Shown here: piece by piece, positions 1-62,406 of the stretch | How positions within the stretch are numbered: the first letter of the stretch is position 1 | How the letters are laid out: every line of letters starts with the position of its first letter | Translations under genes and position numbers: made by a program | Source: Paracoccaceae bacterium | GTDB taxonomy: Bacteria; Pseudomonadota; Alphaproteobacteria; Rhodobacterales; Rhodobacteraceae | Direction: 5' to 3' | Length of the DNA stretch: 62,406 nucleotides | NCBI GenBank assembly: GCA_947371955.1 | Contig: CANBRQ010000005.1 | Location: 1 to 62,406 of the forward strand | Notes under the pieces: generated by a model | What the model was told of the DNA's origin: nothing | Databases searched by the model: none | The model's input: the letters and a program-made list of their open reading frames with translations, nothing else

Positions 1-2
1 CG

Positions 3-731
3 GCGGAGGTGTTCTTTGTCCTGAAGGGACGCTGGCGCTTTTTCTGGGGCCGCTGGGGCACGGCAGGGGAGTTCATCGCCGAGGAGGGTGACATCTTCAA
101 CATCCCCACGGGCATCTTCCGGGCCTTTGAAAACGTCGGCACCGATTACGGGATGATCATGGCAATCCTGGGCGGCGATGATGCGGGCGGCGGCGTGGTC
201 TGGGCACCGCAAGTCATCACGGATGCCAAGGATTACGGACTGGTTCTGGGCAAGAATGGCAAGCTCTACGACAGCAAGAAGGGCCAACATTTGCCTGAAG
301 GCATCCCGGCCATGCCTCTGCTGACCGCGGAAGAGTTGAAGGCCTTCCCCGAACCCACCACGGCCGACGTGATCCCCAACCACGTCGCCCGCTACTGGGA
401 CCTGATGGCCCTGTCCGACCGTCAGCCAGCCAAGGTGATCGGCGCGGCGGGCAAGCTGCGCGATCGCCCGGGGTTCGAGGTCGAGTTCCTCTCCCGCAAC
501 TCCATCCCCGATACCCCCTACACCACCGACCGGCACGAGGTTCTGATGCCGATGCGCGGCTATTGGCGGCTGTCCTGGGGCAATGGCACAACGGTTCTGA
601 ACCCCGGCGACACCGCCGCGATCCCGCCCGGTCTAGAACATGCGCTGACGCCCGCCGTCACGGGCGAGGCCAGCCTTTACCGCGTGCGCAATACCGATGA
701 CCCGGCAGGCCTGACGGGCCGCTTGCTGTAA
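3..731 (+). CDS. Bicupin protein, 5'-truncated by the window edge
   Basis: The frame is already open at the window edge, so the true start lies upstream; the GTG at 9 is internal. Two cupin units are visible. The first is at the visible N-terminus (VLKGRWRFFWG, then EEGDIFNIPTG), the second at about residues 175-225 (MPMRGYWRLSWG, then NPGDTAAIPPGLEHAL). The repeated LxGxWRxxWG element shows an internal duplication. Bicupins include dioxygenases such as gentisate or homogentisate types, and also non-catalytic sensors. The product heads a rightward run with the MetE-like, hydrolase and RraA-like genes, so a ring- or side-chain-cleaving role is plausible. Substrate and metal ligands cannot be assigned from this part. 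Confidence 0.75.
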   Translation, partial: AEVFFVLKGRWRFFWGRWGTAGEFIAEEGDIFNIPTGIFRAFENVGTDYGMIMAILGGDDAGGGVVWAPQVITDAKDYGLVLGKNGKLYDSKKGQHLPEGIPAMPLLTAEELKAFPEPTTADVIPNHVARYWDLMALSDRQPAKVIGAAGKLRDRPGFEVEFLSRNSIPDTPYTTDRHEVLMPMRGYWRLSWGNGTTVLNPGDTAAIPPGLEHALTPAVTGEASLYRVRNTDDPAGLTGRLL

Positions 732-744
732 CCCAACCGGTGGC

Positions 745-761
745 ATGGGCAGATTGCCCAT
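745..761. repeat. Perfect 7-bp hairpin, REP-like
   Basis: ATGGGCA-GAT-TGCCCAT forms a perfect 7-bp stem with a 3-nt loop in the 54-bp gap between the bicupin and MetE-like genes. There is no T-tract after it, so it is more likely an mRNA-processing or REP-type element than a terminator. Confidence 0.5.
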
Positions 762-785
762 CCTACCCAAATCAAAGGTTAGCCC

Positions 786-1907
786 ATGACCCTACTCGCA
801 ACCCATGTCGGATCGCTGCCCCGCAGTCAGGCTGTGGTCGATTTCCTGTTTGCCCGGGAACGGGGCGAACCCTATGAGCAAACCGCCTTCGACGCATGCA
901 TGGCCGATGCGGTGATGGATCTGGTGCGACGCCAGAGAGAGGCCGGGATCGACATCGTCAGCGACGGCGAGACGTCGAAGATCAGTTACGCGACCTATGT
1001 GAAAGACCGCTACGAAGGCTTCGGCGGCGACAGCCCGCGTAACGCGCCTGCGGATCTGAAACTGTACCCTACCTTCCTTGACCGGCTTGCCAAGCAAGGC
1101 GGCACCCCGCAATACGCGCGCCCGCAATGCATCGGTCCCGTGGTGTCCAAGGGTCAGGGAGAACTTCATAAAGACATCGCGGCCCTGAAAGCCGCGATGT
1201 CTGCCCATGGCGTGCAGCGCGGCTTCATGAACGCGGCCTCCCCCGGTGTCATCTCTCTGTTCCTGCAGAACGCCCACTATAAGACGCGGGAGGACTACCT
1301 CGCCGCCCTCGCCGATGCGATGCGCGACGAATACCGCACGATCCTTGACGCCGGCCTTGACCTGCAACTCGACTGCCCCGATTTGGCCCTGTCCCGCCAC
1401 ATGTTGTTCACCCAACTGTCGGATGACGAGTTCCTGAAGGTCGCGGCCACGCATGTCGAGGCGCTGCATCATGCGCTCAAAGGTCTGCCACAGGACCGCA
1501 TCCGCCTGCACATTTGCTGGGGCAATTACGAGGGCCCGCATGTCTGCGACATCGACATGGCCAAGGTATTTCCTCTGCTGATGACCGTGCCGGCCCGCTA
1601 CATCCTGTTTGAAACCGCCAACCCGCGCCATGGCCATGAATGGACCGTCTTCCACGACCGCGCGTCCGAGATCCCTGACGACAAGATCCTTGTCCCCGGT
1701 GCCGTCGACACGACCACCAACTTTGTCGAACACCCAGACCTTGTGGCCCAGCGGCTCGAACGGTTCACGAATATCGTCGGCCATGACCGCGTCATTGCCG
1801 GATCAGATTGCGGCTTCGGCACCTTTGCGGGCTTTGGCTCGGTTGATCCGGAAATCGCTTGGTCGAAACTCGCAGCGCTGAAAGAGGGGGCGCGCCGCGC
1901 CAAATGA
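786..1907 (+). CDS. MetE-like cobalamin-independent methyl/alkyl transferase
   Basis: A 373-residue protein matching only the catalytic C-terminal barrel of MetE; full MetE is about 750 residues. The N-terminus has the family start 'THVGSLPR'. Zinc ligands are recognisable: H242 and C244 in 'LHICWG', and C342 in 'GSDCGFG', the order used to activate a thiol nucleophile. Short paralogues of this type include epoxyalkane:coenzyme M transferase and methyltransferases that act on substrates other than homocysteine. Position between a bicupin and a hydrolase argues for a catabolic transferase rather than methionine synthesis. The stop overlaps the next start (ATGA at 1904). Family is secure; substrate is unknown. 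Confidence 0.8.
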   Translation: MTLLATHVGSLPRSQAVVDFLFARERGEPYEQTAFDACMADAVMDLVRRQREAGIDIVSDGETSKISYATYVKDRYEGFGGDSPRNAPADLKLYPTFLDRLAKQGGTPQYARPQCIGPVVSKGQGELHKDIAALKAAMSAHGVQRGFMNAASPGVISLFLQNAHYKTREDYLAALADAMRDEYRTILDAGLDLQLDCPDLALSRHMLFTQLSDDEFLKVAATHVEALHHALKGLPQDRIRLHICWGNYEGPHVCDIDMAKVFPLLMTVPARYILFETANPRHGHEWTVFHDRASEIPDDKILVPGAVDTTTNFVEHPDLVAQRLERFTNIVGHDRVIAGSDCGFGTFAGFGSVDPEIAWSKLAALKEGARRAK

Positions 1908-2608
1908 CGCCCACCCAAATTTTACCGGTGGTGCTGATCCCCGGCATGATGTGCGATGCACGGATGTGGGGAGGCCTTGCGGTCCATATTGCCTCGCGTC
2001 CGGTGGGTCACTTCCTGCCGACCGAAGCCGACAGCATGTCCGTCCTTGCGGACCAGCTGCTGAAAGACGCGCCGGAGCACTTTGCGCTGGCGGGTCTTTC
2101 CATGGGTGGGATCGTGGCCATGGAAGTGGTGCGGCAGGCGCCAGACCGTGTCAAACGTCTGGCACTTCTGGACACCAATCCCTGTGCCGAAGCGCCAGAG
2201 GTACAAGCCAAACGTCAGGGCCAGATCAACCGCGCCCTGTCGGGCCGACTTGCCGTTGTCATCAAGACAGAGATGAAGCCCAACTACCTTGCTCCGGGCC
2301 CCGACAAAGGCGCCATCCTGGACCTGTGTCTGGACATGGCGCTGAGCCTTGGCCCCGAAGTCTTCGCCCGCCAATCCCGCGCCTTGCGCGACAGACCAGA
2401 CCAGCAGCAGACGCTCGCTGCCTTCCAAGGCCCGGCGCTGGTGCTGATGGGCCAGCAAGACCGCCTTTGCCCGCTGACCCGGCACCAGTTGATGCACCGC
2501 CTGATGCCTCAGTCTCGCCTGATCCTGATCGCCGGAGCCGCTCACCTGCCCACACTCGAAAACCCTAAAGACACGATAGCGGCACTGATCCGCTGGCTGG
2601 AGGACTGA
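1904..2608 (+). CDS. Alpha/beta hydrolase
   Basis: Start ATG at 1904 overlaps the preceding stop (ATGA), which I prefer over an upstream GTG because coupling is the pattern of this operon. 234 residues. The nucleophile elbow is 'GLSMGG' with S66. A C-terminal 'LMGQQDRLCP' segment carries the likely acid and 'GAAHLPTLENP' the catalytic histidine. These are the three parts of an alpha/beta-hydrolase triad. An oxyanion 'LIPGMMCD' strand lies near the N-terminus. Related proteins hydrolyse esters, lactones or C-C bonds. The stop shares its last base with the next ATG (TGATG), implying translational coupling to the RraA-like gene. Confidence 0.85.
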   Translation: MTPTQILPVVLIPGMMCDARMWGGLAVHIASRPVGHFLPTEADSMSVLADQLLKDAPEHFALAGLSMGGIVAMEVVRQAPDRVKRLALLDTNPCAEAPEVQAKRQGQINRALSGRLAVVIKTEMKPNYLAPGPDKGAILDLCLDMALSLGPEVFARQSRALRDRPDQQQTLAAFQGPALVLMGQQDRLCPLTRHQLMHRLMPQSRLILIAGAAHLPTLENPKDTIAALIRWLED

Positions 2609-3303
2609 TGGAACAAGACTTGCTGACCCTGCTGCGCCGGGTCGATACCCCTACCGTCTGCAACGCGATCGAGGTGGTGCAGGGGAAGCGCGGCTTTCAG
2701 GGCTTCACCCAGGGCACAATGGTCGCCTCTGCCCCAACTGAGCCCGCCATGGTCGGCTATGCTGTCACCGCCCAGATCGCAGGGGTGGCCCCACCGTCCG
2801 AGCCTGCTACCATCATACGCGCCCGCCGGATGGCCTATTACAAGGCGATGTTTGACGGACCGAAGCCCTCAGTCGCCGTGATCGAAGACGTAGATTACCC
2901 CAATTGCGTCGCGGCCTATTGGGGGGAGGTCAATTCCACCATCCACAAAGCCTTCGGAATGTCGGGTGCGCTTACAAATGGCGTGGTGCGTGATCTCGGC
3001 GACCTTCCGCCCGGTTTCCCGATCCTTGCTGGCAGCATCGGCCCCAGTCACGGCTTCGCCCATATCCGATCCCTGGGTCAGGTCGTCAGCGTTATGGGCC
3101 TGAGCATTGCGCAGGGCGATTTGATCCATGCCGACCGGCATGGCGCGATAATCATCCCCCCCGACGTTGTCCCCCTGCTTGGTGCCGCGATTGGCAAGCT
3201 TCAGGCTACCGAAAAGGTGGTTCTGGATCCAGCCCGGCGCGGCTTTGCTGACTTTGAAAGCTTCGAGGCGGTCTGGGCCGCCTTTGAGGCGTCGCGGACG
3301 TGA
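2608..3303 (+). CDS. RraA-like aldolase/decarboxylase family protein
   Basis: 231 residues, RraA/HMG-aldolase fold. The signature 'GALTNGVVRDLGDLP' includes the conserved G-x-V-R-D segment that binds substrate and divalent metal in 4-hydroxy-4-methyl-2-oxoglutarate aldolases and oxaloacetate decarboxylases. Within this large family the true RNase E regulators are a minority, and catabolic operon context favours a lyase. The start is coupled to the hydrolase stop. It is the last gene of the operon; a broken SDR gene follows on the other strand. Confidence 0.8.
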   Translation: MEQDLLTLLRRVDTPTVCNAIEVVQGKRGFQGFTQGTMVASAPTEPAMVGYAVTAQIAGVAPPSEPATIIRARRMAYYKAMFDGPKPSVAVIEDVDYPNCVAAYWGEVNSTIHKAFGMSGALTNGVVRDLGDLPPGFPILAGSIGPSHGFAHIRSLGQVVSVMGLSIAQGDLIHADRHGAIIIPPDVVPLLGAAIGKLQATEKVVLDPARRGFADFESFEAVWAAFEASRT

Positions 3304-3362
3304 TCCGGCGCGCTAGGCAAGCAAAAGGTTGTGATCGCCGCTTTCCCCGGGCTGAAGTCAGG

Positions 3363-4084
3363 TCAGCCCGTCATGTGCATCGACATGCCACCGTCGGCGG
3401 TCAAAACCTCGCCGGTGATGAAGTCGTTGCAGATCTTCTGCAGAGCGGCAGAGGCCACGTCCGCAACCGTACCTTCGCGGCACAGGGGGCGCAGTTGGCG
3501 ATGTTGTGCGCTTTGGCGGCGTCGGTCATCTTCTGGTGGAACCATGTGCGGATGATGCCGGGGGCGATGACATTGACGCGGATGCCTTGAGACGCATGGT
3601 CGAAGGCCAGCGCACGGGCCATTGGGATCAGCGCACACTTGACCGTCTGCTAGGCGACCGACCCCGGACACCCGCACAGACCTGCGACAGAGGGGACGAG
3701 CAAAACTGTTGCACCCTGCCGCATCAGAAAGGGTTGGGCGGCTTGAAACAGATGGAAGACCGGATGGACATGGACGGCAAAGGCCTGCATCTAGGTCTCG
3801 GCGGTCAGGTCCAGGATCGTCCCTGGCACGGGTCAGCCCGCGGCATGGGCCAGAATGTCCAGCCGACCGGTACTTTGGCCACTGCGGGCGATCAGGGCGG
3901 CGGCATATGCAGGATTGGCCACATCGCCATAGTCGACCGTCACCTTGTCGCCATGTGCAGAGATCAGGGTTGAGGCTTCTTCCGTCGGGTTGCGCCTGTT
4001 GAACACTACGCGAGCGCTCTGCGACAGAAGCTGCCTTGGGATCTCAAGACCGACGCCCCTTGTCCCGCCGGTCATCACAGCCAC
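3363..4084 (-). pseudogene. Dead SDR oxidoreductase, decayed paralogue of the gene at 41180-41923
   Basis: The minus strand aligns along its length with the intact SDR at 41180-41923: the N-terminal nucleotide-binding 'TGGTRGVG', central region and C-terminal 'ADGGMSM' are all present. It is broken in several places. The codon after 'HAAG' is TGA. A Trp codon in the 'ETWMQAF' region is TAG. The catalytic Tyr codon (Y152 of the intact copy) is TAG. One base is missing near 3487-3492, shifting the frame before 'GTVADVASAAL'. The original start codon is lost. Multiple independent lesions show long-standing loss of function, not a sequencing error. Confidence 0.9.
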
Positions 4085-4252
4085 TTGAATGGCATTGCCA
4101 CGAATGGCGAGACGATGGTCTTCCGTGGTTACTTTGACCGTCGGTAGACGATACGGCTTCCAAGGTCGCAGTTGGAGATTGTGGCGCGAACTTGAAGGCT
4201 ACTGCAATTGTTTAGCGGAACGTCGTCAGGTTCTCCGAAGAGAAATTCTCCC

Positions 4253-5131
4253 CTACTTCTGGGCAAAAAGCCAGTTGATGAAGCGGTCAGGCAAGGCTCC
4301 CGCTGCATGTGGGCGGGCTGCTGAAACGAAATAGCCCTCCAACGCTGGAACGGTGTCAGAAGCCATCGCCACCAGCCTCCCTGTTTCAAGATCCGCCTCC
4401 ACAAGCAGACCGCATACCAAGGCCATGCCTAGGCCAGCCCGCGCCATCTCGATGGCTAGAAGGTGGGAGTCGACCGAGTGCGCGAACTTTGTCGGCGCCT
4501 TCCGCCCCGAGGATTTTCCCCAGACGCCCCACGTGTCGACCAGCCCCACGGTGCGGATGAAGGGCATTGGCCCGTCATCTTGCCAGATGCGTGCGCCGGC
4601 AGGCAGGCGGTCGCGCGATGCCGGGGCGCAGACCGGGACAAGCACATCGTGGCGGAGCAGCACTTCAGAATAGGACGTCCGCGCCAATCCATAGCGGATT
4701 TCCAAATCGACCTCGGCGCCGGATGAATCCTCTGGCCAAAGCGTGCTGACGAGTTGGACCTGTATCCCGGCGTTCGTCGCCAGAAATCCCGCAAGACGCG
4801 GGATCATCCACAAGACAGCGAAGCTGGTCGTGCAGGCCACGCGCAAGGTGCCGTATTGCACCGGTCCCTGAAACATCGCGGTTGCGGCTGTCAGTTTCTC
4901 GATCGCTTCGGTCGCATGCGGTAACAAGCGGCGTCCGGCATCAGTCAATGCCAGCCCACGCGCCTTGCGCAGGAACAGCGCCGTTCCGAAGCGCATCTCC
5001 AACGCTCGGACGTGTTGGCTGATTGCCGACTGGGTCAGGTTCAACTCTGACGCGGCGGCTGTAAAGCTGAGGTGCCTGGCTGAGCATTCAAAGGCCCTGA
5101 ACCAGCCAAGCGGGGGAAGAGATTGCGACAT
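4253..5131 (-). CDS. LysR-family regulator (GcvA-like), divergent from the Rieske gene
   Basis: About 292 residues. N-terminal winged helix: 'FRAFECSARHLSFTAAASELNLTQSAISQHVRALE', the typical LysR helix-turn-helix with its linker. The effector domain follows ('GTLRVACTTSFAVLWMIPRL'). The phrase 'HLSFTAAASELNLTQSAISQ' is characteristic of the GcvA-like branch. I start at the ATG at 5131; a TTG nine bases upstream is also possible. It is divergently transcribed from the Rieske oxygenase with a 117-bp spacer that contains a palindrome, so it most likely controls that gene in response to its substrate. Confidence 0.88.
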   Translation of the reverse strand: MSQSLPPLGWFRAFECSARHLSFTAAASELNLTQSAISQHVRALEMRFGTALFLRKARGLALTDAGRRLLPHATEAIEKLTAATAMFQGPVQYGTLRVACTTSFAVLWMIPRLAGFLATNAGIQVQLVSTLWPEDSSGAEVDLEIRYGLARTSYSEVLLRHDVLVPVCAPASRDRLPAGARIWQDDGPMPFIRTVGLVDTWGVWGKSSGRKAPTKFAHSVDSHLLAIEMARAGLGMALVCGLLVEADLETGRLVAMASDTVPALEGYFVSAARPHAAGALPDRFINWLFAQK

Positions 5132-5173
5132 CAGCCTCAACGTTCCTATTAATCTTTCTTATATCAATGACGT

Positions 5174-5188
5174 CGAATTCGCAATTCG
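5174..5188. promoter_or_regulatory. Candidate LysR operator
   Basis: CGAATT-CGC-AATTCG is a perfect palindrome in the spacer between the divergent LysR (start 5131) and Rieske (start 5249) genes. Size and location fit a LysR recognition site. The link to this regulator is inferred from position only. Confidence 0.5.
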
Positions 5189-5248
5189 TCGAGGGAGAAT
5201 TTCCCCCCTAGTCTTTCCCTGACCTCCTCCAGACAAGGGCCGCCGCGC

Positions 5249-6418
5249 ATGCTTGACCAGTTCGCCAAAGACGTCTTGACCCCGGAGTTGCGTGCGCAAC
5301 TCGCGGCCTGCCAGCTTAATGCATCGCATGCGCACTGCCTGCCACCTGCCGCCTATGTCAGCGATGCTTTTGCTAAACTGGAACAGGATCGGATCTTTCG
5401 GCGCGGATGGTTCGGCATTGGCCGCGCTGACCGGTTTGTCACTGCGGGGGATTTCGAAACGCTGGATGTCGCAGGGCAGTCTATCATCGTCGTGCGGGAT
5501 CGCGACGGCAACTTGCGAGCTTTTGCCAACAGCTGTCGCCACCGGGGCGCACGGCTGCTAGAAGGTGCGGGCAATTGCCGGGGCATCCGTTGCCCGTTCC
5601 ACGCATGGGCCTACAAGCTGGACGGCAGTTTGGTGGGTGCGCCCCATATGGAAGACGCCCCGAATTTCGACCGTTCCCAGAACGGCCTTGTAGCCTACAG
5701 GGCCGAAGAGCGGCTTGGCTTCGTCTTTCTGTGCCTTGACCCGCAGGCCCCAGATCTCGACGTGACCTTGGGTGACTTTGCAGCGCTGCATGCGCCGTGG
5801 CCCATTGCGGCACTCGTCACTACGCGCCGGCGGTCTCAGGTGGTAGACTGCAACTGGAAGGCCTTTCTGGAGGTGTTCAACGAATACTATCACCTGCCCT
5901 TCGTCCACCGCGACTCCATCAACGATGTCTACGAGACCCCTGAACCCGGCGATTTTGTGACAGGAGACTATGCAAGCCAGTTCGGCAAAACCGACGGTAC
6001 TGGCAGCCAGTTGCAGGGCGAAAAGTCGATCCCCTTGCCGATGATGCCCGGCATGACGGGCCGCGAAGCGGCAGGGGTGCGCTATACTTGGGTCTTTCCG
6101 AACATGGCCTTTGCCGCCTGCGTTGACGCATTCTGGGTCTACGAGGCCTATCCAATCGGGGCGAACCAATGTCTGGTCTTTCAGACCGCCTGCTTTCCGG
6201 CCGAAACCATCGCCCGCCCGGAATTCGCTGCCCAATTGGCCGCCTTCTATCACCGGCTTGACGCCGCTTTGGCGGAAGATGTTCCGGCCCTTGTCAACCA
6301 GCACCGCGGACTGTCATCGCCGGATGCCCGCCCTGGCCGTTTCCAACCGCGTCTGGAGCCCAACGTCGCGGCCTTCGCGAAATGGTATTCGAGCAAGATC
6401 TCTGCTGACAGCAGGTAA
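5249..6418 (+). CDS. Rieske non-heme iron oxygenase, alpha subunit (quaternary-amine type?)
   Basis: 389 residues. Rieske [2Fe-2S] ligands are C96, H98, C115 and H118 (C-x-H, 16 residues, C-x2-H). The catalytic domain has the iron histidines H215 and H220 in 'NEYYHLPFVH'. The bridging residue three positions before the first histidine is E212, where most ring-hydroxylating oxygenases have Asp. Carnitine monooxygenase CntA has Glu there, and related demethylases act on betaines. Together with the carnitine-type genes downstream this suggests demethylation or oxidation of a quaternary ammonium compound. No ferredoxin-reductase partner is encoded nearby. A ring-hydroxylating role is not excluded. 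Confidence 0.85.
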   Translation: MLDQFAKDVLTPELRAQLAACQLNASHAHCLPPAAYVSDAFAKLEQDRIFRRGWFGIGRADRFVTAGDFETLDVAGQSIIVVRDRDGNLRAFANSCRHRGARLLEGAGNCRGIRCPFHAWAYKLDGSLVGAPHMEDAPNFDRSQNGLVAYRAEERLGFVFLCLDPQAPDLDVTLGDFAALHAPWPIAALVTTRRRSQVVDCNWKAFLEVFNEYYHLPFVHRDSINDVYETPEPGDFVTGDYASQFGKTDGTGSQLQGEKSIPLPMMPGMTGREAAGVRYTWVFPNMAFAACVDAFWVYEAYPIGANQCLVFQTACFPAETIARPEFAAQLAAFYHRLDAALAEDVPALVNQHRGLSSPDARPGRFQPRLEPNVAAFAKWYSSKISADSR

Positions 6419-6747
6419 GGCTGAGGCGCCTATGCTTTGGTACCGCCGCGTCCATGGTCGCAGGCCGACTCATTGATGGCACTTATCCGCTTCGAACAGA
6501 ACTCAGTTACCAGAAATCGAGCATCAGAGAAGCATCAAAGCTTGGGATGGGTCCAAAGCCCGAGATTAGCGACCGATCGGTGCGGTCCTTCTTGCGCCAG
6601 TTCATGAACCTGAAAGTCGAAAAGACGGACACCTACCAGAACGGCGAAGCGGATTGTGGACCTAGTAGTTGCAGTCGCATTTCTGGCGAGGCGAGGAGCT
6701 TACGCAGTCGGCTACGGATGGTTGCAAACTTTGGGATAGCCGGCACA
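6419..6747. other. Intergenic stretch, no gene seen
   Basis: 329 bases between two convergent genes. A plus-strand open frame crosses it but has no start signal or family resemblance and runs into the serine hydrolase in antisense. I see no clear terminator hairpin. Confidence 0.5.
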
Positions 6748-7878
6748 TCACGGACCGCAGCAAATCGCTTCCAGATTCGTGATGACGTCCATCATGTAGT
6801 CCTCGTCATAGCCAGAGTCGTTTTCCAAAACGCTGAGGAAAGAAGCCACCCGACCTGTCGCCGTATCGACCATCAGAAACTGGCCGCCATAGCCGGCATG
6901 GCCCAACCAACCGTTCCGTGTCATCACATGGTTTGAATATCGCATCTCGCCGCGCTTGGGGCTGACGCGAGGGGCAGGGCGGGTCAGGGTCGCTTGAAAG
7001 CCTTCAACTGTGCCCACGTTAGGGCCAAAGACCGCCGCTCCCCTTCGCGCAAAGAGCAGGCCAAAGCGCGCCAGATCGCGGGCGGACAGGCACCCGCCGC
7101 CGGAAAAGGCGGGCATGCGCTCGGGGCTGAGACTGATGTGAAAGCCACCCTCGTAGCCCGCCGCATCGCAAATAAACTCCAGCTTTTGCAGCAAGTCGAC
7201 ATGGGCCGAAGCGATCATGGTCAGCACGTCGGTATTGGCTGATTTGTAGCGGCAGAACGGCGAAAGGTTGGCCGTACCCGTGCCGGTCAAACTGGCCAGA
7301 AAGCTGCGCAGGGTTTCCTCCTGCCGGTCGTCTGGAGGCAGGCGCCAGCCCAAAGCCTCTTCCTCGCGGAAGCAATCTGCTTGGGGATCACTGTAGTCTT
7401 CCGAGAAGTCGTTCTCGACGTTCATGTCCAGCACGTCTTGCAGGCTGGCCGTGGCATAGGCAGACCCGATCCAAGGCAGATGGTCGCTCACAAGGTCCGC
7501 TGGCCGCAAACGGCCCGCTGCAAAGAGTTCCGACATGATCAGATGCATGTGCATCTTGCTGATGGATTGCAGCGAGTGCGGGCGATCGGTGGCGAAATCT
7601 GGCGCTGCGGTTTGAAAGAGCACTTGCGAACCTTGCGCCACGACCAAGGCGGAAAACGCAGGATCGCGGGTCAGTCCGGAGGCCTCGACACTGGCGGCAA
7701 TTCTAGCATCAGGCAGATCGGCCAGTTCCAGCACACGCCGCGCCCGCACCATCAAGGTCCGACGGAAGATCGTATGAGCGTTGTGAAAGCCGTGGCGGCG
7801 CCGCTGAGGCTGGTTCCAGCCCTGCTTGTTGTCCGCACCGACGGTCAGGTCGGGGTTTGGGTGGCATGGAATCGTCAT
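6748..7878 (-). CDS. Beta-lactamase-fold serine hydrolase
   Basis: Start ATG at 7878, overlapping the stop of the acyl-CoA synthetase gene (ATGA); the frame extends further upstream but coupling favours this start. 376 residues. The S-x-x-K motif is 'SISK', giving the acylating serine of class C beta-lactamases, DD-peptidases and 6-aminohexanoate-dimer hydrolases. 'GHAGYGGQFLMVD' near the C-terminus resembles the third active-site strand of this family. No signal peptide, so a cytoplasmic amide or ester hydrolase is likely. It is the last gene of the eight-gene leftward operon, where it may release an acid from an amide or ester precursor. Confidence 0.82.
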   Translation of the reverse strand: MTIPCHPNPDLTVGADNKQGWNQPQRRRHGFHNAHTIFRRTLMVRARRVLELADLPDARIAASVEASGLTRDPAFSALVVAQGSQVLFQTAAPDFATDRPHSLQSISKMHMHLIMSELFAAGRLRPADLVSDHLPWIGSAYATASLQDVLDMNVENDFSEDYSDPQADCFREEEALGWRLPPDDRQEETLRSFLASLTGTGTANLSPFCRYKSANTDVLTMIASAHVDLLQKLEFICDAAGYEGGFHISLSPERMPAFSGGGCLSARDLARFGLLFARRGAAVFGPNVGTVEGFQATLTRPAPRVSPKRGEMRYSNHVMTRNGWLGHAGYGGQFLMVDTATGRVASFLSVLENDSGYDEDYMMDVITNLEAICCGP

Positions 7879-9974
7879 GTCGGGTTTTCCCTTTGGACCA
7901 GCGCGTCCACCACCCAAAGGCCATCTGTCGTGACGAACAGTGGATTGATCTCCATCTCGGCCAGGGAGGCGGCATGCGCCTCATACATGGTGGCAAGATC
8001 GGACAGGAATCTGGCAAGCCCCACAAGATCAACTTTGGCCGTACCCCTAAAGCCCTTAAGGACGCGAGCGATTTTCAGGCCGTTCAGAGCGGTCTCAATC
8101 TCCTGCGCGGTGGTCGGCAGCAAAAGGGTTGCCGCATCGTCCAACAGTTCGACAAGGACGCCGCCCGCGCCAAGTGTCAGGACCAGCCCGAATTGCGCAT
8201 CGCGGCGCAGGTTGACCAGCAGTTCGGCCAAGGGGCGCGGTGCCATGCGCTCCACCAGAAAGCGGTCTGTCGGTGCCAGGGGGTCATGGGCGGCTACATC
8301 CTTGCGCATTTTCTGCAACGCGGCCCCAAGGGCTGCGGACGAGGCTAGACCCACGGCCACAGCTCCGGCTTCGGATTTGTGGGCAAGTCTTGGTCCCATC
8401 ATCTTCAAGACCACCGGATAGCCGATCCTGTCGGCCGCCGCAGACAGATCAGCCGCGGCCACCACTTCGCCATCGGGAACCGGCAGACCAAGGCCGCGCA
8501 GAAGGGCCTTGCCGTCAGCTTCGTCCAGCGTGATCAAAGGGCCTTGAGGTGCCAACCGGTGCAGGGCTTCGGGCGGATTGGTCCGGAGTTGCATACGCCG
8601 CGCGTGCCACAAACCCGCAGCACGCATCGCGTCCAGCGTTTCGGTCAGACCCTGCATCGGGGCAACGCCCTGCGCCACAAGCCAATCACGGGTTTCCGGA
8701 TCGAGGTTTTCGGGCAGCGTGGCGCAGATGGCAGCCGGAATGCCCTGCGCCTTGGCGGCAGCAATAAAGGCCCCCGCATCTGCACGGTAATATCCTTTGG
8801 ACTCGTCCAAGCCCGCCGCCGGGTAGTCCTGCACCAGAACGGCACTATCGGCTTGCAGGCCTTTGATGGCAGAGGCAAAGACCGGGCCAGTGCGGCTGGG
8901 GTCACCCCAGATCGGCGTCGTGTAGTCCAACGGGTTCGACACTGTGGCAATATCGGGCAACAACCCGGTCAGGACCGTCTTCGCCTCGCCTAAGAAGCCG
9001 GGAAAGCCAAGGCCAATCGTCTCGGCATGGTCGGCCAGCATGGTGGCGCCTCCGCCTGAACAGGTAAAGCCCGCCACCCGGTTTCCCTTGGGCGCACCCG
9101 CCACGCAGAGGAACTTCAGCGTCTCCAGCAACTGCGCGGGGCTTTTGACGCGGATCACGCCGACCCGTGCGAACAGGGCGTCGTATAAGTCATCTGTTCC
9201 CGACAGCGAGCCGGTATGGCTGACCGTCAACGATGCGCCGATCTGTGAGGAACCGGTTTTCAGCGCCACCAAAGGAATGCCCTTTTCCGCCGCCCGAAGC
9301 GCTGCCTCGGCAAAACGGGGGATATCGCGCAGGCCCTCGATATGCATCCCGATGGCGCGCACGGCGGGGTGGTCAATCAAGTGATCCACGAAATCCTCAA
9401 GGCTCAGCACCGACTGATTGCCGCAAGAGATCATGTGGGTCAGGGGCAAGGACCGCTGGCTCATCGTGATGTCCGAGGAGAGCATGCCGCTTTGCGTGAT
9501 GATCGCGGCCCCATAGCCGGGTGAGCCGCCGCCATGGGCGAAGGGCCACATCGCGGCCCGATCAAGGTAGTTGATCACCCCGTAGCAGTTCGGGCCGATT
9601 AGGGCGAGGTCGCCCGCCGCTTGGATCAGTTCGGCCTCCAAAGCCTGCCCTGCCGGACCCGCCTCGCGAAAGCCTGCCGTATAGCAGACGACACCGCCAG
9701 CGCCCCGCGCGGCAAGCTTTGCCGTCGTGACAATTGCGGCAGGCGCGGGTACCGCGAGGAAACTGCCATCCGGTGCCGCTGGCAGATCATCGACGCTGGC
9801 AAAGCAGGGATGCCCCGCCAGCGTGGCGCGCTTGGGGTTCACGGGCCAGATGGCGCCCTTGAAGCCGATCCGCTCTGCCTCGCGGATTGCGACCTCTGCA
9901 TCCCGCCCGCCGATGAAGGCAATATGGCGCGGCGAAAGCAGGCGGGACAGGTTCTGTTGTCGTTTGGGGGTCAT
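7875..9974 (-). CDS. Acyl-CoA synthetase, ADP-forming, fused alpha-beta type
   Basis: 699 residues from the ATG at 9974, which overlaps the acyl-CoA dehydrogenase stop. Domains in order: CoA-binding Rossmann domain ('SPRHIAFIGG', about 10-130), succinyl-CoA-ligase-like domain with 'VSHTGSLSG' around the phosphohistidine region (about 150-430), and C-terminal ATP-grasp domain ('GYPVVLKMMGPRLAHKSEAGAV', about 480-699). The family makes acyl-CoA from acid, CoA and ATP, releasing ADP. In this operon it would perform the CoA-activation step that the AMP-forming CaiC performs in the enteric carnitine pathway. That analogy is inference. Confidence 0.88.
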   Translation of the reverse strand: MTPKRQQNLSRLLSPRHIAFIGGRDAEVAIREAERIGFKGAIWPVNPKRATLAGHPCFASVDDLPAAPDGSFLAVPAPAAIVTTAKLAARGAGGVVCYTAGFREAGPAGQALEAELIQAAGDLALIGPNCYGVINYLDRAAMWPFAHGGGSPGYGAAIITQSGMLSSDITMSQRSLPLTHMISCGNQSVLSLEDFVDHLIDHPAVRAIGMHIEGLRDIPRFAEAALRAAEKGIPLVALKTGSSQIGASLTVSHTGSLSGTDDLYDALFARVGVIRVKSPAQLLETLKFLCVAGAPKGNRVAGFTCSGGGATMLADHAETIGLGFPGFLGEAKTVLTGLLPDIATVSNPLDYTTPIWGDPSRTGPVFASAIKGLQADSAVLVQDYPAAGLDESKGYYRADAGAFIAAAKAQGIPAAICATLPENLDPETRDWLVAQGVAPMQGLTETLDAMRAAGLWHARRMQLRTNPPEALHRLAPQGPLITLDEADGKALLRGLGLPVPDGEVVAAADLSAAADRIGYPVVLKMMGPRLAHKSEAGAVAVGLASSAALGAALQKMRKDVAAHDPLAPTDRFLVERMAPRPLAELLVNLRRDAQFGLVLTLGAGGVLVELLDDAATLLLPTTAQEIETALNGLKIARVLKGFRGTAKVDLVGLARFLSDLATMYEAHAASLAEMEINPLFVTTDGLWVVDALVQRENPT

Positions 9975-11128
9975 GCGCCTAGGGGCCTTAGGATGGACCT
10001 TGTGATGATATGCCGCTGGATTTCCGAGGTGCCATCCCAAATCCGCTCCAACCGGCTGTCGCGCCACAGACGCTGGATCGGCAGTTCCTCCATCAGACCC
10101 ATGCCGCCGAAGATCTGCACGGCGTCATCAGCGACCCGGTTCAGCATTTCCGAGCAATAGACCTTGACCATCGAGACGTCGGCATCGGTCAGCCGCCCCT
10201 CCTCGGCCCGGGTGACGGCATCGGCGACCAAAAGGTCGCCCGCACGCAGGCCGATGGCCATGTCAGCCAGCTTGAAACCGGTGGCCTGAAACTGCCCGAT
10301 CGGCTGGCCAAATTGCTTGCGATTGGCAGCCCAATCCGTCGCCAGGCCCAGAATGCGCTCCGCTTTGCCGCAGCAACAGGTCCCGACCCAGACGCGGCCC
10401 ATGCCCAGCCACTGACCGGCGAGTTCAAAGCCCTTGCCCTCCTCGCCCAGAACCTGACCGGGTCCAAGCCGCACCTCGTTGAAGGCAAGTTGGAAGGTCT
10501 TGTAGCCACGATAGCTGACCGATTTGTTGCCCTCGCGGATGTCGAAGCCGGGGGTGCCGACATCGACCAAAAAGGCGGTGATGCGTTTGCGCGGCCCGCG
10601 TTTGGTGTCATCGACCCCGGTGACCGCAAAGACGATGGCGAAATCGGGCAGGCAAGGCCCCGAGATGAAGTGCTTGGAGCCATTCAGTATCCAATCATCG
10701 CCATCGCGGCGGGCGTTGGATTTCATCCCCATCGCGTCTGACCCGGCCTCTGGCTCTGTCAGGGCGAACAACTCGCGCTTTTCGCCGCGCACGGCGGGCA
10801 TCAGGTAGGTGTCGATCTGATCGCCTGCGCAGGCCAAAAGCAGTTCGGTCGGCCGCCCGATCCAGGAATGCAGCGCATGGCTGGTCTTGCCGTATTCGCG
10901 CTCGATCAAGGACATCGCCTTCATTGACAACCCGCCACCGCCGACCCGTTCGGGCATGTTGGCCGCATAAAGCCCAACCTCTTTCGCGCGCGCCTCGATC
11001 TGGCGGCCAAGTTCAGGGGGAACGCTGCCGGTGCGGTCCACCATCTCTTCGTGCGGGAATATCTCTGCGTCCATGAATGCGCGCACAGTGGACAAGAGCA
11101 GTTCGGTCTCGTGGGTGTCTGTGGTCAC
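9971..11128 (-). CDS. Acyl-CoA dehydrogenase family protein
   Basis: 385 residues with the full fold: N-terminal helical domain, 'FALTEPEAGSDAMGM' (FAD-facing strand), 'QFGQPIGQFQ', and the C-terminal 'QIFGGMGLMEELPIQRLWRDSRLERI'. At the position of the usual catalytic base (Y-E-G-T in medium-chain enzymes) it has W-D-G-T, giving Asp at about residue 365, so the base is altered or moved. CaiA, the crotonobetainyl-CoA reductase, also departs from the consensus here. It would oxidise or reduce a CoA ester made by the downstream synthetase. Overlaps that gene by ATGA; sits after the ABC transporter genes. Confidence 0.88.
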   Translation of the reverse strand: MTTDTHETELLLSTVRAFMDAEIFPHEEMVDRTGSVPPELGRQIEARAKEVGLYAANMPERVGGGGLSMKAMSLIEREYGKTSHALHSWIGRPTELLLACAGDQIDTYLMPAVRGEKRELFALTEPEAGSDAMGMKSNARRDGDDWILNGSKHFISGPCLPDFAIVFAVTGVDDTKRGPRKRITAFLVDVGTPGFDIREGNKSVSYRGYKTFQLAFNEVRLGPGQVLGEEGKGFELAGQWLGMGRVWVGTCCCGKAERILGLATDWAANRKQFGQPIGQFQATGFKLADMAIGLRAGDLLVADAVTRAEEGRLTDADVSMVKVYCSEMLNRVADDAVQIFGGMGLMEELPIQRLWRDSRLERIWDGTSEIQRHIITRSILRPLGA

Positions 11129-11137
11129 TTTGGTCCC

Positions 11138-11929
11138 CTATTGGGCAGGTTTGCCGCGCCGCGATGCCAGCGCCCAGATGGCGAAGGCCACCAGGGTGAC
11201 GGCCATCAGCACCACGGCGGCGGCGGCAACGGTTGGGTCGGTGTTTTCGCGGATGCCGTTCCACATGCGGCGCGGCAGTGTGTAGACGCTGAATTTCGAC
11301 AGGAAGAGGGTGACGACAATCTCGTCCCACGACGAGATGAAGGCGAAGACCGCTCCGGCCAGAATGCCCGGTTTGATGCCCGGCATGATCACACGCCGCA
11401 TCGTCACCCAGTTCGACGCGCCCAGACTGCGCGAGGCTTGTTCAAGGCGCGGGTCGAACCCTGCGAGGGAAGCCGAAACGGTGATCAGCACGAGGGGCGC
11501 GGACAGGACGGTATGGGCCAGGATCAGGCCGGAATAGCTGTCGATCAGGCCCAGGGGCACAAAAAGCCGTGAAAAGGCCATGGCGGCGATGATGGGAGGG
11601 ATCACAAGCGGCAGCAGCAGGATCGCGCGCACCACCTCTCCGGCCCTGGATGACACCCGCCACAGACCTATGGCGCAGAGCGTGCCGATCGAGGTGGCAA
11701 GCACAGTGGAGGCCAAGCCTATGACGCTGCTCTGCCAGAAGCTCGACATCCATTCAGGGCTGGCGAACAGCTTGTCGTAGTATTGCAAAGACAGCTCGTT
11801 GGTCGGGAAGGACAGAAACCGTTTGGGTGTCAGAGAGACCGGGATCGCCACCAACGCCGGGGCCACCAGAAGGACGAGCAGCCCCCACGACAGTGCGGTG
11901 TTGAGCTTTGCGGCAAGGCTTGACCTCAT
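11138..11929 (-). CDS. ABC transporter permease, PotC-like
   Basis: 263 residues from the ATG at 11929, whose first bases overlap the stop of the preceding permease gene (ATGA). Six hydrophobic segments are visible, beginning 'LSWGLLVLLVAPALVAIPVS'. The coupling loop that touches the ATPase is 'EQASRSLGASNWVTMRRVIMPGIKPGI', a match to the EAA motif of polyamine/opine-type importers. It pairs with the adjacent PotB-like permease, the PotD-like binding protein and the PotA-like ATPase of the same operon. Confidence 0.88.
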   Translation of the reverse strand: MRSSLAAKLNTALSWGLLVLLVAPALVAIPVSLTPKRFLSFPTNELSLQYYDKLFASPEWMSSFWQSSVIGLASTVLATSIGTLCAIGLWRVSSRAGEVVRAILLLPLVIPPIIAAMAFSRLFVPLGLIDSYSGLILAHTVLSAPLVLITVSASLAGFDPRLEQASRSLGASNWVTMRRVIMPGIKPGILAGAVFAFISSWDEIVVTLFLSKFSVYTLPRRMWNGIRENTDPTVAAAAVVLMAVTLVAFAIWALASRRGKPAQ

Positions 11930-12765
11930 GTTCTTGCCCCCCCGAATACGGTCGACAGCTTCATGAAGCGCGACATGATGAAAAGCAGTGTCAGCACGCC
12001 GAACAGCAAAAGCGCGGCCAGCATGGCGGCTGTTCCCCATTGCAGCGTGACCAGCACCTGAACCGAGATATATTCTGCCACCATCAGCACCTTGCCGCCG
12101 CCCAGAACCGCCGGGATGACGTAGAAGCCAAGGTTGATGATGAAGACCAAAAGCGAGGCGGCTACGACACCTGCCCGCGTCAAGGGCAGATAAACCCGCC
12201 AGAGGGTCTGCGCGCCGGTAGCCCCCAAAGATCGCGAGGCCTGCACCACCCGCCCGTCGATGCTTTGCATCGAAGCGAGGATCGGCAGCACGGCATAGGG
12301 CACCATGTAGTGGATCATGCCGATCAGCACACCCAACTCGTTGCGCATGAACGGGATGGGCTGGCTGATAATGCCCAAAGCCTCCAGCCCTGAGTTTACC
12401 ACGCCGTTGCGGCCAAGAAGCATCAGCCAGGAAAACGTCCGCACCAGAACCGAAATCCAGAACGACACCAGAAGGAGGCTCAGCATCCGGCTTTGTGTGG
12501 GTCCTGCGGCGTGGACCATGGCATAAGCAATGGAATAGCCGAACAAAACGCTGAACACGGTGCAGATCACGCAAACCCGGATCGTCGTCCACAGGATCCG
12601 GCCCAACGTGTCAGATGTCACCAGTTGCGCGTAATTGCCAAGACCCGGCGTGGGGTCGGTGACGCTCAGCCACAGGATATTGAGGATGGGGCCAAGGAAC
12701 AGCCCCCCCACCAGCAAGAGGAACGGCAGCACCAGAAGCCAGCCAGACTGGATGGGCAAACGCAT
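11926..12765 (-). CDS. ABC transporter permease, PotB-like
   Basis: 279 residues from the ATG at 12765, which has an AAGG element seven bases upstream. An ATG at 12804 would add 13 residues, but it falls in the loop of a perfect hairpin and has no ribosome-binding site. Membrane segments start at 'SGWLLVLPFLLLVGGLFLGPI'. The EAA loop reads 'QASRSLGATGAQTLWRVYLPLTRAGV'. First of the two inner-membrane subunits of the importer; the second gene overlaps by four bases. Substrates of PotB-like proteins include polyamines, opines and other cationic amines, consistent with carnitine-type catabolic genes nearby. Confidence 0.85.
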   Translation of the reverse strand: MRLPIQSGWLLVLPFLLLVGGLFLGPILNILWLSVTDPTPGLGNYAQLVTSDTLGRILWTTIRVCVICTVFSVLFGYSIAYAMVHAAGPTQSRMLSLLLVSFWISVLVRTFSWLMLLGRNGVVNSGLEALGIISQPIPFMRNELGVLIGMIHYMVPYAVLPILASMQSIDGRVVQASRSLGATGAQTLWRVYLPLTRAGVVAASLLVFIINLGFYVIPAVLGGGKVLMVAEYISVQVLVTLQWGTAAMLAALLLFGVLTLLFIMSRFMKLSTVFGGART

Positions 12766-12788
12766 CGGCAAACCTTGTGGGGAAGGAG

Positions 12789-12816
12789 GCACCGGCAGCG
12801 ACATCGCTGCCGGTGC
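12789..12816. repeat. Intercistronic 13-bp hairpin between binding-protein and permease genes
   Basis: GCACCGGCAGCGA and its exact complement flank a two-base loop immediately after the binding-protein stop. Such hairpins commonly protect the 3' end of the upstream message, raising binding-protein yield relative to permease. The loop contains a CAT that reads as ATG for the permease on the minus strand. Confidence 0.75.
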
Positions 12817-12822
12817 AAAGGC

Positions 12823-13929
12823 TCAGCTGATCGCGGCGAGGAAGGCGTTCACGGCGGCGTCCGTGTTTTCACCCCACCATGTCGGATCGTTCAGCGCGAT
12901 CAGAGGCATGTTGGCGGCAGAGGTGATCGAATAGGGCTGATCGCCTTCCGCCATCTTGGCAATCGCTTCGGGGTTGGTGGGCGTCATGCCAAGGCAGGTG
13001 AACAGGTCCAACTGGGACTGCACCGATTGCGCGGTAGCGATGAACGTCTGCGCCGCGGCCCCGCCCGGATTGCCCTTGGGAACAATGTAGGCGCCCGGCA
13101 TCGCCAAGGCCTGGTTCATCACCAGTTTGAAGCGGCCATTGGTATCGGTCTCGATGCTGCGGCCACGGTTTTGCCAGACCATGCCCATCGACACCTCGCC
13201 GTTGACGATCATGTCATGCGCTTCCGAGCCCGAACCCCAATAGATCGAATCCGCCTTGATCGCGCTGATCTTCTTGATCGCCCGGTCGATGTCCAAGGGG
13301 TACAGTTTGTCCTTCTCAACCCCATCCGCCATCAAAGCCGCCTCAAGCGAGCCGTTGGCCCATTTGTAGAGCGAGCGCGTGCCGGGGAACTTGGCGGTGT
13401 CGAAGAAATCGGCCCAGCCGGTCGGGGCGCCGTTCGGATAGGCCTGCGTGTCATACATGAAGGCATAACCGTACAGGATGATCGAGATGCCAAACTCCAG
13501 CGCATAGCCGTCGACGGTCTTGGTTTTGTCGACCACGCTGTAGTCGATTGGCTCCAGATGGCCGGTTTTGCCAAGCGCCACGGCGTCGAACAGGTCGGCG
13601 TCGCAGACGTCGGCGGTGACATGGCCGCTGTCGACCATATCCTTGATCTTGCCCTGAAGGGGGCCAGAGGTGTCGAACTTCAGCGGAACTCCCGTGGCCT
13701 TGGTGAAGGGCACGCCGATCGCGCTTTGGTGGCATTCTTCCGACTGACCACCCCAGTTCCACATCACGATCTCACTCGCCGCCGCTTCTGCGCGCCCGGC
13801 CAGAACCGAGGTGCTGGCAAAGCCAGCCATGCCGCACAGTGCCAGAAAGCTGCGGCGGCCCATCTTGCCGGCCTGAAACGCCTGAGCGCCCTGCAGAAGC
13901 GTCTCACGCATGAACTGTTTGTCGTGCAT
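12823..13929 (-). CDS. ABC transporter substrate-binding protein, PotD-like, Tat-exported
   Basis: 368 residues from the ATG at 13929, preceded by a strong AGGAGG; an upstream start would add 17 unlikely residues. The signal region contains 'MGRRSFLALCGMAGFAS' and ends near 'GRAEAA', a twin-arginine leader that exports a folded protein to the periplasm. The mature part begins 'SEIVMWNWGG' and has the two-lobed PotD/PotF architecture. This protein sets the substrate range of the importer; its ligand is not deducible. The neighbouring catabolic genes point to carnitine or a related cation. A 13-bp hairpin follows the stop. Confidence 0.87.
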   Translation of the reverse strand: MHDKQFMRETLLQGAQAFQAGKMGRRSFLALCGMAGFASTSVLAGRAEAAASEIVMWNWGGQSEECHQSAIGVPFTKATGVPLKFDTSGPLQGKIKDMVDSGHVTADVCDADLFDAVALGKTGHLEPIDYSVVDKTKTVDGYALEFGISIILYGYAFMYDTQAYPNGAPTGWADFFDTAKFPGTRSLYKWANGSLEAALMADGVEKDKLYPLDIDRAIKKISAIKADSIYWGSGSEAHDMIVNGEVSMGMVWQNRGRSIETDTNGRFKLVMNQALAMPGAYIVPKGNPGGAAAQTFIATAQSVQSQLDLFTCLGMTPTNPEAIAKMAEGDQPYSITSAANMPLIALNDPTWWGENTDAAVNAFLAAIS

Positions 13930-14007
13930 TTTCCGAACCTCCTTGTTGATCGGGCCTGAAGCGGCCCTGTTTGATGTCACCGGGTTGATCCCGGTTTGGA
14001 CTTGTTC

Positions 14008-15012
14008 TCAAAGCGTCTGGTCCGTCAGGCGAACCGCCGCCGTCTCGGACCATGTCAAATCCACACGTGCGCCTTCGGGCAGCGCAGCGCCACCGCGCCA
14101 AGCGTCTACGTCGACCTCGATCGGGTCCATGCCCGGCACGGCGACCTGATATTTCAGAACGGCACCGAAATAGGTGACGGATTGGACAGCGCCGCTGACC
14201 TTGTTGGCCCCTTGACCCGCGCCCGCTGGCGCAAGGTCGATCTTTTCCGGGCGCAGGGCGAAGACCGCCCCGTCGCGGCGCAGGAAGTTGCTTTTGCCAA
14301 GGAAGCTCGCGGCAAAGGCGGTCTTTGGCTGCTGATACAGGTCTGACGGAGTGCCGACCTGTTCAATCCGCCCGTTCTGCATGATCACGATGCGGTCGGA
14401 CATCGACAGCGCCTCTTCCTGATCATGGGTGACATAGACAAAGGTCGTGCCGACTCGCTGGTGGATGTCCTTCAACTGCGCTTGCACCTCGATCCGCAGC
14501 TTCTTGTCGAGCGCGCCTAAGGGTTCATCCAGCAAAAGGACCGGCGGTGCGAAGCACAGGGCCCGCGCCAAGGCCACGCGCTGCTGTTGGCCACCTGAAA
14601 GCTCTTTCGGAAAGCGTTTGGCAAAGGGCGTCAGGCGCACAAGGTCCAGCATTTCCGCAACCCGGGCGGCAATCTCGGCCTTGGGACGTTTGCGGACCGA
14701 CAGCGGGTAGGCGATGTTGTCTTTCACCGTCATATGGGGAAACAGGGCGTAACCCTGAAACACCATGCCGAAGTTGCGCTTTTCCGCCGGCGTGTTCGCA
14801 ATGGAGGTGCCGTCCAGCAGGATATCGCCCGAGGTGATGTCCTGAAACCCGGCGATCATCATCAGAAGCGTGGTCTTGCCGGACCCTGACGGGCCCAGCA
14901 GGGTCAGAAACTCGCCCCGCTCAATCTGCAGATCAACGCTATCGACGGCAGGATAGCTGCCATACCGCTTGCATAGCGATCTCAGGTGCAGGCTGCCGCC
15001 GGGCCCAGTCAT
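14008..15012 (-). CDS. ABC transporter ATP-binding protein, PotA-like
   Basis: 334 residues from the ATG at 15012, two bases after the BKACE stop; the longer open frame upstream is antisense noise within BKACE. Walker A is 'GPSGSGKTT', the Q-loop 'GMVFQGYALFPHMTV', the ABC signature 'LSGGQQQR', Walker B 'VLLLDEPLGALD', and the H-loop 'THDQEEAL'. A C-terminal TOBE-type regulatory domain follows from about residue 250 ('FALRPEKIDL'). It energises uptake through the two PotBC-like permeases encoded downstream. Confidence 0.92.
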   Translation of the reverse strand: MTGPGGSLHLRSLCKRYGSYPAVDSVDLQIERGEFLTLLGPSGSGKTTLLMMIAGFQDITSGDILLDGTSIANTPAEKRNFGMVFQGYALFPHMTVKDNIAYPLSVRKRPKAEIAARVAEMLDLVRLTPFAKRFPKELSGGQQQRVALARALCFAPPVLLLDEPLGALDKKLRIEVQAQLKDIHQRVGTTFVYVTHDQEEALSMSDRIVIMQNGRIEQVGTPSDLYQQPKTAFAASFLGKSNFLRRDGAVFALRPEKIDLAPAGAGQGANKVSGAVQSVTYFGAVLKYQVAVPGMDPIEVDVDAWRGGAALPEGARVDLTWSETAAVRLTDQTL

Positions 15013-15014
15013 AC

Positions 15015-15905
15015 TCAGGCGTCCGCGCCGCGCAGCTTCAGCTTGTTGCGTGCCTGCTGCGGCGTCAAAACGCGGGCGCCCATGCGGGTGATGATGCCTA
15101 TGACGCGCTCGACCAGTTGTGCATTGGTCGCCAGAATGCCGCGATCCAGAAAGAGGTTGTCCTCCAGCCCGACCCGCACATTGCCACCAAGTGCCACGGC
15201 GGCGGCGGCCATCGGCATCTGCATCCGACTGATTCCGAAGCTGGCCCAGCTTGCTTCGGGGGGCAGCTGTTCCTTCATCGCCTTCATGGTTTCGACCGTC
15301 TGATCTGCGCCCCATGGAATGCCAAGACACAACTGGAACATCGGCGGATCGGCCAGAAGCCCTTCGGCCCACATCGCTTTGGCAAAGCGGATATGGCCCA
15401 GTTCGAACACCTCAAGTTCAGGCTTCACGCCCCATTCTTTCGTCAGGGCCGCCATCCGGCGCAGGATCGGCGGGGTCGAGATATAGATGCTGTTGTCGTT
15501 GCCGAAGTTCAGCGTGCCGCAATCCAGGCTGCAAATCTCGGGCAGGCAGTCCTTCACATGGGCCAAACGTTCGTCCGGCCCGATCATGTCGGTGCCAGGT
15601 CCGGGCATCGCCCAATTGGCCGGATCGGGCGTCCAGTCGCCACCCATTCCCGCCGTCAGGTTGATGACGATGTCAGTACCACTGGCGCGCACACGGTCGA
15701 CCACTTCGCGGAACAGCGCCGGGTCGCGAGAGCCTTTTCCGGTGACCGGATCGCGCACATGGATATGCGCCACTGATGCGCCGGCCTTCGCGGCCTCAAT
15801 CGCTTCACGGGCGATTTCTTCGGGTGTTACAGGGACATGCGGGCTTTTTCCGGTCGTGTCTCCGGCCCCGGTCACTGCACATGTCACCACCACGTCAAAG
15901 TTCAT
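15015..15905 (-). CDS. Beta-keto acid cleavage enzyme (BKACE/DUF849), CdhC-like
   Basis: 296 residues from the ATG at 15905 with GGGAGG upstream. The zinc-binding 'AHIHVRDP' (H47, H49) of the BKACE family is intact. BKACE enzymes exchange a beta-keto acid with acetyl-CoA to give acetoacetate and a new acyl-CoA. In Pseudomonas carnitine degradation, CdhC converts 3-dehydrocarnitine to betainyl-CoA in this way. The same job is suggested here by the divergent CdhR-like regulator and the carnitine dehydrogenase gene 1.2 kb away. It is the first gene of the eight-gene operon, so cleavage and uptake are co-expressed. The family is certain; the exact keto acid is inferred. Confidence 0.88.
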
Positions 15906-15983
15906 TTCTGCCTCCCGGTTTTGTTTGATCTTGTGCGCTGGAATTAGATTTCCTTTCATTTATTCGTCACATATGCTGCAACC

Positions 15984-17096
15984 ATGTCGAAAAATCGCAC
16001 CACCTCAACGGATCATGCCGGCGCAGGGGAAAGCAAGAAAACGGGGCTGGTTCAGGCCACGTTCCTGATCGTGCCGCGCTTCAACATGTCGACGCTGGTC
16101 ACCATGATCGAGCCGATGCGGATCGCGAACTATCTGTCACCGCAGCCGATTTATGCCTGGGATATCGTCTCGTTTGACGGGGCGGAAATTACCGCGAGCA
16201 ATGGCTTTTCCTTACCCGCTCATTTGCCGCCTGACCGCAACCGGCGCGGCGAGGTGATCTTTGTCATGGGCAGTTGGGGGGCAGAAAGCTATCGGAACTC
16301 AACTCTGTTTTCATGGATACGCCGACAGGCCCGCGAAGGGGCCCGGATCTGCGCGGTAGAGTTGGGAACCTATCTGGTCGCCCGATCTGGCTTGTTGTCG
16401 GGCCGCAAGGTCACCACGCATTGGTCCTATGGGCCGGGCTTTCAAGAGCAGTTTCCCGACATCGCATTCGTTGAACAGATATTTACAGTGGATGACGCCA
16501 TCCTGACCTGTGGCGGAGGTCTTGCCGGGGTGGATCTGGTCCTGCGCCTGATCGGCGAGGATCAGGGCGAAAGCCTTGCCGGGGAAATCGCCGATCAGTT
16601 GATGCACCATCCGGTCCGCGCCGCCAATGCGCCGCAACGGCGTACAATGGGCCGCAGCACCGATACGCTGCCACCTTTGGTGCGCGAGGCGATTGCCCTG
16701 ATCGAAAAGAACATAGCCGAACCGTTGAGCGTTCCCTCCATTGCCAAATCTCTCAGCGTGTCGCAGCGCCAGATGGAACGTCAGTTCAAAGACGCCATCG
16801 GCTGCACCGTCGTACAATTCGGCCTGCTTCTGCGTTTGCAGCACGCGCGGGTTCTGTTGATCTCCACCACGCTGTCGGTACGCGACATTGCCACGGCGTC
16901 GGGCTTCAACACCTTGTCACACTTCGCTTTTTCCTTCGGAAAATGCTTTGGCCGTAGGCCCAGCGAATACCGTCAGGCCTGGCCCGAAAAAGACAGCGCC
17001 CCCAGTTGGCCGGGGACGCTGTCGAAATTTCTGCTGGCCCTACAGAACCGGGGCACCGCGAAGCCAAGTCAGGTCTTAAGCAAGAGCCGCCTTTAA
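15984..17096 (+). CDS. GlxA-family (DJ-1 + AraC HTH) regulator, CdhR-like
   Basis: 370 residues: an N-terminal DJ-1/PfpI-like sensor domain (about 20-205, with 'RICAVELGTYLVARSGLLSGRKVTTHW') and a C-terminal AraC-type double helix-turn-helix (about 225-330, 'LSVPSIAKSLSVSQRQMERQFKDAIG' and 'VRDIATASGFNTLSHFAFSF'). Regulators of this build (CdhR, GbdR, ArgR) control carnitine, glycine betaine and arginine use. It is divergent from the BKACE-transporter operon with a 78-bp spacer and its 3' end overlaps the convergent carnitine dehydrogenase gene by four bases. An activator of both units is the likely role. Confidence 0.87.
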   Translation: MSKNRTTSTDHAGAGESKKTGLVQATFLIVPRFNMSTLVTMIEPMRIANYLSPQPIYAWDIVSFDGAEITASNGFSLPAHLPPDRNRRGEVIFVMGSWGAESYRNSTLFSWIRRQAREGARICAVELGTYLVARSGLLSGRKVTTHWSYGPGFQEQFPDIAFVEQIFTVDDAILTCGGGLAGVDLVLRLIGEDQGESLAGEIADQLMHHPVRAANAPQRRTMGRSTDTLPPLVREAIALIEKNIAEPLSVPSIAKSLSVSQRQMERQFKDAIGCTVVQFGLLLRLQHARVLLISTTLSVRDIATASGFNTLSHFAFSFGKCFGRRPSEYRQAWPEKDSAPSWPGTLSKFLLALQNRGTAKPSQVLSKSRL

Positions 17097-18040
17097 GCGC
17101 GGCGGACGTCGCGAATGGCGTTGAGCACGGCGACAATCTCGCGGTCGCGGGTGGCGGCCATGTCCTCGAAATGGCGACCAGCGGCGATCTCGTTGCAGCC
17201 GTCCACCATCCTGTCACGCAACTCTTGCGTCAGATCCGGAGCAACCAGCCGGGTCCAAGGCCATTTCAAGGCCGGGCCAAATTGGTCAAGATTGGTTGCC
17301 ATGCCCCCTTCGCCACAGGCCACGTGAAAGGCCATGCATTGACCCTGAACCGCCATGCGCGGTGCGGGGCCGTTCATCAGGGCGTTGTCGATATCGGCCG
17401 GGGTCGCCTCGCCATTGGCGACCATGTGCAGCGCCTCTCGCCACAAGGCCTCTTGCAGGCGGGTGGCCACGAAACCGGGGATTTCCTTCTTCATCGCAAG
17501 GGGAGCCTTGCCGGCGATCGTGTAGAACGCGACAGCCCAGGCCACCGCCTCGGGTTCCGTTCCCTTGCCACCCACCACCTCGACCAAAGGCAGCAGATAG
17601 GGCGGGTTGAACGGGTGGCCGATCACGGTGCGCTGCGGTGTGGCGCAATCGGCCTGAATCTGGCTCATCATGAGGCCCGAGGTTGATGAGGCGATGACGC
17701 AGTCACGCGGTGCCAGTTCCCCCAGCCGCTTGTAAAGCGCCTGCTTGATGTCCAGCCGTTCCGGCGCGCTTTCTTGGATGAACTGCGCGGTCTTCACCGC
17801 CTCGGCCAGATCGGTGATAATGCGCAGCCGGTCAAGCGAGGCCCCCTCCGCCAGACCCAAAGCCTGAAGGCTGATCCAGCCGGTGTTGATGACTGACATC
17901 AGCGCCGCCGTTTCGGATTCGGCGTGGATATAGGCGGTCACATCATAGCCGCGCGCCAGAAAATGCGCGGCCCAGCCGCCGCCGATCGGGCCGGCGCCAA
18001 GCGTGGTGACGCGGGTGACGGATTTGGGATCAGGATACAT
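17093..18040 (-). CDS. cdhA: L-carnitine 3-dehydrogenase
   Basis: 315 residues, the normal size. N-terminal NAD-binding glycine motif 'GAGPIGGGW'. Strong family landmarks: 'FIQESAPERLDIK', 'SSTSGL', 'GHPFNPPYLLPLVEVVGG', 'EIPGFVATRLQEALWREALH' and 'FGPALKWPWT', which match characterised carnitine dehydrogenases more closely than 3-hydroxybutyryl-CoA dehydrogenases. It would oxidise the 3-hydroxyl of carnitine to 3-dehydrocarnitine, the substrate of the BKACE enzyme. It starts directly after the stop of the CaiD-like gene with no spacer, so the two are co-translated. A related 3-hydroxy quaternary acid could also be the substrate. Confidence 0.87.
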   Translation of the reverse strand: MYPDPKSVTRVTTLGAGPIGGGWAAHFLARGYDVTAYIHAESETAALMSVINTGWISLQALGLAEGASLDRLRIITDLAEAVKTAQFIQESAPERLDIKQALYKRLGELAPRDCVIASSTSGLMMSQIQADCATPQRTVIGHPFNPPYLLPLVEVVGGKGTEPEAVAWAVAFYTIAGKAPLAMKKEIPGFVATRLQEALWREALHMVANGEATPADIDNALMNGPAPRMAVQGQCMAFHVACGEGGMATNLDQFGPALKWPWTRLVAPDLTQELRDRMVDGCNEIAAGRHFEDMAATRDREIVAVLNAIRDVRRA

Positions 18041-18841
18041 TTAGCGCCCCTTGAACGTGGGATTGCGTTTTTCGACGAAGGCCGCGATGCCCTCGGCCGA
18101 GTCTTCCGATTTCAGCATGGCGCGGTAGGTCGGCAGATCGCCTTTGCGCATGTGGGTGAAGGCCGCCTCCAAAGGCATCGCCTGGATGGCGCGCTCCACT
18201 TCTTTGACGGTCTGCATCGCTAAGGGGGCAGAGGTTGCAATCTGGTCAGCCCAAGCCCGGGCGGTGTCCATCAGCGCCTCTTTTGGCACCACCTTGTTGA
18301 CCAAGCCATAATGCGCCGCCTCAGCGGCTGACATCCGGCGACCCAGCAGCAGCATTTCCATTGCAATATTACGTGGGATAAGGCGCGGCAGGCGTTGCAG
18401 TGCGCCTGCGTCCGGCACGATGCCAAGCGGCATTTCGGGCAAGGCAAACTGCACGTGGTCGGCTGCAATGATCAGATCGCAAGACATGGCAATCTCGAAC
18501 CCGCCGCCGATCGCCATGCCGTTCAGGGCGCAGATCACCGGCTTGTTCATCTTCCAATTCTCGGTCAGCCCGCCAAAGCCGCCGATGCCGTAGTCTGCCG
18601 TCTCCCACCAGTTATCCAGCGTCATCTCGCCCGCGTTCAGGGCCTTGAGGTCCCAACCCGCGGAAAAGATACGGTCGCCTTCCGCCGTCAGGATGCCAAC
18701 CCAAAGGTCCGGGTCATCGCGCAGCAGGGCAAAGGCGCGGCCCATATCCTGGCTCATCTCGACGTCAATCGCGTTGACCTTGGGTTTGTTCAGTTTGACT
18801 TCCAGCACCCGCCCGCGGCGGGTCACCTCAACATGGCTCAT
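18041..18841 (-). CDS. caiD: Carnitinyl-CoA dehydratase (crotonobetainyl-CoA hydratase)
   Basis: 266 residues of the crotonase fold. The 'FSAGWDLKA' and 'GGFGGLTE' elements, the oxyanion-hole strands 'ALNGMAIGGGFEIAMSCDLIIAA' and 'ALPEMPLGIVPDAG', and the ending 'EGIAAFVEKRNPTFKGR' all parallel Escherichia coli CaiD. It would interconvert carnitinyl-CoA and crotonobetainyl-CoA. The start at 18841 has a purine-rich site upstream and lies ten bases after the monooxygenase gene; a longer frame into that gene is spurious. Its presence beside carnitine dehydrogenase suggests that crotonobetaine or gamma-butyrobetaine can enter the pathway through CoA esters. Confidence 0.85.
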   Translation of the reverse strand: MSHVEVTRRGRVLEVKLNKPKVNAIDVEMSQDMGRAFALLRDDPDLWVGILTAEGDRIFSAGWDLKALNAGEMTLDNWWETADYGIGGFGGLTENWKMNKPVICALNGMAIGGGFEIAMSCDLIIAADHVQFALPEMPLGIVPDAGALQRLPRLIPRNIAMEMLLLGRRMSAAEAAHYGLVNKVVPKEALMDTARAWADQIATSAPLAMQTVKEVERAIQAMPLEAAFTHMRKGDLPTYRAMLKSEDSAEGIAAFVEKRNPTFKGR

Positions 18842-18851
18842 GGTCTTCCTT

Positions 18852-19886
18852 TCAGGCAAAAGCGGGCAGGACTTCGGCGCAGAACAGGTCCAATGAGCGT
18901 TTCTGCTCGGCCAAGCCAAGCCCAAGGCTGGCATAGTAGATGAACTCGTCCACCCCCAAAGCTTCATAGAGTTTCAGCTTGGCAATGACCTCATCCGGGG
19001 TGCCGAATATGAGGTTGCGATGCAGCATTTCGGGGTCATATTCGGCGCGATTGCCAAGCTGGTCGAACGGGATCGACTTTGGGAAGCCGTTGGTGACATC
19101 GCCCATGTTCTTGAACAGGTTCTCAAACTGTGACAACTGGCGTTGGGCGGCGCGGATGGGCACCATCCAATCCTCTTTGCGGTCATAAACCGCTGTGTGA
19201 CGCATCATCGCCATGATCGGGCGTTTGCAGCCGGGGTTGTTGGCGAGGGCTTCGGTCATGCGTCCCATATAGATTTCGGCTTCCGACATGTCGCGGGTCA
19301 AGGGCCAGGACATGATGTTGCACCCGTTCTTGACGGCGTAGTCGTAGGTGATCGGCGCACGGGCGGCGATCCAGACCGGAACCTCGGCCTGCAGGGGTTT
19401 GGGACAAGATGTGGCGGTGGGGAAGCCCCAGAACTCGCCTTTGTGTTCCGTATCGCCCTTCCACAGGGCGCGCACCACTGGCAGCATTTCCTGCATGTAG
19501 CGCCAGGCATCCGACTGTTTCAGCCCCGGATGCATGCGGTCAAATTCACGCTGATACGCGCCCGAACCGATGCCGAATTCCAGCCGCCCGCCCGAGATCA
19601 GGTCAAGGAAGGCCGCCTCTCCCGCCACCTTGATCGGATGCCAGTAGGCCGCCGCCACGCAGGCCGTGCCAAGGCGGATGCGGTCGGTATGGCCCGCCCA
19701 CCAAGCCAGGATGGAAAACGGGTTGGGCGCGATGGTCATTTCCAGCGCGTGATGCTCGGCCGCCCAGACGATGTTGAAGCCGCCCTGATCGGCCATCTGC
19801 ACCATGTCCAGCGTGTGGCGGGCGACGTCCTTCATATCAAGGCTGTCGTCCATGCGTTCAAGATTGATGGCGAGTTGGAACTTCAT
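18852..19886 (-). CDS. Luciferase-like (LLM) flavin-dependent oxidoreductase
   Basis: 344 residues from the ATG at 19886, with GGAGG seven bases upstream. Bacterial luciferase-like barrel: 'ADQGGFNIVWAAEHHALEMT', 'RIRLGTACVAAAYWHPIKVAGEAAFLDLISGGRLEFGIGSGA'. These enzymes use reduced FMN from a separate reductase. A flavin reductase domain is encoded nearby inside the CoA-transferase fusion (22867-25005) and is the obvious partner. It is the first gene of a leftward unit with caiD and cdhA, preceded by palindromes and a terminator hairpin. That links a monooxygenation step to carnitine-type chemistry, an arrangement I do not know from described pathways. Confidence 0.85.
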   Translation of the reverse strand: MKFQLAINLERMDDSLDMKDVARHTLDMVQMADQGGFNIVWAAEHHALEMTIAPNPFSILAWWAGHTDRIRLGTACVAAAYWHPIKVAGEAAFLDLISGGRLEFGIGSGAYQREFDRMHPGLKQSDAWRYMQEMLPVVRALWKGDTEHKGEFWGFPTATSCPKPLQAEVPVWIAARAPITYDYAVKNGCNIMSWPLTRDMSEAEIYMGRMTEALANNPGCKRPIMAMMRHTAVYDRKEDWMVPIRAAQRQLSQFENLFKNMGDVTNGFPKSIPFDQLGNRAEYDPEMLHRNLIFGTPDEVIAKLKLYEALGVDEFIYYASLGLGLAEQKRSLDLFCAEVLPAFA

Positions 19887-19945
19887 GTCATCCTCCGCGA
19901 GGGGCTCTGTTACACAGATGATTGGAGGGAAAGCCCGAGAGGGTT

Positions 19946-20000
19946 GTCGAAATTTCGACGAAGTGGGGGATTTTTCGTCGTCAGTTTTGACGGTCGAAAA
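19946..20000. promoter_or_regulatory. Palindromic operator region in front of the LLM gene
   Basis: Contains a perfect 14-base palindrome GTCGAAATTTCGAC (19946-19959) and an inverted pair TTTTCG (19972-19977) / CGAAAA (19995-20000). The same half-sites recur at 21594-21616 in the ALDH/RidA divergent promoter, so both regions may bind one regulator. Confidence 0.5.
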
Positions 20001-20004
20001 GCAT

Positions 20005-20028
20005 AAGGCCAGCCGTGGGGCTGGCCTT
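20005..20028. terminator. Terminator-like hairpin after the ALDH gene
   Basis: AAGGCCAGCC-GTGG-GGCTGGCCTT is a perfect 10-bp stem with a 4-base loop, 20 bases past the ALDH stop on the minus strand. The run after it (ATGCTTTTCG on that strand) is a weak T-tract. It separates the ALDH transcript from the LLM-caiD-cdhA unit. Confidence 0.65.
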
Positions 20029-20048
20029 TCTGGCAAGATGTTTGGTCT

Positions 20049-21530
20049 TCAGCGCATGACAAAGGGGTTGGCCACAGGCTCGGTTGAGGTGTTGACCCAG
20101 ACGGTTTTCGGCCTTGTGTAGTCGTACATCGCCTGAAACCCGCTTTCGCGCCCGTAGCCCGACCCTTTCACGCCACCGAAGGCCGCGATGGGCGAAACGG
20201 CCCGGTAGGTGTTGATCCAGACGATCCCCGACCTGATCGCCTTGGCCATCCGCATCTGCCTTGCGCCATCGCGAGTGAATATGCCTGCCGCCAGCCCGTG
20301 CAGGGTGTCATTGGCCAGAGCAATCACCTCGGCTTCGGTCTTGAAACGCAGGACGCTGAGGACGGGGCCGAACAGTTCCGTGTCGACAATGCGCAGGTCC
20401 TGACGCGGACATTCGACAATGGTGGGTTCGTAATAGGTGCCCCCCAGCCCCTCGGGCTGCTTGCCACCGCACAGGATGCGCGCACCCTCGGTCTGGGCGT
20501 GGGCAACCTCGCGTTCAATGGTCGCCAATTGGCCGTTGGTGCAGAGGGGGCCCATCTGGGTGTCCTCGGCCAAAGGGTCGCCGATGCGGATTTGCTTGGC
20601 AAGTGCGACGATCCTTTCAAGGAAAGCGTCGGCGATATCCTCGTGCAGGTAAAGCCGCGATCCGGCCACGCAGCTTTGCCCGGTCGCCCCGAAAATCCCT
20701 GCGATGGAACCGTTCACAGCGCTGTCGATATCGGCATCGTCAAACACGATGAAGGGTGACTTTCCGCCCAGTTCCAGCGAGACCTGCGCGAAATTCTCGC
20801 GCGAGTTGGTCAGAACAGCCCGCCCGGCCCCCGGCCCCCCGGTAAAGGAAATCCGCGCAACAAGCGGGTGGGAGGTCAGGACCCGCCCACAGGGCTCGCC
20901 ATGGCCGGATACGATGTTCACAACACCGGGGGGGAAACCCGCCGCCTCAATCAACTCGCCGAACTCCAGCATGGCGGCAGAGGCGTGCTCTGAGGCTTTT
21001 AGGACCACCGTGTTGCCGGCCGCGAGTGCCGGACCGATCTTGACGGCCACAAGGAACAGTTGCGAATTCCACGGCACGATGGCGGCGACCACGCCAAGCG
21101 GTTCGCGGCGGGTGAAGACGAACAGGTCGGGCTTGTCAATGGGCAGCGTCTCGCCAGAAATCTTGTCAGCGCAGCCCGCGTAGAAGTGGAAGAATTCCGC
21201 GATATATTTGGCCTGCCAACGGGTTTCCTTCAGCATCTTGCCGGTGTCGATGGTCTCCGTGCGGCCAAGGCTTTCGGACTTTTCCGCCAGCAGATCGCCA
21301 AGCTTGCGCAGGCAGCGGCCCCGAGCGGTCGGCGTCATGTCGGCCCAGGGGCCAGAGGTGAAGGCGCGGTGCGCGGCCTTTACGGCGCGGTCGACATCCT
21401 CGGCGCTCGCCTCCGGCACGCGGGCCCAGACCTGACCGGTCGTCGGGTTCACGCTGTCAAACATCGCGCCATCCGACGCCGCCACCCAAGCGCCGTCAAT
21501 CAGCATCCGGTAGTCCTTGATCGCCGTCAT
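20049..21530 (-). CDS. Aldehyde dehydrogenase
   Basis: 493 residues, full-length NAD(P)-dependent ALDH. The catalytic cysteine is in 'GQSCVAGSR', the general-base glutamate in 'LELGGKSP', cofactor binding in 'PWNSQLFL' and 'FTGGPGAGR', and the C-terminal 'FGPVLSVLRF' motif is intact. The sequence is of the betaine-aldehyde/gamma-trimethylaminobutyraldehyde type at family level; substrate cannot be fixed. It stands alone between a terminator hairpin and a divergent promoter shared with RidA. A role oxidising an aldehyde released by the oxygenase is plausible. Confidence 0.9.
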   Translation of the reverse strand: MTAIKDYRMLIDGAWVAASDGAMFDSVNPTTGQVWARVPEASAEDVDRAVKAAHRAFTSGPWADMTPTARGRCLRKLGDLLAEKSESLGRTETIDTGKMLKETRWQAKYIAEFFHFYAGCADKISGETLPIDKPDLFVFTRREPLGVVAAIVPWNSQLFLVAVKIGPALAAGNTVVLKASEHASAAMLEFGELIEAAGFPPGVVNIVSGHGEPCGRVLTSHPLVARISFTGGPGAGRAVLTNSRENFAQVSLELGGKSPFIVFDDADIDSAVNGSIAGIFGATGQSCVAGSRLYLHEDIADAFLERIVALAKQIRIGDPLAEDTQMGPLCTNGQLATIEREVAHAQTEGARILCGGKQPEGLGGTYYEPTIVECPRQDLRIVDTELFGPVLSVLRFKTEAEVIALANDTLHGLAAGIFTRDGARQMRMAKAIRSGIVWINTYRAVSPIAAFGGVKGSGYGRESGFQAMYDYTRPKTVWVNTSTEPVANPFVMR

Positions 21531-21593
21531 CGCCTAGCCCTCCATGAACGCTGCCGGACCAGTCTGCGGCAGGCCGCACGCAACATGTGCGGA

Positions 21594-21616
21594 TTTTCGC
21601 CGTAGCTTGACGAAAA
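21594..21616. promoter_or_regulatory. Inverted repeat in the ALDH/RidA divergent promoter
   Basis: TTTTCG-N11-CGAAAA lies between the divergent ALDH (start 21530) and RidA (start 21673) genes. The half-sites match those at 19972-20000 before the LLM gene. This suggests one regulator for all three transcripts; no regulator gene directly adjoins the site. Confidence 0.5.
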
Positions 21617-21672
21617 AAGCGCATCCGGGGGTCGGGGGGCGGTGTCTCTTGAACGCCAGCGTGGAGGACAGC

Positions 21673-22077
21673 ATGACCCATCGAAAAGAGGTGATTGGAG
21701 AGCCTTTGGTGATCGGCGGGCGCAGGCTGTCGCTGTCTCGGGCGATCCGGGCCGGAGATACGGTCTATCTGACCGGCCAGATCCCGATGCTCAACGGCGT
21801 GCCTATGACGACCGGCAGCATCGAGGACCAGACCCGCGCCGTTCTGGATGCCATCACTGAAACGCTGGCCTTGGCAGGCTGCACCCGGGATCACGTCGTC
21901 AAGGCGATGATCTGGCTGCGCGAGCGCGCCGATTTTCCCGGTTTCAATGCGGTTTATGGCGAATACTTCCCGCACGACCCTCCGGCCCGCTCGGCCATCG
22001 TCAGCGACCTGCTGGTAGATTGCCGTGTCGAGGTTGAGGTGGTGGTCTGGCATCCCTTGCCCGGTGTCACCGCATGA
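21673..22077 (+). CDS. RidA/RutC-family protein
   Basis: 134 residues from the ATG at 21673, after a GTGGAGGAC site; an in-frame upstream ATG at 21544 would only add non-homologous residues across the promoter. The YjgF/RidA fold is seen from 'RAGDTVYLTGQIP' to 'DCRVEVEVVVW', with the conserved arginine in 'ARSAIV'. RidA proteins hydrolyse reactive enamines/imines; RutC acts on aminoacrylate-type products in uracil breakdown. First gene of the rightward module, overlapping the hydrolase by ATGA, so it probably clears a nitrogenous intermediate made by the oxygenase. Confidence 0.87.
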   Translation: MTHRKEVIGEPLVIGGRRLSLSRAIRAGDTVYLTGQIPMLNGVPMTTGSIEDQTRAVLDAITETLALAGCTRDHVVKAMIWLRERADFPGFNAVYGEYFPHDPPARSAIVSDLLVDCRVEVEVVVWHPLPGVTA

Positions 22078-22874
22078 TCCGAGCACCGGATGAAACAGTC
22101 TATGGTCTAGAGGGGCCGCAGGATGCGCCTGTGGTCGTGTTGATCCACGGGCTGGGCCTAAACCGCGCGGTCTGGGATCAGATGGTGCCTGCGCTTTCGG
22201 CCAAGTTTCGGGTGTTGTCCTATGACATGCTGGGTCACGGCCAGACGCCTGCACCAAAGGCTGCGCCAAATCTGGCGATGCTTTCGGGCCAAATGGCTGG
22301 GCTTTTGGATCATCTGGGCGTTCAAAAGGCGGCCCTTGTGGGTTTCTCCTTGGGCGGCATGATCGCCCGCCGCTTTGCTCAGGATTACCCAAGTCGCACG
22401 CTGGCGCTTGCGATCCTTCATTCGCCGCACCGGCGCACGCCCGAGGCACAGGCAGCCATCCTCGCACGGGTAAAGCAAGCCAAACACGAGGGGCCTGCAT
22501 CGACGGTCGAGGCTGCGCTGGTGCGCTGGTTCACCGATGCGTTCCGGCTGCAGCGCCCAGACGTCATGGACCGGGTGCGCGGCTGGGTTCTGGCCAATGA
22601 CCCTGCAACCTATCCTTTCTTCTACGAAATCCTGGCAACCGGCATCGCGGAACTCGTGGCGCCGCATCCGCCCATTGCTGCCCCGACGCTGGTCGTGACC
22701 GGCGATCAGGACTTTGGCAACGGCCCCGAGATGGCCCATGCCATCGCTGCCGAAGTGGCCGGAGCACAAACCCTGATCCTGCCAGGTCTGCGCCACATGG
22801 CGCTGATGGAGCGGCCCGCACTAACCAACGCGGCCTTGCTGTCCTTCCTTTCAAAGGCTGCGCCACATGGCTGA
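22074..22874 (+). CDS. Alpha/beta hydrolase, RutD or enol-lactonase type
   Basis: 266 residues. Oxyanion region 'VVLIHGLGLNRAVWD', nucleophile S92 in 'VGFSLGG', acid in 'VTGDQDFG', and histidine in 'PGLRHMALMERP': a complete triad. Closest family resemblance is to 3-oxoadipate enol-lactonases and RutD-like hydrolases. The start is coupled to RidA (ATGA) and the 3' end overlaps the fusion gene by eight bases. In Rut-like logic it would hydrolyse the product that follows RidA action. Substrate unknown. Confidence 0.87.
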   Translation: MIRAPDETVYGLEGPQDAPVVVLIHGLGLNRAVWDQMVPALSAKFRVLSYDMLGHGQTPAPKAAPNLAMLSGQMAGLLDHLGVQKAALVGFSLGGMIARRFAQDYPSRTLALAILHSPHRRTPEAQAAILARVKQAKHEGPASTVEAALVRWFTDAFRLQRPDVMDRVRGWVLANDPATYPFFYEILATGIAELVAPHPPIAAPTLVVTGDQDFGNGPEMAHAIAAEVAGAQTLILPGLRHMALMERPALTNAALLSFLSKAAPHG

Positions 22875-25005
22875 GGGCAAGGGCATCCTGTCAGGCCTGC
22901 GTGTCCTTGATCTGAGCCGGATGCTGTCTGGCCCCTACTGCACGATGATGCTGGCCGATCAGGGGGCCGAGGTCATCAAGATTGAATCCGAAGAAGGCGA
23001 CACCAGCCGCGCCAACGGCCCCTTCCGCGACGATGATCCGGATCACGAATGGGCCGGGTACTTCGTCAGCCTCAACCGCTCAAAGAAAAGCGTCATGCTG
23101 GACCTGAAGTCCGCTGCGGGTAAAGCTGATCTGCTGGCACTGGTGGCTACGGCGGATGTTCTGGTGGAAAACTATCGCCCCGGCGTGATGGAGCGTCTTG
23201 GTCTGTCCTACGAGGTGCTAGCCGCGACCAACCCGCGCCTCGTGCATGCGGCGATCCGGGGGTTTGGTGACCCGCGCTCGGGCGCAAGCCCCTATGCCGA
23301 CTGGCCGTCCTACGATGTGGTGGCGCAAGCGATGGGTGGGCTGATCGGGCTGACCGGACCTGATGCCGGGCATCCCACCAAGGTCGGCCCCGGCATCGGC
23401 GATGTCTTTGCCGGGGCGCTGATGGCCTTTGGTATCCTTGCGGCACTCCGCCAAGCCGAAGCGACCGGACGCGGCCAATTCCTTGATATTGCGATGTATG
23501 ACGCGATGATCAGCCTGTGCGAACGGGCGATCTATCAGCATGACTTCGACGGGTCGGTGCCGGGGCCAGAGGGCAACGCCCATCCTTTGCTGGCGCCTTT
23601 CGGCGTCTTTCCGGCCAAAGACGGCCATGTCGCCATTGGCATCGTAGACGATACATTCTGGCGCCGTCTGGCTCTCGCCATGGGACGTGAGGATCTAGGC
23701 CTTGACCCGCGCTTTGCCACACGCTCGGCGCGACGGCTCAATGCCGGGATGTTGAACAGCATGGTTGCTACATGGTCGGCTGCGCTGACCAAGGCAGAGC
23801 TTGCGAGCTGTCTGGGCGGTCTCGTGCCCTTCGGTCCGGTCAATTCCGTGAAGGATATCTTCGCCGATCCGCATGTGGCGGCGCGCGGTATGATTGCAGA
23901 CGTGCCCCATGCCGACCCTTTGCGGCGGCCGTGGAAAGTAGCAGCGTCGCCGCTGCGCTTTTCGGCCAGCCCCAGCCCCGCGCCCGCCACTCCGGCGCGG
24001 CTGGGGGCGCTGCTGGCGCAAGATTTCCTGCCCGCGCCCGCCGTGACGGACCCGCGTGCCCTGCGCGACGCCTTTGGCCGCTTTGCAACCGGCGTTACCG
24101 TCCTGACTGCCCGGCAGCCAGATGGCTTGCCACGTGGCTTCACCGCCAATTCCTTCACCTCGGTCTCGCTGGACCCGCCTCTGCTTCTGGTCTGTCTGGC
24201 CAAATCGGCTCACAGTTGCGAAACCTTCGTCATGGCCAGCCATTTCGGCGTGAATGTGCTTGGGCAGGATCAACAGGCGCTGTCGGCACTTTTCGCCTCC
24301 CGCGAGGCGGACAAGTTTCAGCGCTGCGTCTGGCATGAGGGTGCGGGCCGTGTGCCCTTGCTGGACGGGACCCTTGCCCGGTTCGTTTGCATGCAGGAAC
24401 GGCTTGTCGATGCCGGCGATCATCTGGTGCTGATCGGCCGCGTAGTGGATTTCTCGACCGGAGAGGGAGCGCCGCTTGGCTATTTCCGCGGCCGCTACTT
24501 CTCGGTCGAAGCGGATGCGCAGCTGGTGCAGGCGGTCGCCGCAACGTCTGGCGCCAGTGTGGGCGCTGTCCTGCTGCAAGACGGCGCTGTGCTGATGAAA
24601 GAGTCGTCGGCTGGCCATCTGACATTGCCCCTGTCGCCCGAACCCAGCCCCAGCATCGACAGCCTGCGCAACCGTCTGGCATCCCTTGGTCTGCATGCCG
24701 AGGTCGAGTTCCTGTACGCGGTCTTCGAGGACCGCGCACGTGCCAGCCACGGCATCTATTACCATGGACAAGTTCAGGGTGCCGCTCCGAAAGGAATGCG
24801 CTTTTGCCCGCTGGCGACCCTGCCATGGGACGCCATGCCCAACCTTGCCGAACGCAGCATGCTGCAACGCTATGCCGAAGAAACCAGAATCGGGGCCTTT
24901 GGCATCTATCAGGGCAACGAGACTGAAGGAAAAGTGCGCCGCCTTAGCGGGGCCCTAACAGGAGAACACCATGTTTCCCGAACTGCGCAAAGTCGTGACC
25001 TATGA
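22867..25005 (+). CDS. Three-part fusion: CaiB-type CoA-transferase, flavin reductase, possible Nudix-like domain
   Basis: 712 residues. Residues 1-390 form a complete class III CoA-transferase ('GLRVLDLSRMLSGPY', 'SLNRSKKSVMLDL', catalytic Asp at D179 in 'GIGDVFAG', 'GRGQFLDIAMYDAM'). A Pro/Ala-rich linker (about 368-395) leads to a flavin reductase domain (about 396-550: 'FGRFATGVTVLTA', 'GFTANSFTSVSLDPP', 'HFGVNVL'), like RutF/HpaC. Residues 562-680 ('GASVGAVLLQDGAVLMKE', 'GMRFCPLATLPWDAMP') have a Nudix-like strand pattern but no intact Nudix box, so this third part is tentative. The transferase would activate a carboxylate; the reductase would feed FMNH2 to the LLM oxygenase. I know of no described protein with this layout. 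No frameshift joins the parts. Confidence 0.85.
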   Translation: MAEGKGILSGLRVLDLSRMLSGPYCTMMLADQGAEVIKIESEEGDTSRANGPFRDDDPDHEWAGYFVSLNRSKKSVMLDLKSAAGKADLLALVATADVLVENYRPGVMERLGLSYEVLAATNPRLVHAAIRGFGDPRSGASPYADWPSYDVVAQAMGGLIGLTGPDAGHPTKVGPGIGDVFAGALMAFGILAALRQAEATGRGQFLDIAMYDAMISLCERAIYQHDFDGSVPGPEGNAHPLLAPFGVFPAKDGHVAIGIVDDTFWRRLALAMGREDLGLDPRFATRSARRLNAGMLNSMVATWSAALTKAELASCLGGLVPFGPVNSVKDIFADPHVAARGMIADVPHADPLRRPWKVAASPLRFSASPSPAPATPARLGALLAQDFLPAPAVTDPRALRDAFGRFATGVTVLTARQPDGLPRGFTANSFTSVSLDPPLLLVCLAKSAHSCETFVMASHFGVNVLGQDQQALSALFASREADKFQRCVWHEGAGRVPLLDGTLARFVCMQERLVDAGDHLVLIGRVVDFSTGEGAPLGYFRGRYFSVEADAQLVQAVAATSGASVGAVLLQDGAVLMKESSAGHLTLPLSPEPSPSIDSLRNRLASLGLHAEVEFLYAVFEDRARASHGIYYHGQVQGAAPKGMRFCPLATLPWDAMPNLAERSMLQRYAEETRIGAFGIYQGNETEGKVRRLSGALTGEHHVSRTAQSRDL

Positions 25006-25573
25006 CGAGATCATCTACCGCGAGGGCCTGCGTCCCGCCGACCCTCCGCTGCGGCTGATCGGCGTGGCCGCCGTCGTCAAGAACCCTTGGTACGGGCGCG
25101 GGTTTGTCGAGGACTTGTCGCCAGAGATCAACCGCATCTCGCCGGTTCTGGGCAAGATGCTGACCGATATGCTGATCGCCTTGGCCGGTTCGGGGGATGC
25201 GATCGAGGCCTACGGAAAGGCGTCGATGGCCGGAACCGACTGCGAGTTGGAACATGGGTCGGCCCTGATCCACACACTGCGCTACGGCAACTTCTACCGC
25301 GAGGCAGTGGGAGCCAAGACCTACCTGGGTTTCACCAATGGACGCGGCGCCGCAAACAGTCAGATCCAGATTCCCCTGATGGACAAGCACGACAGCGGCA
25401 GGCGGTCGCACTACCTAACCGTGCAGTTTTCGATCCCGGATGCGCCGGGGCATGATGAGTTGGTCGCAGCCTTGGGTGCTTCGACCGGCGGACGTCCGCA
25501 CCACCGGATCGGCGACCGCTATGCTGACTTGGCAGCGATTGGCAGGGACATCGAAAACCCGGCAGGCGTCTGA
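24971..25573 (+). CDS. AA_synth (DUF1185) family protein
   Basis: 200 residues, full-length member of the 'amino acid synthesis' family PF06684, with 'LRLIGVAAVVKNPWYGRGFVEDLSPEI' and 'LEHGSALIH' as landmarks. The start at 24971 has AGGAG upstream and lies inside the end of the fusion gene, overlapping it by 35 bases. The biochemical role of this family is not established. Such genes often sit beside LLM oxygenases in catabolic clusters, as here. It is the last gene of the rightward module; a plasmid scar begins just after it. Confidence 0.8.
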   Translation: MFPELRKVVTYDEIIYREGLRPADPPLRLIGVAAVVKNPWYGRGFVEDLSPEINRISPVLGKMLTDMLIALAGSGDAIEAYGKASMAGTDCELEHGSALIHTLRYGNFYREAVGAKTYLGFTNGRGAANSQIQIPLMDKHDSGRRSHYLTVQFSIPDAPGHDELVAALGASTGGRPHHRIGDRYADLAAIGRDIENPAGV

Positions 25574-25619
25574 CGTAAGTTGGTGCTGACAAAGAAAACG
25601 GTTTCAGAGGGCGACAAAC

Positions 25620-25793
25620 ATGAACCAGATTCCGATAAGTGACGCCTCGACCGCTGCATACAACTCGCTAGGAAGGAACGTGCTTTTGCAAACATGGATG
25701 CTCGCCCTCCGAACTTATCTGGAGCAGGTCGGCAGGAACCTTTCGGAAATGCCTCCAGCCGGAAAGGTCGTAATCTACTATCGTCCCTACTAG
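25620..25793 (+). CDS. Small hypothetical protein, 57 residues
   Basis: An open frame from an ATG with GAGG about eleven bases upstream. The product has a short amphipathic middle ('LLQTWMLALRTYLEQVG') and a tyrosine-rich end ('VVIYYRPY'). No family is recognised. It lies in the gap between the catabolic module and decayed plasmid genes, so it may be a small accessory protein or chance. The rest of 25574-25969 shows nothing else convincing. Confidence 0.3.
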   Translation: MNQIPISDASTAAYNSLGRNVLLQTWMLALRTYLEQVGRNLSEMPPAGKVVIYYRPY

Positions 25794-25969
25794 GCGCGGG
25801 TTGCACCAGTTGGCTTCGATAAGCTCTGGTGATCGGCGCGCCAATGACCGCGCAGGAGCCCTGATTCGCGGCGATTGCCACGGCTGGGTGGCAGGTTTGG
25901 GCCGGGCACCCAGCAAGAGATATGAGCACGATTGCTTTTGGGCTACGAACCTCGGTCGATGGCAGATTT

Positions 25970-26391
25970 TCACCCGCTTTCTTTCCCGACGATCAACTGA
26001 GGTACACCGTCCGAGGTTTGGCGAAGCGAGCGGCCGGCTTCGTCGATCACATTCCGGATCTGGTTGCGTATGTTCGAGAAACTCTCGAACCGTACCGCAT
26101 CGACCGGATCGTCGAAGCGGATTTCAATCTGCCGGTGCGTGGAGCGGCCCGACAGGCCAACCTCCCGACTGGCAAAAGCCTAGCCGAATAGCGCCAATGC
26201 ACCCGGTCGCCAAGAGCAAGTTCCGGCGGCGCACTGACCAGCGCCAGCCTGGCGTGGAGCGAGTTCCAGTCTTTGGCGCCGAGCTGACGGGCCAGCAGCT
26301 CCAGCGCCGGGGAATGGCTGATGACGTTGCCTTGGGCCTGAAGAGCTGCGTGCAGGGCCTTTGCCTGCGCTTTGGCCTCGTCGATTATCAT
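25970..26391 (-). pseudogene. Broken glyoxalase-related protein
   Basis: The first part reads cleanly ('EAKAQAKALHAALQAQG', 'ISHSPALELLARQLGAKDWNSLHARL'), typical of the 'glyoxalase-related protein' domain found on alphaproteobacterial plasmids. After 'LGDRVHWRY' a base is missing and a Gln codon of the restored frame reads TAG. The remainder continues in another frame ('IEIRFDDPVDAVRFESFSNIRNQ') to a stop at 25970. Frameshift plus nonsense codon make it a pseudogene. Its ATG overlaps the stop of the MATE remnant (ATGA), so the two were once an operon. Confidence 0.78.
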
Positions 26392-26800
26392 GCCACACCC
26401 TCCAGGCCAGGGGCTCTCCTAGTCGGCACGATGCCCCGTCCGATGAACAGCGCAATCAGTAGAACAACCCCGTCCGCCGCCGGATAGGCCAGCCGGATGC
26501 CTTTCACCCCGAACACGGCGGAAGTCCAAGGATCAGGATGGGCATCAGCAACCAGGGCTTCACCAGGGTCAGCGCAGCCGTCCGCCCAGGCTGACCGAGA
26601 GCCTGCAAATACATTGCCAGCACAAGGATCGGGCCAGCGAACACGTAAAGCGCCGGCATGGGTTTAAGGATTGCGGCGATAGCGAGCGCCACCTGCGGAT
26701 CTCTGCTGAACAAGCCGCCGACCACTTGTCCCGCGAAGAGCCCGGTCAGTTCCACCACACCACACGAATGCCGCAGCCACGGCCAGCGCAGTGAACCTGG
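26388..26800 (-). pseudogene. C-terminal remnant of a MATE-family efflux pump
   Basis: Pieces of a MATE transporter C-terminus are read in successive frames: 'TALAVAAAFVW', then 'LTGLFAGQVVGGLFSRDPQVALAIA' and 'MPALYVFAGPILVLAMYLQALG', then after a shift near 26520 'VKGIRLAYPAADGVVLLIALFIG'. At least two frameshifts are present and the N-terminal two-thirds is missing. The homology stops abruptly near 26800, where relaxase sequence begins on the opposite strand: a recombination junction. Confidence 0.65.
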
Positions 26801-27974
26801 CCGCGAGGCCGTGCTCCACGCCATCCGGGGCGAGGTGAAGGCCGCGATGGCGCGGATCGGCGAGGTGGTCGAGACCGGCAACCGGGCAGAAGTTTCCACT
26901 AGAGTGGCGCACCGCTGGCTACAACTGGACCCGAAGGGCAGGGAGGAAACCGGCATTGCCGTCCTGACCAATACGGCCCGCAAGTCGATCAACGAGGCGA
27001 TCCGGACGAGCCTGAAGCTCGAGGGCAAGCTTGGGAGCGGCGACCAGGCTGTGCTAGGTCTGAAGCCCGCCGGGCTGACCCGCGCCGCTGCGGGCGATGC
27101 ACGGTCCTACAGCACCGGCGACATCATCCTGTCCCTCACCTCCTCAAAGCAGCATCAGGTCGAAAAAGGCGAACTCTATGTCGTCCTCGATCGGGACGTC
27201 CGGGCTAACACGGTGAGGGTTGAAGATGTGGCGAAGGGCAGGGAACTGATCTTGCCGCTCCGCCAGGACGAAAAGCTCGCCGCCGGCTTTGTGGTCTACA
27301 CTCCCGAAGAGCGTGCCTTCGCCAGCGGCGACCGCGTCCGCTTCACGATCGCGGACAAGGAGCGCCAGATCATCAACGGCGCCCGTGGCACCGTCTCAGC
27401 CCTCGGCGACGATACGGTCACGGTAAAGATGCCGGGCCGCGACGCGGTGACCTTGCCGCTTGAGAGTGTCGCAGCGCGCGGCCTCGACCACGCCTATGCC
27501 TCCACCGTGCATGACTTTCAGGGCAGCACGGTGAACCGGATCATCGTGGGCCTGTCCTCCGCCGACCAGCTTGCCACCCAGAAGTCTTTCTATGTCGCGA
27601 TCTCGCGTATGCGGGAGGAAGCCGTCCTCGTCACCGACGACGCGGCGGCCTTGGCCAAACGGATCGAGGCCAATACGGGCGACCGACCGACCGCACTTGA
27701 GTCCTGGCTCAAGGCCGATCGTGAGCGACACGACAAGCAGAAGGCGGAAGTGCCTGTCGCGCAAGAGAGATCGGCGCAGCCGGAACGTCCGGAGCGTGAG
27801 CGCGAAATGCCGCCGCCGCAGGCTAAGCCAGATCCGGACCGTCCCGACCGCGCCGATGACTTTTCCAAGCTCTTCACACTGCCGGTCGAACGCAACGAGG
27901 CCGAAGTGGAGGCCTCAATCAAAGCCTTCGCGGACCGCCAGAAGCAGAAAATCATCGAAGGACCGATCCGCTGA
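26800..27974 (+). pseudogene. C-terminal fragment of a MobF (TrwC/TraI) conjugative relaxase-helicase
   Basis: About 390 residues of the helicase half. Superfamily I motifs V and VI are clear ('ASTVHDFQGST', 'YVAISRMREEAVLVTD'), as are SH3-like beta segments ('YSTGDIILSL', 'ASGDRVRFTIADK') and a charged, Pro-rich tail. The nickase domain and Walker motifs are absent because the gene is cut at the junction near 26800, next to the MATE remnant. The frame could be expressed but cannot give a working relaxase. A separate Walker A/B fragment of the same family lies at 58508-58770. Confidence 0.82.
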
Positions 27975-28006
27975 GCCGGGTCGGATGACAGACAGGAGAA
28001 GACGAC

Positions 28007-28546
28007 ATGCATTTGGAAACCACCGATGCGAGCTGGCGGATCAGGCTTGGCCCCCGCGCCCGGCAGCTGGTGCAAAGCGTGATGGGCGATGAGGAGAAGC
28101 CCGACGGCGATCTTCTGGAGCGCGCCCTCTCGCAATTGGATCAGGACCTCGCCAAGGCCAGAGGGCAGATCAAGGTGCTGGAGGACATTGCTGCCCACAT
28201 CGTCCCGGACCTGGTCGAGGCAAAGGCTACCGTCGTTGAGACCTCAAGCCACACGTCGATGATGCTGGGCATGGTCTATCGCCAGATCTTTGTCTGTCGT
28301 CAGGTCATGGGCCTGATGCAGCCGCATGGTGGGGCCGTGGGCACCATCGTCGAGAAGACACTCGAGGTTCTGCAATTGGCCGAAGATACGTACCGCCGCC
28401 TTATTCCTGAACCCGAGCGGCGCTTCCAGGACTTCGACCTCAAGCTCGAAACCGAGGTGCTGGAGAAGATGGGGGCGGCAAACCGGGCCAAGGCGGCGGA
28501 GAAGGGCAAAGCGCCCGCCAAGGATGACGAAAAGGTGCTGGGATGA
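28007..28546 (+). CDS. Hypothetical protein of plasmid-transfer context
   Basis: 179 residues, mostly helical, with a likely coiled coil around residues 35-75 ('LLERALSQLDQDLAKARGQIKVLEDIA') and a Lys/Ala-rich tail. An AGGAGA site precedes the ATG. It follows the relaxase fragment by 32 bases in the same direction, as a small partner gene of a transfer operon would. No family is recognised and no function is claimed. Confidence 0.6.
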   Translation: MHLETTDASWRIRLGPRARQLVQSVMGDEEKPDGDLLERALSQLDQDLAKARGQIKVLEDIAAHIVPDLVEAKATVVETSSHTSMMLGMVYRQIFVCRQVMGLMQPHGGAVGTIVEKTLEVLQLAEDTYRRLIPEPERRFQDFDLKLETEVLEKMGAANRAKAAEKGKAPAKDDEKVLG

Positions 28547-28568
28547 GCCGCGTCTCGAGCACGAAACT

Positions 28569-28631
28569 CTGGGCCAGACTGGCCCAGCTGCCGGCCCAAA
28601 TTGGGCCAGTGGCCGGCCCGTTTTGGGCCAG
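28569..28631. repeat. Cluster of GGGCC/GGCCC palindromes
   Basis: Within 63 bases: CTGGGCCAG (28569-28577), CTGGCCCAG (28579-28587), GGCCCAAATTGGGCC (28593-28607), GGCCGGCCC (28611-28619) and TTTTGGGCCAG (28621-28631). The spacing is irregular and the elements can pair with one another. It lies just after the last transfer gene, at the edge of an AT-richer stretch. Candidate protein-binding or centromere-like array, or a compound transcription stop. Confidence 0.55.
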
Positions 28632-28701
28632 CAAGCCCAAGTCCTTGATATTGAATCACTATTCGACATTCCGGTCGAAGGGTCTCAAAATGGCCTATAA
28701 A

Positions 28702-28714
28702 TGTAATGATTACA
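28702..28714. promoter_or_regulatory. Operator-like palindrome TGTAAT-G-ATTACA
   Basis: A perfect 6-1-6 palindrome in an AT-rich part of the 322-base gap between the hypothetical gene and the integrase fragment. Form and setting fit a helix-turn-helix operator. No adjacent regulator gene remains. Confidence 0.4.
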
Positions 28715-28868
28715 GTTATTTAGGACGGACCTGCAGCCTGCTGCGTCAGGTGTGTGGGACTTCGGAGCCAAAAGGCGACAAACAGGGAAAACGGGACTTC
28801 ATCCAAGGGTTTGACCGAGCGACATAATTTGTAAGGGTGCCAGCCAAAGCGGCGCCTGAGCGACGACA

Positions 28869-29356
28869 TTGAACCGCAACCCCAAGCATCCTGGGGATTG
28901 CCCCGGGCTCTGCATGGGAAACCTGCACCACGAGATGTCGCTCATGGCCTCCCTCAATCCCCTAAACGCTTCCCATCGGGAGCCTGCACCCAAGCCCGCC
29001 CAAATCGACCGCGTCACCTGGGATGATGAGGTTCCAGAACTTGGTCTCCGTCATCGCAACGGCACAGAAGCTTGGCTCGTCCAACGCCGTGAGGCGGGTG
29101 ATGTGATGCGCAAGGTCCTTGGCAAAATCTGCGATCTGACCCGCGATGCCGCCCGCTCTCTGGCCTGCGCCTGGCTCGATGCCAGCAAAGCAAATGCCTT
29201 GCCCCACGACCCGAAGATCCGGCTCGATGCCTTCTTGAAGATCTATCTCGCCGACGGTCGGGGACAGTGGAAACCTTCTACCTTCGAAAGCCATGCGACC
29301 TCGATCCGGGCGCATATTCTGCCCGGCCTCGGCCAAGAGAAAGTTTGTGATCTGAC
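28869..29356 (+). pseudogene. Integrase N-terminal fragment, cut by IS21-type insertion
   Basis: The product resembles the N-terminal arm-type and SAM-like core-binding domains of tyrosine recombinases: 'WDDEVPELGLRHRNGTEAWLVQ', 'VLGKICDLTRDAARSLA', 'STFESHATSIRAHILPGLGQEKVCDLT'. The true start is uncertain. The frame runs into the end of an IS element at 29357, and the catalytic Arg-His-Arg-Tyr domain is not found beyond it. A truncated, inactive integrase. Confidence 0.65.
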
Positions 29357-30200
29357 TGTTCATTTCCACGCAGAACTGACCCGGGATTTGCATCGAGAAC
29401 TGACCCACCAGAGGGTTATGTTCGGGGGTCAGGTTTGGGTCAAGGCATGAGTGATCTCCTTCTTTTTCCGGGTTGCGACGGCTGAGCTGGCCTTGAAGCG
29501 GAAGCTGTCGTTTCCGGTCTCGAGGATGTGGCAACGGTGGGTGAGTCGGTCGAGCAAGGCCGTGGTCATCTTTGCGTCGCCGAAGACGGTGGCCCATTCG
29601 CTGAAGCTCAGGTTCGTGGTGATGATGACGCTGGTGCGTTCGTAGAGCTTGCTCAGCAGATGGAAGAGAAGCGCGCCGCCCGAGGCGCTGAACGGCAGGC
29701 AGCCCAACTCGTCCATGATAACCAAGTCGAGCTTCGTGAGGCTTTCAGCGATCTGGCCGGCCTTGCCCTTGGTCTTCTCCTGTTCCACGGTTGACCAGTT
29801 CAATGGTCGAGAAGAAGCGGACTTTGCGGCGATGGTGCTCGATGGCCTGGACGCCCAAGGCTGTGGCAGCGTGGGTCTTTCCGGTGCCCGGGCCGCCGAT
29901 CAGCACGACGTTCTGGGCACCGTCGAGGAACTCGCATTTGTGCAGCTGCCGCAGTGTCGCCTCGTTGATCTCGCTGGCCATGAAGTCGAAGCCGGAGAGG
30001 TCCTTGTAGGCCGGGAACCGCGCGGCCTTCATGTGATAGGCGATGGACCGCACCTCGCGTTCTGCCATCTCGGCCTTCAGGAGTTGCGACAGCATTGGCA
30101 CGGCGGCGTCGAAGGCGGGAGCACCCTGTTCGGTCAGGTCGGTGGCCGCAAGGCCCAAGGCCGCAAGATGCGTTTTCATGATCAGCTCCACATGATTTCA
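29357..30200 (-). mobile_element. IS21-family remnant (istB side only)
   Basis: One end begins with TGT at 29357 and carries two copies of AGAACTGACCC (29372-29382 and 29396-29406), the multiple terminal repeats usual in IS21-type elements. The istB gene is present but frameshifted. No istA transposase is found between istB and the RND adaptor gene, and no matching right end is obvious, so about two-thirds of the element has been lost. The right boundary is approximate. Confidence 0.7.
29429..30179 (-). pseudogene. istB: IstB helper ATPase, frameshifted
   Basis: From the ATG at 30179 the protein matches IstB: 'MKAARFPAYKDLSGFDF', Walker A 'GGPGTGKTH', 'FFSTIELVN'. Near 29800 two bases are missing and the reading continues in another frame with '[28 protein letters not shown]' (Walker B), '[17 protein letters not shown]' and '[13 protein letters not shown]'. 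Normal IstB is about 250 residues; both parts together match that length. The lesion separates Walker A from Walker B, so it is inactive. Confidence 0.85.
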
Positions 30201-30367
30201 CATTCTGTATTTGGAATATACTGCTGGAGGGCCGTTCGGCGCTTGATCTGGATCAGGCATGACGCCGAAATTCTCACAAAAGCGCGGCCAAACGACCCCC
30301 GCGCCCGAGCGTGAGCGGTGGCGATGCGGCCAGTGGCGGCATCGCCCTGCAAAATAGATATTTACAA

Positions 30368-30383
30368 ATTCATATCTTCGAAT
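30368..30383. promoter_or_regulatory. Candidate SqrR operator (ATTC-N8-GAAT)
   Basis: ATTC-ATATCTTC-GAAT lies 32 bases before the RND adaptor start, in an AT-rich promoter-like stretch. From memory, ATTC-N8-GAAT is the recognition pattern described for the persulfide-sensing repressor SqrR. An SqrR-like protein is encoded at the end of this operon (36287-36619). Match seen directly; binding inferred. Confidence 0.65.
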
Positions 30384-30415
30384 ATGTATGCGTCATCGAA
30401 GTGAGGACCTGAATC

Positions 30416-31399
30416 ATGCGCTCTCCCCTGCAAAGCCTTTTGTGCGCCCTGTTGCCCCTGTTTGGCAGCTTGGCTCATGCTGACACGCCCGCCCTCCAGC
30501 CAACCACGATCATCGAGTGGAAGGCGGTTTATGGTCAGGTCGAGGCGCGAGACCGCATCCCGGCACGGGCTCGTCTTGGCGGCACATTGGTTGAGTTGAC
30601 CGTGATCGAGGGGGATCTGGTCAAGGCTGGACAGCCGATCGGCCGGATCGAGGATGAGAAGCTGGCGTTTCAACTCTCGGCCCTGACGGCGCAGCGGGGC
30701 GCGTTGGACGCACAGTTGACGAACGCGCAGGGGGAACTCAGCCGGGGCGAAAGCCTGCTGAAGCAGGGGGTGACCACGGCACAGGGTCTGGATGCCTTGC
30801 GCACGCAGGTCGATGTGTTCAAGGGCCAGATCTCGGCGCTGGATGCGCAGACCGAGGTGATCACCCAACAGGTCAAGGAGGGCACGGTGCTGGCGCCTGC
30901 CGATGGGCGGGTGCTGGATGTGCCCGTCTCGAAGGGCGGAGTGGTGATGCCGGGCGAAGAGGTTGCCCTGATCGGCGGTGGCGGGACCTTCCTGCGGATC
31001 TCCATTCCGGAACGTCATGCGCCAAGCCTGCATCAGGGCGACAAGATCGAGATTTCCTCAGGCGATACGACCCAGACCGGCACCCTGTCGCGGATTTACC
31101 CGCTGATCCAGAACGGTCGTGTGGTTGCCGATGTGGAACTGGCGGGCCTGCCAGACACCTTCGTCGATGCGCGGATGCTGGTGCGGCTGCCGGTCGGCCA
31201 ACGGGACGCGCTCATGGTGCCGGTTACGGCGATCTCGTCCACAGCCGGTCTGGATTTCGTCGGCGTGGAGGAGGCCTCCGGTCCGGTTCAGCGCAGCGTC
31301 GTTCCGGGAGAACATGCGACGATTGACGGGGTCGAGATGGTGGAGATTCTGTCGGGCCTTGAAGCGGGCGACCATGTCCTGACCGGTGCCGCGAAATAA
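30416..31399 (+). CDS. RND efflux periplasmic adaptor
   Basis: 327 residues with a Sec-type signal peptide (about 1-22, ending 'GSLAHA'). The mature protein has the split lipoyl/barrel-sandwich halves ('RIPARARLGGTLVELTVIEGDLVKAGQPIG' and 'GTVLAPADGRVLDVPVSKGGVVMPGEEV') separated by a helical hairpin ('ALTAQRGALDAQLTNAQGELSRGESLLKQG'), then a beta-barrel. It bridges the inner-membrane RND pump encoded next to an outer-membrane channel that is not encoded here. First gene of a five-gene operon with an SqrR-type operator at its promoter. Confidence 0.9.
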   Translation: MRSPLQSLLCALLPLFGSLAHADTPALQPTTIIEWKAVYGQVEARDRIPARARLGGTLVELTVIEGDLVKAGQPIGRIEDEKLAFQLSALTAQRGALDAQLTNAQGELSRGESLLKQGVTTAQGLDALRTQVDVFKGQISALDAQTEVITQQVKEGTVLAPADGRVLDVPVSKGGVVMPGEEVALIGGGGTFLRISIPERHAPSLHQGDKIEISSGDTTQTGTLSRIYPLIQNGRVVADVELAGLPDTFVDARMLVRLPVGQRDALMVPVTAISSTAGLDFVGVEEASGPVQRSVVPGEHATIDGVEMVEILSGLEAGDHVLTGAAK

Positions 31400-31425
31400 G
31401 TGATCTGTCCGACAAGACCGCAGAC

Positions 31426-34400
31426 ATGCCTGCCAGCGGGTCAGCAGACAAACCCTTGGGCATCGCCGGACGCCTGACGCAGGCCTTCATCAAATCCGCC
31501 CTGACGCCGCTGTTCATCCTGGCCGCCTTGGCCGCAGGGATGCTGGCCGTCGTTTCGCTTCCCCGGGAAGAAGAGCCGCAGATTTCCGTGCCCTTGGTCG
31601 ATATCCATGTCCAGGCGCAGGGCCTGAAGGCCGAAGATGCCGTAAAGCTGGTGACCGAACCGCTCGAGGTGATCGTCAAGGGCATCAACGGGGTGGAGCA
31701 TGTCTATTCCTCGACCCGCGATGACTCTGCGATGGTCACCGCCCGGTTTGCCGTGGGCACCAATGCCGACGAGGCGATGCTGCGCGTGCATGATAAGGTG
31801 CGCGCAAACATGGATCGGATTCCCTTGGGCATCCCGGAGCCTCTGATCATCGGGCGCGGCATCGATGACGTGGCGATATTGTCGCTGACGCTGTCCTCGG
31901 CCCCCGGTCAACACGTCTCAGCCGATGATCTGACCCGCATCGCCCGCACCCTGCAAACGGAGGTCGCCAAGGCCGACAACGTGGGCCTGACCTATCTGGT
32001 GGGTGACGCGCAGGACGCCATCCAGATCCAGCCCGATCCGGACCGCTTGGCGCTGTATGGCGTGACTTTGCAGCAATTGGCGCAGAAGGTGGGGCAGGCC
32101 AACCGCACGCTCAACACGGGCCGCTTACGCGATCAGGGTCAGCAGATCGACCTTGTCGCGGGCCAGACCCTGACCGCCCCCGCCTCGGTCGCGCATCTTC
32201 TGCTGACCACGCGAGATGGCCGCCCGGTCTATGTCTCGGACGTGGCCAAGGTGGCCTATGTGGCCGATACCTCTGACCATATCGTCGCCAACATCACCCG
32301 CAATGCCGATGGGTCGATCACCCGCGCCCCTGCCGTCACGCTGGCCATTGCCAAACGGGCCGGTGCCAATGCCGTGGTGGTGGCCGAACAGGTCCTGACG
32401 CAGGTCGAGGCCTTGAAAGGCAAGCAGATCCCGAATTCGGTGACCGTCACCGTGACGCGGGATTATGGCGCCACGGCCAATGACAAGGCCAATGAACTGC
32501 TGTTCCATCTTGGGCTGGCCACCATTTCGATCATCGTCCTTGTCTTCCTGGCAATCGGCTGGCGCGAGGCCATCGTGGTGGCCATCGTCATTCCGGTGAC
32601 GATCCTGCTGACGCTTTTTGCCTCATGGATCATGGGCTACACGCTGAACCGCGTCAGCCTGTTCGCGCTGATCTTCTCCATCGGCATTCTGGTCGATGAC
32701 GCCATCGTGGTGATCGAGAACATCGCGCGCCATTGGGGGATGCGGGATGGCCGCAGCCGCTCTGCCGCTGCCATCGACGCGGTGGCGGAAGTTGGCAACC
32801 CGACGATTGTCGCGACACTGACCGTTGTCGCAGCGCTGCTACCGATGCTGTTCGTGTCTGGCCTGATGGGGCCTTACATGTCGCCCATCCCGGCCAATGC
32901 CAGTGCCGCGATGGTCTTCTCGTTCTTCGTTGCGGTGATCATCACGCCCTGGCTGATGGTCAAGATCGCCGGTCGCGCCGACATGACGGTGCACGGCCAT
33001 GACGATACCTACGGCGGCCACCATGGCGGCTGGATGGAGCGGGCCTATACCCGCGTCGCTCGCCCGCTTCTGAAGACCAAGGCGCGGTCGCTGACCTTCC
33101 TTCTGGTGACAGCAGCGCTGTCCTTCGGCTCCTTGACGGCGCTCTACACCCGCGATGTCACGGTCAAACTGCTGCCCTTCGACAACAAATCCGAGCTGTC
33201 GGTGATGATTGACCTGCCAGAGGGCAGCTCGGTCGAGGCGACGGACCGCGTGGCGCAGGACGTGGCCAAGATCGTCATGCAGATGCCGGAAGTGACAACG
33301 GTTCAGACCCATGCGGGCACATCCGCACCCTTCAACTTCAACGGTCTGGTCCGCCACTATTACCTGCGCCAAGAACCCCAACTGGGCGAAGTGGCGATCA
33401 ACCTGACGCCCAAGGGCGAGCGCGCCCGCGCCAGTCATGCCATCGCGCTGGACATCCGGACCAAGCTGGCCGCTCTGTCCGTACCCCCCGGCACCAGCCT
33501 GAAGGTCGTCGAACCGCCGCCCGGTCCGCCCGTCATTTCGACTCTGCTGGCCGAAGTCTATGGCCCCGATGCCGCTACCCGGCGCGCCGCCGCTGCCGAA
33601 ATTCAAAAGGCGTTCGAAGCTGTCCCCTTCATCGTCGACGTCGACAACAGCTATGGCACCCCGGCCCGGCGTCTGCGGGCGACCGTCTCGAGCGACAATC
33701 TCGACTTCTTCGGCGTTCAGGAACAGGACGTGTTTGACACCATCGCTCTCTTGAACGGCGGTCAGACGGTGGGCTATTCGAACCGGGGCGCGGGGCGGTT
33801 CCCGATCCCGCTGCAGGTCGCGCGTGCCAAGTCTGACCGTGTGATGGACGAACGCTTCATGACCACGCCGATCCCGGCCAACGTGCTGCCAGGAGCAAAG
33901 TCTGTGGTCGAACTTGGCGACGTGGTGACCGTGGCCGAAGAGCCCGCCTCCTATCCGATCTTCCGGCACAATGGCCGCGATGCGGAAATGGTGACGGCGG
34001 AACTGGCGGGTCAATTCGAAGCCCCCCTCTATGGTATGCTGGCCGTCGCGGATCAGATCAGCAAGCAGGATTGGCCGAACGGCAAGCCCACCATCAGCCT
34101 GCACGGCCAACCGCAGGACGAAAGCAAGGTCACCCTTCTGTGGGACGGCGAGTGGGAGGTCACCTTCGTCACCTTCCGCGACATGGGTGCGGCCTTTGGC
34201 GTGGCACTGCTCGGGATCTACATTCTGGTGGTGGCGCAGTTTGGCTCGTTCCGGCTGCCTCTGGTAATCCTGACACCGATCCCGCTGACCTTCCTTGGCA
34301 TCATGGCAGGCCACTGGCTGTTCGGCGCCCCCTTCTCGGCCACCTCGATGATTGGCTTCATCGCCTTGGCGGGGATCATCGTGCGGAACTCGATCCTCTT

Positions 34401-34635
34401 GGTGGACTTCATCCGCAACTCAGGACCCGTCACCATCGAGACCCTGATCGAGGCCGGGGCGATCCGCTTCAAGCCGATCCTGCTGACCGCCATCGCTGCC
34501 ATGATCGGTGCCGTGGTGATCCTGTCGGACCCGATCTTTCAGGGCCTCGCCATCTCGCTGCTGTTCGGGCTGCTCAGTTCGACTTTGCTGACCGTGCTGG
34601 TCATTCCGGCGATCTACCGGGTGTTCAAGACCTGA
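31426..34635 (+). CDS. RND-family efflux pump, inner-membrane transporter
   Basis: 1069 residues, full-length. The N-terminal region ('LTPLFILAALAAGMLAVVSLPREEEPQI') begins transmembrane helix 1; two large periplasmic loops follow; the proton-relay acidic pair is in 'FSIGILVDDAIVVIEN' of helix 4, and 'GFIALAGIIVRNSILLVDFI' marks helices 10-11. It resembles the AcrB-like branch of hydrophobe pumps more than the heavy-metal CzcA branch. Drug or sulfur-compound export is possible; location with a sulfide:quinone oxidoreductase under an SqrR-type site suggests induction by reactive sulfur species. Confidence 0.92.
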   Translation: MPASGSADKPLGIAGRLTQAFIKSALTPLFILAALAAGMLAVVSLPREEEPQISVPLVDIHVQAQGLKAEDAVKLVTEPLEVIVKGINGVEHVYSSTRDDSAMVTARFAVGTNADEAMLRVHDKVRANMDRIPLGIPEPLIIGRGIDDVAILSLTLSSAPGQHVSADDLTRIARTLQTEVAKADNVGLTYLVGDAQDAIQIQPDPDRLALYGVTLQQLAQKVGQANRTLNTGRLRDQGQQIDLVAGQTLTAPASVAHLLLTTRDGRPVYVSDVAKVAYVADTSDHIVANITRNADGSITRAPAVTLAIAKRAGANAVVVAEQVLTQVEALKGKQIPNSVTVTVTRDYGATANDKANELLFHLGLATISIIVLVFLAIGWREAIVVAIVIPVTILLTLFASWIMGYTLNRVSLFALIFSIGILVDDAIVVIENIARHWGMRDGRSRSAAAIDAVAEVGNPTIVATLTVVAALLPMLFVSGLMGPYMSPIPANASAAMVFSFFVAVIITPWLMVKIAGRADMTVHGHDDTYGGHHGGWMERAYTRVARPLLKTKARSLTFLLVTAALSFGSLTALYTRDVTVKLLPFDNKSELSVMIDLPEGSSVEATDRVAQDVAKIVMQMPEVTTVQTHAGTSAPFNFNGLVRHYYLRQEPQLGEVAINLTPKGERARASHAIALDIRTKLAALSVPPGTSLKVVEPPPGPPVISTLLAEVYGPDAATRRAAAAEIQKAFEAVPFIVDVDNSYGTPARRLRATVSSDNLDFFGVQEQDVFDTIALLNGGQTVGYSNRGAGRFPIPLQVARAKSDRVMDERFMTTPIPANVLPGAKSVVELGDVVTVAEEPASYPIFRHNGRDAEMVTAELAGQFEAPLYGMLAVADQISKQDWPNGKPTISLHGQPQDESKVTLLWDGEWEVTFVTFRDMGAAFGVALLGIYILVVAQFGSFRLPLVILTPIPLTFLGIMAGHWLFGAPFSATSMIGFIALAGIIVRNSILLVDFIRNSGPVTIETLIEAGAIRFKPILLTAIAAMIGAVVILSDPIFQGLAISLLFGLLSSTLLTVLVIPAIYRVFKT

Positions 34636-34705
34636 CACCCAATAAAAGGCCCGTGCGGCAGAGGAGGCCGGACGGGATCACCATGCTCAAGGGAGAGGAA
34701 GACCA

Positions 34706-35992
34706 ATGGCACATGTCGTTGTACTGGGAGCGGGACTTGGCGGGGCGATCATGGCCTACGAACTCAAGGACCAGCTGCGCCGCGAAGACACGGTCACCGT
34801 GGTGACCAAGGAACCGACCTATCACTTCGTGCCCTCCAATCCGTGGATAGCGGTGGGTTGGCGCGAGCGCGAAGAGATCACCGTCGATCTGGCCCCGACC
34901 ATGGCCAAGAGGAAGATCAACTTCATCCCTGTCGCGGCGGAACGTCTGCATCCGCAAGAAAACCGAATAGAATTGGTCGACGGCCAGTCGGTGACCTATG
35001 ATTACCTTGTCATCGCCACTGGCCCCGAACTGGCTTTTGACGAAGTGCCGGGTCTGGGGCCGCATGGCGGCTTCACCCAATCGGTCTGCCACATCGATCA
35101 TGCGGAAAAGGCTGAAATTGCCTTCCAGCAGCTTCTTAAAAACCCCGGCCCGGTCATCATCGGCGCGGCACAGGGGGCCTCTTGCTTCGGTCCGGCTTAC
35201 GAGTTCCTGTTCATCCTCGAAACCGCGCTGCGCAAAGCGAAAATCCGCGACAAGGTGCCGATGATCTTCGTGACCCCCGAACCCTATGTCGGCCACCTTG
35301 GCCTGGACGGGGTGGGCGACACCAAGGGTCTTCTGGAATCCGAAATGCGGTCAAAGACCATCAAATGGATGACCTCGACCCGGATCAAGAAGGTCGAAGA
35401 CGGCAAGATGACGGTGGAAGAGGCCGGCGAGGACGGCGTGGCCAAACCTGAAAAGGTGCTGCCCTTCGCCTATTCCATGATGCTGCCCGCCTTCCGTGGC
35501 ATCAAACCGGTGTCGGCGATCGAGGGCCTGTCCAATCCGCGCGGCTTTACCCTCGTCGATCAGCATCAGCAGAACCCCAAATACAAGAACATCTTCGCTG
35601 TCGGCGTCTGCGTCGCCATCCCGCCGCTGGCACCGACGCCGGTCGCCTGCGGGGTGCCGAAAACCGGCTTCATGATCGAAAGCATGGTCACCGCCACCGC
35701 GCACAACATCGGCAACCTCGTGCGCGGGACAGAGCCGGATCAGGTCGGCACATGGAACGCCATCTGTCTGGCCGACTTCGGCGACGGGGGCATCGCCTTC
35801 GTCGCACAACCGCAAATCCCGCCGCGCAACGTCAACTGGTCGGCCTCGGGCAAATGGGTGCATTTGGCCAAGGTCGGGTTCGAGAAATACTTCATGCGCA
35901 AGCTTCGGCAGGGCAAGTCGGAACCCTTCTACGAAAGCCTCGCCCTCAAGGTGCTGGGCATCGACAAGCTGAAAGAAGTCAAAAAGGGCTGA
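34706..35992 (+). CDS. Sulfide:quinone oxidoreductase
   Basis: 428 residues. FAD-binding 'VVVLGAGLGGAIMAYEL' at the N-terminus. Cysteines C128, C160 ('GASCFGP') and C354 ('NAICLADFG') stand at positions equivalent to the three redox cysteines of bacterial SQR (128, 160 and 356 in the Acidithiobacillus enzyme, from memory). It would oxidise sulfide to sulfane sulfur or polysulfide at the membrane, passing electrons to quinone. A GAGAGGAAG site precedes the ATG. Co-transcribed with the RND pump upstream and the DUF2892 and ArsR-type genes downstream. Confidence 0.87.
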   Translation: MAHVVVLGAGLGGAIMAYELKDQLRREDTVTVVTKEPTYHFVPSNPWIAVGWREREEITVDLAPTMAKRKINFIPVAAERLHPQENRIELVDGQSVTYDYLVIATGPELAFDEVPGLGPHGGFTQSVCHIDHAEKAEIAFQQLLKNPGPVIIGAAQGASCFGPAYEFLFILETALRKAKIRDKVPMIFVTPEPYVGHLGLDGVGDTKGLLESEMRSKTIKWMTSTRIKKVEDGKMTVEEAGEDGVAKPEKVLPFAYSMMLPAFRGIKPVSAIEGLSNPRGFTLVDQHQQNPKYKNIFAVGVCVAIPPLAPTPVACGVPKTGFMIESMVTATAHNIGNLVRGTEPDQVGTWNAICLADFGDGGIAFVAQPQIPPRNVNWSASGKWVHLAKVGFEKYFMRKLRQGKSEPFYESLALKVLGIDKLKEVKKG

Positions 35993-36041
35993 AGCCCGCC
36001 CCCGGGGCAATTGGCTCCGGCCTCACATCAAGGAAACCATA

Positions 36042-36245
36042 ATGTCCCTCGACCGTTCCGTTCTTCTCTTCGCCGGAGTTATGACCCTGCTCAGCGTCAT
36101 GCTGACCGCCTTTGTCTCCACCTATTTCATCTGGTTCACGATGTTCATCGGGGCAAACCTGATCCAGTCCTCGTTCACCGGGTTTTGCCCCGCGGCTTCA
36201 GTCTTCCGTGCCTTAGGGATCAAGAAGGGCTGCGCCTTCGAATAG
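36042..36245 (+). CDS. DUF2892 (YgaP-type) small membrane protein
   Basis: 67 residues with two hydrophobic helices ('LLFAGVMTLLSVMLTAFVS' and 'YFIWFTMFIGANLIQSSFTG') and the family ending 'CPAASVFRALGIKKGC'. In YgaP this membrane unit is joined to a rhodanese; stand-alone copies frequently accompany sulfide-oxidation genes. The role is probably in handling sulfane sulfur at the membrane, which is inference. Located 49 bases after the SQR gene. Confidence 0.85.
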   Translation: MSLDRSVLLFAGVMTLLSVMLTAFVSTYFIWFTMFIGANLIQSSFTGFCPAASVFRALGIKKGCAFE

Positions 36246-36286
36246 GCGTCGAAGGCGCAAACCAGCCCAATGGTCCGGGGGCCAGC

Positions 36287-36619
36287 ATGCCCAAATCACT
36301 TCTTCACGCGGTGGGCTTTGGTGGCAGCCCAAGTGCTGCTACCAAGGCCGTGACCTTCCTGAAAACCCTGTCGCATGAGGGGCGGTTGCAGATCCTGTGC
36401 TTGCTACTTGATCAGGATCTTTCGGTCGGTGCTTTGGCCCTTGCGCTTGGCCTGCCGCAGCCAACTGCGTCTCAGCAATTGATGCGGCTGAGGGCCGAGG
36501 GCTATGTTGGCACGCGTCGAGAGGGAAAGACCGTAATCTATCATCTCTTGCGACAGGATGTGAAACCCGTGATCACAGCCCTGCGCGATACGTTCTGTCC
36601 AACGCCCAAGCCCCATTGA
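36287..36619 (+). CDS. ArsR-family persulfide-sensing repressor, SqrR/BigR-like
   Basis: 110 residues from the ATG at 36287. Winged helix: 'LKTLSHEGRLQILCLLLDQDLSVGALALALGLPQPTASQQLMRLRAEG'. C38 and C104 are 66 residues apart, the same spacing as C41 and C107 of Rhodobacter capsulatus SqrR, which form a tetrasulfide bridge on exposure to reactive sulfur and release DNA. No metal-site CxC motif of ArsR metal sensors is present. Last gene of the RND-SQR operon, so it probably autoregulates through the ATTC-N8-GAAT site at 30368-30383. Confidence 0.88.
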   Translation: MPKSLLHAVGFGGSPSAATKAVTFLKTLSHEGRLQILCLLLDQDLSVGALALALGLPQPTASQQLMRLRAEGYVGTRREGKTVIYHLLRQDVKPVITALRDTFCPTPKPH

Positions 36620-36942
36620 TGCGCGTCAGGCCTGTAACTCGCCCGGACACGAAGCCTATGCTGTAAGACAGTCGGCGAAGGTCGGCCAGGAGTCTAAGAT
36701 ACCAAGGACCTGCCCGACGGAGGTCTATTTGGCCGCACGTTTCAGCCGCAAACCTCCGATCCGGCCACAACTAGCCCGAACGAAGCCATGCACCTGCAAC
36801 TTCTGAACCACCTGCGCCAGATGTTTGCTTCCAAAGCGCGTGGTCCTTGGGTTCGGTCTGGCACTTCCAGCCTTAGTGGTGACCCTGACATCCTGTTAAG
36901 CTCGAGGGGAAACGCGCGAGGCACCTTTCTGAACTTCAAGCG
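36620..36942. other. Intergenic stretch, no gene seen
   Basis: 323 bases between the ArsR-type gene and the end of a LysR gene. Open frames in it are short and resemble no family. No strong hairpin was noticed. Confidence 0.5.
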
Positions 36943-37827
36943 TCAAGAAAACGCCTCGGCCAGAAGATCATAGACCACGCGGATGCGGCGGCTGGTCAAA
37001 AGCTCTCGATGGGTGGTCAGCCAGAACGGAACGGGCAGGGCCACAAGGTCCGGCAGAACCGGTTCCAAGCCGGGCAGCAGAACGGCGAATTCCTTTGGCA
37101 TGACGCCGATACCAAAGCCTTGCCGGATCAACTCTCCGGCCACCACACCGTTGTCGGTCACCACCTTGAACTGCGCCCGGGTCAGGGCAAGGCCGCAGGA
37201 GTTCAACCCGGCGATCAACCGCTCCACCGGTGCAAAGCCGACGAAGGTGGCATCCGCAAGGTCGGCGGCAGTTTCAGGCCGGCCATGCCGATCAAGATAG
37301 CTGGTGGCAGCGTAGAAGTGCGCGGAGGAGGTGCGGACCAGTTTCGCAATCAGTTCCGGCTGGTCCGGGCGGGCGTGGCGGATGGCGATATCCGCCTCGC
37401 GCCGCCGCAAATCGCGGATGTCGTTTGAGGCGAGAACCTCTATTTCTATCCCGGGGGCCAGGTCTTTCAGGCACATCAGAATGGGCGGTAGGAAATAAGC
37501 TGCCAGTGCGTCGCTGGCGGTGATGCAGACTTGCCCCTCGATCGCCTGTGACTGGCCAGAAGCAGCCAGCGCAATGCTGGCTGCCGCCTCGCCCATGGTG
37601 CGGAACTGGTCCAGTAGTTCGATTCCGGTAGGTGTGATTGCCAAAGACCGTCCGACGCGGTCGAAAAGGACGACACCAAGCGCCTCCTCCAGCGCCGCCA
37701 CTTGCCGCGACAAGGTGGGTTGCGTCAGCCCGAGCGAGCGGGCGGCGGCGGACATGCTGCCTGCCTCGGCCGTCGTAAGGAAGGCGCGGGCCTGGTTCCA
37801 GTCAAAAGGCGAGGTCTGCCAGCTCAT
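36943..37827 (-). CDS. LysR-family regulator, divergent from the DUF2306 gene
   Basis: 294 residues from the ATG at 37827 ('MSWQTSPFDWNQARAFLTTAEAGSMSAAARSLGLTQPTLSRQVAALEE'), a standard LysR winged helix; a longer frame upstream lacks homology. The effector domain includes 'EGQVCITASDALAAYFLPPIL' and 'RREADIAIRHARPDQPEL'. It is clearly paralogous to the LysR at 38563-39453: both begin with the same 'FDWNxARAFL' pattern. Only 84 bases separate it from the divergent DUF2306 gene, its probable target. Confidence 0.88.
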   Translation of the reverse strand: MSWQTSPFDWNQARAFLTTAEAGSMSAAARSLGLTQPTLSRQVAALEEALGVVLFDRVGRSLAITPTGIELLDQFRTMGEAAASIALAASGQSQAIEGQVCITASDALAAYFLPPILMCLKDLAPGIEIEVLASNDIRDLRRREADIAIRHARPDQPELIAKLVRTSSAHFYAATSYLDRHGRPETAADLADATFVGFAPVERLIAGLNSCGLALTRAQFKVVTDNGVVAGELIRQGFGIGVMPKEFAVLLPGLEPVLPDLVALPVPFWLTTHRELLTSRRIRVVYDLLAEAFS

Positions 37828-37911
37828 GCGTTTTTGTATAACGCAAAGCCGGATTTCCGCAATTTCTTTCGATCCCTCGCATAAGTAGACCGCTTCGAAA
37901 GGAGATTGATC

Positions 37912-38673
37912 ATGGCATTCAAACGACACTGGATCCGGCAGGGTTGGCCGGTCGCCGGGGGGCTTCTGGCGCTGAGCGTCATTCCTGTGGCTGCAGGGGT
38001 GGCGCGGCTGATGTCAATGGCCACGGGAGCCCCGATCACCCTCGCCAACGCCCGGTTCTTTGCGCATCCGCTGCCCGTACAGGTGCACATCGTCGGCGCC
38101 AGCCTGTTTTGCGTACTTGGCGCGCTGCAGTTCTGGCTCGGCTTTCGCCGCCGCTTCCCACGGTGGCACCGGACGGCCGGACGGATGCTGGCGCCAGCGA
38201 CGCTTGCCGCGGGTCTGTCAGGCTTGTGGATGAACCAGTTCTTCCCCTACGGCCCGAACGACGGCCTTCTGTTGTATTTCTTCCGATTGATCTTTGGTAC
38301 TGGGATGCTTTTGGCCATGGTTCTGGGGATAGCGGCTATCCTGCGACGTGACGTAGCCAAGCACCGTGCCTGGATGATGCGGGCCTATGCCATTGGTCTG
38401 GGTGCAGGGACGCAAGCTGCCACGCAACTGCCGTGGATTTTGGCTGTCGGTGTGCCGGGCGAGTTGCCGAGGGCGCTTTTTATGGGTGGAGCATGGGTTC
38501 TGAACCTCGCCGTCGCCGAATGGTTTATACGCAGGCAGGCAGATTCTGCAGATCAATCGCACTCAAGTAGCAGCCAGTTCTTGCGCCAGCACGTCAAACA
38601 CCAACCGGATGCGGCGGCTGGTGTTGAGTTCCCGGTGCGCCACCAGCCAGATCGGAAACATCAGCGGTGCTAG
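37912..38673 (+). CDS. DUF2306 membrane protein
   Basis: 253 residues from the ATG at 37912, with AAAGGAGA just upstream. About seven hydrophobic segments ('GGLLALSVIPVAAGVARL', 'VHIVGASLFCVLGALQFWLGF', 'WHRTAGRMLAPATLAAGLSGLWM', 'LIFGTGMLLAMVLGIAAIL'). Conserved histidines in 'VQVHIVGA', 'RWHRTAGR' and 'AKHRAWMMRAY' are the hallmark of this family and could bind heme or metal. The last 37 residues run antisense through the end of the next LysR gene and look non-conserved, so the functional protein may end near residue 215. Confidence 0.75.
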   Translation: MAFKRHWIRQGWPVAGGLLALSVIPVAAGVARLMSMATGAPITLANARFFAHPLPVQVHIVGASLFCVLGALQFWLGFRRRFPRWHRTAGRMLAPATLAAGLSGLWMNQFFPYGPNDGLLLYFFRLIFGTGMLLAMVLGIAAILRRDVAKHRAWMMRAYAIGLGAGTQAATQLPWILAVGVPGELPRALFMGGAWVLNLAVAEWFIRRQADSADQSHSSSSQFLRQHVKHQPDAAAGVEFPVRHQPDRKHQRC

Positions 38674-39453
38674 GTCTGGCAAAACCCGTCTGACCTTCGG
38701 TTCGGCATCGCCGATCGAGCCATCCAGAATCCCGATGCCAAGGCCATGCTTCACCATTTCCCACATGACAAGATAGTTCTCGGTCAAGATCGGAAAGTTG
38801 CGTTCCGTCAGATGGAAGCCCATCGCGTTCAACCCTTTCAGGAACCTGCCCGAGCCGTCGATGCTGATGAAATCGGCTTCACGCAGGTCGTAAGGCAGTC
38901 GGGGATTGTTGAGGCGTTCAAGATAGGCGGGTGCTGCATAAAGCCGGGCCGGTACGTCGCGGATCTTGCGGGCCACCAGATCCGGCTCTGACGGACGAAA
39001 GTTGCGGATGGCGATGTCGGCTTCACGCCGCAAAAGATCGCTGGCTTTGGCGGAAACGACGATCTCGACCGCGATGCCGGGCTGGGCCTGTCGCAACTTG
39101 GCCAGAATAGGCGGCAGAAGAAAGGCAGCGTGGACGTCGCTTGCCCCGATCACGACCTTGCCTTCGACCGCCTGCGATTGACCGGCGGCCCCCAAGGACA
39201 GACGGTTCGCGGCCTCGCCCATGGCCCGGACATGCTCAAGCAGGTCCAGCCCGTTGGGTGTCAGTGTCAACCCACGCCCGACGCGTTCAAACAGGACGAC
39301 CCCAAGCTCCGCTTCCAGCGCATCAACCTGACGGCCCAGTGTCGGCTGCGCCATGCCAAGGGCCCGAGCGGCGGCCGAAAGCGACCCTTCTTCAGCCGTG
39401 ACAAGGAATGCCCGCGCCCGGTTCCAGTCGAATTTGATGGCACGCCAGTCCAT
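38563..39453 (-). CDS. LysR-family regulator, divergent from the quinone reductase-like gene
   Basis: 296 residues from the ATG at 39453 ('MDWRAIKFDWNRARAFLVTAEEGSLSAAARALGMAQPTLGRQVDALE'). An ATG four codons upstream is also possible. Effector domain 'EGKVVIGASDVHAAFLLPPILAKL' and 'RREADIAIRNFRPSEPDL' shows strong kinship with the LysR at 36943-37827. It is divergent from the MDR gene at 39552 with a 98-base spacer, the likely control region. Its 3' end overlaps the convergent DUF2306 frame by 111 bases. Confidence 0.88.
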   Translation of the reverse strand: MDWRAIKFDWNRARAFLVTAEEGSLSAAARALGMAQPTLGRQVDALEAELGVVLFERVGRGLTLTPNGLDLLEHVRAMGEAANRLSLGAAGQSQAVEGKVVIGASDVHAAFLLPPILAKLRQAQPGIAVEIVVSAKASDLLRREADIAIRNFRPSEPDLVARKIRDVPARLYAAPAYLERLNNPRLPYDLREADFISIDGSGRFLKGLNAMGFHLTERNFPILTENYLVMWEMVKHGLGIGILDGSIGDAEPKVRRVLPDLAPLMFPIWLVAHRELNTSRRIRLVFDVLAQELAAT

Positions 39454-39551
39454 GCACAAATGCATATCAAACAGACCGAAAAGGTCAATGTATCTGCATG
39501 GGTCTATTGCATAGAAGGACCTGGCAAACCGCTTCAGAAAGACGCTTCCGC

Positions 39552-40535
39552 ATGAAAGCCGCCATCTACCGGAAATATGGCCCACCCAGCGTCGTGGCCC
39601 TGGGGGATGTGCCGACACCGTCTGCGAAGGCGCACGAGGTTCTCATCCGCATTCATGCCACCACCGTCAGCACCGCTGACTGGCGGGCGCGCAGCTTGGC
39701 CATGCCCGCGGGTTTTGCGCTGTTCGCGCGACCGGTCTTTGGCCTGTTTTCTCCACGGCAGCCGATCCTCGGCACCGAACTGGCTGGTGAGATCGTGGCC
39801 GTAGGCACCTGTGTGACCCGTTTTCAGGTGGGCGAGCATGTGTTCGCCTTTACCGGTGCCAAGTTTGGATGCCACGCCGAATACAGGGTGATGCCAGAGC
39901 ATGGGCTGATCCTGCAAAAGCCCGCCAATCTGTCTTTCGAGAAGGCCGCAGCCTTGTGCTTTGGCGGAACGGTCGCGCTTCACTTTCTCAAGGCCAAAGG
40001 GAACATCAGAAGCGGCGAGAGCGTCCTGATCATCGGTGCTTCCGGTTGCATCGGCAGCGCCGCAGTGCAGATCGCCAGACATTTCGGTGCACGAGTCACT
40101 GGTGTTTGCAGCACGGCCAATCTGGGCCTCGTCCGCCGGATCGGGGCCAACGCGGTGATCGACTATGCCGCGCAGGATTTTGCGGTTTTGCGTCAGACCT
40201 ATGACATCATTCTGGATACGACTGGCACCGTCCCCTATGCAAGATGTGGGCACTTGCTGAAGCCCGGCGGCAGACTGCTGATCGCCCATGGCACGCTGGC
40301 GACGGTTCTGGGCATCGGTGGTCCAACCAGATCCAGCGGGCATCAATGCCTCGCCGGCGTCGCCAAGGTTACGGTCGCCGACCTTCAACTGCTGGCCGAC
40401 CTTGCGACCTCGGGCGCATTCCGGCCGGTCATTGATCGATCCTACCCGCTGGACCGCGCAGCGGAAGCTCACGCGTATGTGGATCAGGGCCACAAGCGCG
40501 GCAGTGTGGTCTTGACCGTCACGACGACCGGTTGA
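39552..40535 (+). CDS. Zinc-free MDR-superfamily quinone/NADPH oxidoreductase
   Basis: 327 residues from the ATG at 39552; an upstream in-frame GTG has no support. Starts 'MKAAIYRKYGPPSVVALGDVPTP', the typical quinone-oxidoreductase opening. The Rossmann cofactor motif is 'GASGCIGSAAVQIA'. The cysteine and histidine ligands of zinc alcohol dehydrogenases are absent, fitting NADPH:quinone or enone reductases. Regulated most likely by the divergent LysR. It may reduce a quinone or unsaturated ketone as a stress response. Confidence 0.85.
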   Translation: MKAAIYRKYGPPSVVALGDVPTPSAKAHEVLIRIHATTVSTADWRARSLAMPAGFALFARPVFGLFSPRQPILGTELAGEIVAVGTCVTRFQVGEHVFAFTGAKFGCHAEYRVMPEHGLILQKPANLSFEKAAALCFGGTVALHFLKAKGNIRSGESVLIIGASGCIGSAAVQIARHFGARVTGVCSTANLGLVRRIGANAVIDYAAQDFAVLRQTYDIILDTTGTVPYARCGHLLKPGGRLLIAHGTLATVLGIGGPTRSSGHQCLAGVAKVTVADLQLLADLATSGAFRPVIDRSYPLDRAAEAHAYVDQGHKRGSVVLTVTTTG

Positions 40536-41179
40536 GACTGCCCAATCTGCGGGACCCGAAGATGTCGCCAAACCCGCCGAATGTCATAATCAATGTGATT
40601 ATCGGCATGAGATAGCCCACGATCCCGTGCGCCTGTTGGCGCTTCGGGCCATGTCAAACCCGATTTCGACGTGTTCGTCACACTGGACGTCCACCGCGGT
40701 CCATAAACTGTCGGTCAAGCGCGGCGATCTTCTCTAGACGGTAACCGCGATCATCATCACTTCCGGCGAAAGGGGCAGGCTTCTGACGGGCTCCGTTTGG
40801 GCTTAAGTCGATGGCAACATCCAAACTCTCGGCACGATGTCTGGGTGCTTTTGCGATGCGCTTTCCGCCCGCTATGGCTGTTGCACAGAGGGCAAGACGA
40901 CCACACCCTTGGCCGTCGCGGCCATGACAGATCAGGAGCCGGTTGATGTGAGTTATGTCGGGAAAGCCATCCGGAAGAGCGCCCTTCTCGTCCGAAACCC
41001 CAAGCACGGCTAACCTGCTGAAGATAGTCCGGTTTGACCGAATACGCCAAGTCCCTGTGCAGTTGCCCGGCAGGTAAGTGTCCGAAGGGCGGATTTCCAT
41101 CTTGAGACCGAGTTCGAGGCTCGCAGTATCCGGCAGCCTTGGAAATCGCCTTAATCCTGCGGCGTTGGCGCAAAATTTC
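40536..41179. other. Intergenic stretch with one palindrome, no gene seen
   Basis: 644 bases. The perfect inverted repeat ATAATCA-ATG-TGATTAT lies at 40586-40602. A minus-strand frame of about 175 codons crosses the region but is rich in Arg/Gly/Pro, has no recognised motif and runs into the SDR gene. It may be residue of a lost gene. Confidence 0.45.
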
Positions 41180-41923
41180 TCAGCCTGTGACCCGCATTGA
41201 CATGCCACCGTCGACGGTCAAAACCTCGCCGGTGATGAAGTCGTTGCAGATCATCTGCAGGGCGGCAGAGGCCACGTCCGCAACCGTACCTTCGCGGCGC
41301 AGGGGGATGCGGTTGGCGATGTTGTGCGCCTTGGCGGTGTCCGTCATCTTCTGGTGGAACCGGGTGCGAATGATACCCGGGGCGATGACGTTGACGCGGA
41401 TGCCTTGGGCGGCATGGTCGAAGGCCAGTGCGCGGGCCATCGGGATCAGCGCGCCCTTAACCGTCTGATAGGCGACCGACCCCGGACAGCCCCGCAGCCC
41501 CGCGACCGAGGAGACGAGCAAGACCGCGCCACCCTCCCGCGCGAGAAAGGGCTGTGCGGCCTGAAAGAGGTGGAACACCGGATGGACATGGACCGCAAAG
41601 GCCTGCATCCAGGTCTCGGCGGTCAGGTCCATGATCGTGCCGGGAACCGGGCCGCCGGCCGCATGGACCAGAATGTCCAACCGCCCGGCAGATTGGGCGC
41701 TGCGGGCAATGAGGGCAGCGGCATAGGCCGGGTCCGAAACATCGCCGTAGTCGACCGTCACCTTGTCGCCGTATGCAGAGATTAGGGCAGAGGCTTCTTC
41801 CGTCGGGTTGCGCCCATTGAGGACCACGCGGGCGCCTTGCGCCAGAAGCTGCCCTGCGATCTCAAGACCGATGCCCCTTGTGCCGCCGGTGATCACCGCC
41901 AGTTTGCCTGCAACGTCGTACAT
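41180..41923 (-). CDS. SDR-family NAD(P)-dependent oxidoreductase, intact copy
   Basis: 247 residues. Cofactor motif 'TGGTRGIG' (residues 12-19), 'HAAG' at 87-90, catalytic S139, Y152 and K156 in the S-Y-x3-K arrangement, and 'IAPGIIRT' after the active site: a complete classical short-chain dehydrogenase. It is the last gene of the leftward arm of the sugar region (2-hydroxyacid dehydrogenase, ThuA, ALDH, SDR), 21 bases after ALDH. A dead paralogue sits at 3363-4084. A sugar or sugar-acid oxidation role is inferred from context. Confidence 0.9.
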   Translation of the reverse strand: MYDVAGKLAVITGGTRGIGLEIAGQLLAQGARVVLNGRNPTEEASALISAYGDKVTVDYGDVSDPAYAAALIARSAQSAGRLDILVHAAGGPVPGTIMDLTAETWMQAFAVHVHPVFHLFQAAQPFLAREGGAVLLVSSVAGLRGCPGSVAYQTVKGALIPMARALAFDHAAQGIRVNVIAPGIIRTRFHQKMTDTAKAHNIANRIPLRREGTVADVASAALQMICNDFITGEVLTVDGGMSMRVTG

Positions 41924-41944
41924 CCTGCTCTCCTGCCCTTAGGG

Positions 41945-43459
41945 TCAAACCCATGACCCGCCATGTTCCAGCACGATATAGACATTCTTCAGCGTGGAAT
42001 ACTCGTCAAACCCGTGCCGCCCCAATTCGCGCCCCATCCCGCTTTGCCGGAAGCCCGAGATGCCCATTTCCGGCCCGCCAGTACCCGCCCCGTTGATCCA
42101 GGTGCGGCCCGCGCGAACTCCGCGGATGGTTTGAACGGCTTTGCCCAGATCATTGGTCCAGACATTGGCGGACAGGCCGTAGTTGGTGTCATTTGCCAAC
42201 CGGATCGCCTGTTCCGCCGTGTCGAAGGTCTGCACCGCAAGCACCGGGCCGAAGATTTCGTCGCGGGTGATGGACATGTCGGGCGTGGCATCCGCAAAGA
42301 TCGTCGGCGCGAAATAGTTGCCCGCGTTGCCCAGCCGTCTGCCGCCCACCACCAGCCCAGCCCCGTCACGCAGGCCCGCGCTCACGTAATGCTCCACCTT
42401 CTCCATATGTTGGCGGTGGATCATCGCACCGATCTGGGTGCGTGCATCCAAGGGGTCGCCCACCGTCACATGGCTTGCGATGTGGATCAGGCGGTCCAGC
42501 ATCGCTTCCTTCACTTCACGCTGTACGATCATCCGGCTGTTGGAGATGCAGGCCTGTCCCTGTCCGCCAAAGATCGATCGCGCGATCGTGTCGGCGGCGG
42601 TGTCAAGATTGGCATCGGCATAGACAATCGCCGGCCCCTTGCCGCCCAGCTCCAGCCCAACCCGCTTGATCCGCGCCGCAGCCAGCCCGCCGACAATCTG
42701 CCCGACGCGGAAAGAACCCGTGAAGTTGATCATGTCACAGGCCGGGTGTTCGGCGAACAACTGCCCCACCGGATCGCCGTATCCGGTGACCACGTTGATC
42801 ACCCCATCCGGTATCCCCGCCTCACGCGCCAGTTCCGCCATGCGGATGGTGGAGCCGGAGGTGAACTCGCTGGGTTTGACCACCACGCAGCAGCCGGCAC
42901 CGATGGCCCACGGCACCCGCTCTGATCCGATCAGCAGGGGGAAATTCCACGGGGTCACGATACCCACCACGCCAATCGGCTGGCGCAGCATCAGGCCAAG
43001 GGCAGCGGGGCCAAAGTCGTTGTGGCTTTCGCCTTCCAACCCGCGCGCATGCCCTGCGGCATAGGACCAAAGCTCGGCCGAATAGTTCATCTCGTTGCGG
43101 GCCTGTTCTAGGGTCTTTCCGACCTCCAGACATTCGATCAGCGCCAATTCCTCGCGGTGGGCGAAGATCAACTCGCCCAGCCGGGCAATGCGTTTGGCGC
43201 GGTCGGCCCCGGTCATCTTTGGCCACGGGCCTTCGTCAAAGGCACGGCGGGCGGCGAGGATGGCGCGTTCGGAATCCTCGGCACTCCCTTTCGGAATTTC
43301 CGAGACGACCACACCTTCATAGGCCGGACTTTCGCGCGTCAGCGTCTCGCCGCTGGCGGCATCCACACTTTGGCCGTTGATCAGCATCTTGAACCGCACC
43401 GGGCTGGCAAAACGCGGGTCGGATTTGCGCGGCTCGATGAATGGGGCGGTTTGGGTCAT
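41945..43459 (-). CDS. Aldehyde dehydrogenase
   Basis: 504 residues, complete. Catalytic cysteine in 'GQACISNSR', base glutamate in 'LELGGKGP', 'TPWNFPLL' and 'FTGSFRVGQ' for cofactor binding, and 'EIFGPVLAVQTF' near the end. It lies one base after the ThuA-like gene stop, in the leftward operon of the sugar region. It would oxidise a sugar-derived aldehyde such as a semialdehyde or lactaldehyde-type product. Distinct from the ALDH at 20049-21530, to which it shows only family-level similarity. Confidence 0.9.
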   Translation of the reverse strand: MTQTAPFIEPRKSDPRFASPVRFKMLINGQSVDAASGETLTRESPAYEGVVVSEIPKGSAEDSERAILAARRAFDEGPWPKMTGADRAKRIARLGELIFAHREELALIECLEVGKTLEQARNEMNYSAELWSYAAGHARGLEGESHNDFGPAALGLMLRQPIGVVGIVTPWNFPLLIGSERVPWAIGAGCCVVVKPSEFTSGSTIRMAELAREAGIPDGVINVVTGYGDPVGQLFAEHPACDMINFTGSFRVGQIVGGLAAARIKRVGLELGGKGPAIVYADANLDTAADTIARSIFGGQGQACISNSRMIVQREVKEAMLDRLIHIASHVTVGDPLDARTQIGAMIHRQHMEKVEHYVSAGLRDGAGLVVGGRRLGNAGNYFAPTIFADATPDMSITRDEIFGPVLAVQTFDTAEQAIRLANDTNYGLSANVWTNDLGKAVQTIRGVRAGRTWINGAGTGGPEMGISGFRQSGMGRELGRHGFDEYSTLKNVYIVLEHGGSWV

Positions 43460-43460
43460 A

Positions 43461-44120
43461 TCATGCGTCCTCGGCTGTGCCCCTTGCGGCCCAGATCAGG
43501 CCACGGCGCAGGATCAGCCGCGCCTGAGGGTGGGAAAGCTCCTCGGGCACGTGGCCCAAGGCGGTGTAAAAGATGCGGCCCGCGCCGAAGTGACGTTTGA
43601 CCACGACGGGCATGGTGACGCCCCGGCTGGTGGGGTCAAACGCGCCTGAGAAGGTGGTGGTGGCGAGGATTTCGACGGAAGGGTCATAGAGCAGGTAATA
43701 TTGCTCAGACTGATAGTCGAAATCCTCAATCCCCTGCATCAAGGGGTCATAGGGCCGCGTCACCGTCACTCGGTACTCTGCCGCCATGTCGCCGGGATGG
43801 GCCACCCAATGCACGCCGCACAGATAGTGAAACTTCACCGCCCCGTGGAACGAGGCCGCCAGTCCGCCGTGATAACCCGCAAGCCCGGTGCCGCCGCGCA
43901 CGGCTTGGGTTAGCGCCTCGACCAGAGCCGGGGCGATTTGGTCGTTGGTGATCACAGGCACCACGAGGGCATAGACCGCCGCTTCGGCGAAGGCGGTGTA
44001 GTCTGATGTTACGGTGACGTCGAAGCCTTGCTCGGCCAGCAATTCGGCCACGACGCCAGCGCCTTCTTTGGGCCTGTGCCCGGCCCAGCCACCCCAGACG
44101 ATCAAGGCTTTGCGTTTCAT
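43461..44120 (-). CDS. ThuA-domain protein (trehalose-utilisation family)
   Basis: 219 residues of the glutamine-amidotransferase-like ThuA fold. Features include 'KALIVWGGWAGHRP' at the start, 'GTGLAGYHGGLAASFHG' and 'GRIFYTALGHVPEEL' near the end, typical of the family. In rhizobia ThuA acts with ThuB (a Gfo/Idh/MocA dehydrogenase) on 3-keto derivatives of trehalose and related disaccharides. A Gfo/Idh/MocA gene is in the divergent arm here (50839-51990), so a 3-keto-glycoside route is possible. Starts one base after the hydroxyacid dehydrogenase stop. Confidence 0.87.
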   Translation of the reverse strand: MKRKALIVWGGWAGHRPKEGAGVVAELLAEQGFDVTVTSDYTAFAEAAVYALVVPVITNDQIAPALVEALTQAVRGGTGLAGYHGGLAASFHGAVKFHYLCGVHWVAHPGDMAAEYRVTVTRPYDPLMQGIEDFDYQSEQYYLLYDPSVEILATTTFSGAFDPTSRGVTMPVVVKRHFGAGRIFYTALGHVPEELSHPQARLILRRGLIWAARGTAEDA

Positions 44121-44121
44121 C

Positions 44122-45162
44122 TCAGGCCTGCAGGTGAAGGGTTGCGGCGGCGACCTGATGAGCGAGGGGCTGACCGGTCAGAAAGCGTTCCACCTCGGCC
44201 ACCGCCATGGCGCCCAGCCTCTCCCGCTCGCGCCCCACGGCGCCCGCGATATGCGGGGTCAGGAGGACATTTGGCAGATCATAGAGCGGCGAGTCAGAGG
44301 GCAGAACCTCGGGATCGGTCACATCGATCACCGCCGAGATACGCCCACGGGTCAGTTCCCGCACCAGCGCCGCCTGATCCACCAGACTGCCGCGTGCCGT
44401 GTTGATCAACGTGGCTCCGTCGCGCAAGAGGGCCAGCCTGCGGGCGTCGATCATGTGGCGCGTCGTCTCCAACGCAGGAGCGTGCAGCGACAGCACATCG
44501 GCCCGGGCGATCACCTCATCCAGCGGCAGATTGCGCAGATCCAAGGCCGCAGCCTCCAGGGGGTCAAGATAGGGGTCGTGGACCAGAACTGAGAGATCGA
44601 AGGGCCGCAGGAGGTCAATCACCCGCCGCCCGATGCGCGAGAGGCCGACGATGCCCACCGTCTTGTGCCAATTGCCCACCGGTTCGTCGGTAAGCTGCTC
44701 GGGGTGGGTCTGGTCACGTTTCTGCCGGTAGAGGTCCCGAAAGCCGAAGACATTCTTGTTGGCGAACAGGATCGCAGCCAGCGTGTATTCGGCCACCGGA
44801 ATGGCATTGGCGGCGGCCGCGTTGGTGACGGTAACACCGGCGGCAAAAACCTCGGTCGCGATGAAGGATTTCACGGTGCCCGCCGCATGGGCAATCATCT
44901 TCAGATTGGGCGCCCGTGCGATAATGCCCGCATCAATGCGCGGACAGCCCCAACCCGTCACCAGAACCGAAATCTCTGGCAGGATCGCTGCGGCGCGGGG
45001 ATCGTTGAAATCCTGCATGGGCGTCGGGTCCACAACTTCGCAGATGTCCCGCAGCCGCTGCAAATGCTCGGGCGCAAAGACATCCTGCGCCAAGGCAGCG
45101 CGATAGGCGAAGGCCAGTTTCGGGTGCCGCGCCGGGCCGGCTTCGGGCGTGATTGCAGCCAT
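44122..45162 (-). CDS. D-isomer-specific 2-hydroxyacid dehydrogenase
   Basis: 346 residues. NAD-binding motif 'VGIVGLSRIGRRVI', followed by 'LSLHAPALETTRHMID', 'LINTARGSLVDQAALVREL' and 'LLTPHIAGA', which place the catalytic Arg, Glu and His of the family. N-terminal catalytic domain is somewhat long. First gene of the leftward arm; its promoter region carries a TTGCGCAA palindrome at 45213-45220 that matches the LacI-type site at 46337. Reduces or oxidises a 2-keto/2-hydroxy acid formed from the imported sugar, by inference. Confidence 0.88.
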   Translation of the reverse strand: MAAITPEAGPARHPKLAFAYRAALAQDVFAPEHLQRLRDICEVVDPTPMQDFNDPRAAAILPEISVLVTGWGCPRIDAGIIARAPNLKMIAHAAGTVKSFIATEVFAAGVTVTNAAAANAIPVAEYTLAAILFANKNVFGFRDLYRQKRDQTHPEQLTDEPVGNWHKTVGIVGLSRIGRRVIDLLRPFDLSVLVHDPYLDPLEAAALDLRNLPLDEVIARADVLSLHAPALETTRHMIDARRLALLRDGATLINTARGSLVDQAALVRELTRGRISAVIDVTDPEVLPSDSPLYDLPNVLLTPHIAGAVGRERERLGAMAVAEVERFLTGQPLAHQVAAATLHLQA

Positions 45163-45212
45163 GAACCTGTCCTCGCTTCGTCATGCAACCCTGACTTTTG
45201 GTATTGCACGCG

Positions 45213-45220
45213 TTGCGCAA
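45213..45220. promoter_or_regulatory. LacI-type half-palindrome before the leftward sugar operon
   Basis: TTGCGCAA, a perfect 8-base palindrome 51 bases before the dehydrogenase start. The identical site occurs at 46337-46344 in the LacI/ABC divergent promoter. A CGCAAATTGCGA variant also lies at about 45258-45269, over the 3' end of the LacI gene. Confidence 0.55.
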
Positions 45221-45246
45221 GACGGCAAGAGGAAAGAGCAAGTTTG

Positions 45247-46257
45247 CTAAAATACCGCAAATTGCGAAATCGTGCCGCCCGGGACGGCAGTCACGCCACA
45301 TTCGGCCTGAACCACCCCGGCCTCCGGGTCAGCCAGACGGCGCTGCATAAGGGCGATCGCTTGCGCACCGATGGCCTGACAATCCACCCGCACGGTGCTG
45401 AGACGGGGCGACATCATCGAGGCGGCGGGCAGATCATCGAAGCCCACGACCGAAACATCCTGCGGCACGCGAAAACCCTCGGCCTCCAAAGCATGGATCA
45501 GACGGATCGCGGCAAGGTCGTGGACGCAATAAACCCCCGTCCAATCCGTGACTTGCGATTTTCTCTGCCTGACCAGTTCGGCCAGGATCGCCTCTTGGGC
45601 ATCCGGGGCATCCGCCACAATGCCGCGCGCACCCTCGCACATGGCAACCGCTGACTGGAAGCCAACATGCCGCTGGAAGGTGGTCGGCCGCAGGTGATCG
45701 CGGACATGCAGGACGGACCGGTGGCCCGCCGATAGAAGCATGTTGGTCGCCATCGCCCCGCCGTAGAAATTGTTCGGGCCAACGCAGTCAAATCGCATCT
45801 CGGGGTCAAAGGTGTTGACCAGCACCACCCGCTTCTGCACTGCCAGCCGGGCGGCAATCTCAGGCGAGGGATCGATTCCCACCAGCATCGTGCCGGCCGC
45901 TGCGGCCTCATCCGCGTCGCGGTCAAAGCGCCGGGGGTCCAGAACGCGGTCTTGGATCAGCCGGATTTCCAGAATCAGGCCTGCTGTGGCCGCTGCTGCA
46001 TTCAGTCCCTCGACGATGGCATTGTAGAAGGGCACCAGCCCGCCCGTCACGGCATTGCCTGTGACATAGGCACGGACCACCCGGGCCGCCTGTCCGGCCT
46101 CGCCCCGCGCGCGATAGCCAAGCTCTTGTGCCAGCTTGGTAATCTTGGCCCGGATCTCGTCGCTGATCCCCGGCTGGTTCGACAGCGCCCGTGACACGGT
46201 GCTGACCGAGACTCCTGCGGCGCGGGCCACATCCAATTGATTTGCGCTTCGTTCCAT
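45247..46257 (-). CDS. LacI-family regulator of the sugar region
   Basis: 336 residues. DNA-binding head 'QLDVARAAGVSVSTVSRALSNQPGISDEIRAKITKLAQELGY' with the hinge after it, then a periplasmic-binding-protein-like effector domain ('TMLVGIDPSPEIAARLA', 'VVGFDDLPAASMMSPRLSTVRVDC'). It sits between the two divergent arms of the sugar region and shares a 274-base promoter region with the ABC operon. Repeated TTGCG/CGCAA sites upstream of both arms are the likely operators, with repression relieved by the sugar or a metabolite. Confidence 0.9.
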   Translation of the reverse strand: MERSANQLDVARAAGVSVSTVSRALSNQPGISDEIRAKITKLAQELGYRARGEAGQAARVVRAYVTGNAVTGGLVPFYNAIVEGLNAAAATAGLILEIRLIQDRVLDPRRFDRDADEAAAAGTMLVGIDPSPEIAARLAVQKRVVLVNTFDPEMRFDCVGPNNFYGGAMATNMLLSAGHRSVLHVRDHLRPTTFQRHVGFQSAVAMCEGARGIVADAPDAQEAILAELVRQRKSQVTDWTGVYCVHDLAAIRLIHALEAEGFRVPQDVSVVGFDDLPAASMMSPRLSTVRVDCQAIGAQAIALMQRRLADPEAGVVQAECGVTAVPGGTISQFAVF

Positions 46258-46330
46258 AAGGCCCCTGTTGTCCCGATTGTCCTGCTAGACTGCGGCACGT
46301 TCGCACCTTCCGGCAACATTCGCAACATTA

Positions 46331-46388
46331 CGCAAATTGCGCAAATTGCAAATTGCGCGTTGACAGGGAAATTTGCGTATGCTGAATT
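46331..46388 (+). promoter_or_regulatory. Operator cluster and promoter of the ABC sugar operon
   Basis: CGCAAATTGCGCAAATTGCA, continuing AATTGCGCG, gives overlapping TTGCG/CGCAA sites, including the perfect TTGCGCAA at 46337-46344. A consensus -35 TTGACA at 46360-46365 is followed after 17 bases by TGAATT (46383-46388) as a possible -10. A further TTTGCG lies between them, so a bound LacI-type protein would block polymerase. Confidence 0.6.
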
Positions 46389-46531
46389 GTGTTTGTCCGG
46401 TAACGCAAAGGACTCGGGGCTTGGGTGCCAGGCACTTGAGCCGGGCAGAAGCCGGTCAAGCGGCACCCTGCCGCTCAACAATTCCGTCCCGGCACGGCAA
46501 GCCCGGGAACGCTCATGGGAGGACGACCAGA

Positions 46532-47854
46532 ATGGCAGACAGAAAGAATGCGTCGCCGGTGACCTTCGGCTTTGGCCGACGGGATTTCCTGCGTGGAGCG
46601 GCGGCCTTGCCGTTGTTGGCGGGCCTGCCGAAGATGGCCTCGGCCGAGGATACGGTGGAGCTGCTCGTCTGGGCTTGGACGCCGGATACGGCGGTGCAGG
46701 CCGAGATGTTCATGAAGAAATTCCCCAACATCAAGGTCAAGATCGAAAACCAAGGCGGCGGCAAGCCGCATTACGACAAGCTGCGCAATGCCATTCAGGC
46801 CGGGTCGGGCCTGCCGGATGTGGCGCAGATGGAGTTCAATTCGATCCCCAGCTTCCGCGCTTTGCAGGCTTTGGCGGACATGGGACCCTACGGCGCCAAT
46901 GACGTGAAGGACAAGTTCATCGACTGGACCTGGGCTGCGGGCAGCGATGGCGATGCGGTTTACTCCATTCCGTGGGACTCCGGTCCAATGGGATCGATCT
47001 ACCGCGACGACATCTATTCGGCCAATGGCTTGACCCCGGCCAAGACCTGGGACGAGTTCGCCGAAAGCGCCATGAAGCTGGCCAAGGACAAGCCGGGCAC
47101 CTACCTGACCAACTTCGTCGGAGCATCGGATGCGGGATGGCTCGGCAGCCAGCTGTGGCAGATCGGCGCGCGGCCCTTCCATGTGAACGGCGAGGAAATC
47201 CATATCGAGGTCAACAGCCAGAAGGCCAAGGACCTGCTGAACTACTGGCAGAAGCTGGTCGATGCCAAGGCGGTGGACACGACCCCGGGCTGGACGACCG
47301 AATGGTTCGCCGGGATGGACGAAGGCAAGTATGCCACATGGATCGCGGCGGCGTGGAGCCCGATCGTCATGCAGCAATCGATGAAGAAAAGCTTCGGCCT
47401 GTGGCGGGCCGCCCCGATGCCTATGTGGGAGGCGGGCAAGAACGTCACGTCCAACTGGGGCGGATCGACCTTCTCGTCTTTCACCACCTCGCAGCATCTT
47501 AAGGAGGCTACACAGTTCGCGGTCTTCATGGGGTCTGACCTTGAGGCGGCGAAGCTGTGGAACACCAAGCAGTTCCTGTTCCCGGTGCTGAAGGACCTGG
47601 CGGCGGATGCCGAGTTGATGGGCCATCCGTTCGACTTCTACGGCAACCAGCCGGTCAACCAGATCTTCGCGGAATCGCTCAGCGAGGTGGATCCGACCTT
47701 CGAATTCGCCCCCTTCCAGGACTACGCCGACCAGATCTTGACCGATGCGCTGGCCAAGGCCATCGGCGGTGCCGGAAAGATGGCGGATGCGCTGGACGGC
47801 GTGCAGGATGCCGTCGTGACTTACGCCAAAGATCAGGGCTTCACGGTCGTCTGA
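46532..47854 (+). CDS. Sugar ABC transporter substrate-binding protein, Tat-exported
   Basis: 440 residues from the ATG at 46532, with GGGAGG upstream; the longer frame into the promoter is not coding. Twin-arginine leader 'FGRRDFLRGAAALPLLAGLP' ending near 'MASAED'. The mature part ('VELLVWAWTPDTAVQAEMFMKKFPNIKVKI') is a family 1 extracellular sugar-binding protein (MalE/UgpB group). Many Trp and Tyr residues fit carbohydrate stacking. First gene of the rightward arm; a perfect 11-bp hairpin separates it from the permease genes, as expected for higher binding-protein output. Confidence 0.9.
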   Translation: MADRKNASPVTFGFGRRDFLRGAAALPLLAGLPKMASAEDTVELLVWAWTPDTAVQAEMFMKKFPNIKVKIENQGGGKPHYDKLRNAIQAGSGLPDVAQMEFNSIPSFRALQALADMGPYGANDVKDKFIDWTWAAGSDGDAVYSIPWDSGPMGSIYRDDIYSANGLTPAKTWDEFAESAMKLAKDKPGTYLTNFVGASDAGWLGSQLWQIGARPFHVNGEEIHIEVNSQKAKDLLNYWQKLVDAKAVDTTPGWTTEWFAGMDEGKYATWIAAAWSPIVMQQSMKKSFGLWRAAPMPMWEAGKNVTSNWGGSTFSSFTTSQHLKEATQFAVFMGSDLEAAKLWNTKQFLFPVLKDLAADAELMGHPFDFYGNQPVNQIFAESLSEVDPTFEFAPFQDYADQILTDALAKAIGGAGKMADALDGVQDAVVTYAKDQGFTVV

Positions 47855-47860
47855 TGACAG

Positions 47861-47887
47861 GCGGGCGCCCCAAACCGGGGCGCCCGC
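47861..47887. repeat. Intercistronic 11-bp hairpin after the sugar-binding protein gene
   Basis: GCGGGCGCCCC-AAACC-GGGGCGCCCGC, perfect stem starting seven bases after the stop codon. There is no T-tract, so it is more likely an mRNA-stability element or partial attenuator than a full terminator. It parallels the hairpin at 12789-12816 in the other ABC operon. Confidence 0.75.
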
Positions 47888-47914
47888 ATCCCACCCCAAG
47901 GACGGAAATATAAC

Positions 47915-48826
47915 ATGACGGAAAGGGAAATCAGGGCACGACCGCGCAACCGCGTGATCGTCAACAAGACCGTGGCGCCCTATCTGTTCCTCGCCCCCTT
48001 CATGCTGCTGTTCATCGCCTTCCTGATTGTGCCCCTGATCTATGCCTTCGACATCAGCCTGTACAAAAAGGCTATGGTCGGCGGGGTGAAGTTCGTCGGC
48101 ACTGACAACTACGTCAAAGCCTTTGCAGACCCGAAGTTCTGGGAAGGTGTCGGCGTCCTGTTCAAATTCGCCTTCCTGCAAATCCCTGTGATGATCGGCA
48201 CGGCACTGGTCTTCGCCCTGATCCTCGACAGCGGCGTGGTCTGGGCCAAAGCCTTCTTCCGCGTCAGCTTTTTCATCCCCTATGCCGTGCCCGCCGTGAT
48301 CGCCACCCTGATCTGGAGCTATCTTTACGGTCCCGCCTACGGGCCCATCGGCCAGACGGCGCGGTTTCTGGGGTTCGAAGCGCCGGATTTTGTCAGCGCC
48401 AAATGGATCCTCGGATCGATCGCCAACATCGCCCAGTGGGAATACATGGGCTACAACATGATCATCTATTTCGCCGCCCTGCAGGCCATTCCGACCGATC
48501 TGGAGGAGGCCTCGGTGGTGGATGGCGCTTCGGCCTTTGCCTTTGCCACCCGCATCAAGCTGCCGATGATCGTGCCGACCATCATCGTGACGGTGGTCTT
48601 CTCCATCATCGGCTCACTGCAATTGTTCACCGAGCCTTTCCTGATCCAGAACATGGCGCGGTCCATCATCAACAGCAATTACACGCCGAATTACTATGCC
48701 TACACCCTGACCTTCGTCGGCCAGCAACCCAACTATGCAGCCGCCATTTCCTTCCTGCTCGGCGGTGTGATTGCGGTGGTCTCCTATGCCTTCATGCTGC
48801 TGGCCAACCGGAGGATCGACCGTTGA
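47915..48826 (+). CDS. Sugar ABC transporter permease, MalF-like
   Basis: 303 residues with six transmembrane segments ('YLFLAPFMLLFIAFLIVPLIYAF' first). EAA loop: 'PTDLEEASVVDGASAFAFATRIKLPMIVPTIIV'. First of the two membrane subunits for the sugar importer. Its stop TGA overlaps the TTG start of the next permease. The gene starts 60 bases after the binding-protein stop, past the hairpin. Confidence 0.9.
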   Translation: MTEREIRARPRNRVIVNKTVAPYLFLAPFMLLFIAFLIVPLIYAFDISLYKKAMVGGVKFVGTDNYVKAFADPKFWEGVGVLFKFAFLQIPVMIGTALVFALILDSGVVWAKAFFRVSFFIPYAVPAVIATLIWSYLYGPAYGPIGQTARFLGFEAPDFVSAKWILGSIANIAQWEYMGYNMIIYFAALQAIPTDLEEASVVDGASAFAFATRIKLPMIVPTIIVTVVFSIIGSLQLFTEPFLIQNMARSIINSNYTPNYYAYTLTFVGQQPNYAAAISFLLGGVIAVVSYAFMLLANRRIDR

Positions 48827-49704
48827 GCATCGTTGGCAAGACCTCCACCTCGCCGAAGTTCCGCCGCAACCGCTGGCTGTTGACCGGCGTGCTGAGCCTG
48901 TACTTCCTTTATACCTTCATGCCGCTGTTCTACGTGATCACGGCGGCGACCAAGTCGAACCAGGATCTGTTCTCCACCTTCGGCCTGTGGTTCGCACCCG
49001 ACTTCAACCTGTGGGACAATCTGCACACGCTGTTCACCATACAGGACGGCATCTTCCTGAAATGGATGGGCAACACGGCCTATTACTCCAGCATCTCGGC
49101 GGCGGGGGCGGCGCTGTTTTCCACCTTCGCGGGCTATGCCTTTGCAAAGTACAGCTTCCTTGGCAAGAAGCTGATGTTCGCGCTGGTGCTGGGTGCGGTG
49201 ATGATCCCGCAGACCGCCCTTGTGATCCCGATGTTCCTGATGCTGTCCAAGCTGGGGCTGACCAATACGGCGTTCGCGGTGATCCTGCCCTCCTTGGTCT
49301 TTCCGCCCGGGGTCTTCCTGATGCGGGCCTATATCGACGACGCCATCTCGAACGAGTTGATCGAGGCCGGCCGGATGGATGGCGCAGGAGAGGTGCATAT
49401 CTTCTCGTCCATCGCGTTCAGGCTTTTGATGCCGGGCTTTACCACGGTGCTGATCCTGGCCTTCGTGGCCAACTGGAACAACTACTTCTTGCCCTTGGTC
49501 ATGCTGAACAAGCCCGACATGTTCCCGATCACCGTGGGTCTGGCGCAGCTTTATTCCACAGCGATTTCCGGCACCGGAGGGGTCTTGCTGTTCACGGTCG
49601 TGATGACCGGGGCATTGGTGTCCATCGTGCCGGTGATTGCGGCCTTCCTTATCATGCAGCGGTTCTGGCAGGGCGGGCTTGGTGCCGGAGGGGTCAAGGC
49701 ATGA
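48823..49704 (+). CDS. Sugar ABC transporter permease, MalG-like, TTG start
   Basis: 293 residues. The start is a TTG at 48823 overlapping the MalF-like stop (TTGA), with GGAGG eight bases upstream; no ATG is usable here. Transmembrane segments begin 'LLTGVLSLYFLYTFMPLFYVI'. The EAA loop is 'SNELIEAGRMDGAGEVHIFSSIAFRLLMPGFTTV'. It pairs with the MalF-like subunit and the ATPase encoded downstream to import the substrate. Confidence 0.88.
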   Translation: MSIVGKTSTSPKFRRNRWLLTGVLSLYFLYTFMPLFYVITAATKSNQDLFSTFGLWFAPDFNLWDNLHTLFTIQDGIFLKWMGNTAYYSSISAAGAALFSTFAGYAFAKYSFLGKKLMFALVLGAVMIPQTALVIPMFLMLSKLGLTNTAFAVILPSLVFPPGVFLMRAYIDDAISNELIEAGRMDGAGEVHIFSSIAFRLLMPGFTTVLILAFVANWNNYFLPLVMLNKPDMFPITVGLAQLYSTAISGTGGVLLFTVVMTGALVSIVPVIAAFLIMQRFWQGGLGAGGVKA

Positions 49705-49737
49705 CCGGCAGAAACGAAAAGAAAACAGGGGGTTGCG

Positions 49738-50796
49738 GTGGCGGTCATTGAACTGAAAGATGTCCGGAAGGCCTTCGGCGCGGTTGAGGTGATTGGCCGC
49801 GTGAACCTGACCGTGCCCGATGGCGCCTTTGTCATCTTCGTTGGACCCTCAGGCAGCGGCAAGTCCACGCTTCTGCGGCTGGTGGCGGGGCTGGAGGATG
49901 CGACGGCGGGCCAAGTCCTGATCGATGGCGCGGATGTCACGCACATGGGCCCAGCCGAGCGGCAATTGTCGATGGTCTTCCAATCCTACGCGCTTTACCC
50001 GACCAAGACCGTGCGCCAGAACATGAGCTTCGGTCTGGAGGTGGCCCGCCTTCCCAAGGACGAGATCAAGGCCCGGGTCGATCGCGTGGCCGATATCCTG
50101 AAGCTGGGCGATTATCTTGACCGCAAGCCGCGCGCCTTGTCTGGCGGCCAGCGCCAGCGCGTCGCCATCGGTCGTGCCATCGTGCGCGAGCCCGTGGCCT
50201 TCCTGTTCGACGAGCCGCTCTCGAACCTTGACGCCGCCCTTCGGGTGGAAATGCGGGTCGAGATTGCCAAGCTGCACCAACGCCTTGGCGCCACGATGAT
50301 CTATGTGACCCATGATCAGGTGGAGGCAATGACACTGGCCGATCAGATCGTCGTTCTCGACAAAGGCGCCATCCAGCAGGTCGGCACGCCGATGGAACTG
50401 TACCAACGCCCCGCCAACCTCTTCGTGGCCCAGTTCATCGGATCGCCCAAGATGAACGTTCTGGAGGTGCGGCCCGAAGGCTCCACCGTGACCTTCGCCG
50501 ACGGCAACCGCACCGATTTCGGGGCACTGGCCCCCGCCACCCTCTCTCATATCGGCTTCCGTCCCGAGGAGGTTGAGCTTCTGGCCGAGGGGCAGGGCCA
50601 CCTGCAAGGCACCGTCGAAGTGGTCGAACGCCTCGGCTCGGACACCTTCGCCCATGTGGCCCTGGGGATGCTTGGCACAGTGACAGTTCGGATGCCCGGC
50701 AACGTGCTGAACATCGCCCCCGGCCAGAGGGTCGGGCTTGGCCTTGACGTAACACAACTTCATCTCTTCGCTTCGGACGGCACCCGACTGTCGTGA
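49738..50796 (+). CDS. Sugar ABC transporter ATP-binding protein, MalK/UgpC-like
   Basis: 352 residues from a GTG start at 49738. Walker A 'GPSGSGKST', signature 'LSGGQRQR', Walker B '[12 protein letters not shown]', H-loop '[12 protein letters not shown]', and a C-terminal TOBE/OB regulatory domain (about 240-352, '[11 protein letters not shown]'). The sequence around '[27 protein letters not shown]' is diagnostic for the MalK/UgpC group. Completes the sugar importer; a single ATPase gene implies a homodimer. Confidence 0.93.
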
Positions 50797-50838
50797 CTTA
50801 AACCCGCTCGCCCCAAGGGCTCTTCACAGGAAAAGACG

Positions 50839-51990
50839 ATGGCAACCAAGACTCTTGGAATAATCATGCACGGCATCACGGGACGCATGGGGTATAACCA
50901 GCACCTCGTCCGCTCCATCTGTGCCATCCGCGATCAGGGCGGCGTGGCGCTGGCCAATGGGGACCGGATCATGCCGGACCCGATCCTCGTCGGCCGCAAT
51001 GCCGAGAAGATCGCGGCCGTGGCCAAGAAGCATGGCATCACCCGCACCACAACCGATATGGCGGCGGCCCTGGCCAACCCGGCGGACACGGTCTTCTTCG
51101 ATGGTGGATCAACCCAGATGCGCGCGGGCTTCCTTTCTGATGCAATCTGCGCGGGCAAGCATGTCTATTGCGAAAAGCCGATTGCCGAGACCGTTGCCGA
51201 TGCAATGGCCGTGGTGCGGCTGGCGGCACAACATGGCGTGAAAACCGGTGTGGTGCAGGACAAGCTGTACCTGCCGGGCCTGCGCAAGATCCGCATGCTG
51301 CGCGACGCGGGCTTTTTCGGCAAGATCCTCTCGGTCAGGGGCGAGTTCGGCTATTGGGTGTTCGAGGGGGACTGGCAGCCCGCGCAGCGTCCCTCGTGGA
51401 ACTACCGCAAGGCGGATGGCGGGGGGATCATCCTCGATATGCTTTGCCACTGGCGCTATGTGCTGGATAACCTCTTTGGCAAGGTTCAGGCGGTCAGCTG
51501 CCTGGGCGCCACCCACATCCCGCAGCGCGTGGATGAGATGGGGCGCAGTTACAAGGCCGATGCCGATGATGCAGCCTATGCCACCTTTGAACTGGAGGGC
51601 GGGGTGATCGCCCAGATCAACTCCAGCTGGGATGTCCGGGTGCGCCGCGACGATCTGGTGACGTTTCAGGTCGATGGCACCCATGGCAGCGCCGTGGCGG
51701 GTCTTACGAAATGCTGGACCCAGCACCGCGTCAACACCCCCCGCCCGGTCTGGAACCCGGATCAGCCGCAGACCATCGACTTCTTCAAGACATGGGACGA
51801 GGTGCCGGACAACCAGGTTTACGACAACGGATTCAAGGCCCAGTGGGAGGATTTCCTGCGCCACGTCGTGGCCGACACACCTTGGCCATATGGCCTGATG
51901 GAAGGTGTCAAAGGCGTGCAACTGGCCGAACTTGGCCTGCAAAGCTGGGCCGAGCGGCGCTGGCTGCCTGTGCCGGACTTGGTGGCCTGA
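50839..51990 (+). CDS. Gfo/Idh/MocA-family oxidoreductase
   Basis: 383 residues. N-terminal nucleotide-binding domain ('LGIIMHGITGRMGYNQHL', unusual in having His-Gly-Ile-Thr before the Gly motif) and the family 'CEKPIAETVADAM' segment with the conserved Glu-Lys-Pro. The C-terminal alpha/beta domain contains 'DGGGIILDMLCHWRYVLDNLFG' with candidate catalytic Asp and His. Proteins of this kind oxidise sugars, polyols or glycosides, often at C3. Together with the ThuA-like gene it resembles the ThuAB pair. Follows the importer by 42 bases. Confidence 0.88.
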   Translation: MATKTLGIIMHGITGRMGYNQHLVRSICAIRDQGGVALANGDRIMPDPILVGRNAEKIAAVAKKHGITRTTTDMAAALANPADTVFFDGGSTQMRAGFLSDAICAGKHVYCEKPIAETVADAMAVVRLAAQHGVKTGVVQDKLYLPGLRKIRMLRDAGFFGKILSVRGEFGYWVFEGDWQPAQRPSWNYRKADGGGIILDMLCHWRYVLDNLFGKVQAVSCLGATHIPQRVDEMGRSYKADADDAAYATFELEGGVIAQINSSWDVRVRRDDLVTFQVDGTHGSAVAGLTKCWTQHRVNTPRPVWNPDQPQTIDFFKTWDEVPDNQVYDNGFKAQWEDFLRHVVADTPWPYGLMEGVKGVQLAELGLQSWAERRWLPVPDLVA

Positions 51991-51991
51991 C

Positions 51992-53155
51992 ATGCAGATC
52001 ACCCTTCCCACCGCAGGCGGCTCGCCTCTGCATTATCACCTGGCCGGCACGCCGATCACCTCGGCCCCCCGCAAACCCGCCGATTTCAACCGCGTGGCCT
52101 TTGCGGCCGCCCATGTCGTCGTCGATCCCGGTGCCGATGCCGACCCGTGGAGTGATTGCCCCATCGACTGGGAGGCGACGCTGGGCTATCGCCGCTACCT
52201 CTGGGACCTTGGCTTTGGCGTGGCTGAGGCGATGGATACCGCACAGCGCGGCGGCGGCTTGGATTGGCCCGCCGCGCAAGACTTGATCCGCCATTCGCTC
52301 GCCGCCGCCCGCGACCACGGCGGCGCGCTGATCGCCTGCGGGGTCGGCACCGATCACCTGCCCCCCGGCCCGGATGTGACCATCGACGCCGTGATCCGCG
52401 CCTATGAAACCCAACTGGAGTTTGTCGAAGCGCAAGGCGGCCGCGTCATCCTGATGGCCAGTCGCGCTTTGGCCCATGCCGCCAAGGGCCCCGACGATTA
52501 CGCGCGCGTCTATGACCGCATTCTGCGGCAGGCGCGGTCCCCGGTCATCCTGCATTGGCTGGGCGAGATGTTTGACCCTGCTCTGAAAGGCTACTGGGGC
52601 AATGCCGACCACATGCAGGCGATGGAGACCTGTCTGGACGTCATCGCCGCCAATGCCGCAAAGGTCGATGGCATCAAGATTTCCTTGCTCTCTGCCGAGA
52701 AGGAAATAGCCATGCGCCGCCGTCTCCTCCGGCCTGTGCGCATGTACACCGGCGATGATTTCAACTACGCCGAACTCATCGCCGGTGATCAATTTGGCCA
52801 TTCGGACGCGCTGCTGGGCATCTTTGATGCGATAGCGCCGGCAGCTTCCGAGGGGCTGGCGCGGCTGGCCATGGGGGATGAGGTCGGGTTCCGGCAGATC
52901 CTTGAACCAACCGTCGCGCTGTCACGCCACATCTTCAAGCCGCCGACCCGGTTCTATAAAACGGGTGTGGTGTTTCTGGCCTGGCTGAACGGGTTTCAAA
53001 ACCATTTCACCATGCTGGGTGGCCAGCAAAGCGCCCGCTCGCTGCTGCACTTCGCCGAACTGTTCCGCTTGGCAGATCAGTCCCGCTGCCTGCGCGACCC
53101 GGACTTGGCGGTCAAACGGATGGGTCAGCTTCTGGCCGTCGGAGGCTTGGGATGA
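51992..53155 (+). CDS. DUF993 family protein (dihydrodipicolinate synthase-like)
   Basis: 387 residues from the ATG at 51992, one base after the previous stop. A TIM-barrel protein annotated in related genomes as DUF993 or dihydrodipicolinate synthase-like; landmarks include 'LIACGVGTDHLPPG' and 'VDGIKISLLSAEKEIAMRRRL' with a lysine at the place of a possible Schiff-base residue. No function is established for the family. Fixed position between the Gfo/Idh/MocA and the isomerase genes argues for an aldolase- or isomerase-like step on the oxidised sugar. Confidence 0.8.
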   Translation: MQITLPTAGGSPLHYHLAGTPITSAPRKPADFNRVAFAAAHVVVDPGADADPWSDCPIDWEATLGYRRYLWDLGFGVAEAMDTAQRGGGLDWPAAQDLIRHSLAAARDHGGALIACGVGTDHLPPGPDVTIDAVIRAYETQLEFVEAQGGRVILMASRALAHAAKGPDDYARVYDRILRQARSPVILHWLGEMFDPALKGYWGNADHMQAMETCLDVIAANAAKVDGIKISLLSAEKEIAMRRRLLRPVRMYTGDDFNYAELIAGDQFGHSDALLGIFDAIAPAASEGLARLAMGDEVGFRQILEPTVALSRHIFKPPTRFYKTGVVFLAWLNGFQNHFTMLGGQQSARSLLHFAELFRLADQSRCLRDPDLAVKRMGQLLAVGGLG

Positions 53156-53976
53156 CCGCCCCGAACCTCTCCATGAACCTCGCCACCCTGCGCAATCAGT
53201 ACGGCTTTGCCGAAGCGGTGGAGGCCTGTCTGGCCCAAGGCATCACCGCCATCTCGCCGTGGCGCGATCAGGTCCATGCCATCGGGCTTGCAGAGGCCGC
53301 AAGGATCGTCCGCGCCAACGCCTTGCGTGTCACCGGCCTCTGCCGGGGCGGGATGTTCCCGGCTGCCGATGCCGCTGGCCGTCAAGCCGCCATTGACGAC
53401 AACCGCCGCGCTATTGACGAGGCTGCCGCCTTGGGCGCCGATTGTCTGGTCTTTGTGGTCGGCGGGCTGCCGCAAGGCTCGCGCGACATCGCAGCCGCCC
53501 GCACGATGGTGGCCGAGGGGCTGGCCGCGATCCTGCCCCATGCCCGCGCCTGTGGCGTGCCGATGGCGCTGGAGCCTTTGCACCCGATGTATGCCGCCGA
53601 CCGGTCCTGCCTGAACACGCTCGGCGCGGCCCTTGATCTCTGCGCCGAACTTGGCGCGGGCACCGGCGTGGCCATCGACGCCTATCATGTCTGGTGGGAC
53701 CCCGACCTAGAGGCTCGGATTGCCCGCGCCGGGCGCGAAGGCCGTATTCTGGCCCACCACATCTGCGACTGGCTGGTGCCGACCAACGATATGCTTCTTG
53801 ACCGTGGCATGATGGGTGACGGGGTGATCGACCTTCCGCAACTCCGCCGCTGGATCGAGGCCGCAGGCTTTTACGGCCCGCAGGAGGTGGAAATCTTCTC
53901 GGCCGGCAATTGGTGGCAGCGCCCCGGTCCCGAGGTCATCGCCACCTGTCTGGACCGGTTCCACACCGTTTGCTGA
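53152..53976 (+). CDS. Sugar phosphate isomerase/epimerase-type TIM barrel
   Basis: 274 residues, xylose-isomerase-like barrel. Metal-site candidates are Glu in 'MALEPLHPMYAADRS', Asp/His in 'AIDAYHVWWDPD', His in 'ILAHHICDW' and the C-terminal Glu in 'GPQEVEIFS'. Family members isomerise or epimerise keto sugars or dehydrate inosose-like compounds. Start overlaps the DUF993 stop by ATGA. A keto-sugar produced by the Gfo/Idh/MocA dehydrogenase is the likely substrate, by context. Confidence 0.88.
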   Translation: MTAPNLSMNLATLRNQYGFAEAVEACLAQGITAISPWRDQVHAIGLAEAARIVRANALRVTGLCRGGMFPAADAAGRQAAIDDNRRAIDEAAALGADCLVFVVGGLPQGSRDIAAARTMVAEGLAAILPHARACGVPMALEPLHPMYAADRSCLNTLGAALDLCAELGAGTGVAIDAYHVWWDPDLEARIARAGREGRILAHHICDWLVPTNDMLLDRGMMGDGVIDLPQLRRWIEAAGFYGPQEVEIFSAGNWWQRPGPEVIATCLDRFHTVC

Positions 53977-53994
53977 CATCGCAAAGGAAACCCC

Positions 53995-54444
53995 ATGCTC
54001 AACTCCAAACTCCTGCACCCCGAGATCCTTGAGGCCCTCGCCCGCGCCGGTCACAGTTCGAAAATCCTGATCGCCGACGGCAATTACCCGTTCTCAACTC
54101 AGCTTGGCCCCAATGCCCGGCATGTGTCGCTGAACCTGATGCCCGGCCTCGTCAGCGCCACTCAAGCGCTGGAAGCTATTGTGTCCGCCGTGCCGATCGA
54201 GGATGCCATCCTGATGCAGCCCGTTGCCTCCGGCCCCTATGCGCTGAAGGAAGACCCGCCGATCTGGGCGGATTTCCGCGCCATTCTGAGGGATGCGGGC
54301 TATGTGCAGCCCCTGAACAAGCTGGACCGCTTCGCCTTCTTCGATGCCGCCAAGGACGCCAACGTGGCCCTGACCGTCGCCACCGGAGAGCAGCGGCTCT
54401 ATGCCAATATCCTGCTGCAAATTGGTGTGGTATTTCCCAAATAG
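53995..54444 (+). CDS. RbsD/FucU-family mutarotase-like protein
   Basis: 149 residues. 'LLHPEILEALARAGHSSKILIADGNYPF' is the family N-terminus, with the His and Asp that interconvert sugar anomers; 'EDAILMQPV' and 'LDRFAFFDAAKDANVALTVATGEQRLYANILL' follow. RbsD and FucU speed alpha/beta and pyranose/furanose exchange of ribose or fucose. Its presence shows that a reducing sugar or deoxysugar is handled by the cluster. AAAGGAAA precedes the start. Confidence 0.88.
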   Translation: MLNSKLLHPEILEALARAGHSSKILIADGNYPFSTQLGPNARHVSLNLMPGLVSATQALEAIVSAVPIEDAILMQPVASGPYALKEDPPIWADFRAILRDAGYVQPLNKLDRFAFFDAAKDANVALTVATGEQRLYANILLQIGVVFPK

Positions 54445-54474
54445 GCCCGTGACCCGCATGAAAGACCCGATCCG

Positions 54475-55092
54475 ATGACCATTCCCAACCTGAAGCCCCA
54501 TGATATCGGTCAGCCGAGCCTGACCGGCACGACCCTGCAAGATGGTGCTTCGGTGACCATCACCGCAGGCGGAGCCGACATCTGGGGCAACCGGGATGAA
54601 TTCCACTTCGCCCATGTGGCAGTCTCCGGCGACTTCGACCTGTCAGTGCGGGTGGCGGGGCTGGAGATGGCTGACACCTACACCAAAGCGGGCCTGATGT
54701 TGCGCGCCTCACTGGACGACAGCGCCCCCCATGCCATGCTATTGACCTTCGGCAACAATCAGCCGCGCAACAAGAACAACGGCGCGTTGGAGTTTCAGTC
54801 ACGCCTTGCCCCGCAGGGCGAATGCTCTGGCATCTACCCGCCGCAACCCTTGGCCCCGCTTCCCGATTTCCCGGCCTCTTTCCCGCAGCATTGGCTGCGC
54901 CTGACCCGGCAGGGCGATCTTCTGACCGGCCACTTCAGTACCGATGGCCAAGGCTGGCGGACCTTCTGCACCCACGTCCAAGCTTTCCCCGGAACAGTGC
55001 TTCTGGGTCTCGCCGTCACCTCGCACAACGAGGTCCGCAGCGTCCGCGCCACCTTCCACGACTTGTCCCTGATCCAAAGGCCCCAGCCATGA
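54475..55092 (+). CDS. DUF1349 (LamG-like) protein
   Basis: 205 residues, beta-sandwich type: 'GNRDEFHFAHVAVSGDFDLSVRVAGLEMADTYTKAGLMLRASLDD' and 'DGQGWRTFCTHVQAFPGTVLLGLAVTSHNE' are typical. Related domains bind carbohydrate or form the non-catalytic part of glycoside hydrolases. No signal peptide is visible, so it may act in the cytoplasm. The stop overlaps the next ATG (ATGA). Function in this operon is unknown. Confidence 0.8.
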   Translation: MTIPNLKPHDIGQPSLTGTTLQDGASVTITAGGADIWGNRDEFHFAHVAVSGDFDLSVRVAGLEMADTYTKAGLMLRASLDDSAPHAMLLTFGNNQPRNKNNGALEFQSRLAPQGECSGIYPPQPLAPLPDFPASFPQHWLRLTRQGDLLTGHFSTDGQGWRTFCTHVQAFPGTVLLGLAVTSHNEVRSVRATFHDLSLIQRPQP

Positions 55093-55817
55093 CATCTCTG
55101 CACGGAAAATGGTCGTTCGTCACCGGCGCGAGCCGAGGCGTGGGCGCGCATCTGGCAAGGGGCCTTGCGCAACTTGGCAGCAACCTTGTGTTGCACAGCC
55201 GCGATCTGTCCCATACCGCAGACCTCGCCGACAGGCTGCGCGCGATGGGTGTCACTGTTGTCACTGTTGCAGCAGAACTGGCAGACCCGGATCAGGTCGA
55301 ACCGCTACTGGACCGCGTTCAGGCAGCCGCGCAGATTGACATTCTCTACAACAATGCCGCCATTCAGGTCGCCAAGCAAAGCGCCCTCTGGCAGACCTCG
55401 CCCACCGATCTGCGCCGCAGCCTTGAGGTCAATCTGATCAGCCTTGTCCGGATCTGTGACCGTCTGGCCCCGCCGATGCTGGCGCGGGGCTGGGGGAGGA
55501 TCATCAACCTGACCTCGGGCATCGTCGACCAGCCAGAGCAGACGGCCTATGCCGTCTCCAAGGCCGGGGTGGACAAGTTTGTCCGCGACTTTGCGCCGAA
55601 GCTGCAAGGCACTGGCGTTCAGATGAACCTCTTGGACCCAGGCTGGCTGCGCACTGATCTCGGCGGCCCCAATGCGCCGGGTGACCCGGCCTCGGTCCTG
55701 CCCGGTGCCCTGGTGCCTGCGCTTCTGGACAACGGCGAAAGCGGACGTTTCTTTCGGGCGCAAGATTACGCGGGCCTCAGCCTCGACGCCGCCTTGCGCA
55801 AAGCCCTGAATCCCTGA
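55089..55817 (+). CDS. SDR-family oxidoreductase
   Basis: 242 residues from the ATG at 55089, coupled to the DUF1349 stop. Cofactor motif 'TGASRGVG', 'NNAA' in place of the usual N-N-A-G, and active site Ser in 'INLTSG' with Tyr/Lys in 'AYAVSKAG'. The body is of classical SDR type. Unlike the SDR at 41180-41923 it is a different subfamily, with only motif-level similarity. Probably reduces or oxidises a keto sugar intermediate. Confidence 0.88.
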   Translation: MTSLHGKWSFVTGASRGVGAHLARGLAQLGSNLVLHSRDLSHTADLADRLRAMGVTVVTVAAELADPDQVEPLLDRVQAAAQIDILYNNAAIQVAKQSALWQTSPTDLRRSLEVNLISLVRICDRLAPPMLARGWGRIINLTSGIVDQPEQTAYAVSKAGVDKFVRDFAPKLQGTGVQMNLLDPGWLRTDLGGPNAPGDPASVLPGALVPALLDNGESGRFFRAQDYAGLSLDAALRKALNP

Positions 55818-55833
55818 CCCTACGGAGAGCCCC

Positions 55834-56742
55834 GTGATCCCTCGCATCCAGATCGCCCCAAACGGCCCCACATTCTCGCGCATGGTCTATGGGACATGGC
55901 GGATGCTGGACGATGCGCCCTCGGCGCAAGACATCAACCGCCGCCTCAACCTGTGCCTTGATCTTGGCATCACCACCATCGACGGGGCGGAAATCTACGG
56001 CGGCTATGCGCAAGAGGCCGCCTTGGGCGCGGGCCTTACCCTGTCGCCGGGCCTTCGGGAAAAGCTGGAACTGGTAACGAAATCCGGCATCTACATCCCG
56101 CACTCCACGGCCCCCGATCGCCGCGTCGCCCATTACGACGTTACCGCCAAGCGCCTGATCGAATGCGCCGATGCCGCGCTGCACCGCCTTGGCACTGACC
56201 GGATCGACCTGTTCCTTGTCCACCGTCCCGACTGGCTGACCAGCATCGACGACACCGCCGAGGGTCTGAACGCCCTCGTGGCCTCCGGAAAGATCGGCGC
56301 GGCAGGCGTGTCGAACTATTCACCCAATCAGTACGCCGCCCTCAACAGCCGCATGGCCCAGCCCCTCTCGACCAATCAGGTCGAATTCAGCCTGCTGCAC
56401 ATGGATCCGATCTACGACGGCACCTTTGACCAGTTGCAGACCGAACGCGTGCGCCCCATGGCGTGGAGTCCGCTGGCCGGGGGCGGTCTCTTTGATGCAA
56501 GTTCGGCCGCCGGGAAGAGACTGGCTGAACAAGCCCGCCTGATCGCCCCGAAATACGACAATGCGAGCGTTGAGCAGCTGGCCTATGCCTGGGTCATGGC
56601 CCATCCGAGCCTGCCCTTGCCCGTGATCGGCACCAACCGCCTCGACCGCATTCAAAGCGCCACCAAAGCGACAGCGATCACGCTGGATCGCGAGGACTGG
56701 TACGGGCTTTGGGTGGCGGCCCAAGGGCACGGGATACCCTGA
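55834..56742 (+). CDS. Aldo/keto reductase, YdhF-like
   Basis: 302 residues from a GTG at 55834 with GGAGAG upstream. Catalytic tetrad is recognisable: Asp and Tyr in 'TTIDGAEIYGGYAQEAALG', Lys in 'ELVTKSGIY', and His in 'DLFLVHRPD'. 'VSNYSPNQY' and 'PVIGTNRLDRIQSA' are typical of the YdhF branch. Last gene of the rightward arm; it would reduce a carbonyl group of a sugar intermediate with NADPH. Confidence 0.9.
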   Translation: MIPRIQIAPNGPTFSRMVYGTWRMLDDAPSAQDINRRLNLCLDLGITTIDGAEIYGGYAQEAALGAGLTLSPGLREKLELVTKSGIYIPHSTAPDRRVAHYDVTAKRLIECADAALHRLGTDRIDLFLVHRPDWLTSIDDTAEGLNALVASGKIGAAGVSNYSPNQYAALNSRMAQPLSTNQVEFSLLHMDPIYDGTFDQLQTERVRPMAWSPLAGGGLFDASSAAGKRLAEQARLIAPKYDNASVEQLAYAWVMAHPSLPLPVIGTNRLDRIQSATKATAITLDREDWYGLWVAAQGHGIP

Positions 56743-57212
56743 AGGCCGGGGATCTTAGCCAAAGAAAGAGAGCGACATAGTCTCTCGCCCCAACGACTGT
56801 TCAGTATATGTGCGCTCAACAAACACACCGCGGCGAGTGGTTGCCTGATCAAATGAGATTGGTGTGCCGGGAAAGCCAGCCAACATCTGCCCTGACAATC
56901 ATCGAGCCAATCTTCGGGTGCAAAGCGATGTGCAGCGAGCGGCAGCCTTCCTTCGTCCCGTTCGATCCGCAACCATGATTTCTTCGCCGAGAGCGAACGG
57001 CGACCCAAGCGCGATCCTGCAAATGCTTGGCCGCAAGACCGCTGTCCGCCCCTCGGGACGACCCGGCATTCCTGAACGTGATCGACCCGGAGCATTCGTT
57101 CGCACAGCCATCAGCACCGCGGATCAGCGTCTCCGGTGCAAAATCGACATCCCATCAAAGAAGTCGGCACCACTTTGCAACTCAAGTCCGTCCTTGCCAC
57201 TGCACACGTACC
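56743..57212. other. Intergenic stretch, no gene seen
   Basis: 470 bases between two convergent genes. Open frames on both strands are short, Arg-rich and without recognisable motifs. No strong terminator hairpin or repeat noticed. Confidence 0.5.
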
Positions 57213-57758
57213 CTAGGCAGCAGTCTTCCATTTCAGCGGGGTCACGTAAACGATGGCGTCTCCGACGCTGACCATCACATCGCCATCCTGAACATTGATC
57301 TGAAGCTTCATCGCGCGGCTCGCCAGTTTGGCCAGATTCTTCGTGTCGCTCTCGGAAAAACACGTCACTTGCAGATTGTCAAAACGGGCAGCGCCGGCCT
57401 TGATCTTGTCCCACCACATCTCGGCCACCCTGCCACCATAAGGATAGATCATCACCCTGCCGGCCTTGCTGCAGGATTGCCGCAGCACCTTCTCACTGGG
57501 CAGTCCAAGGGCCACCCAGACATCAAGCTCACCGCTCAGGCTTTTCTGCCAGATGTCGGGCTCGTCTTCGGTTGATATGCCTTTTCCCATTTCCAGACTC
57601 TCATGCGCGTTCAGCGCAAAGGCGATGATGCGTAGCATCAGCCTTTCATCGGTTTCCGACGGATGCTTGGCGACAGTCAGCTTATGGGTCTCATAGTAGT
57701 GACGATCCATGTCCGAGACCGAAAGCTCAACTTTATAGATGGTGGCATTTTGCGCCAT
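57213..57758 (-). CDS. YaeQ-family protein
   Basis: 181 residues from the ATG at 57758, the exact usual length of YaeQ. Landmarks: 'ATIYKVELSVSDMDRHYYETHKLTVAKHPSETDERLMLRI' and 'STEDEPDIWQKSLSGELDVWVALG'. The fold is related to the PD-(D/E)xK nuclease superfamily, and 'DEPDIW...GELDVW' holds the acidic residues of that core. The cellular role is not settled. It stands alone, flanked by the carbohydrate region and plasmid scar. Confidence 0.9.
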   Translation of the reverse strand: MAQNATIYKVELSVSDMDRHYYETHKLTVAKHPSETDERLMLRIIAFALNAHESLEMGKGISTEDEPDIWQKSLSGELDVWVALGLPSEKVLRQSCSKAGRVMIYPYGGRVAEMWWDKIKAGAARFDNLQVTCFSESDTKNLAKLASRAMKLQINVQDGDVMVSVGDAIVYVTPLKWKTAA

Positions 57759-58507
57759 GATGTGTCCCAAGACTTCAGAGAGTAGCAGGCTTACCGGGTC
57801 TGGTGCCTCTGTAAAAGCTGATAAAAGGCTGCGAGGGTCGAAAGCGTGCAGGCTTGATGTCGAAACTGGCAGCACGTGCCGTTTCCGGGGCCACCAAACC
57901 AGCCTGTCACCTGTGCCGGTCCCCGCTTGTCCGAGCATTATTGCCTTAAGCTTTCACCCGCACGGGGTGACCTCTTGCCCCGGTCTTGGGGAGCCTTCGA
58001 ATGCCGGCTTTCGAAATCCGCTCGGTCGCCGGGGCCCACGATCGCAACGCCGTCGTTGACTTCCCAGCAGCCTTCACGGATGGCGCGGATTTCAGGCAGT
58101 TTCTCTCCACTGCGTTTCCGCGTAGTGGGTTATGGCCCGTCTGACGAATGTTCAGGGGTGTGGGCCCGCGGGAGATCCCGCAGGAGGTCGTGCTCATGAT
58201 GATTGTTGGGCTTGATGGTGCAGGCATCAAGCCCGTGTGGTGATCGTCGAGCCCACCTCAGGGACCACGGCGATTTATGGGAAAGTGGACACTGTGTCGT
58301 GGTTTGTGGCGGCACCGGGCTCCCACACCAGCGGCATTTCCTGTCAGCTAACGTACCGGTTGGAGACGCTTCTCCTGACGCTGGACAATCTGGGCTACCA
58401 GCAAAGCGGCATGCTGTTGGCGTGACTTTGCTGTGACAGGCGGCGAATTGGCGGGCCGTCTCGCAGCAGATCGACCAGCTTCTGGTTCATTGCGTTAAGA
58501 ACTGCGT
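57759..58507. other. Gene-poor stretch with one 10-bp hairpin
   Basis: About 750 bases without a supported gene. The perfect inverted repeat GGGCTTGATG-GTGCAGG-CATCAAGCCC lies at 58208-58234. A 47-codon frame at 58001-58144 is open but unrecognised. The stretch leads into the relaxase fragment and looks like decayed plasmid DNA. Confidence 0.45.
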
Positions 58508-58770
58508 GATCGACGGGGCGATGCTGGGGCATATGCCGGAACGGGCAAGACCTTCATAATGGAAAGTCTGCACCGCTACGCCGAGCAGACGGGCTACGAG
58601 CTCATCGGCCTCGCCCCGTCAGGCCGAGCGGTTGAAGCCCTGAAGGAGGCGATCCCAGCTGGCGCAAATCATGCAGTCCCGGCTCATCCGGATCCGTTAG
58701 GATGACGATCCGGGAGGAGAGTGGTGGGGCCGCAAGATCCTTGTCGTCGACGAGGCGGGCATGAGGCAGG
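58508..58770 (+). pseudogene. Walker A/B fragment of a MobF relaxase-helicase
   Basis: Broken reading of the helicase core: 'AYAGTGKTFIMESLHRYAEQTGYELIGLAPSGRAVEALKE' contains Walker A; after a frameshift 'LAQIMQSRLIRIR', then a stop, then 'EWWGRKILVVDEAGM' contains Walker B. The pattern is that of TraI/TrwC relaxases of alphaproteobacterial plasmids. It covers the region just before the part preserved at 26800-27974, in the same orientation. Both could derive from one ancestral gene or from two related plasmids. Confidence 0.72.
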
Positions 58771-58889
58771 TGACGTTGCGCGCAGGGTTTTCGGCAAGGC
58801 GTCATCACAAAACGGAATCGCTGACGGTCGTCCGATTCAGAACATTCATTGGACCACGCTTCTCGCAGGGCGCATCATCGATCTTGATC

Positions 58890-59135
58890 ATGAACACTCT
58901 GCCAGACCCCATATGCATCTTCCGCCGCGACCCGAGCCTGAACATGGCCCGGTTCTACCGTGTTGAAATTCGCAAAGACCTCTTCGGCCAGACGACCGTC
59001 GAACGCACATGGGGTCGGATCGGGGGCAGGGGGCAAAGCCTGCTCAAGTCTTATCCTTCAACCCATTGTGCGGAGCAGGCGGCTTCCAGGTTGGTGCAGA
59101 CAAAAGAGCGGCGCGGTTATCGCAGGCCAGTTTGA
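58890..59135 (+). CDS. WGR-domain protein
   Basis: 81 residues from the ATG at 58890. The WGR module is clear: 'RDPSLNMARFYRVEIRKDLFGQTTVERTWGRIGGRGQSLLKSYPS', ending in 'TKERRGYRRP'. Stand-alone WGR proteins of this length are common on alphaproteobacterial plasmids; the domain is associated with nucleic acid binding in PARPs. The function of the short form is unknown. It sits between the relaxase scar and the toxin-antitoxin pair. Confidence 0.8.
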   Translation: MNTLPDPICIFRRDPSLNMARFYRVEIRKDLFGQTTVERTWGRIGGRGQSLLKSYPSTHCAEQAASRLVQTKERRGYRRPV

Positions 59136-59221
59136 TGGCGGTTACCGAGCTTCTTGACTGCCCTGACTTGGTAATGGTTATGAATGCGGCCATATTGGAA
59201 GTCCATCCTACGGAGGCTGTC

Positions 59222-59479
59222 ATGATCAGCGCTGACCTTGGACCCGAACTTAAAGGCTTTGTCTCCAAGCTGGTCGAAACCGGGCGCTACAATTCCAAAA
59301 GCGAAGTCCTCCGCGAAGGCGTCCGTCTGATTCAGGAGCGGGAAACGAGTTTGGCGGTTCTTGATCAGGCGCTTGCCCGGGGCATTGGCGATGCGGAAGC
59401 CGGTCGCGTGGGTCCAGCCAGTGCGGTCCTCGGACGGCTCGAAGCCAAGTATCAGGCCAATGGCCAAGACGGCGCATGA
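59222..59479 (+). CDS. parD: ParD-like antitoxin
   Basis: 85 residues from the ATG at 59222, with GGAGG upstream. N-terminal ribbon-helix-helix ('MISADLGPELKGFVSKLVETGRYNSKSEVLREGVRLIQERE') and an acidic C-terminal region that wraps the toxin. Overlaps the toxin gene by ATGA, the usual coupled order with antitoxin first. The complex normally represses its own promoter. A longer frame upstream is not supported. Confidence 0.87.
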   Translation: MISADLGPELKGFVSKLVETGRYNSKSEVLREGVRLIQERETSLAVLDQALARGIGDAEAGRVGPASAVLGRLEAKYQANGQDGA

Positions 59480-59775
59480 ACGTTGAACTCACCGCAGAGG
59501 CTGAGGCTGACCTCGAAGCGATTGCCGACTATATTGCCCGCGACAACCCGGTGCGGGCTTTGTCCTTCGTTCGGGAGATCGTCGAACGCTGCATAGGCCT
59601 TGCCGAGAAGCCTGAAGCTTTCCCGGTGGTGCCGCGCCACCAGCATCACGGCATCCGCCAAGGGGTGCATGGGCGTTATCTGATCTTCTACCGCTTCGAG
59701 GTCGACGGGATCAGGATCCTGCACATCCTCAACGGCGGCATGGATGTCGAGGCGCTTCTGTTCCCCGCGGGGTGA
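59476..59775 (+). CDS. parE: ParE/RelE-family toxin
   Basis: 99 residues. 'VELTAEAEADLEAIADYIARDNPVRALSFVREIVERC' and 'PVVPRHQHHGIRQGVHGRYLIFYRFEVDGIRILHILNGGMD' match ParE-type toxins, including the conserved Arg/Tyr segment 'GRYLIFYR'. ParE acts on gyrase, RelE on mRNA; the fold does not decide. Likely serves as a plasmid maintenance module here. Confidence 0.87.
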   Translation: MNVELTAEAEADLEAIADYIARDNPVRALSFVREIVERCIGLAEKPEAFPVVPRHQHHGIRQGVHGRYLIFYRFEVDGIRILHILNGGMDVEALLFPAG

Positions 59776-60149
59776 ATTTGAGATTGCCACCATGAGTGAA
59801 GCCCGGTCCCCTCTGCTTGTGCTGACGGCAACCAGTTGGAACGTTTGATCGGGGTGTCGGCGGATCTGGTCGAGGCGAAAACGCCGCTTCTGCCATCGGA
59901 GATGAAACGTAAGATCGCGGTGCGGTGATCGACCCGCGCAACGCTGTCACCAAAGTAGCCAGCCAAAGCCCGGCCATGATCCAGATTGCCGCTTGGTTCC
60001 GCTGCAATCGAACCGATGCCCTCAAAGCTAACTCGCTGCCAATCTGCAAGACTTTTCACCCTAACCTGTCCGATGCTGTGCAAGCCCAATGGAACCTCAC
60101 CGCAGGAGGCGATGCCTTTTGCGAGAATTCCCGATTCCAAAGGCGGCGA
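59776..60149. other. Intergenic stretch, no gene seen
   Basis: 374 bases between the toxin gene and the convergent MFS gene. Frames are short and unrecognised. No repeat or hairpin stands out. Confidence 0.5.
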
Positions 60150-61451
60150 CTATGCCGGCCAGTGGCGGTGCAGGGGGTCGATGACATAGTCATGTGCGTG
60201 ATGTGCCCCGTGGCCCTGCAAGTGCGGGTGGTCTGGGGGCAAGTCCGCATGGTCATGCGCGAGGGTCAAAGGATCTGCCACTGGCCACAGACGCCAAACG
60301 AGGGCCAGCGCCACCGCCCCGGCGACCGCCAGGATCAGGCTTGTCACGCCCAACCCGGCCCATGCCCCCAGCCATCCGGCCAAGGGATAGGTCACCAGCC
60401 AGCAAACATGACTTGACGCGAATTGCGCCGCAAAGACCGAGCCGCGGTCCTCCTCACGGGCTGAACGGTTGACGATCCGCCCGATTGGCACCTGAGAGGC
60501 TGCAAAGCCTGCCCCGATAAACGCCCACAATGCGCACAGCAGGCCGAACCCTTGCACCAAAGGCGCCAGCCCCACGCCTAGAACCATCATCGCGGCCCCG
60601 CCCAGCATCAGGCTGCGCTCAGTCAGATGTTCCAGCAGGCGCGGCACCAAAAGTGCGGCGATCATCGAGCCCAGACCAAAGACGCCCAAGGCCAGCGCCA
60701 CGAAGCCCTCGGTCAGGCCCAATTGAGCCTGCACCATCACGACCGTGTTGACATAGACCATGGCACCCGCTGCCGCCACGGCAGCCTCCATCAGGAACAG
60801 GCCGCGCAGGCGGGGGGTGGCGGCATAGATGCGCAAGCCCTTTGTGACGGCGTGCAGGAAGCTTTCGCCCGGCTCTGCCCGCCGGGTTGGCAAGGTCACC
60901 GAAATCACCAGCACGGCCGAGGCCAGAAACCCGAGCACGGTGCCGCCAAACAGCACTGGAAAGGACACCAACGTCAGCAGCGCTGCGGCCAAGATCGGCG
61001 ATGCGACCTGCTCCATGTCCTCAGCCAGCCGCATCATGGTCAGGCCATTGGTGTAATCGGCCTCATCGGGCAACAGGTCGGGGATTGTGCTTTGAAACGC
61101 AGGTGTAAAGCCTGCAGAGGCAGCCTGCAGCAGGAAGATCAGCACATACACCTGCCAGACCTCGGTCACGAAGGGCAGGAAGGCGATGATCCCTGCCCGG
61201 ATCAGGTCAAGCGCCACCAGAAACGCCCGGCGCGGCAACCGGTCAGCCAGAGCCGACGCGATAGGCGCCAGCGACACATAGGCCACCATCTTGATGGCCA
61301 ATGCCGTGCCCAGGACCGCCCCGGCGCGGTCGCCCGCCAGATGCCAGGCCAAAAGCCCCAAGGCCACCGTCGCAAGCCCGGTGCCGATCAGTGAGACGAT
61401 CTGCGCCAGAAGCAAATGCCGAAAGGCTGGGTTGGACAGGGTTTTCAGCAT
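60150..61451 (-). CDS. MFS metal exporter with His-rich tail, NreB/NrsD-like
   Basis: 433 residues from the ATG at 61451, overlapping the regulator stop (TGATG). Twelve hydrophobic segments, from 'LLLAQIVSLIGTGLATVALGLLAWHLA' on, with the MFS loop 'ADRLPRRAFLVALDLIR'. The cytoplasmic end holds about ten histidines ('HDHADLPPDHPHLQGHGAHHAHD'), the hallmark of the nickel exporters NreB and NrsD. Encoded with a CsoR/InrS-type repressor. Nickel, perhaps also cobalt, efflux across the inner membrane is the likely role; metal identity is inferred. Confidence 0.82.
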   Translation of the reverse strand: MLKTLSNPAFRHLLLAQIVSLIGTGLATVALGLLAWHLAGDRAGAVLGTALAIKMVAYVSLAPIASALADRLPRRAFLVALDLIRAGIIAFLPFVTEVWQVYVLIFLLQAASAGFTPAFQSTIPDLLPDEADYTNGLTMMRLAEDMEQVASPILAAALLTLVSFPVLFGGTVLGFLASAVLVISVTLPTRRAEPGESFLHAVTKGLRIYAATPRLRGLFLMEAAVAAAGAMVYVNTVVMVQAQLGLTEGFVALALGVFGLGSMIAALLVPRLLEHLTERSLMLGGAAMMVLGVGLAPLVQGFGLLCALWAFIGAGFAASQVPIGRIVNRSAREEDRGSVFAAQFASSHVCWLVTYPLAGWLGAWAGLGVTSLILAVAGAVALALVWRLWPVADPLTLAHDHADLPPDHPHLQGHGAHHAHDYVIDPLHRHWPA

Positions 61452-61705
61452 CAGAGCAGCTTTGTCATGGCTTTGATCTCGGTCAGGTCCTGCGCCCCGG
61501 TTCCGGTCAGGCAATGGTCGATGTGGTCATGGATCAGCGCCCGCTTCGCCTCGGCAACCGCACGTTCGACGGCATGCAACTGCGTGGCGAGGTCCAGACA
61601 GGAGCGGCCCTCCTCCATCATCAGGACTATGCGGCGCAAGTGACCCTCGGCGCGTTTCAGGCGCAGGGCGATGGCGGGATGGGTCTCATGCAGATGATCA
61701 GTCAT
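61451..61705 (-). CDS. CsoR/RcnR-family metal repressor, InrS-like
   Basis: 84 residues. Four-helix DUF156 fold: 'IALRLKRAEGHLRRIVLMMEEGRSCLDLATQLHAVERAVAEAKRALIHDHIDHCL'. Ligand positions are H4, C36, H61 and C65. C36-H61-C65 is the copper set of CsoR, and the same three plus an N-terminal histidine form the nickel site of cyanobacterial InrS (from memory), which controls the NrsD exporter. With an NreB/NrsD-like gene overlapping downstream, nickel is the best guess, copper second. Represses through the G/C-tract palindrome just upstream. Confidence 0.85.
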   Translation of the reverse strand: MTDHLHETHPAIALRLKRAEGHLRRIVLMMEEGRSCLDLATQLHAVERAVAEAKRALIHDHIDHCLTGTGAQDLTEIKAMTKLL

Positions 61706-61715
61706 GCTGCAAGAT

Positions 61716-61732
61716 ATCCCCCCAGGGGGGAT
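61716..61732. promoter_or_regulatory. CsoR/RcnR-type operator
   Basis: ATCCCCCC-A-GGGGGGAT, a perfect 8-1-8 palindrome beginning 11 bases before the repressor start. C/G tracts flanked by A/T are the recognition form of the CsoR/RcnR/InrS family. It would control the repressor-exporter pair. Confidence 0.75.
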
Positions 61733-61745
61733 GGGGCAAGGCAGA

Positions 61746-62344
61746 TCAGCGACCGCGTGGGAACTGGGTTTGGGGCAGGTGCAGCATTGTCAGCAGGGCC
61801 TCATAGAGCCGGTTCAAGACTGACCAAACGATACGGCGCCACGACAGGGAATTCACGAACTCCACGCAGCCCAAGGCCAGCACCGCCCCGCCGAGGATGT
61901 CAGACGGATAATGGACCCCAAGGTAGACCCGCGCTCAGGGGACGGCCAAGGCCAGCCCGATGACGGCAAGTCCCGCCCCCGCAGGGGCATGGTCCCCAGC
62001 ACCGCAAAGGCCAGCGCGAACGTCAGGTTGGCATGATCTCTAGGGAATGAGTTCTCCGGCAAATGGCCCAGCAGATTTGATTCCAGCCCGGATTCAAACG
62101 GGCGCGGGCGGTAGTGCAGCCAGCCTGCGACCTGCACCAGCCCCAAACCCAACGCCCCTGCGGCCACCACATCCAGAAGGGTAGGCCGCCAGCCCGGTCG
62201 CGCCCGCACCCGTGACACTACGAGGCCCATCATGACCATGGGCACCCATGCGCTCGCCATAAACATCGCCAGCGCCACCACGCAAGAGGCAGACCGAGGG
62301 CTAGCCGTGAGCCAAAGGAACGTTGCGGTATCAAGATGTTGCAA
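61746..62344 (-). pseudogene. PAP2-family phosphatase, frameshifted
   Basis: A small integral-membrane phosphatase of about 200 residues. The three motif regions are found in two frames: 'HYRPRPFE' (motif 1), 'NSFPRDHANLTFALAFAVLG' (motif 2), then after a frameshift near 61985 'GLAVIGLALAVP', an in-frame TGA at 61935-61937 where Trp is expected, and 'ARVYLGVHYPSDILGGAVLALG' (motif 3) through to a stop at 61746. The frameshift and nonsense codon separate the catalytic motifs. The TTG at 62342-62344 is the best available start. Confidence 0.78.
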
Positions 62345-62406
62345 GGACCTTTTTCTTACACGTGACGGTGGACTGCCATTGATCCGGAGTGGGCCTTGCC
62401 GGCTAC

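What the first reader, a model, noticed from the sequence alone, without database searches (positions are those of the whole stretch)
22867..25005. Uninterrupted fusion of a CaiB-type CoA-transferase, a flavin reductase and a possible Nudix-like domain
Seen: one 712-residue frame with a full class III CoA-transferase (D179 in place), a linker, a RutF/HpaC-like flavin reductase, and a C-terminal domain with Nudix-like strands but no intact Nudix box. Known: these activities are normally separate proteins. Inferred: CoA activation and FMNH2 supply for the nearby luciferase-like oxygenase are physically coupled, which would put an oxygenase reaction next to a CoA-ester step. I know of no described protein with this order.
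Basis: partly seen in the sequence, partly recalled or inferred. Interest (0 to 1): 0.82.

Follow-up and report, generated by a model that had tools for sequence, protein, structure and literature searches.

The report
CoA-transferase fused to flavin reductase
A marine-type bacterium carries one protein that joins a CoA-transferase to a flavin reductase with a degenerate Nudix-fold tail; relatives share it beside genes that resemble a plant-alkaloid (trigonelline-type) ring-opening pathway, so it is real and uncommon but built of known parts.

Summary
Window 22867-25005 (+) is one open 712-codon frame: class III CoA-transferase (res 8-375, Asp179 in place), variable linker, flavin reductase (403-547), and a C-terminal domain whose predicted fold is Nudix, without a Nudix box (0 of 82 aligned rows). 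It is not an artefact: I read 15 fused proteins, all Rhodobacterales where named or placed; 14 of 15 keep the Nudix-fold domain. The 13 transferase domains put on a tree form one clade, so the fusion probably arose once; at least one lineage (Sulfitobacter, L054) seems to have lost the transferase again. Reductase plus tail is an older two-domain protein (PDB 3RH7), usually not fused, in a five-gene module (PF06684, alpha/beta hydrolase, reductase, luciferase-like monooxygenase, aldehyde dehydrogenase) that fits the trigonelline (tgn) genes. The fused version sits in a related cluster joined to carnitine-like genes; a carnitine-dehydrogenase-like gene is present with all 15. The nearest stand-alone transferases suggest a small dicarboxylate substrate. 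Best reading: the reductase, gated by its tail, feeds FMNH2 to a ring-opening oxygenase; the transferase later activates the ring-derived acid. Channelling is unproven and the fusion is dispensable in some relatives. New variant of known parts.

The parts
22867..25005 (+). fusion protein, 712 aa: CoA-transferase + flavin reductase + Nudix-fold domain
   Evidence: full model mean pLDDT 89.8, pTM 0.61
22888..23991 (+). class III CoA-transferase domain, res 8-375, nucleophile Asp179
23992..24048 (+). variable linker, res 376-394; in-frame GTG codon (24043-24045) near where stand-alone reductases start; no Shine-Dalgarno seen by eye
24049..24516 (+). flavin reductase domain, res 395-550; AGDH (516-519) invariant in 82 of 82 rows
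24532..24966 (+). degenerate Nudix-fold domain, res 556-700; Arg668 in 82 of 82, Glu672 in 80 of 82 rows
24971..25573 (+). PF06684 'amino acid synthesis' (TgnF-like) protein; overlaps the fusion gene by 35 bp
   Evidence: TgnF link from PMC7913881 passages
22074..22874 (+). alpha/beta hydrolase, overlaps the fusion start by 8 bp
21673..22077 (+). RidA family protein (start placed from relatives; longest frame begins 21544)
20049..21530 (-). aldehyde dehydrogenase (about 53-61% identical to the one in the tgn-like modules)
18852..19886 (-). luciferase-like monooxygenase (start placed from relatives; longest frame begins 20036)
18041..18841 (-). enoyl-CoA hydratase, crotonobetainyl-CoA-hydratase-like (below the NCBIfam cutoff; start placed by eye)
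17093..18040 (-). 3-hydroxyacyl dehydrogenase, L-carnitine-dehydrogenase-like (below the NCBIfam cutoff)
15984..17096 (+). GlxA/GbdR-like AraC-type regulator (GbdR model below cutoff)
15015..15905 (-). beta-keto acid cleavage enzyme (DUF849 type)
11138..15000 (-). ABC transporter: ATPase, solute-binding protein, two permeases (outer limits approximate)
9971..11128 (-). acyl-CoA dehydrogenase
7875..10067 (-). NDP-forming acyl-CoA synthetase
6748..7917 (-). serine hydrolase (PF00144); a 65% relative lies in the cluster of L044

Best explanation
It is a bifunctional enzyme of a betaine-type catabolic cluster in Rhodobacterales. (1) Reductase plus Nudix-fold tail is a TgnA-type NADH:flavin reductase that supplies FMNH2 to the luciferase-like monooxygenase encoded at 18852-19886 (inferred from the shared module). 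[quoted passage not shown] baumannii HPA hydroxylase reductase does (inferred by analogy). (3) The oxygenase opens an N-heteroaromatic ring, probably of a pyridinium betaine, and the aldehyde dehydrogenase makes an acid (inferred). (4) The CoA-transferase domain moves CoA, perhaps from succinyl-CoA, to that ring-derived carboxylate; the hydratase, carnitine-dehydrogenase-like enzyme and beta-keto acid cleavage enzyme then break the chain (inferred). (5) The fusion arose once, by loss of the stop between a newly acquired transferase gene and the reductase gene. Its likely benefit is expression at a fixed ratio and co-location of two homodimerising domains (recalled for both families), not a shared active site. 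Shown: architecture, recurrence, predicted fold, cluster, one transferase clade. Inferred: chemistry, substrate, gating.
For: Fused protein with the same neighbours in Parasedimentitalea marina pW43B (62.8% over query 3-693) and in other loci. Reductase tree: 12 fused rows, 1 remnant and 6 unfused rows form one clade (SH-aLRT 99); unfused L054 groups with fused L039 and L052 (99). Transferase tree: 13 fused domains are one clade (99), next to stand-alone enzymes. Of those, the three annotated records that I opened (Tistrella, Variovorax, Paracoccus) have the operon PrpD-MaoC-acyl-CoA dehydrogenase-MaoC-CoAT-CoA ester lyase. Module: of 79 loci (best matches of a capped scan), 52 carry the tgn-like oxygenase; 52 of 52 have PF06684 and the hydrolase and 51 the aldehyde dehydrogenase within 6 kb. 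Acinetobacter soli carries the module plus, about 3 kb on, a succinate-semialdehyde dehydrogenase above the TIGR01780 cutoff. TgnA/TgnB open the trigonelline ring (PMC8269262, passages); TgnB is shown in a luciferase-like network (PMC11354265, figure legend); TgnF is called homologous to a PF06684-type protein (PMC7913881, passages). A carnitine-dehydrogenase orthologue (65% or more) is present with 15 of 15 fused proteins and not found in the genome of the remnant L046 (best 38%).
Against: No activity data. The A. baylyi Tgn sequences were not at hand for comparison; the window oxygenase is only 39% identical to the module's usual oxygenase in the same genome. I saw no succinate-semialdehyde dehydrogenase in the window cluster, and the cluster has a RidA gene of which no 60%-identical relative lies within 6 kb in any of the 52 tgn-like loci, so the substrate is probably not trigonelline itself. 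L054, L049 and Aminobacter pSR3 keep the dehydrogenase without an orthologous transferase (L054 and L049 genomes: best 40% and 37%; Aminobacter: only the 18.9-kb stretch seen, 33%), so the transferase is not indispensable. In two unannotated relatives of the stand-alone transferase (Cupriavidus metallidurans, Cupriavidus sp. KK10; 6-kb flanks) I found the acyl-CoA dehydrogenase but no CoA ester lyase, which weakens the dicarboxylate argument. One fused protein (L112) lacks the tail.
Confidence: 0.58

Rival explanations
1. Gene fusion without functional coupling: two independent enzymes of one operon became one chain by stop-codon loss and stay so by drift.
For: The same reductase is also fused to its other upstream neighbour, the alpha/beta hydrolase, in 11 of 82 rows with 8 label changes on the tree (5 forced by well-supported branches), so this gene fuses readily; the linker is variable; the transferase is missing in L054, reduced to a remnant in L046, and the tail is missing in L112.
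Against: Fused members stay fused over deep divergence (54-84% identity to the window for 11 rows), Asp179 is kept in 13 of 13 and dN/dS is low in the four pairs tested; I saw no fused lineage that split back into two intact genes.
Confidence: 0.3
2. The cluster degrades gamma-butyrobetaine or carnitine-type trimethylammonium compounds; the oxygenase and reductase act on that chain and not on a ring.
For: [quoted passage not shown]
Against: The first four score below their NCBIfam cutoffs (the cleavage enzyme was not scanned there). The oxygenase, aldehyde dehydrogenase, hydrolase, reductase and PF06684 genes occur in L047 and L095 without the carnitine-like genes in the fetched stretch, and no dehydrogenase orthologue was found in those two genomes (best 42% and 36%; hydratase and cleavage enzyme were not searched genome-wide).
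Confidence: 0.2
3. The Nudix-fold tail is still an enzyme, for example a nucleotide or CoA hydrolase, with a non-standard motif.
For: Fold match to Nudix hydrolases; conserved Arg668, Glu672, Tyr681, Gly683, Gly688.
Against: 0 of 82 rows hold the Nudix box or REUxEExG (3 hold EExGU); by my placing of the motif the two Glu positions are Ala605 and Ser606 in the window, Glu in 10 and 4 of 82 rows.
Confidence: 0.1
4. Local sequencing or assembly artefact.
For: The own genome is a draft of 353 contigs.
Against: 15 fused sequences read, one on a plasmid record described as complete.
Confidence: 0.01

Closest known systems
PDB 3RH7, SMa0793 of Sinorhizobium meliloti (putative oxidoreductase)
   Same: reductase domain plus Nudix-fold C-terminal domain over the full length (E 2.7e-64; fold match)
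   Different: no CoA-transferase; no paper on its function found; [quoted passage not shown]
TgnA, reductase of trigonelline monooxygenase (Acinetobacter baylyi)
   Same: likely role and type of gene neighbourhood; Acinetobacter soli has the two-domain reductase in the module
   Different: fusion state and sequence of A. baylyi TgnA not seen here and not compared
C1 reductase of p-hydroxyphenylacetate 3-hydroxylase (A. baumannii, PDB 5ZC2)
   Same: flavin reductase with an extra C-terminal domain, reported as self-inhibitory and relieved by substrate (PMC10816480, passages)
   Different: sequence match covers the reductase domain only (chain 12-173 of 315)
Class III CoA-transferases of PrpD/MaoC/CoA-ester-lyase operons (Tistrella, Variovorax, Paracoccus)
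   Same: 52-61% identical to the transferase domain, neighbouring clade
   Different: stand-alone, in a different operon
Alpha/beta hydrolase-flavin reductase fusions in the tgn-like module (Mesorhizobium and others)
   Same: the same reductase fused to an upstream operon neighbour
   Different: other partner, separate origins

Membership tests
Class III CoA-transferase | full CoA_transf_3 domain | tested here: met
   E 3.5e-120, profile 1-358 of 366
Class III CoA-transferase | catalytic Asp (its role in the family is recalled) | tested here: met
   Asp179 aligns with Asp in 5 of 5 printed alignments; 13 of 13 fused
Succinyl-CoA:mesaconate CoA-transferase (NF041294) | score above the curated cutoff | tested here: not met
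   415.5 bits, cutoff 700
CaiB, L-carnitine CoA-transferase (NF002914) | score above the curated cutoff | tested here: not met
   112.9 bits, cutoff 413
Flavin reductase (PF01613) | complete domain | tested here: met
   E 1.1e-39, profile 1-152 of 153; AGDH in 82 of 82 rows
Flavin reductase (PF01613) | NADH-dependent FMN/FAD reduction | not testable with these tools
   needs an assay
Nudix fold superfamily | fold | tested here: met
   predicted model and Foldseek
Nudix hydrolase | Nudix box GX5EX7REUXEEXGU (motif recalled) | tested here: not met
   0 of 82 strict, 0 of 82 REUxEExG, 3 of 82 EExGU
Trigonelline (tgn) module | reductase, luciferase-like oxygenase, aldehyde dehydrogenase, alpha/beta hydrolase and PF06684 genes together (composition of tgn partly recalled) | tested here: met
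   window 18852-25573
Trigonelline (tgn) module | succinate-semialdehyde dehydrogenase gene | tested here: inconclusive
   none noted in the window cluster 6748-25573; the rest of the genome was not searched
Trigonelline (tgn) module | sequence match to A. baylyi TgnA-F | not tested
   sequences not at hand
Trigonelline (tgn) module | oxidation of trigonelline | not testable with these tools
   needs growth or enzyme assay
L-carnitine degradation (carnitine dehydrogenase NF005471, crotonobetainyl-CoA hydratase NF002936) | scores above the curated cutoffs | tested here: not met
   314.1 against 414; 313.8 against 500

The most novel reading that the evidence does not exclude
A new betaine catabolic route in Rhodobacterales in which a tgn-type two-component oxygenase opens a pyridinium-type ring, and the ring-derived acid, which may keep the C4-N skeleton of crotonobetaine, is activated by a CoA-transferase and degraded by carnitine-type enzymes; flavin reduction (first step) and CoA activation are on one chain, gated by a Nudix-fold sensor that has lost hydrolase activity.
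Probability: 0.35. Interest if true: 0.72.

Novelty: new variant of a known kind. Interest (0 to 1): 0.5.

Why it matters
It links a degenerate Nudix-fold domain to a widespread but little-studied reductase type, gives a structural-genomics orphan (3RH7) a likely pathway, and points to a catabolic cluster for betaines that my paper searches did not find described. Trigonelline and homarine were measured in marine particles (PMC8269262, passages; a later correction, PMC10134881, seen as a listing, says that homarine was overstated there). The fusion also ties a CoA-transferase of unknown substrate to an oxygenase pathway and so narrows what to test.

Tried and rejected
Artefact reading rejected (15 fused sequences). 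True Nudix hydrolase thought unlikely (no box). Strict CaiB or carnitine membership rejected (NCBIfam cutoffs). Homarine as the substrate was considered; the paper on homarine catabolism is not held, so it was left open. Paper searches listed no paper that describes this fusion; those that bear on it most are 18 (no paper), 93 (11 listed) and 94 (1, unrelated). The library lacks most subscription papers, and the 2018 trigonelline pathway paper is not held.

Rows dropped: of the 79 loci, L074 and L111 were missed by my motif filter and L112 and L116 were left out as incomplete at the C-terminus, so 75 of 79 entered alignment A2, with the window and L006, L036-L039 and L041; L040 (nearly identical to L039) was left out too. 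L112 is in the transferase tree. Four transferase rows (L014, L015, L018, L002) aligned badly and were dropped before the structure job; they were kept in the transferase tree, where they are long branches. The second structural comparison library was not available.

The link between the transferase and the carnitine-dehydrogenase-like gene is suggestive only: among members of the reductase clade without an intact fused transferase, the orthologue is not found in the genomes of L046, L047, L095 and L041 (G037) and is found in those of L054 and L049; L048 is a second copy in a genome that also has a fused one.
Full report
What is there. The frame 22867-25005 (+) is open for 712 codons. It overlaps the upstream alpha/beta hydrolase gene by 8 bp and the downstream PF06684 gene by 35 bp (coordinates). 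Pfam finds CoA_transf_3 at 8-375 and Flavin_Reduct at 403-547, and nothing after that. AlphaFold2 models the whole chain with mean pLDDT 89.8 and pTM 0.61, so the domains are well defined but their relative placement is not. The C-terminal domain alone gives pLDDT 84.0 and pTM 0.78; Foldseek returns Nudix proteins and PDB 3RH7. No row of 82 has a Nudix box; 3 of 82 have the looser EExGU.

Is it an artefact? No. tblastn found the same architecture on Parasedimentitalea marina plasmid pW43B (query 3-693, 62.8%; annotated only as CoA transferase). In a sample of 292 genomes of the order, 5, the own one included, hold it (the TGA flagged inside the G106 match lies just past the end of the 694-aa frame that I read, so it is the normal stop). 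One scan of named genomes (capped; the best 80 of 581 relatives kept, 79 loci) gave 8 more with an intact transferase, among them L112 that lacks the tail, and one remnant, L046. A 15th, 701 aa, was read in the Roseovarius spongiae genome. In samples of 385 genomes of the class and 398 of the phylum only the own genome matched at E<=1e-150. All fused cases that are named or placed are Rhodobacterales; rare cases elsewhere are not excluded.

Origin. The reductase with its tail looks like the older unit. It matches 3RH7 over its full length, and the own genome has an unfused copy at G000:C108 (43%; neighbours). In the reductase tree (82 rows; quick method, SH-aLRT only) the 12 fused rows, one remnant and 6 unfused rows form one clade with support 99; the label needs 4-5 changes, and L054 from Sulfitobacter groups with fused L039 and L052 (99), so at least one lineage seems to have lost the transferase. 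In the transferase tree the 13 fused domains form one clade (99) next to stand-alone enzymes from Tistrella, Variovorax, Paracoccus, Cupriavidus and Rhodococcus. Three fused sequences (L006, L045, L052) still carry a Met, and the window a GTG-coded Val, near the place where stand-alone reductases begin. Simplest history: a transferase gene moved in between the hydrolase and reductase genes, the stop was lost once, and some lineages later lost the transferase. L046 keeps roughly 180 residues of it; in the alignment Asp179 has no Asp counterpart and the C-terminal part is missing; no dehydrogenase orthologue was found in its genome (best 38%). It comes from a MAG.

Neighbourhood. Of the 79 loci, 52 carry an oxygenase of the usual module type within 6 kb of the reductase (50% or more to the own-genome copy); 52 of 52 have PF06684 and the hydrolase, and 51 the aldehyde dehydrogenase, within 6 kb; none has a RidA of 60% identity in that range or the transferase fused. 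Ten loci have the window type of oxygenase within 6 kb; 9 have RidA and 7 a fused transferase, the remnant L046 counted. The other 17 loci have neither; some contigs end near by. The usual module fits the trigonelline genes: TgnA/TgnB open the ring (PMC8269262, passages), TgnB is a flavin-dependent monooxygenase shown in a luciferase-like network (PMC11354265, legend), TgnF is called homologous to a PF06684-type protein (PMC7913881, passages), and Acinetobacter soli adds a succinate-semialdehyde dehydrogenase. That TgnC is an aldehyde dehydrogenase and TgnD an alpha/beta hydrolase, and the chemistry of ring cleavage, are recalled. The window cluster combines this upper module with an acyl-CoA synthetase, acyl-CoA dehydrogenase, hydratase, carnitine-dehydrogenase-like enzyme, beta-keto acid cleavage enzyme and ABC transporter, in the same order in P. 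marina. In Roseovarius spongiae the order is much the same, but I found no RidA and only a short ABC-ATPase match there. A dehydrogenase orthologue is present with 15 of 15 fused proteins; in G106 it lies on another contig together with the oxygenase.

What the transferase may do. It is not CaiB by score. The three annotated records of near stand-alone relatives that I opened have an operon with PrpD, MaoC hydratases, an acyl-CoA dehydrogenase and a CoA ester lyase, as for mesaconate- or itaconate-like acids (inference from the enzyme set). In two unannotated Cupriavidus records the acyl-CoA dehydrogenase was found but no lyase, so the rule is not strict. In Aminobacter pSR3 the same cluster has an unfused reductase and no orthologous transferase in the 18.9 kb seen; it is followed by a more distant set of that operon type with its own CoA-transferase (33%). 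By recalled Tgn chemistry, opening a pyridinium ring and oxidising the aldehyde gives such dicarboxylates, or, without a ring carboxylate, a four-carbon acid with nitrogen at C4 like crotonobetaine; the second would explain the carnitine-like enzymes. This is inference.

How it probably works. NADH reduces FMN on the reductase domain; FMNH2 reaches the oxygenase, a separate protein. The tail, with invariant Arg668 and near-invariant Glu672, could bind a zwitterionic substrate and release inhibition, as reported for the A. baumannii HPA hydroxylase reductase (PMC10816480, passages), whose extra domain is not matched by sequence. The transferase would act at least one enzyme later. So the fusion ties two steps of one pathway but probably not one reaction to the next.

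Verdict. Real, recurrent, uncommon, made of known parts; a new variant. The pathway and the sensor role are the interesting open points.

Noticed in passing
L059, L064, L069, L070, L072, L075, L077, L079, L082, L084, L085: The same reductase is fused to the upstream alpha/beta hydrolase in 11 of 82 rows, with 8 label changes on the tree (5 forced by well-supported branches), so it fuses repeatedly with neighbours.
   Followed up: partly
G000:C108:2500-14507 (L036): The own genome holds a second, tgn-like module beside a 487-aa carnitine-dehydrogenase-like gene, acyl-CoA dehydrogenase and beta-keto acid cleavage enzyme; the contig ends after the oxygenase gene.
   Followed up: partly
L046:4412-5914: Remnant of the CoA-transferase domain in frame with an intact reductase, in a Neomegalonema MAG.
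   Followed up: yes
L112:8798-10456: Fused protein of 552 aa without the Nudix-fold domain.
   Followed up: no
L052:4840: A Rieske oxygenase 64% identical to the window's (5249-6418) lies between the oxygenase and aldehyde dehydrogenase genes, so the window's Rieske gene may belong to the pathway.
   Followed up: no
window 29429-30191: IstB (IS21) ATPase split over two frames, with an integrase-like fragment at 28869-29450 and a helicase fragment at 26658-27974: mobile debris just downstream of the cluster.
   Followed up: no
window 30416-34635: HlyD-type adaptor and AcrB-type efflux pump genes, followed by a pyridine-nucleotide disulphide oxidoreductase at 34706-35992.
   Followed up: no
L126:10954-16197 (Aminobacter sp. 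SR38 plasmid pSR3): The unfused version of the cluster is followed by a PrpD, acyl-CoA dehydrogenase, CoA-transferase, MaoC, CoA ester lyase set, a distant form (about 30-36%) of the operon type in which the nearest stand-alone transferases lie.
   Followed up: partly
G106 contigs C3 and C7: In this genome the fusion, hydrolase, PF06684 and aldehyde dehydrogenase genes are on one contig, the dehydrogenase and an 84% oxygenase on another, with a second oxygenase copy (73%).
   Followed up: no
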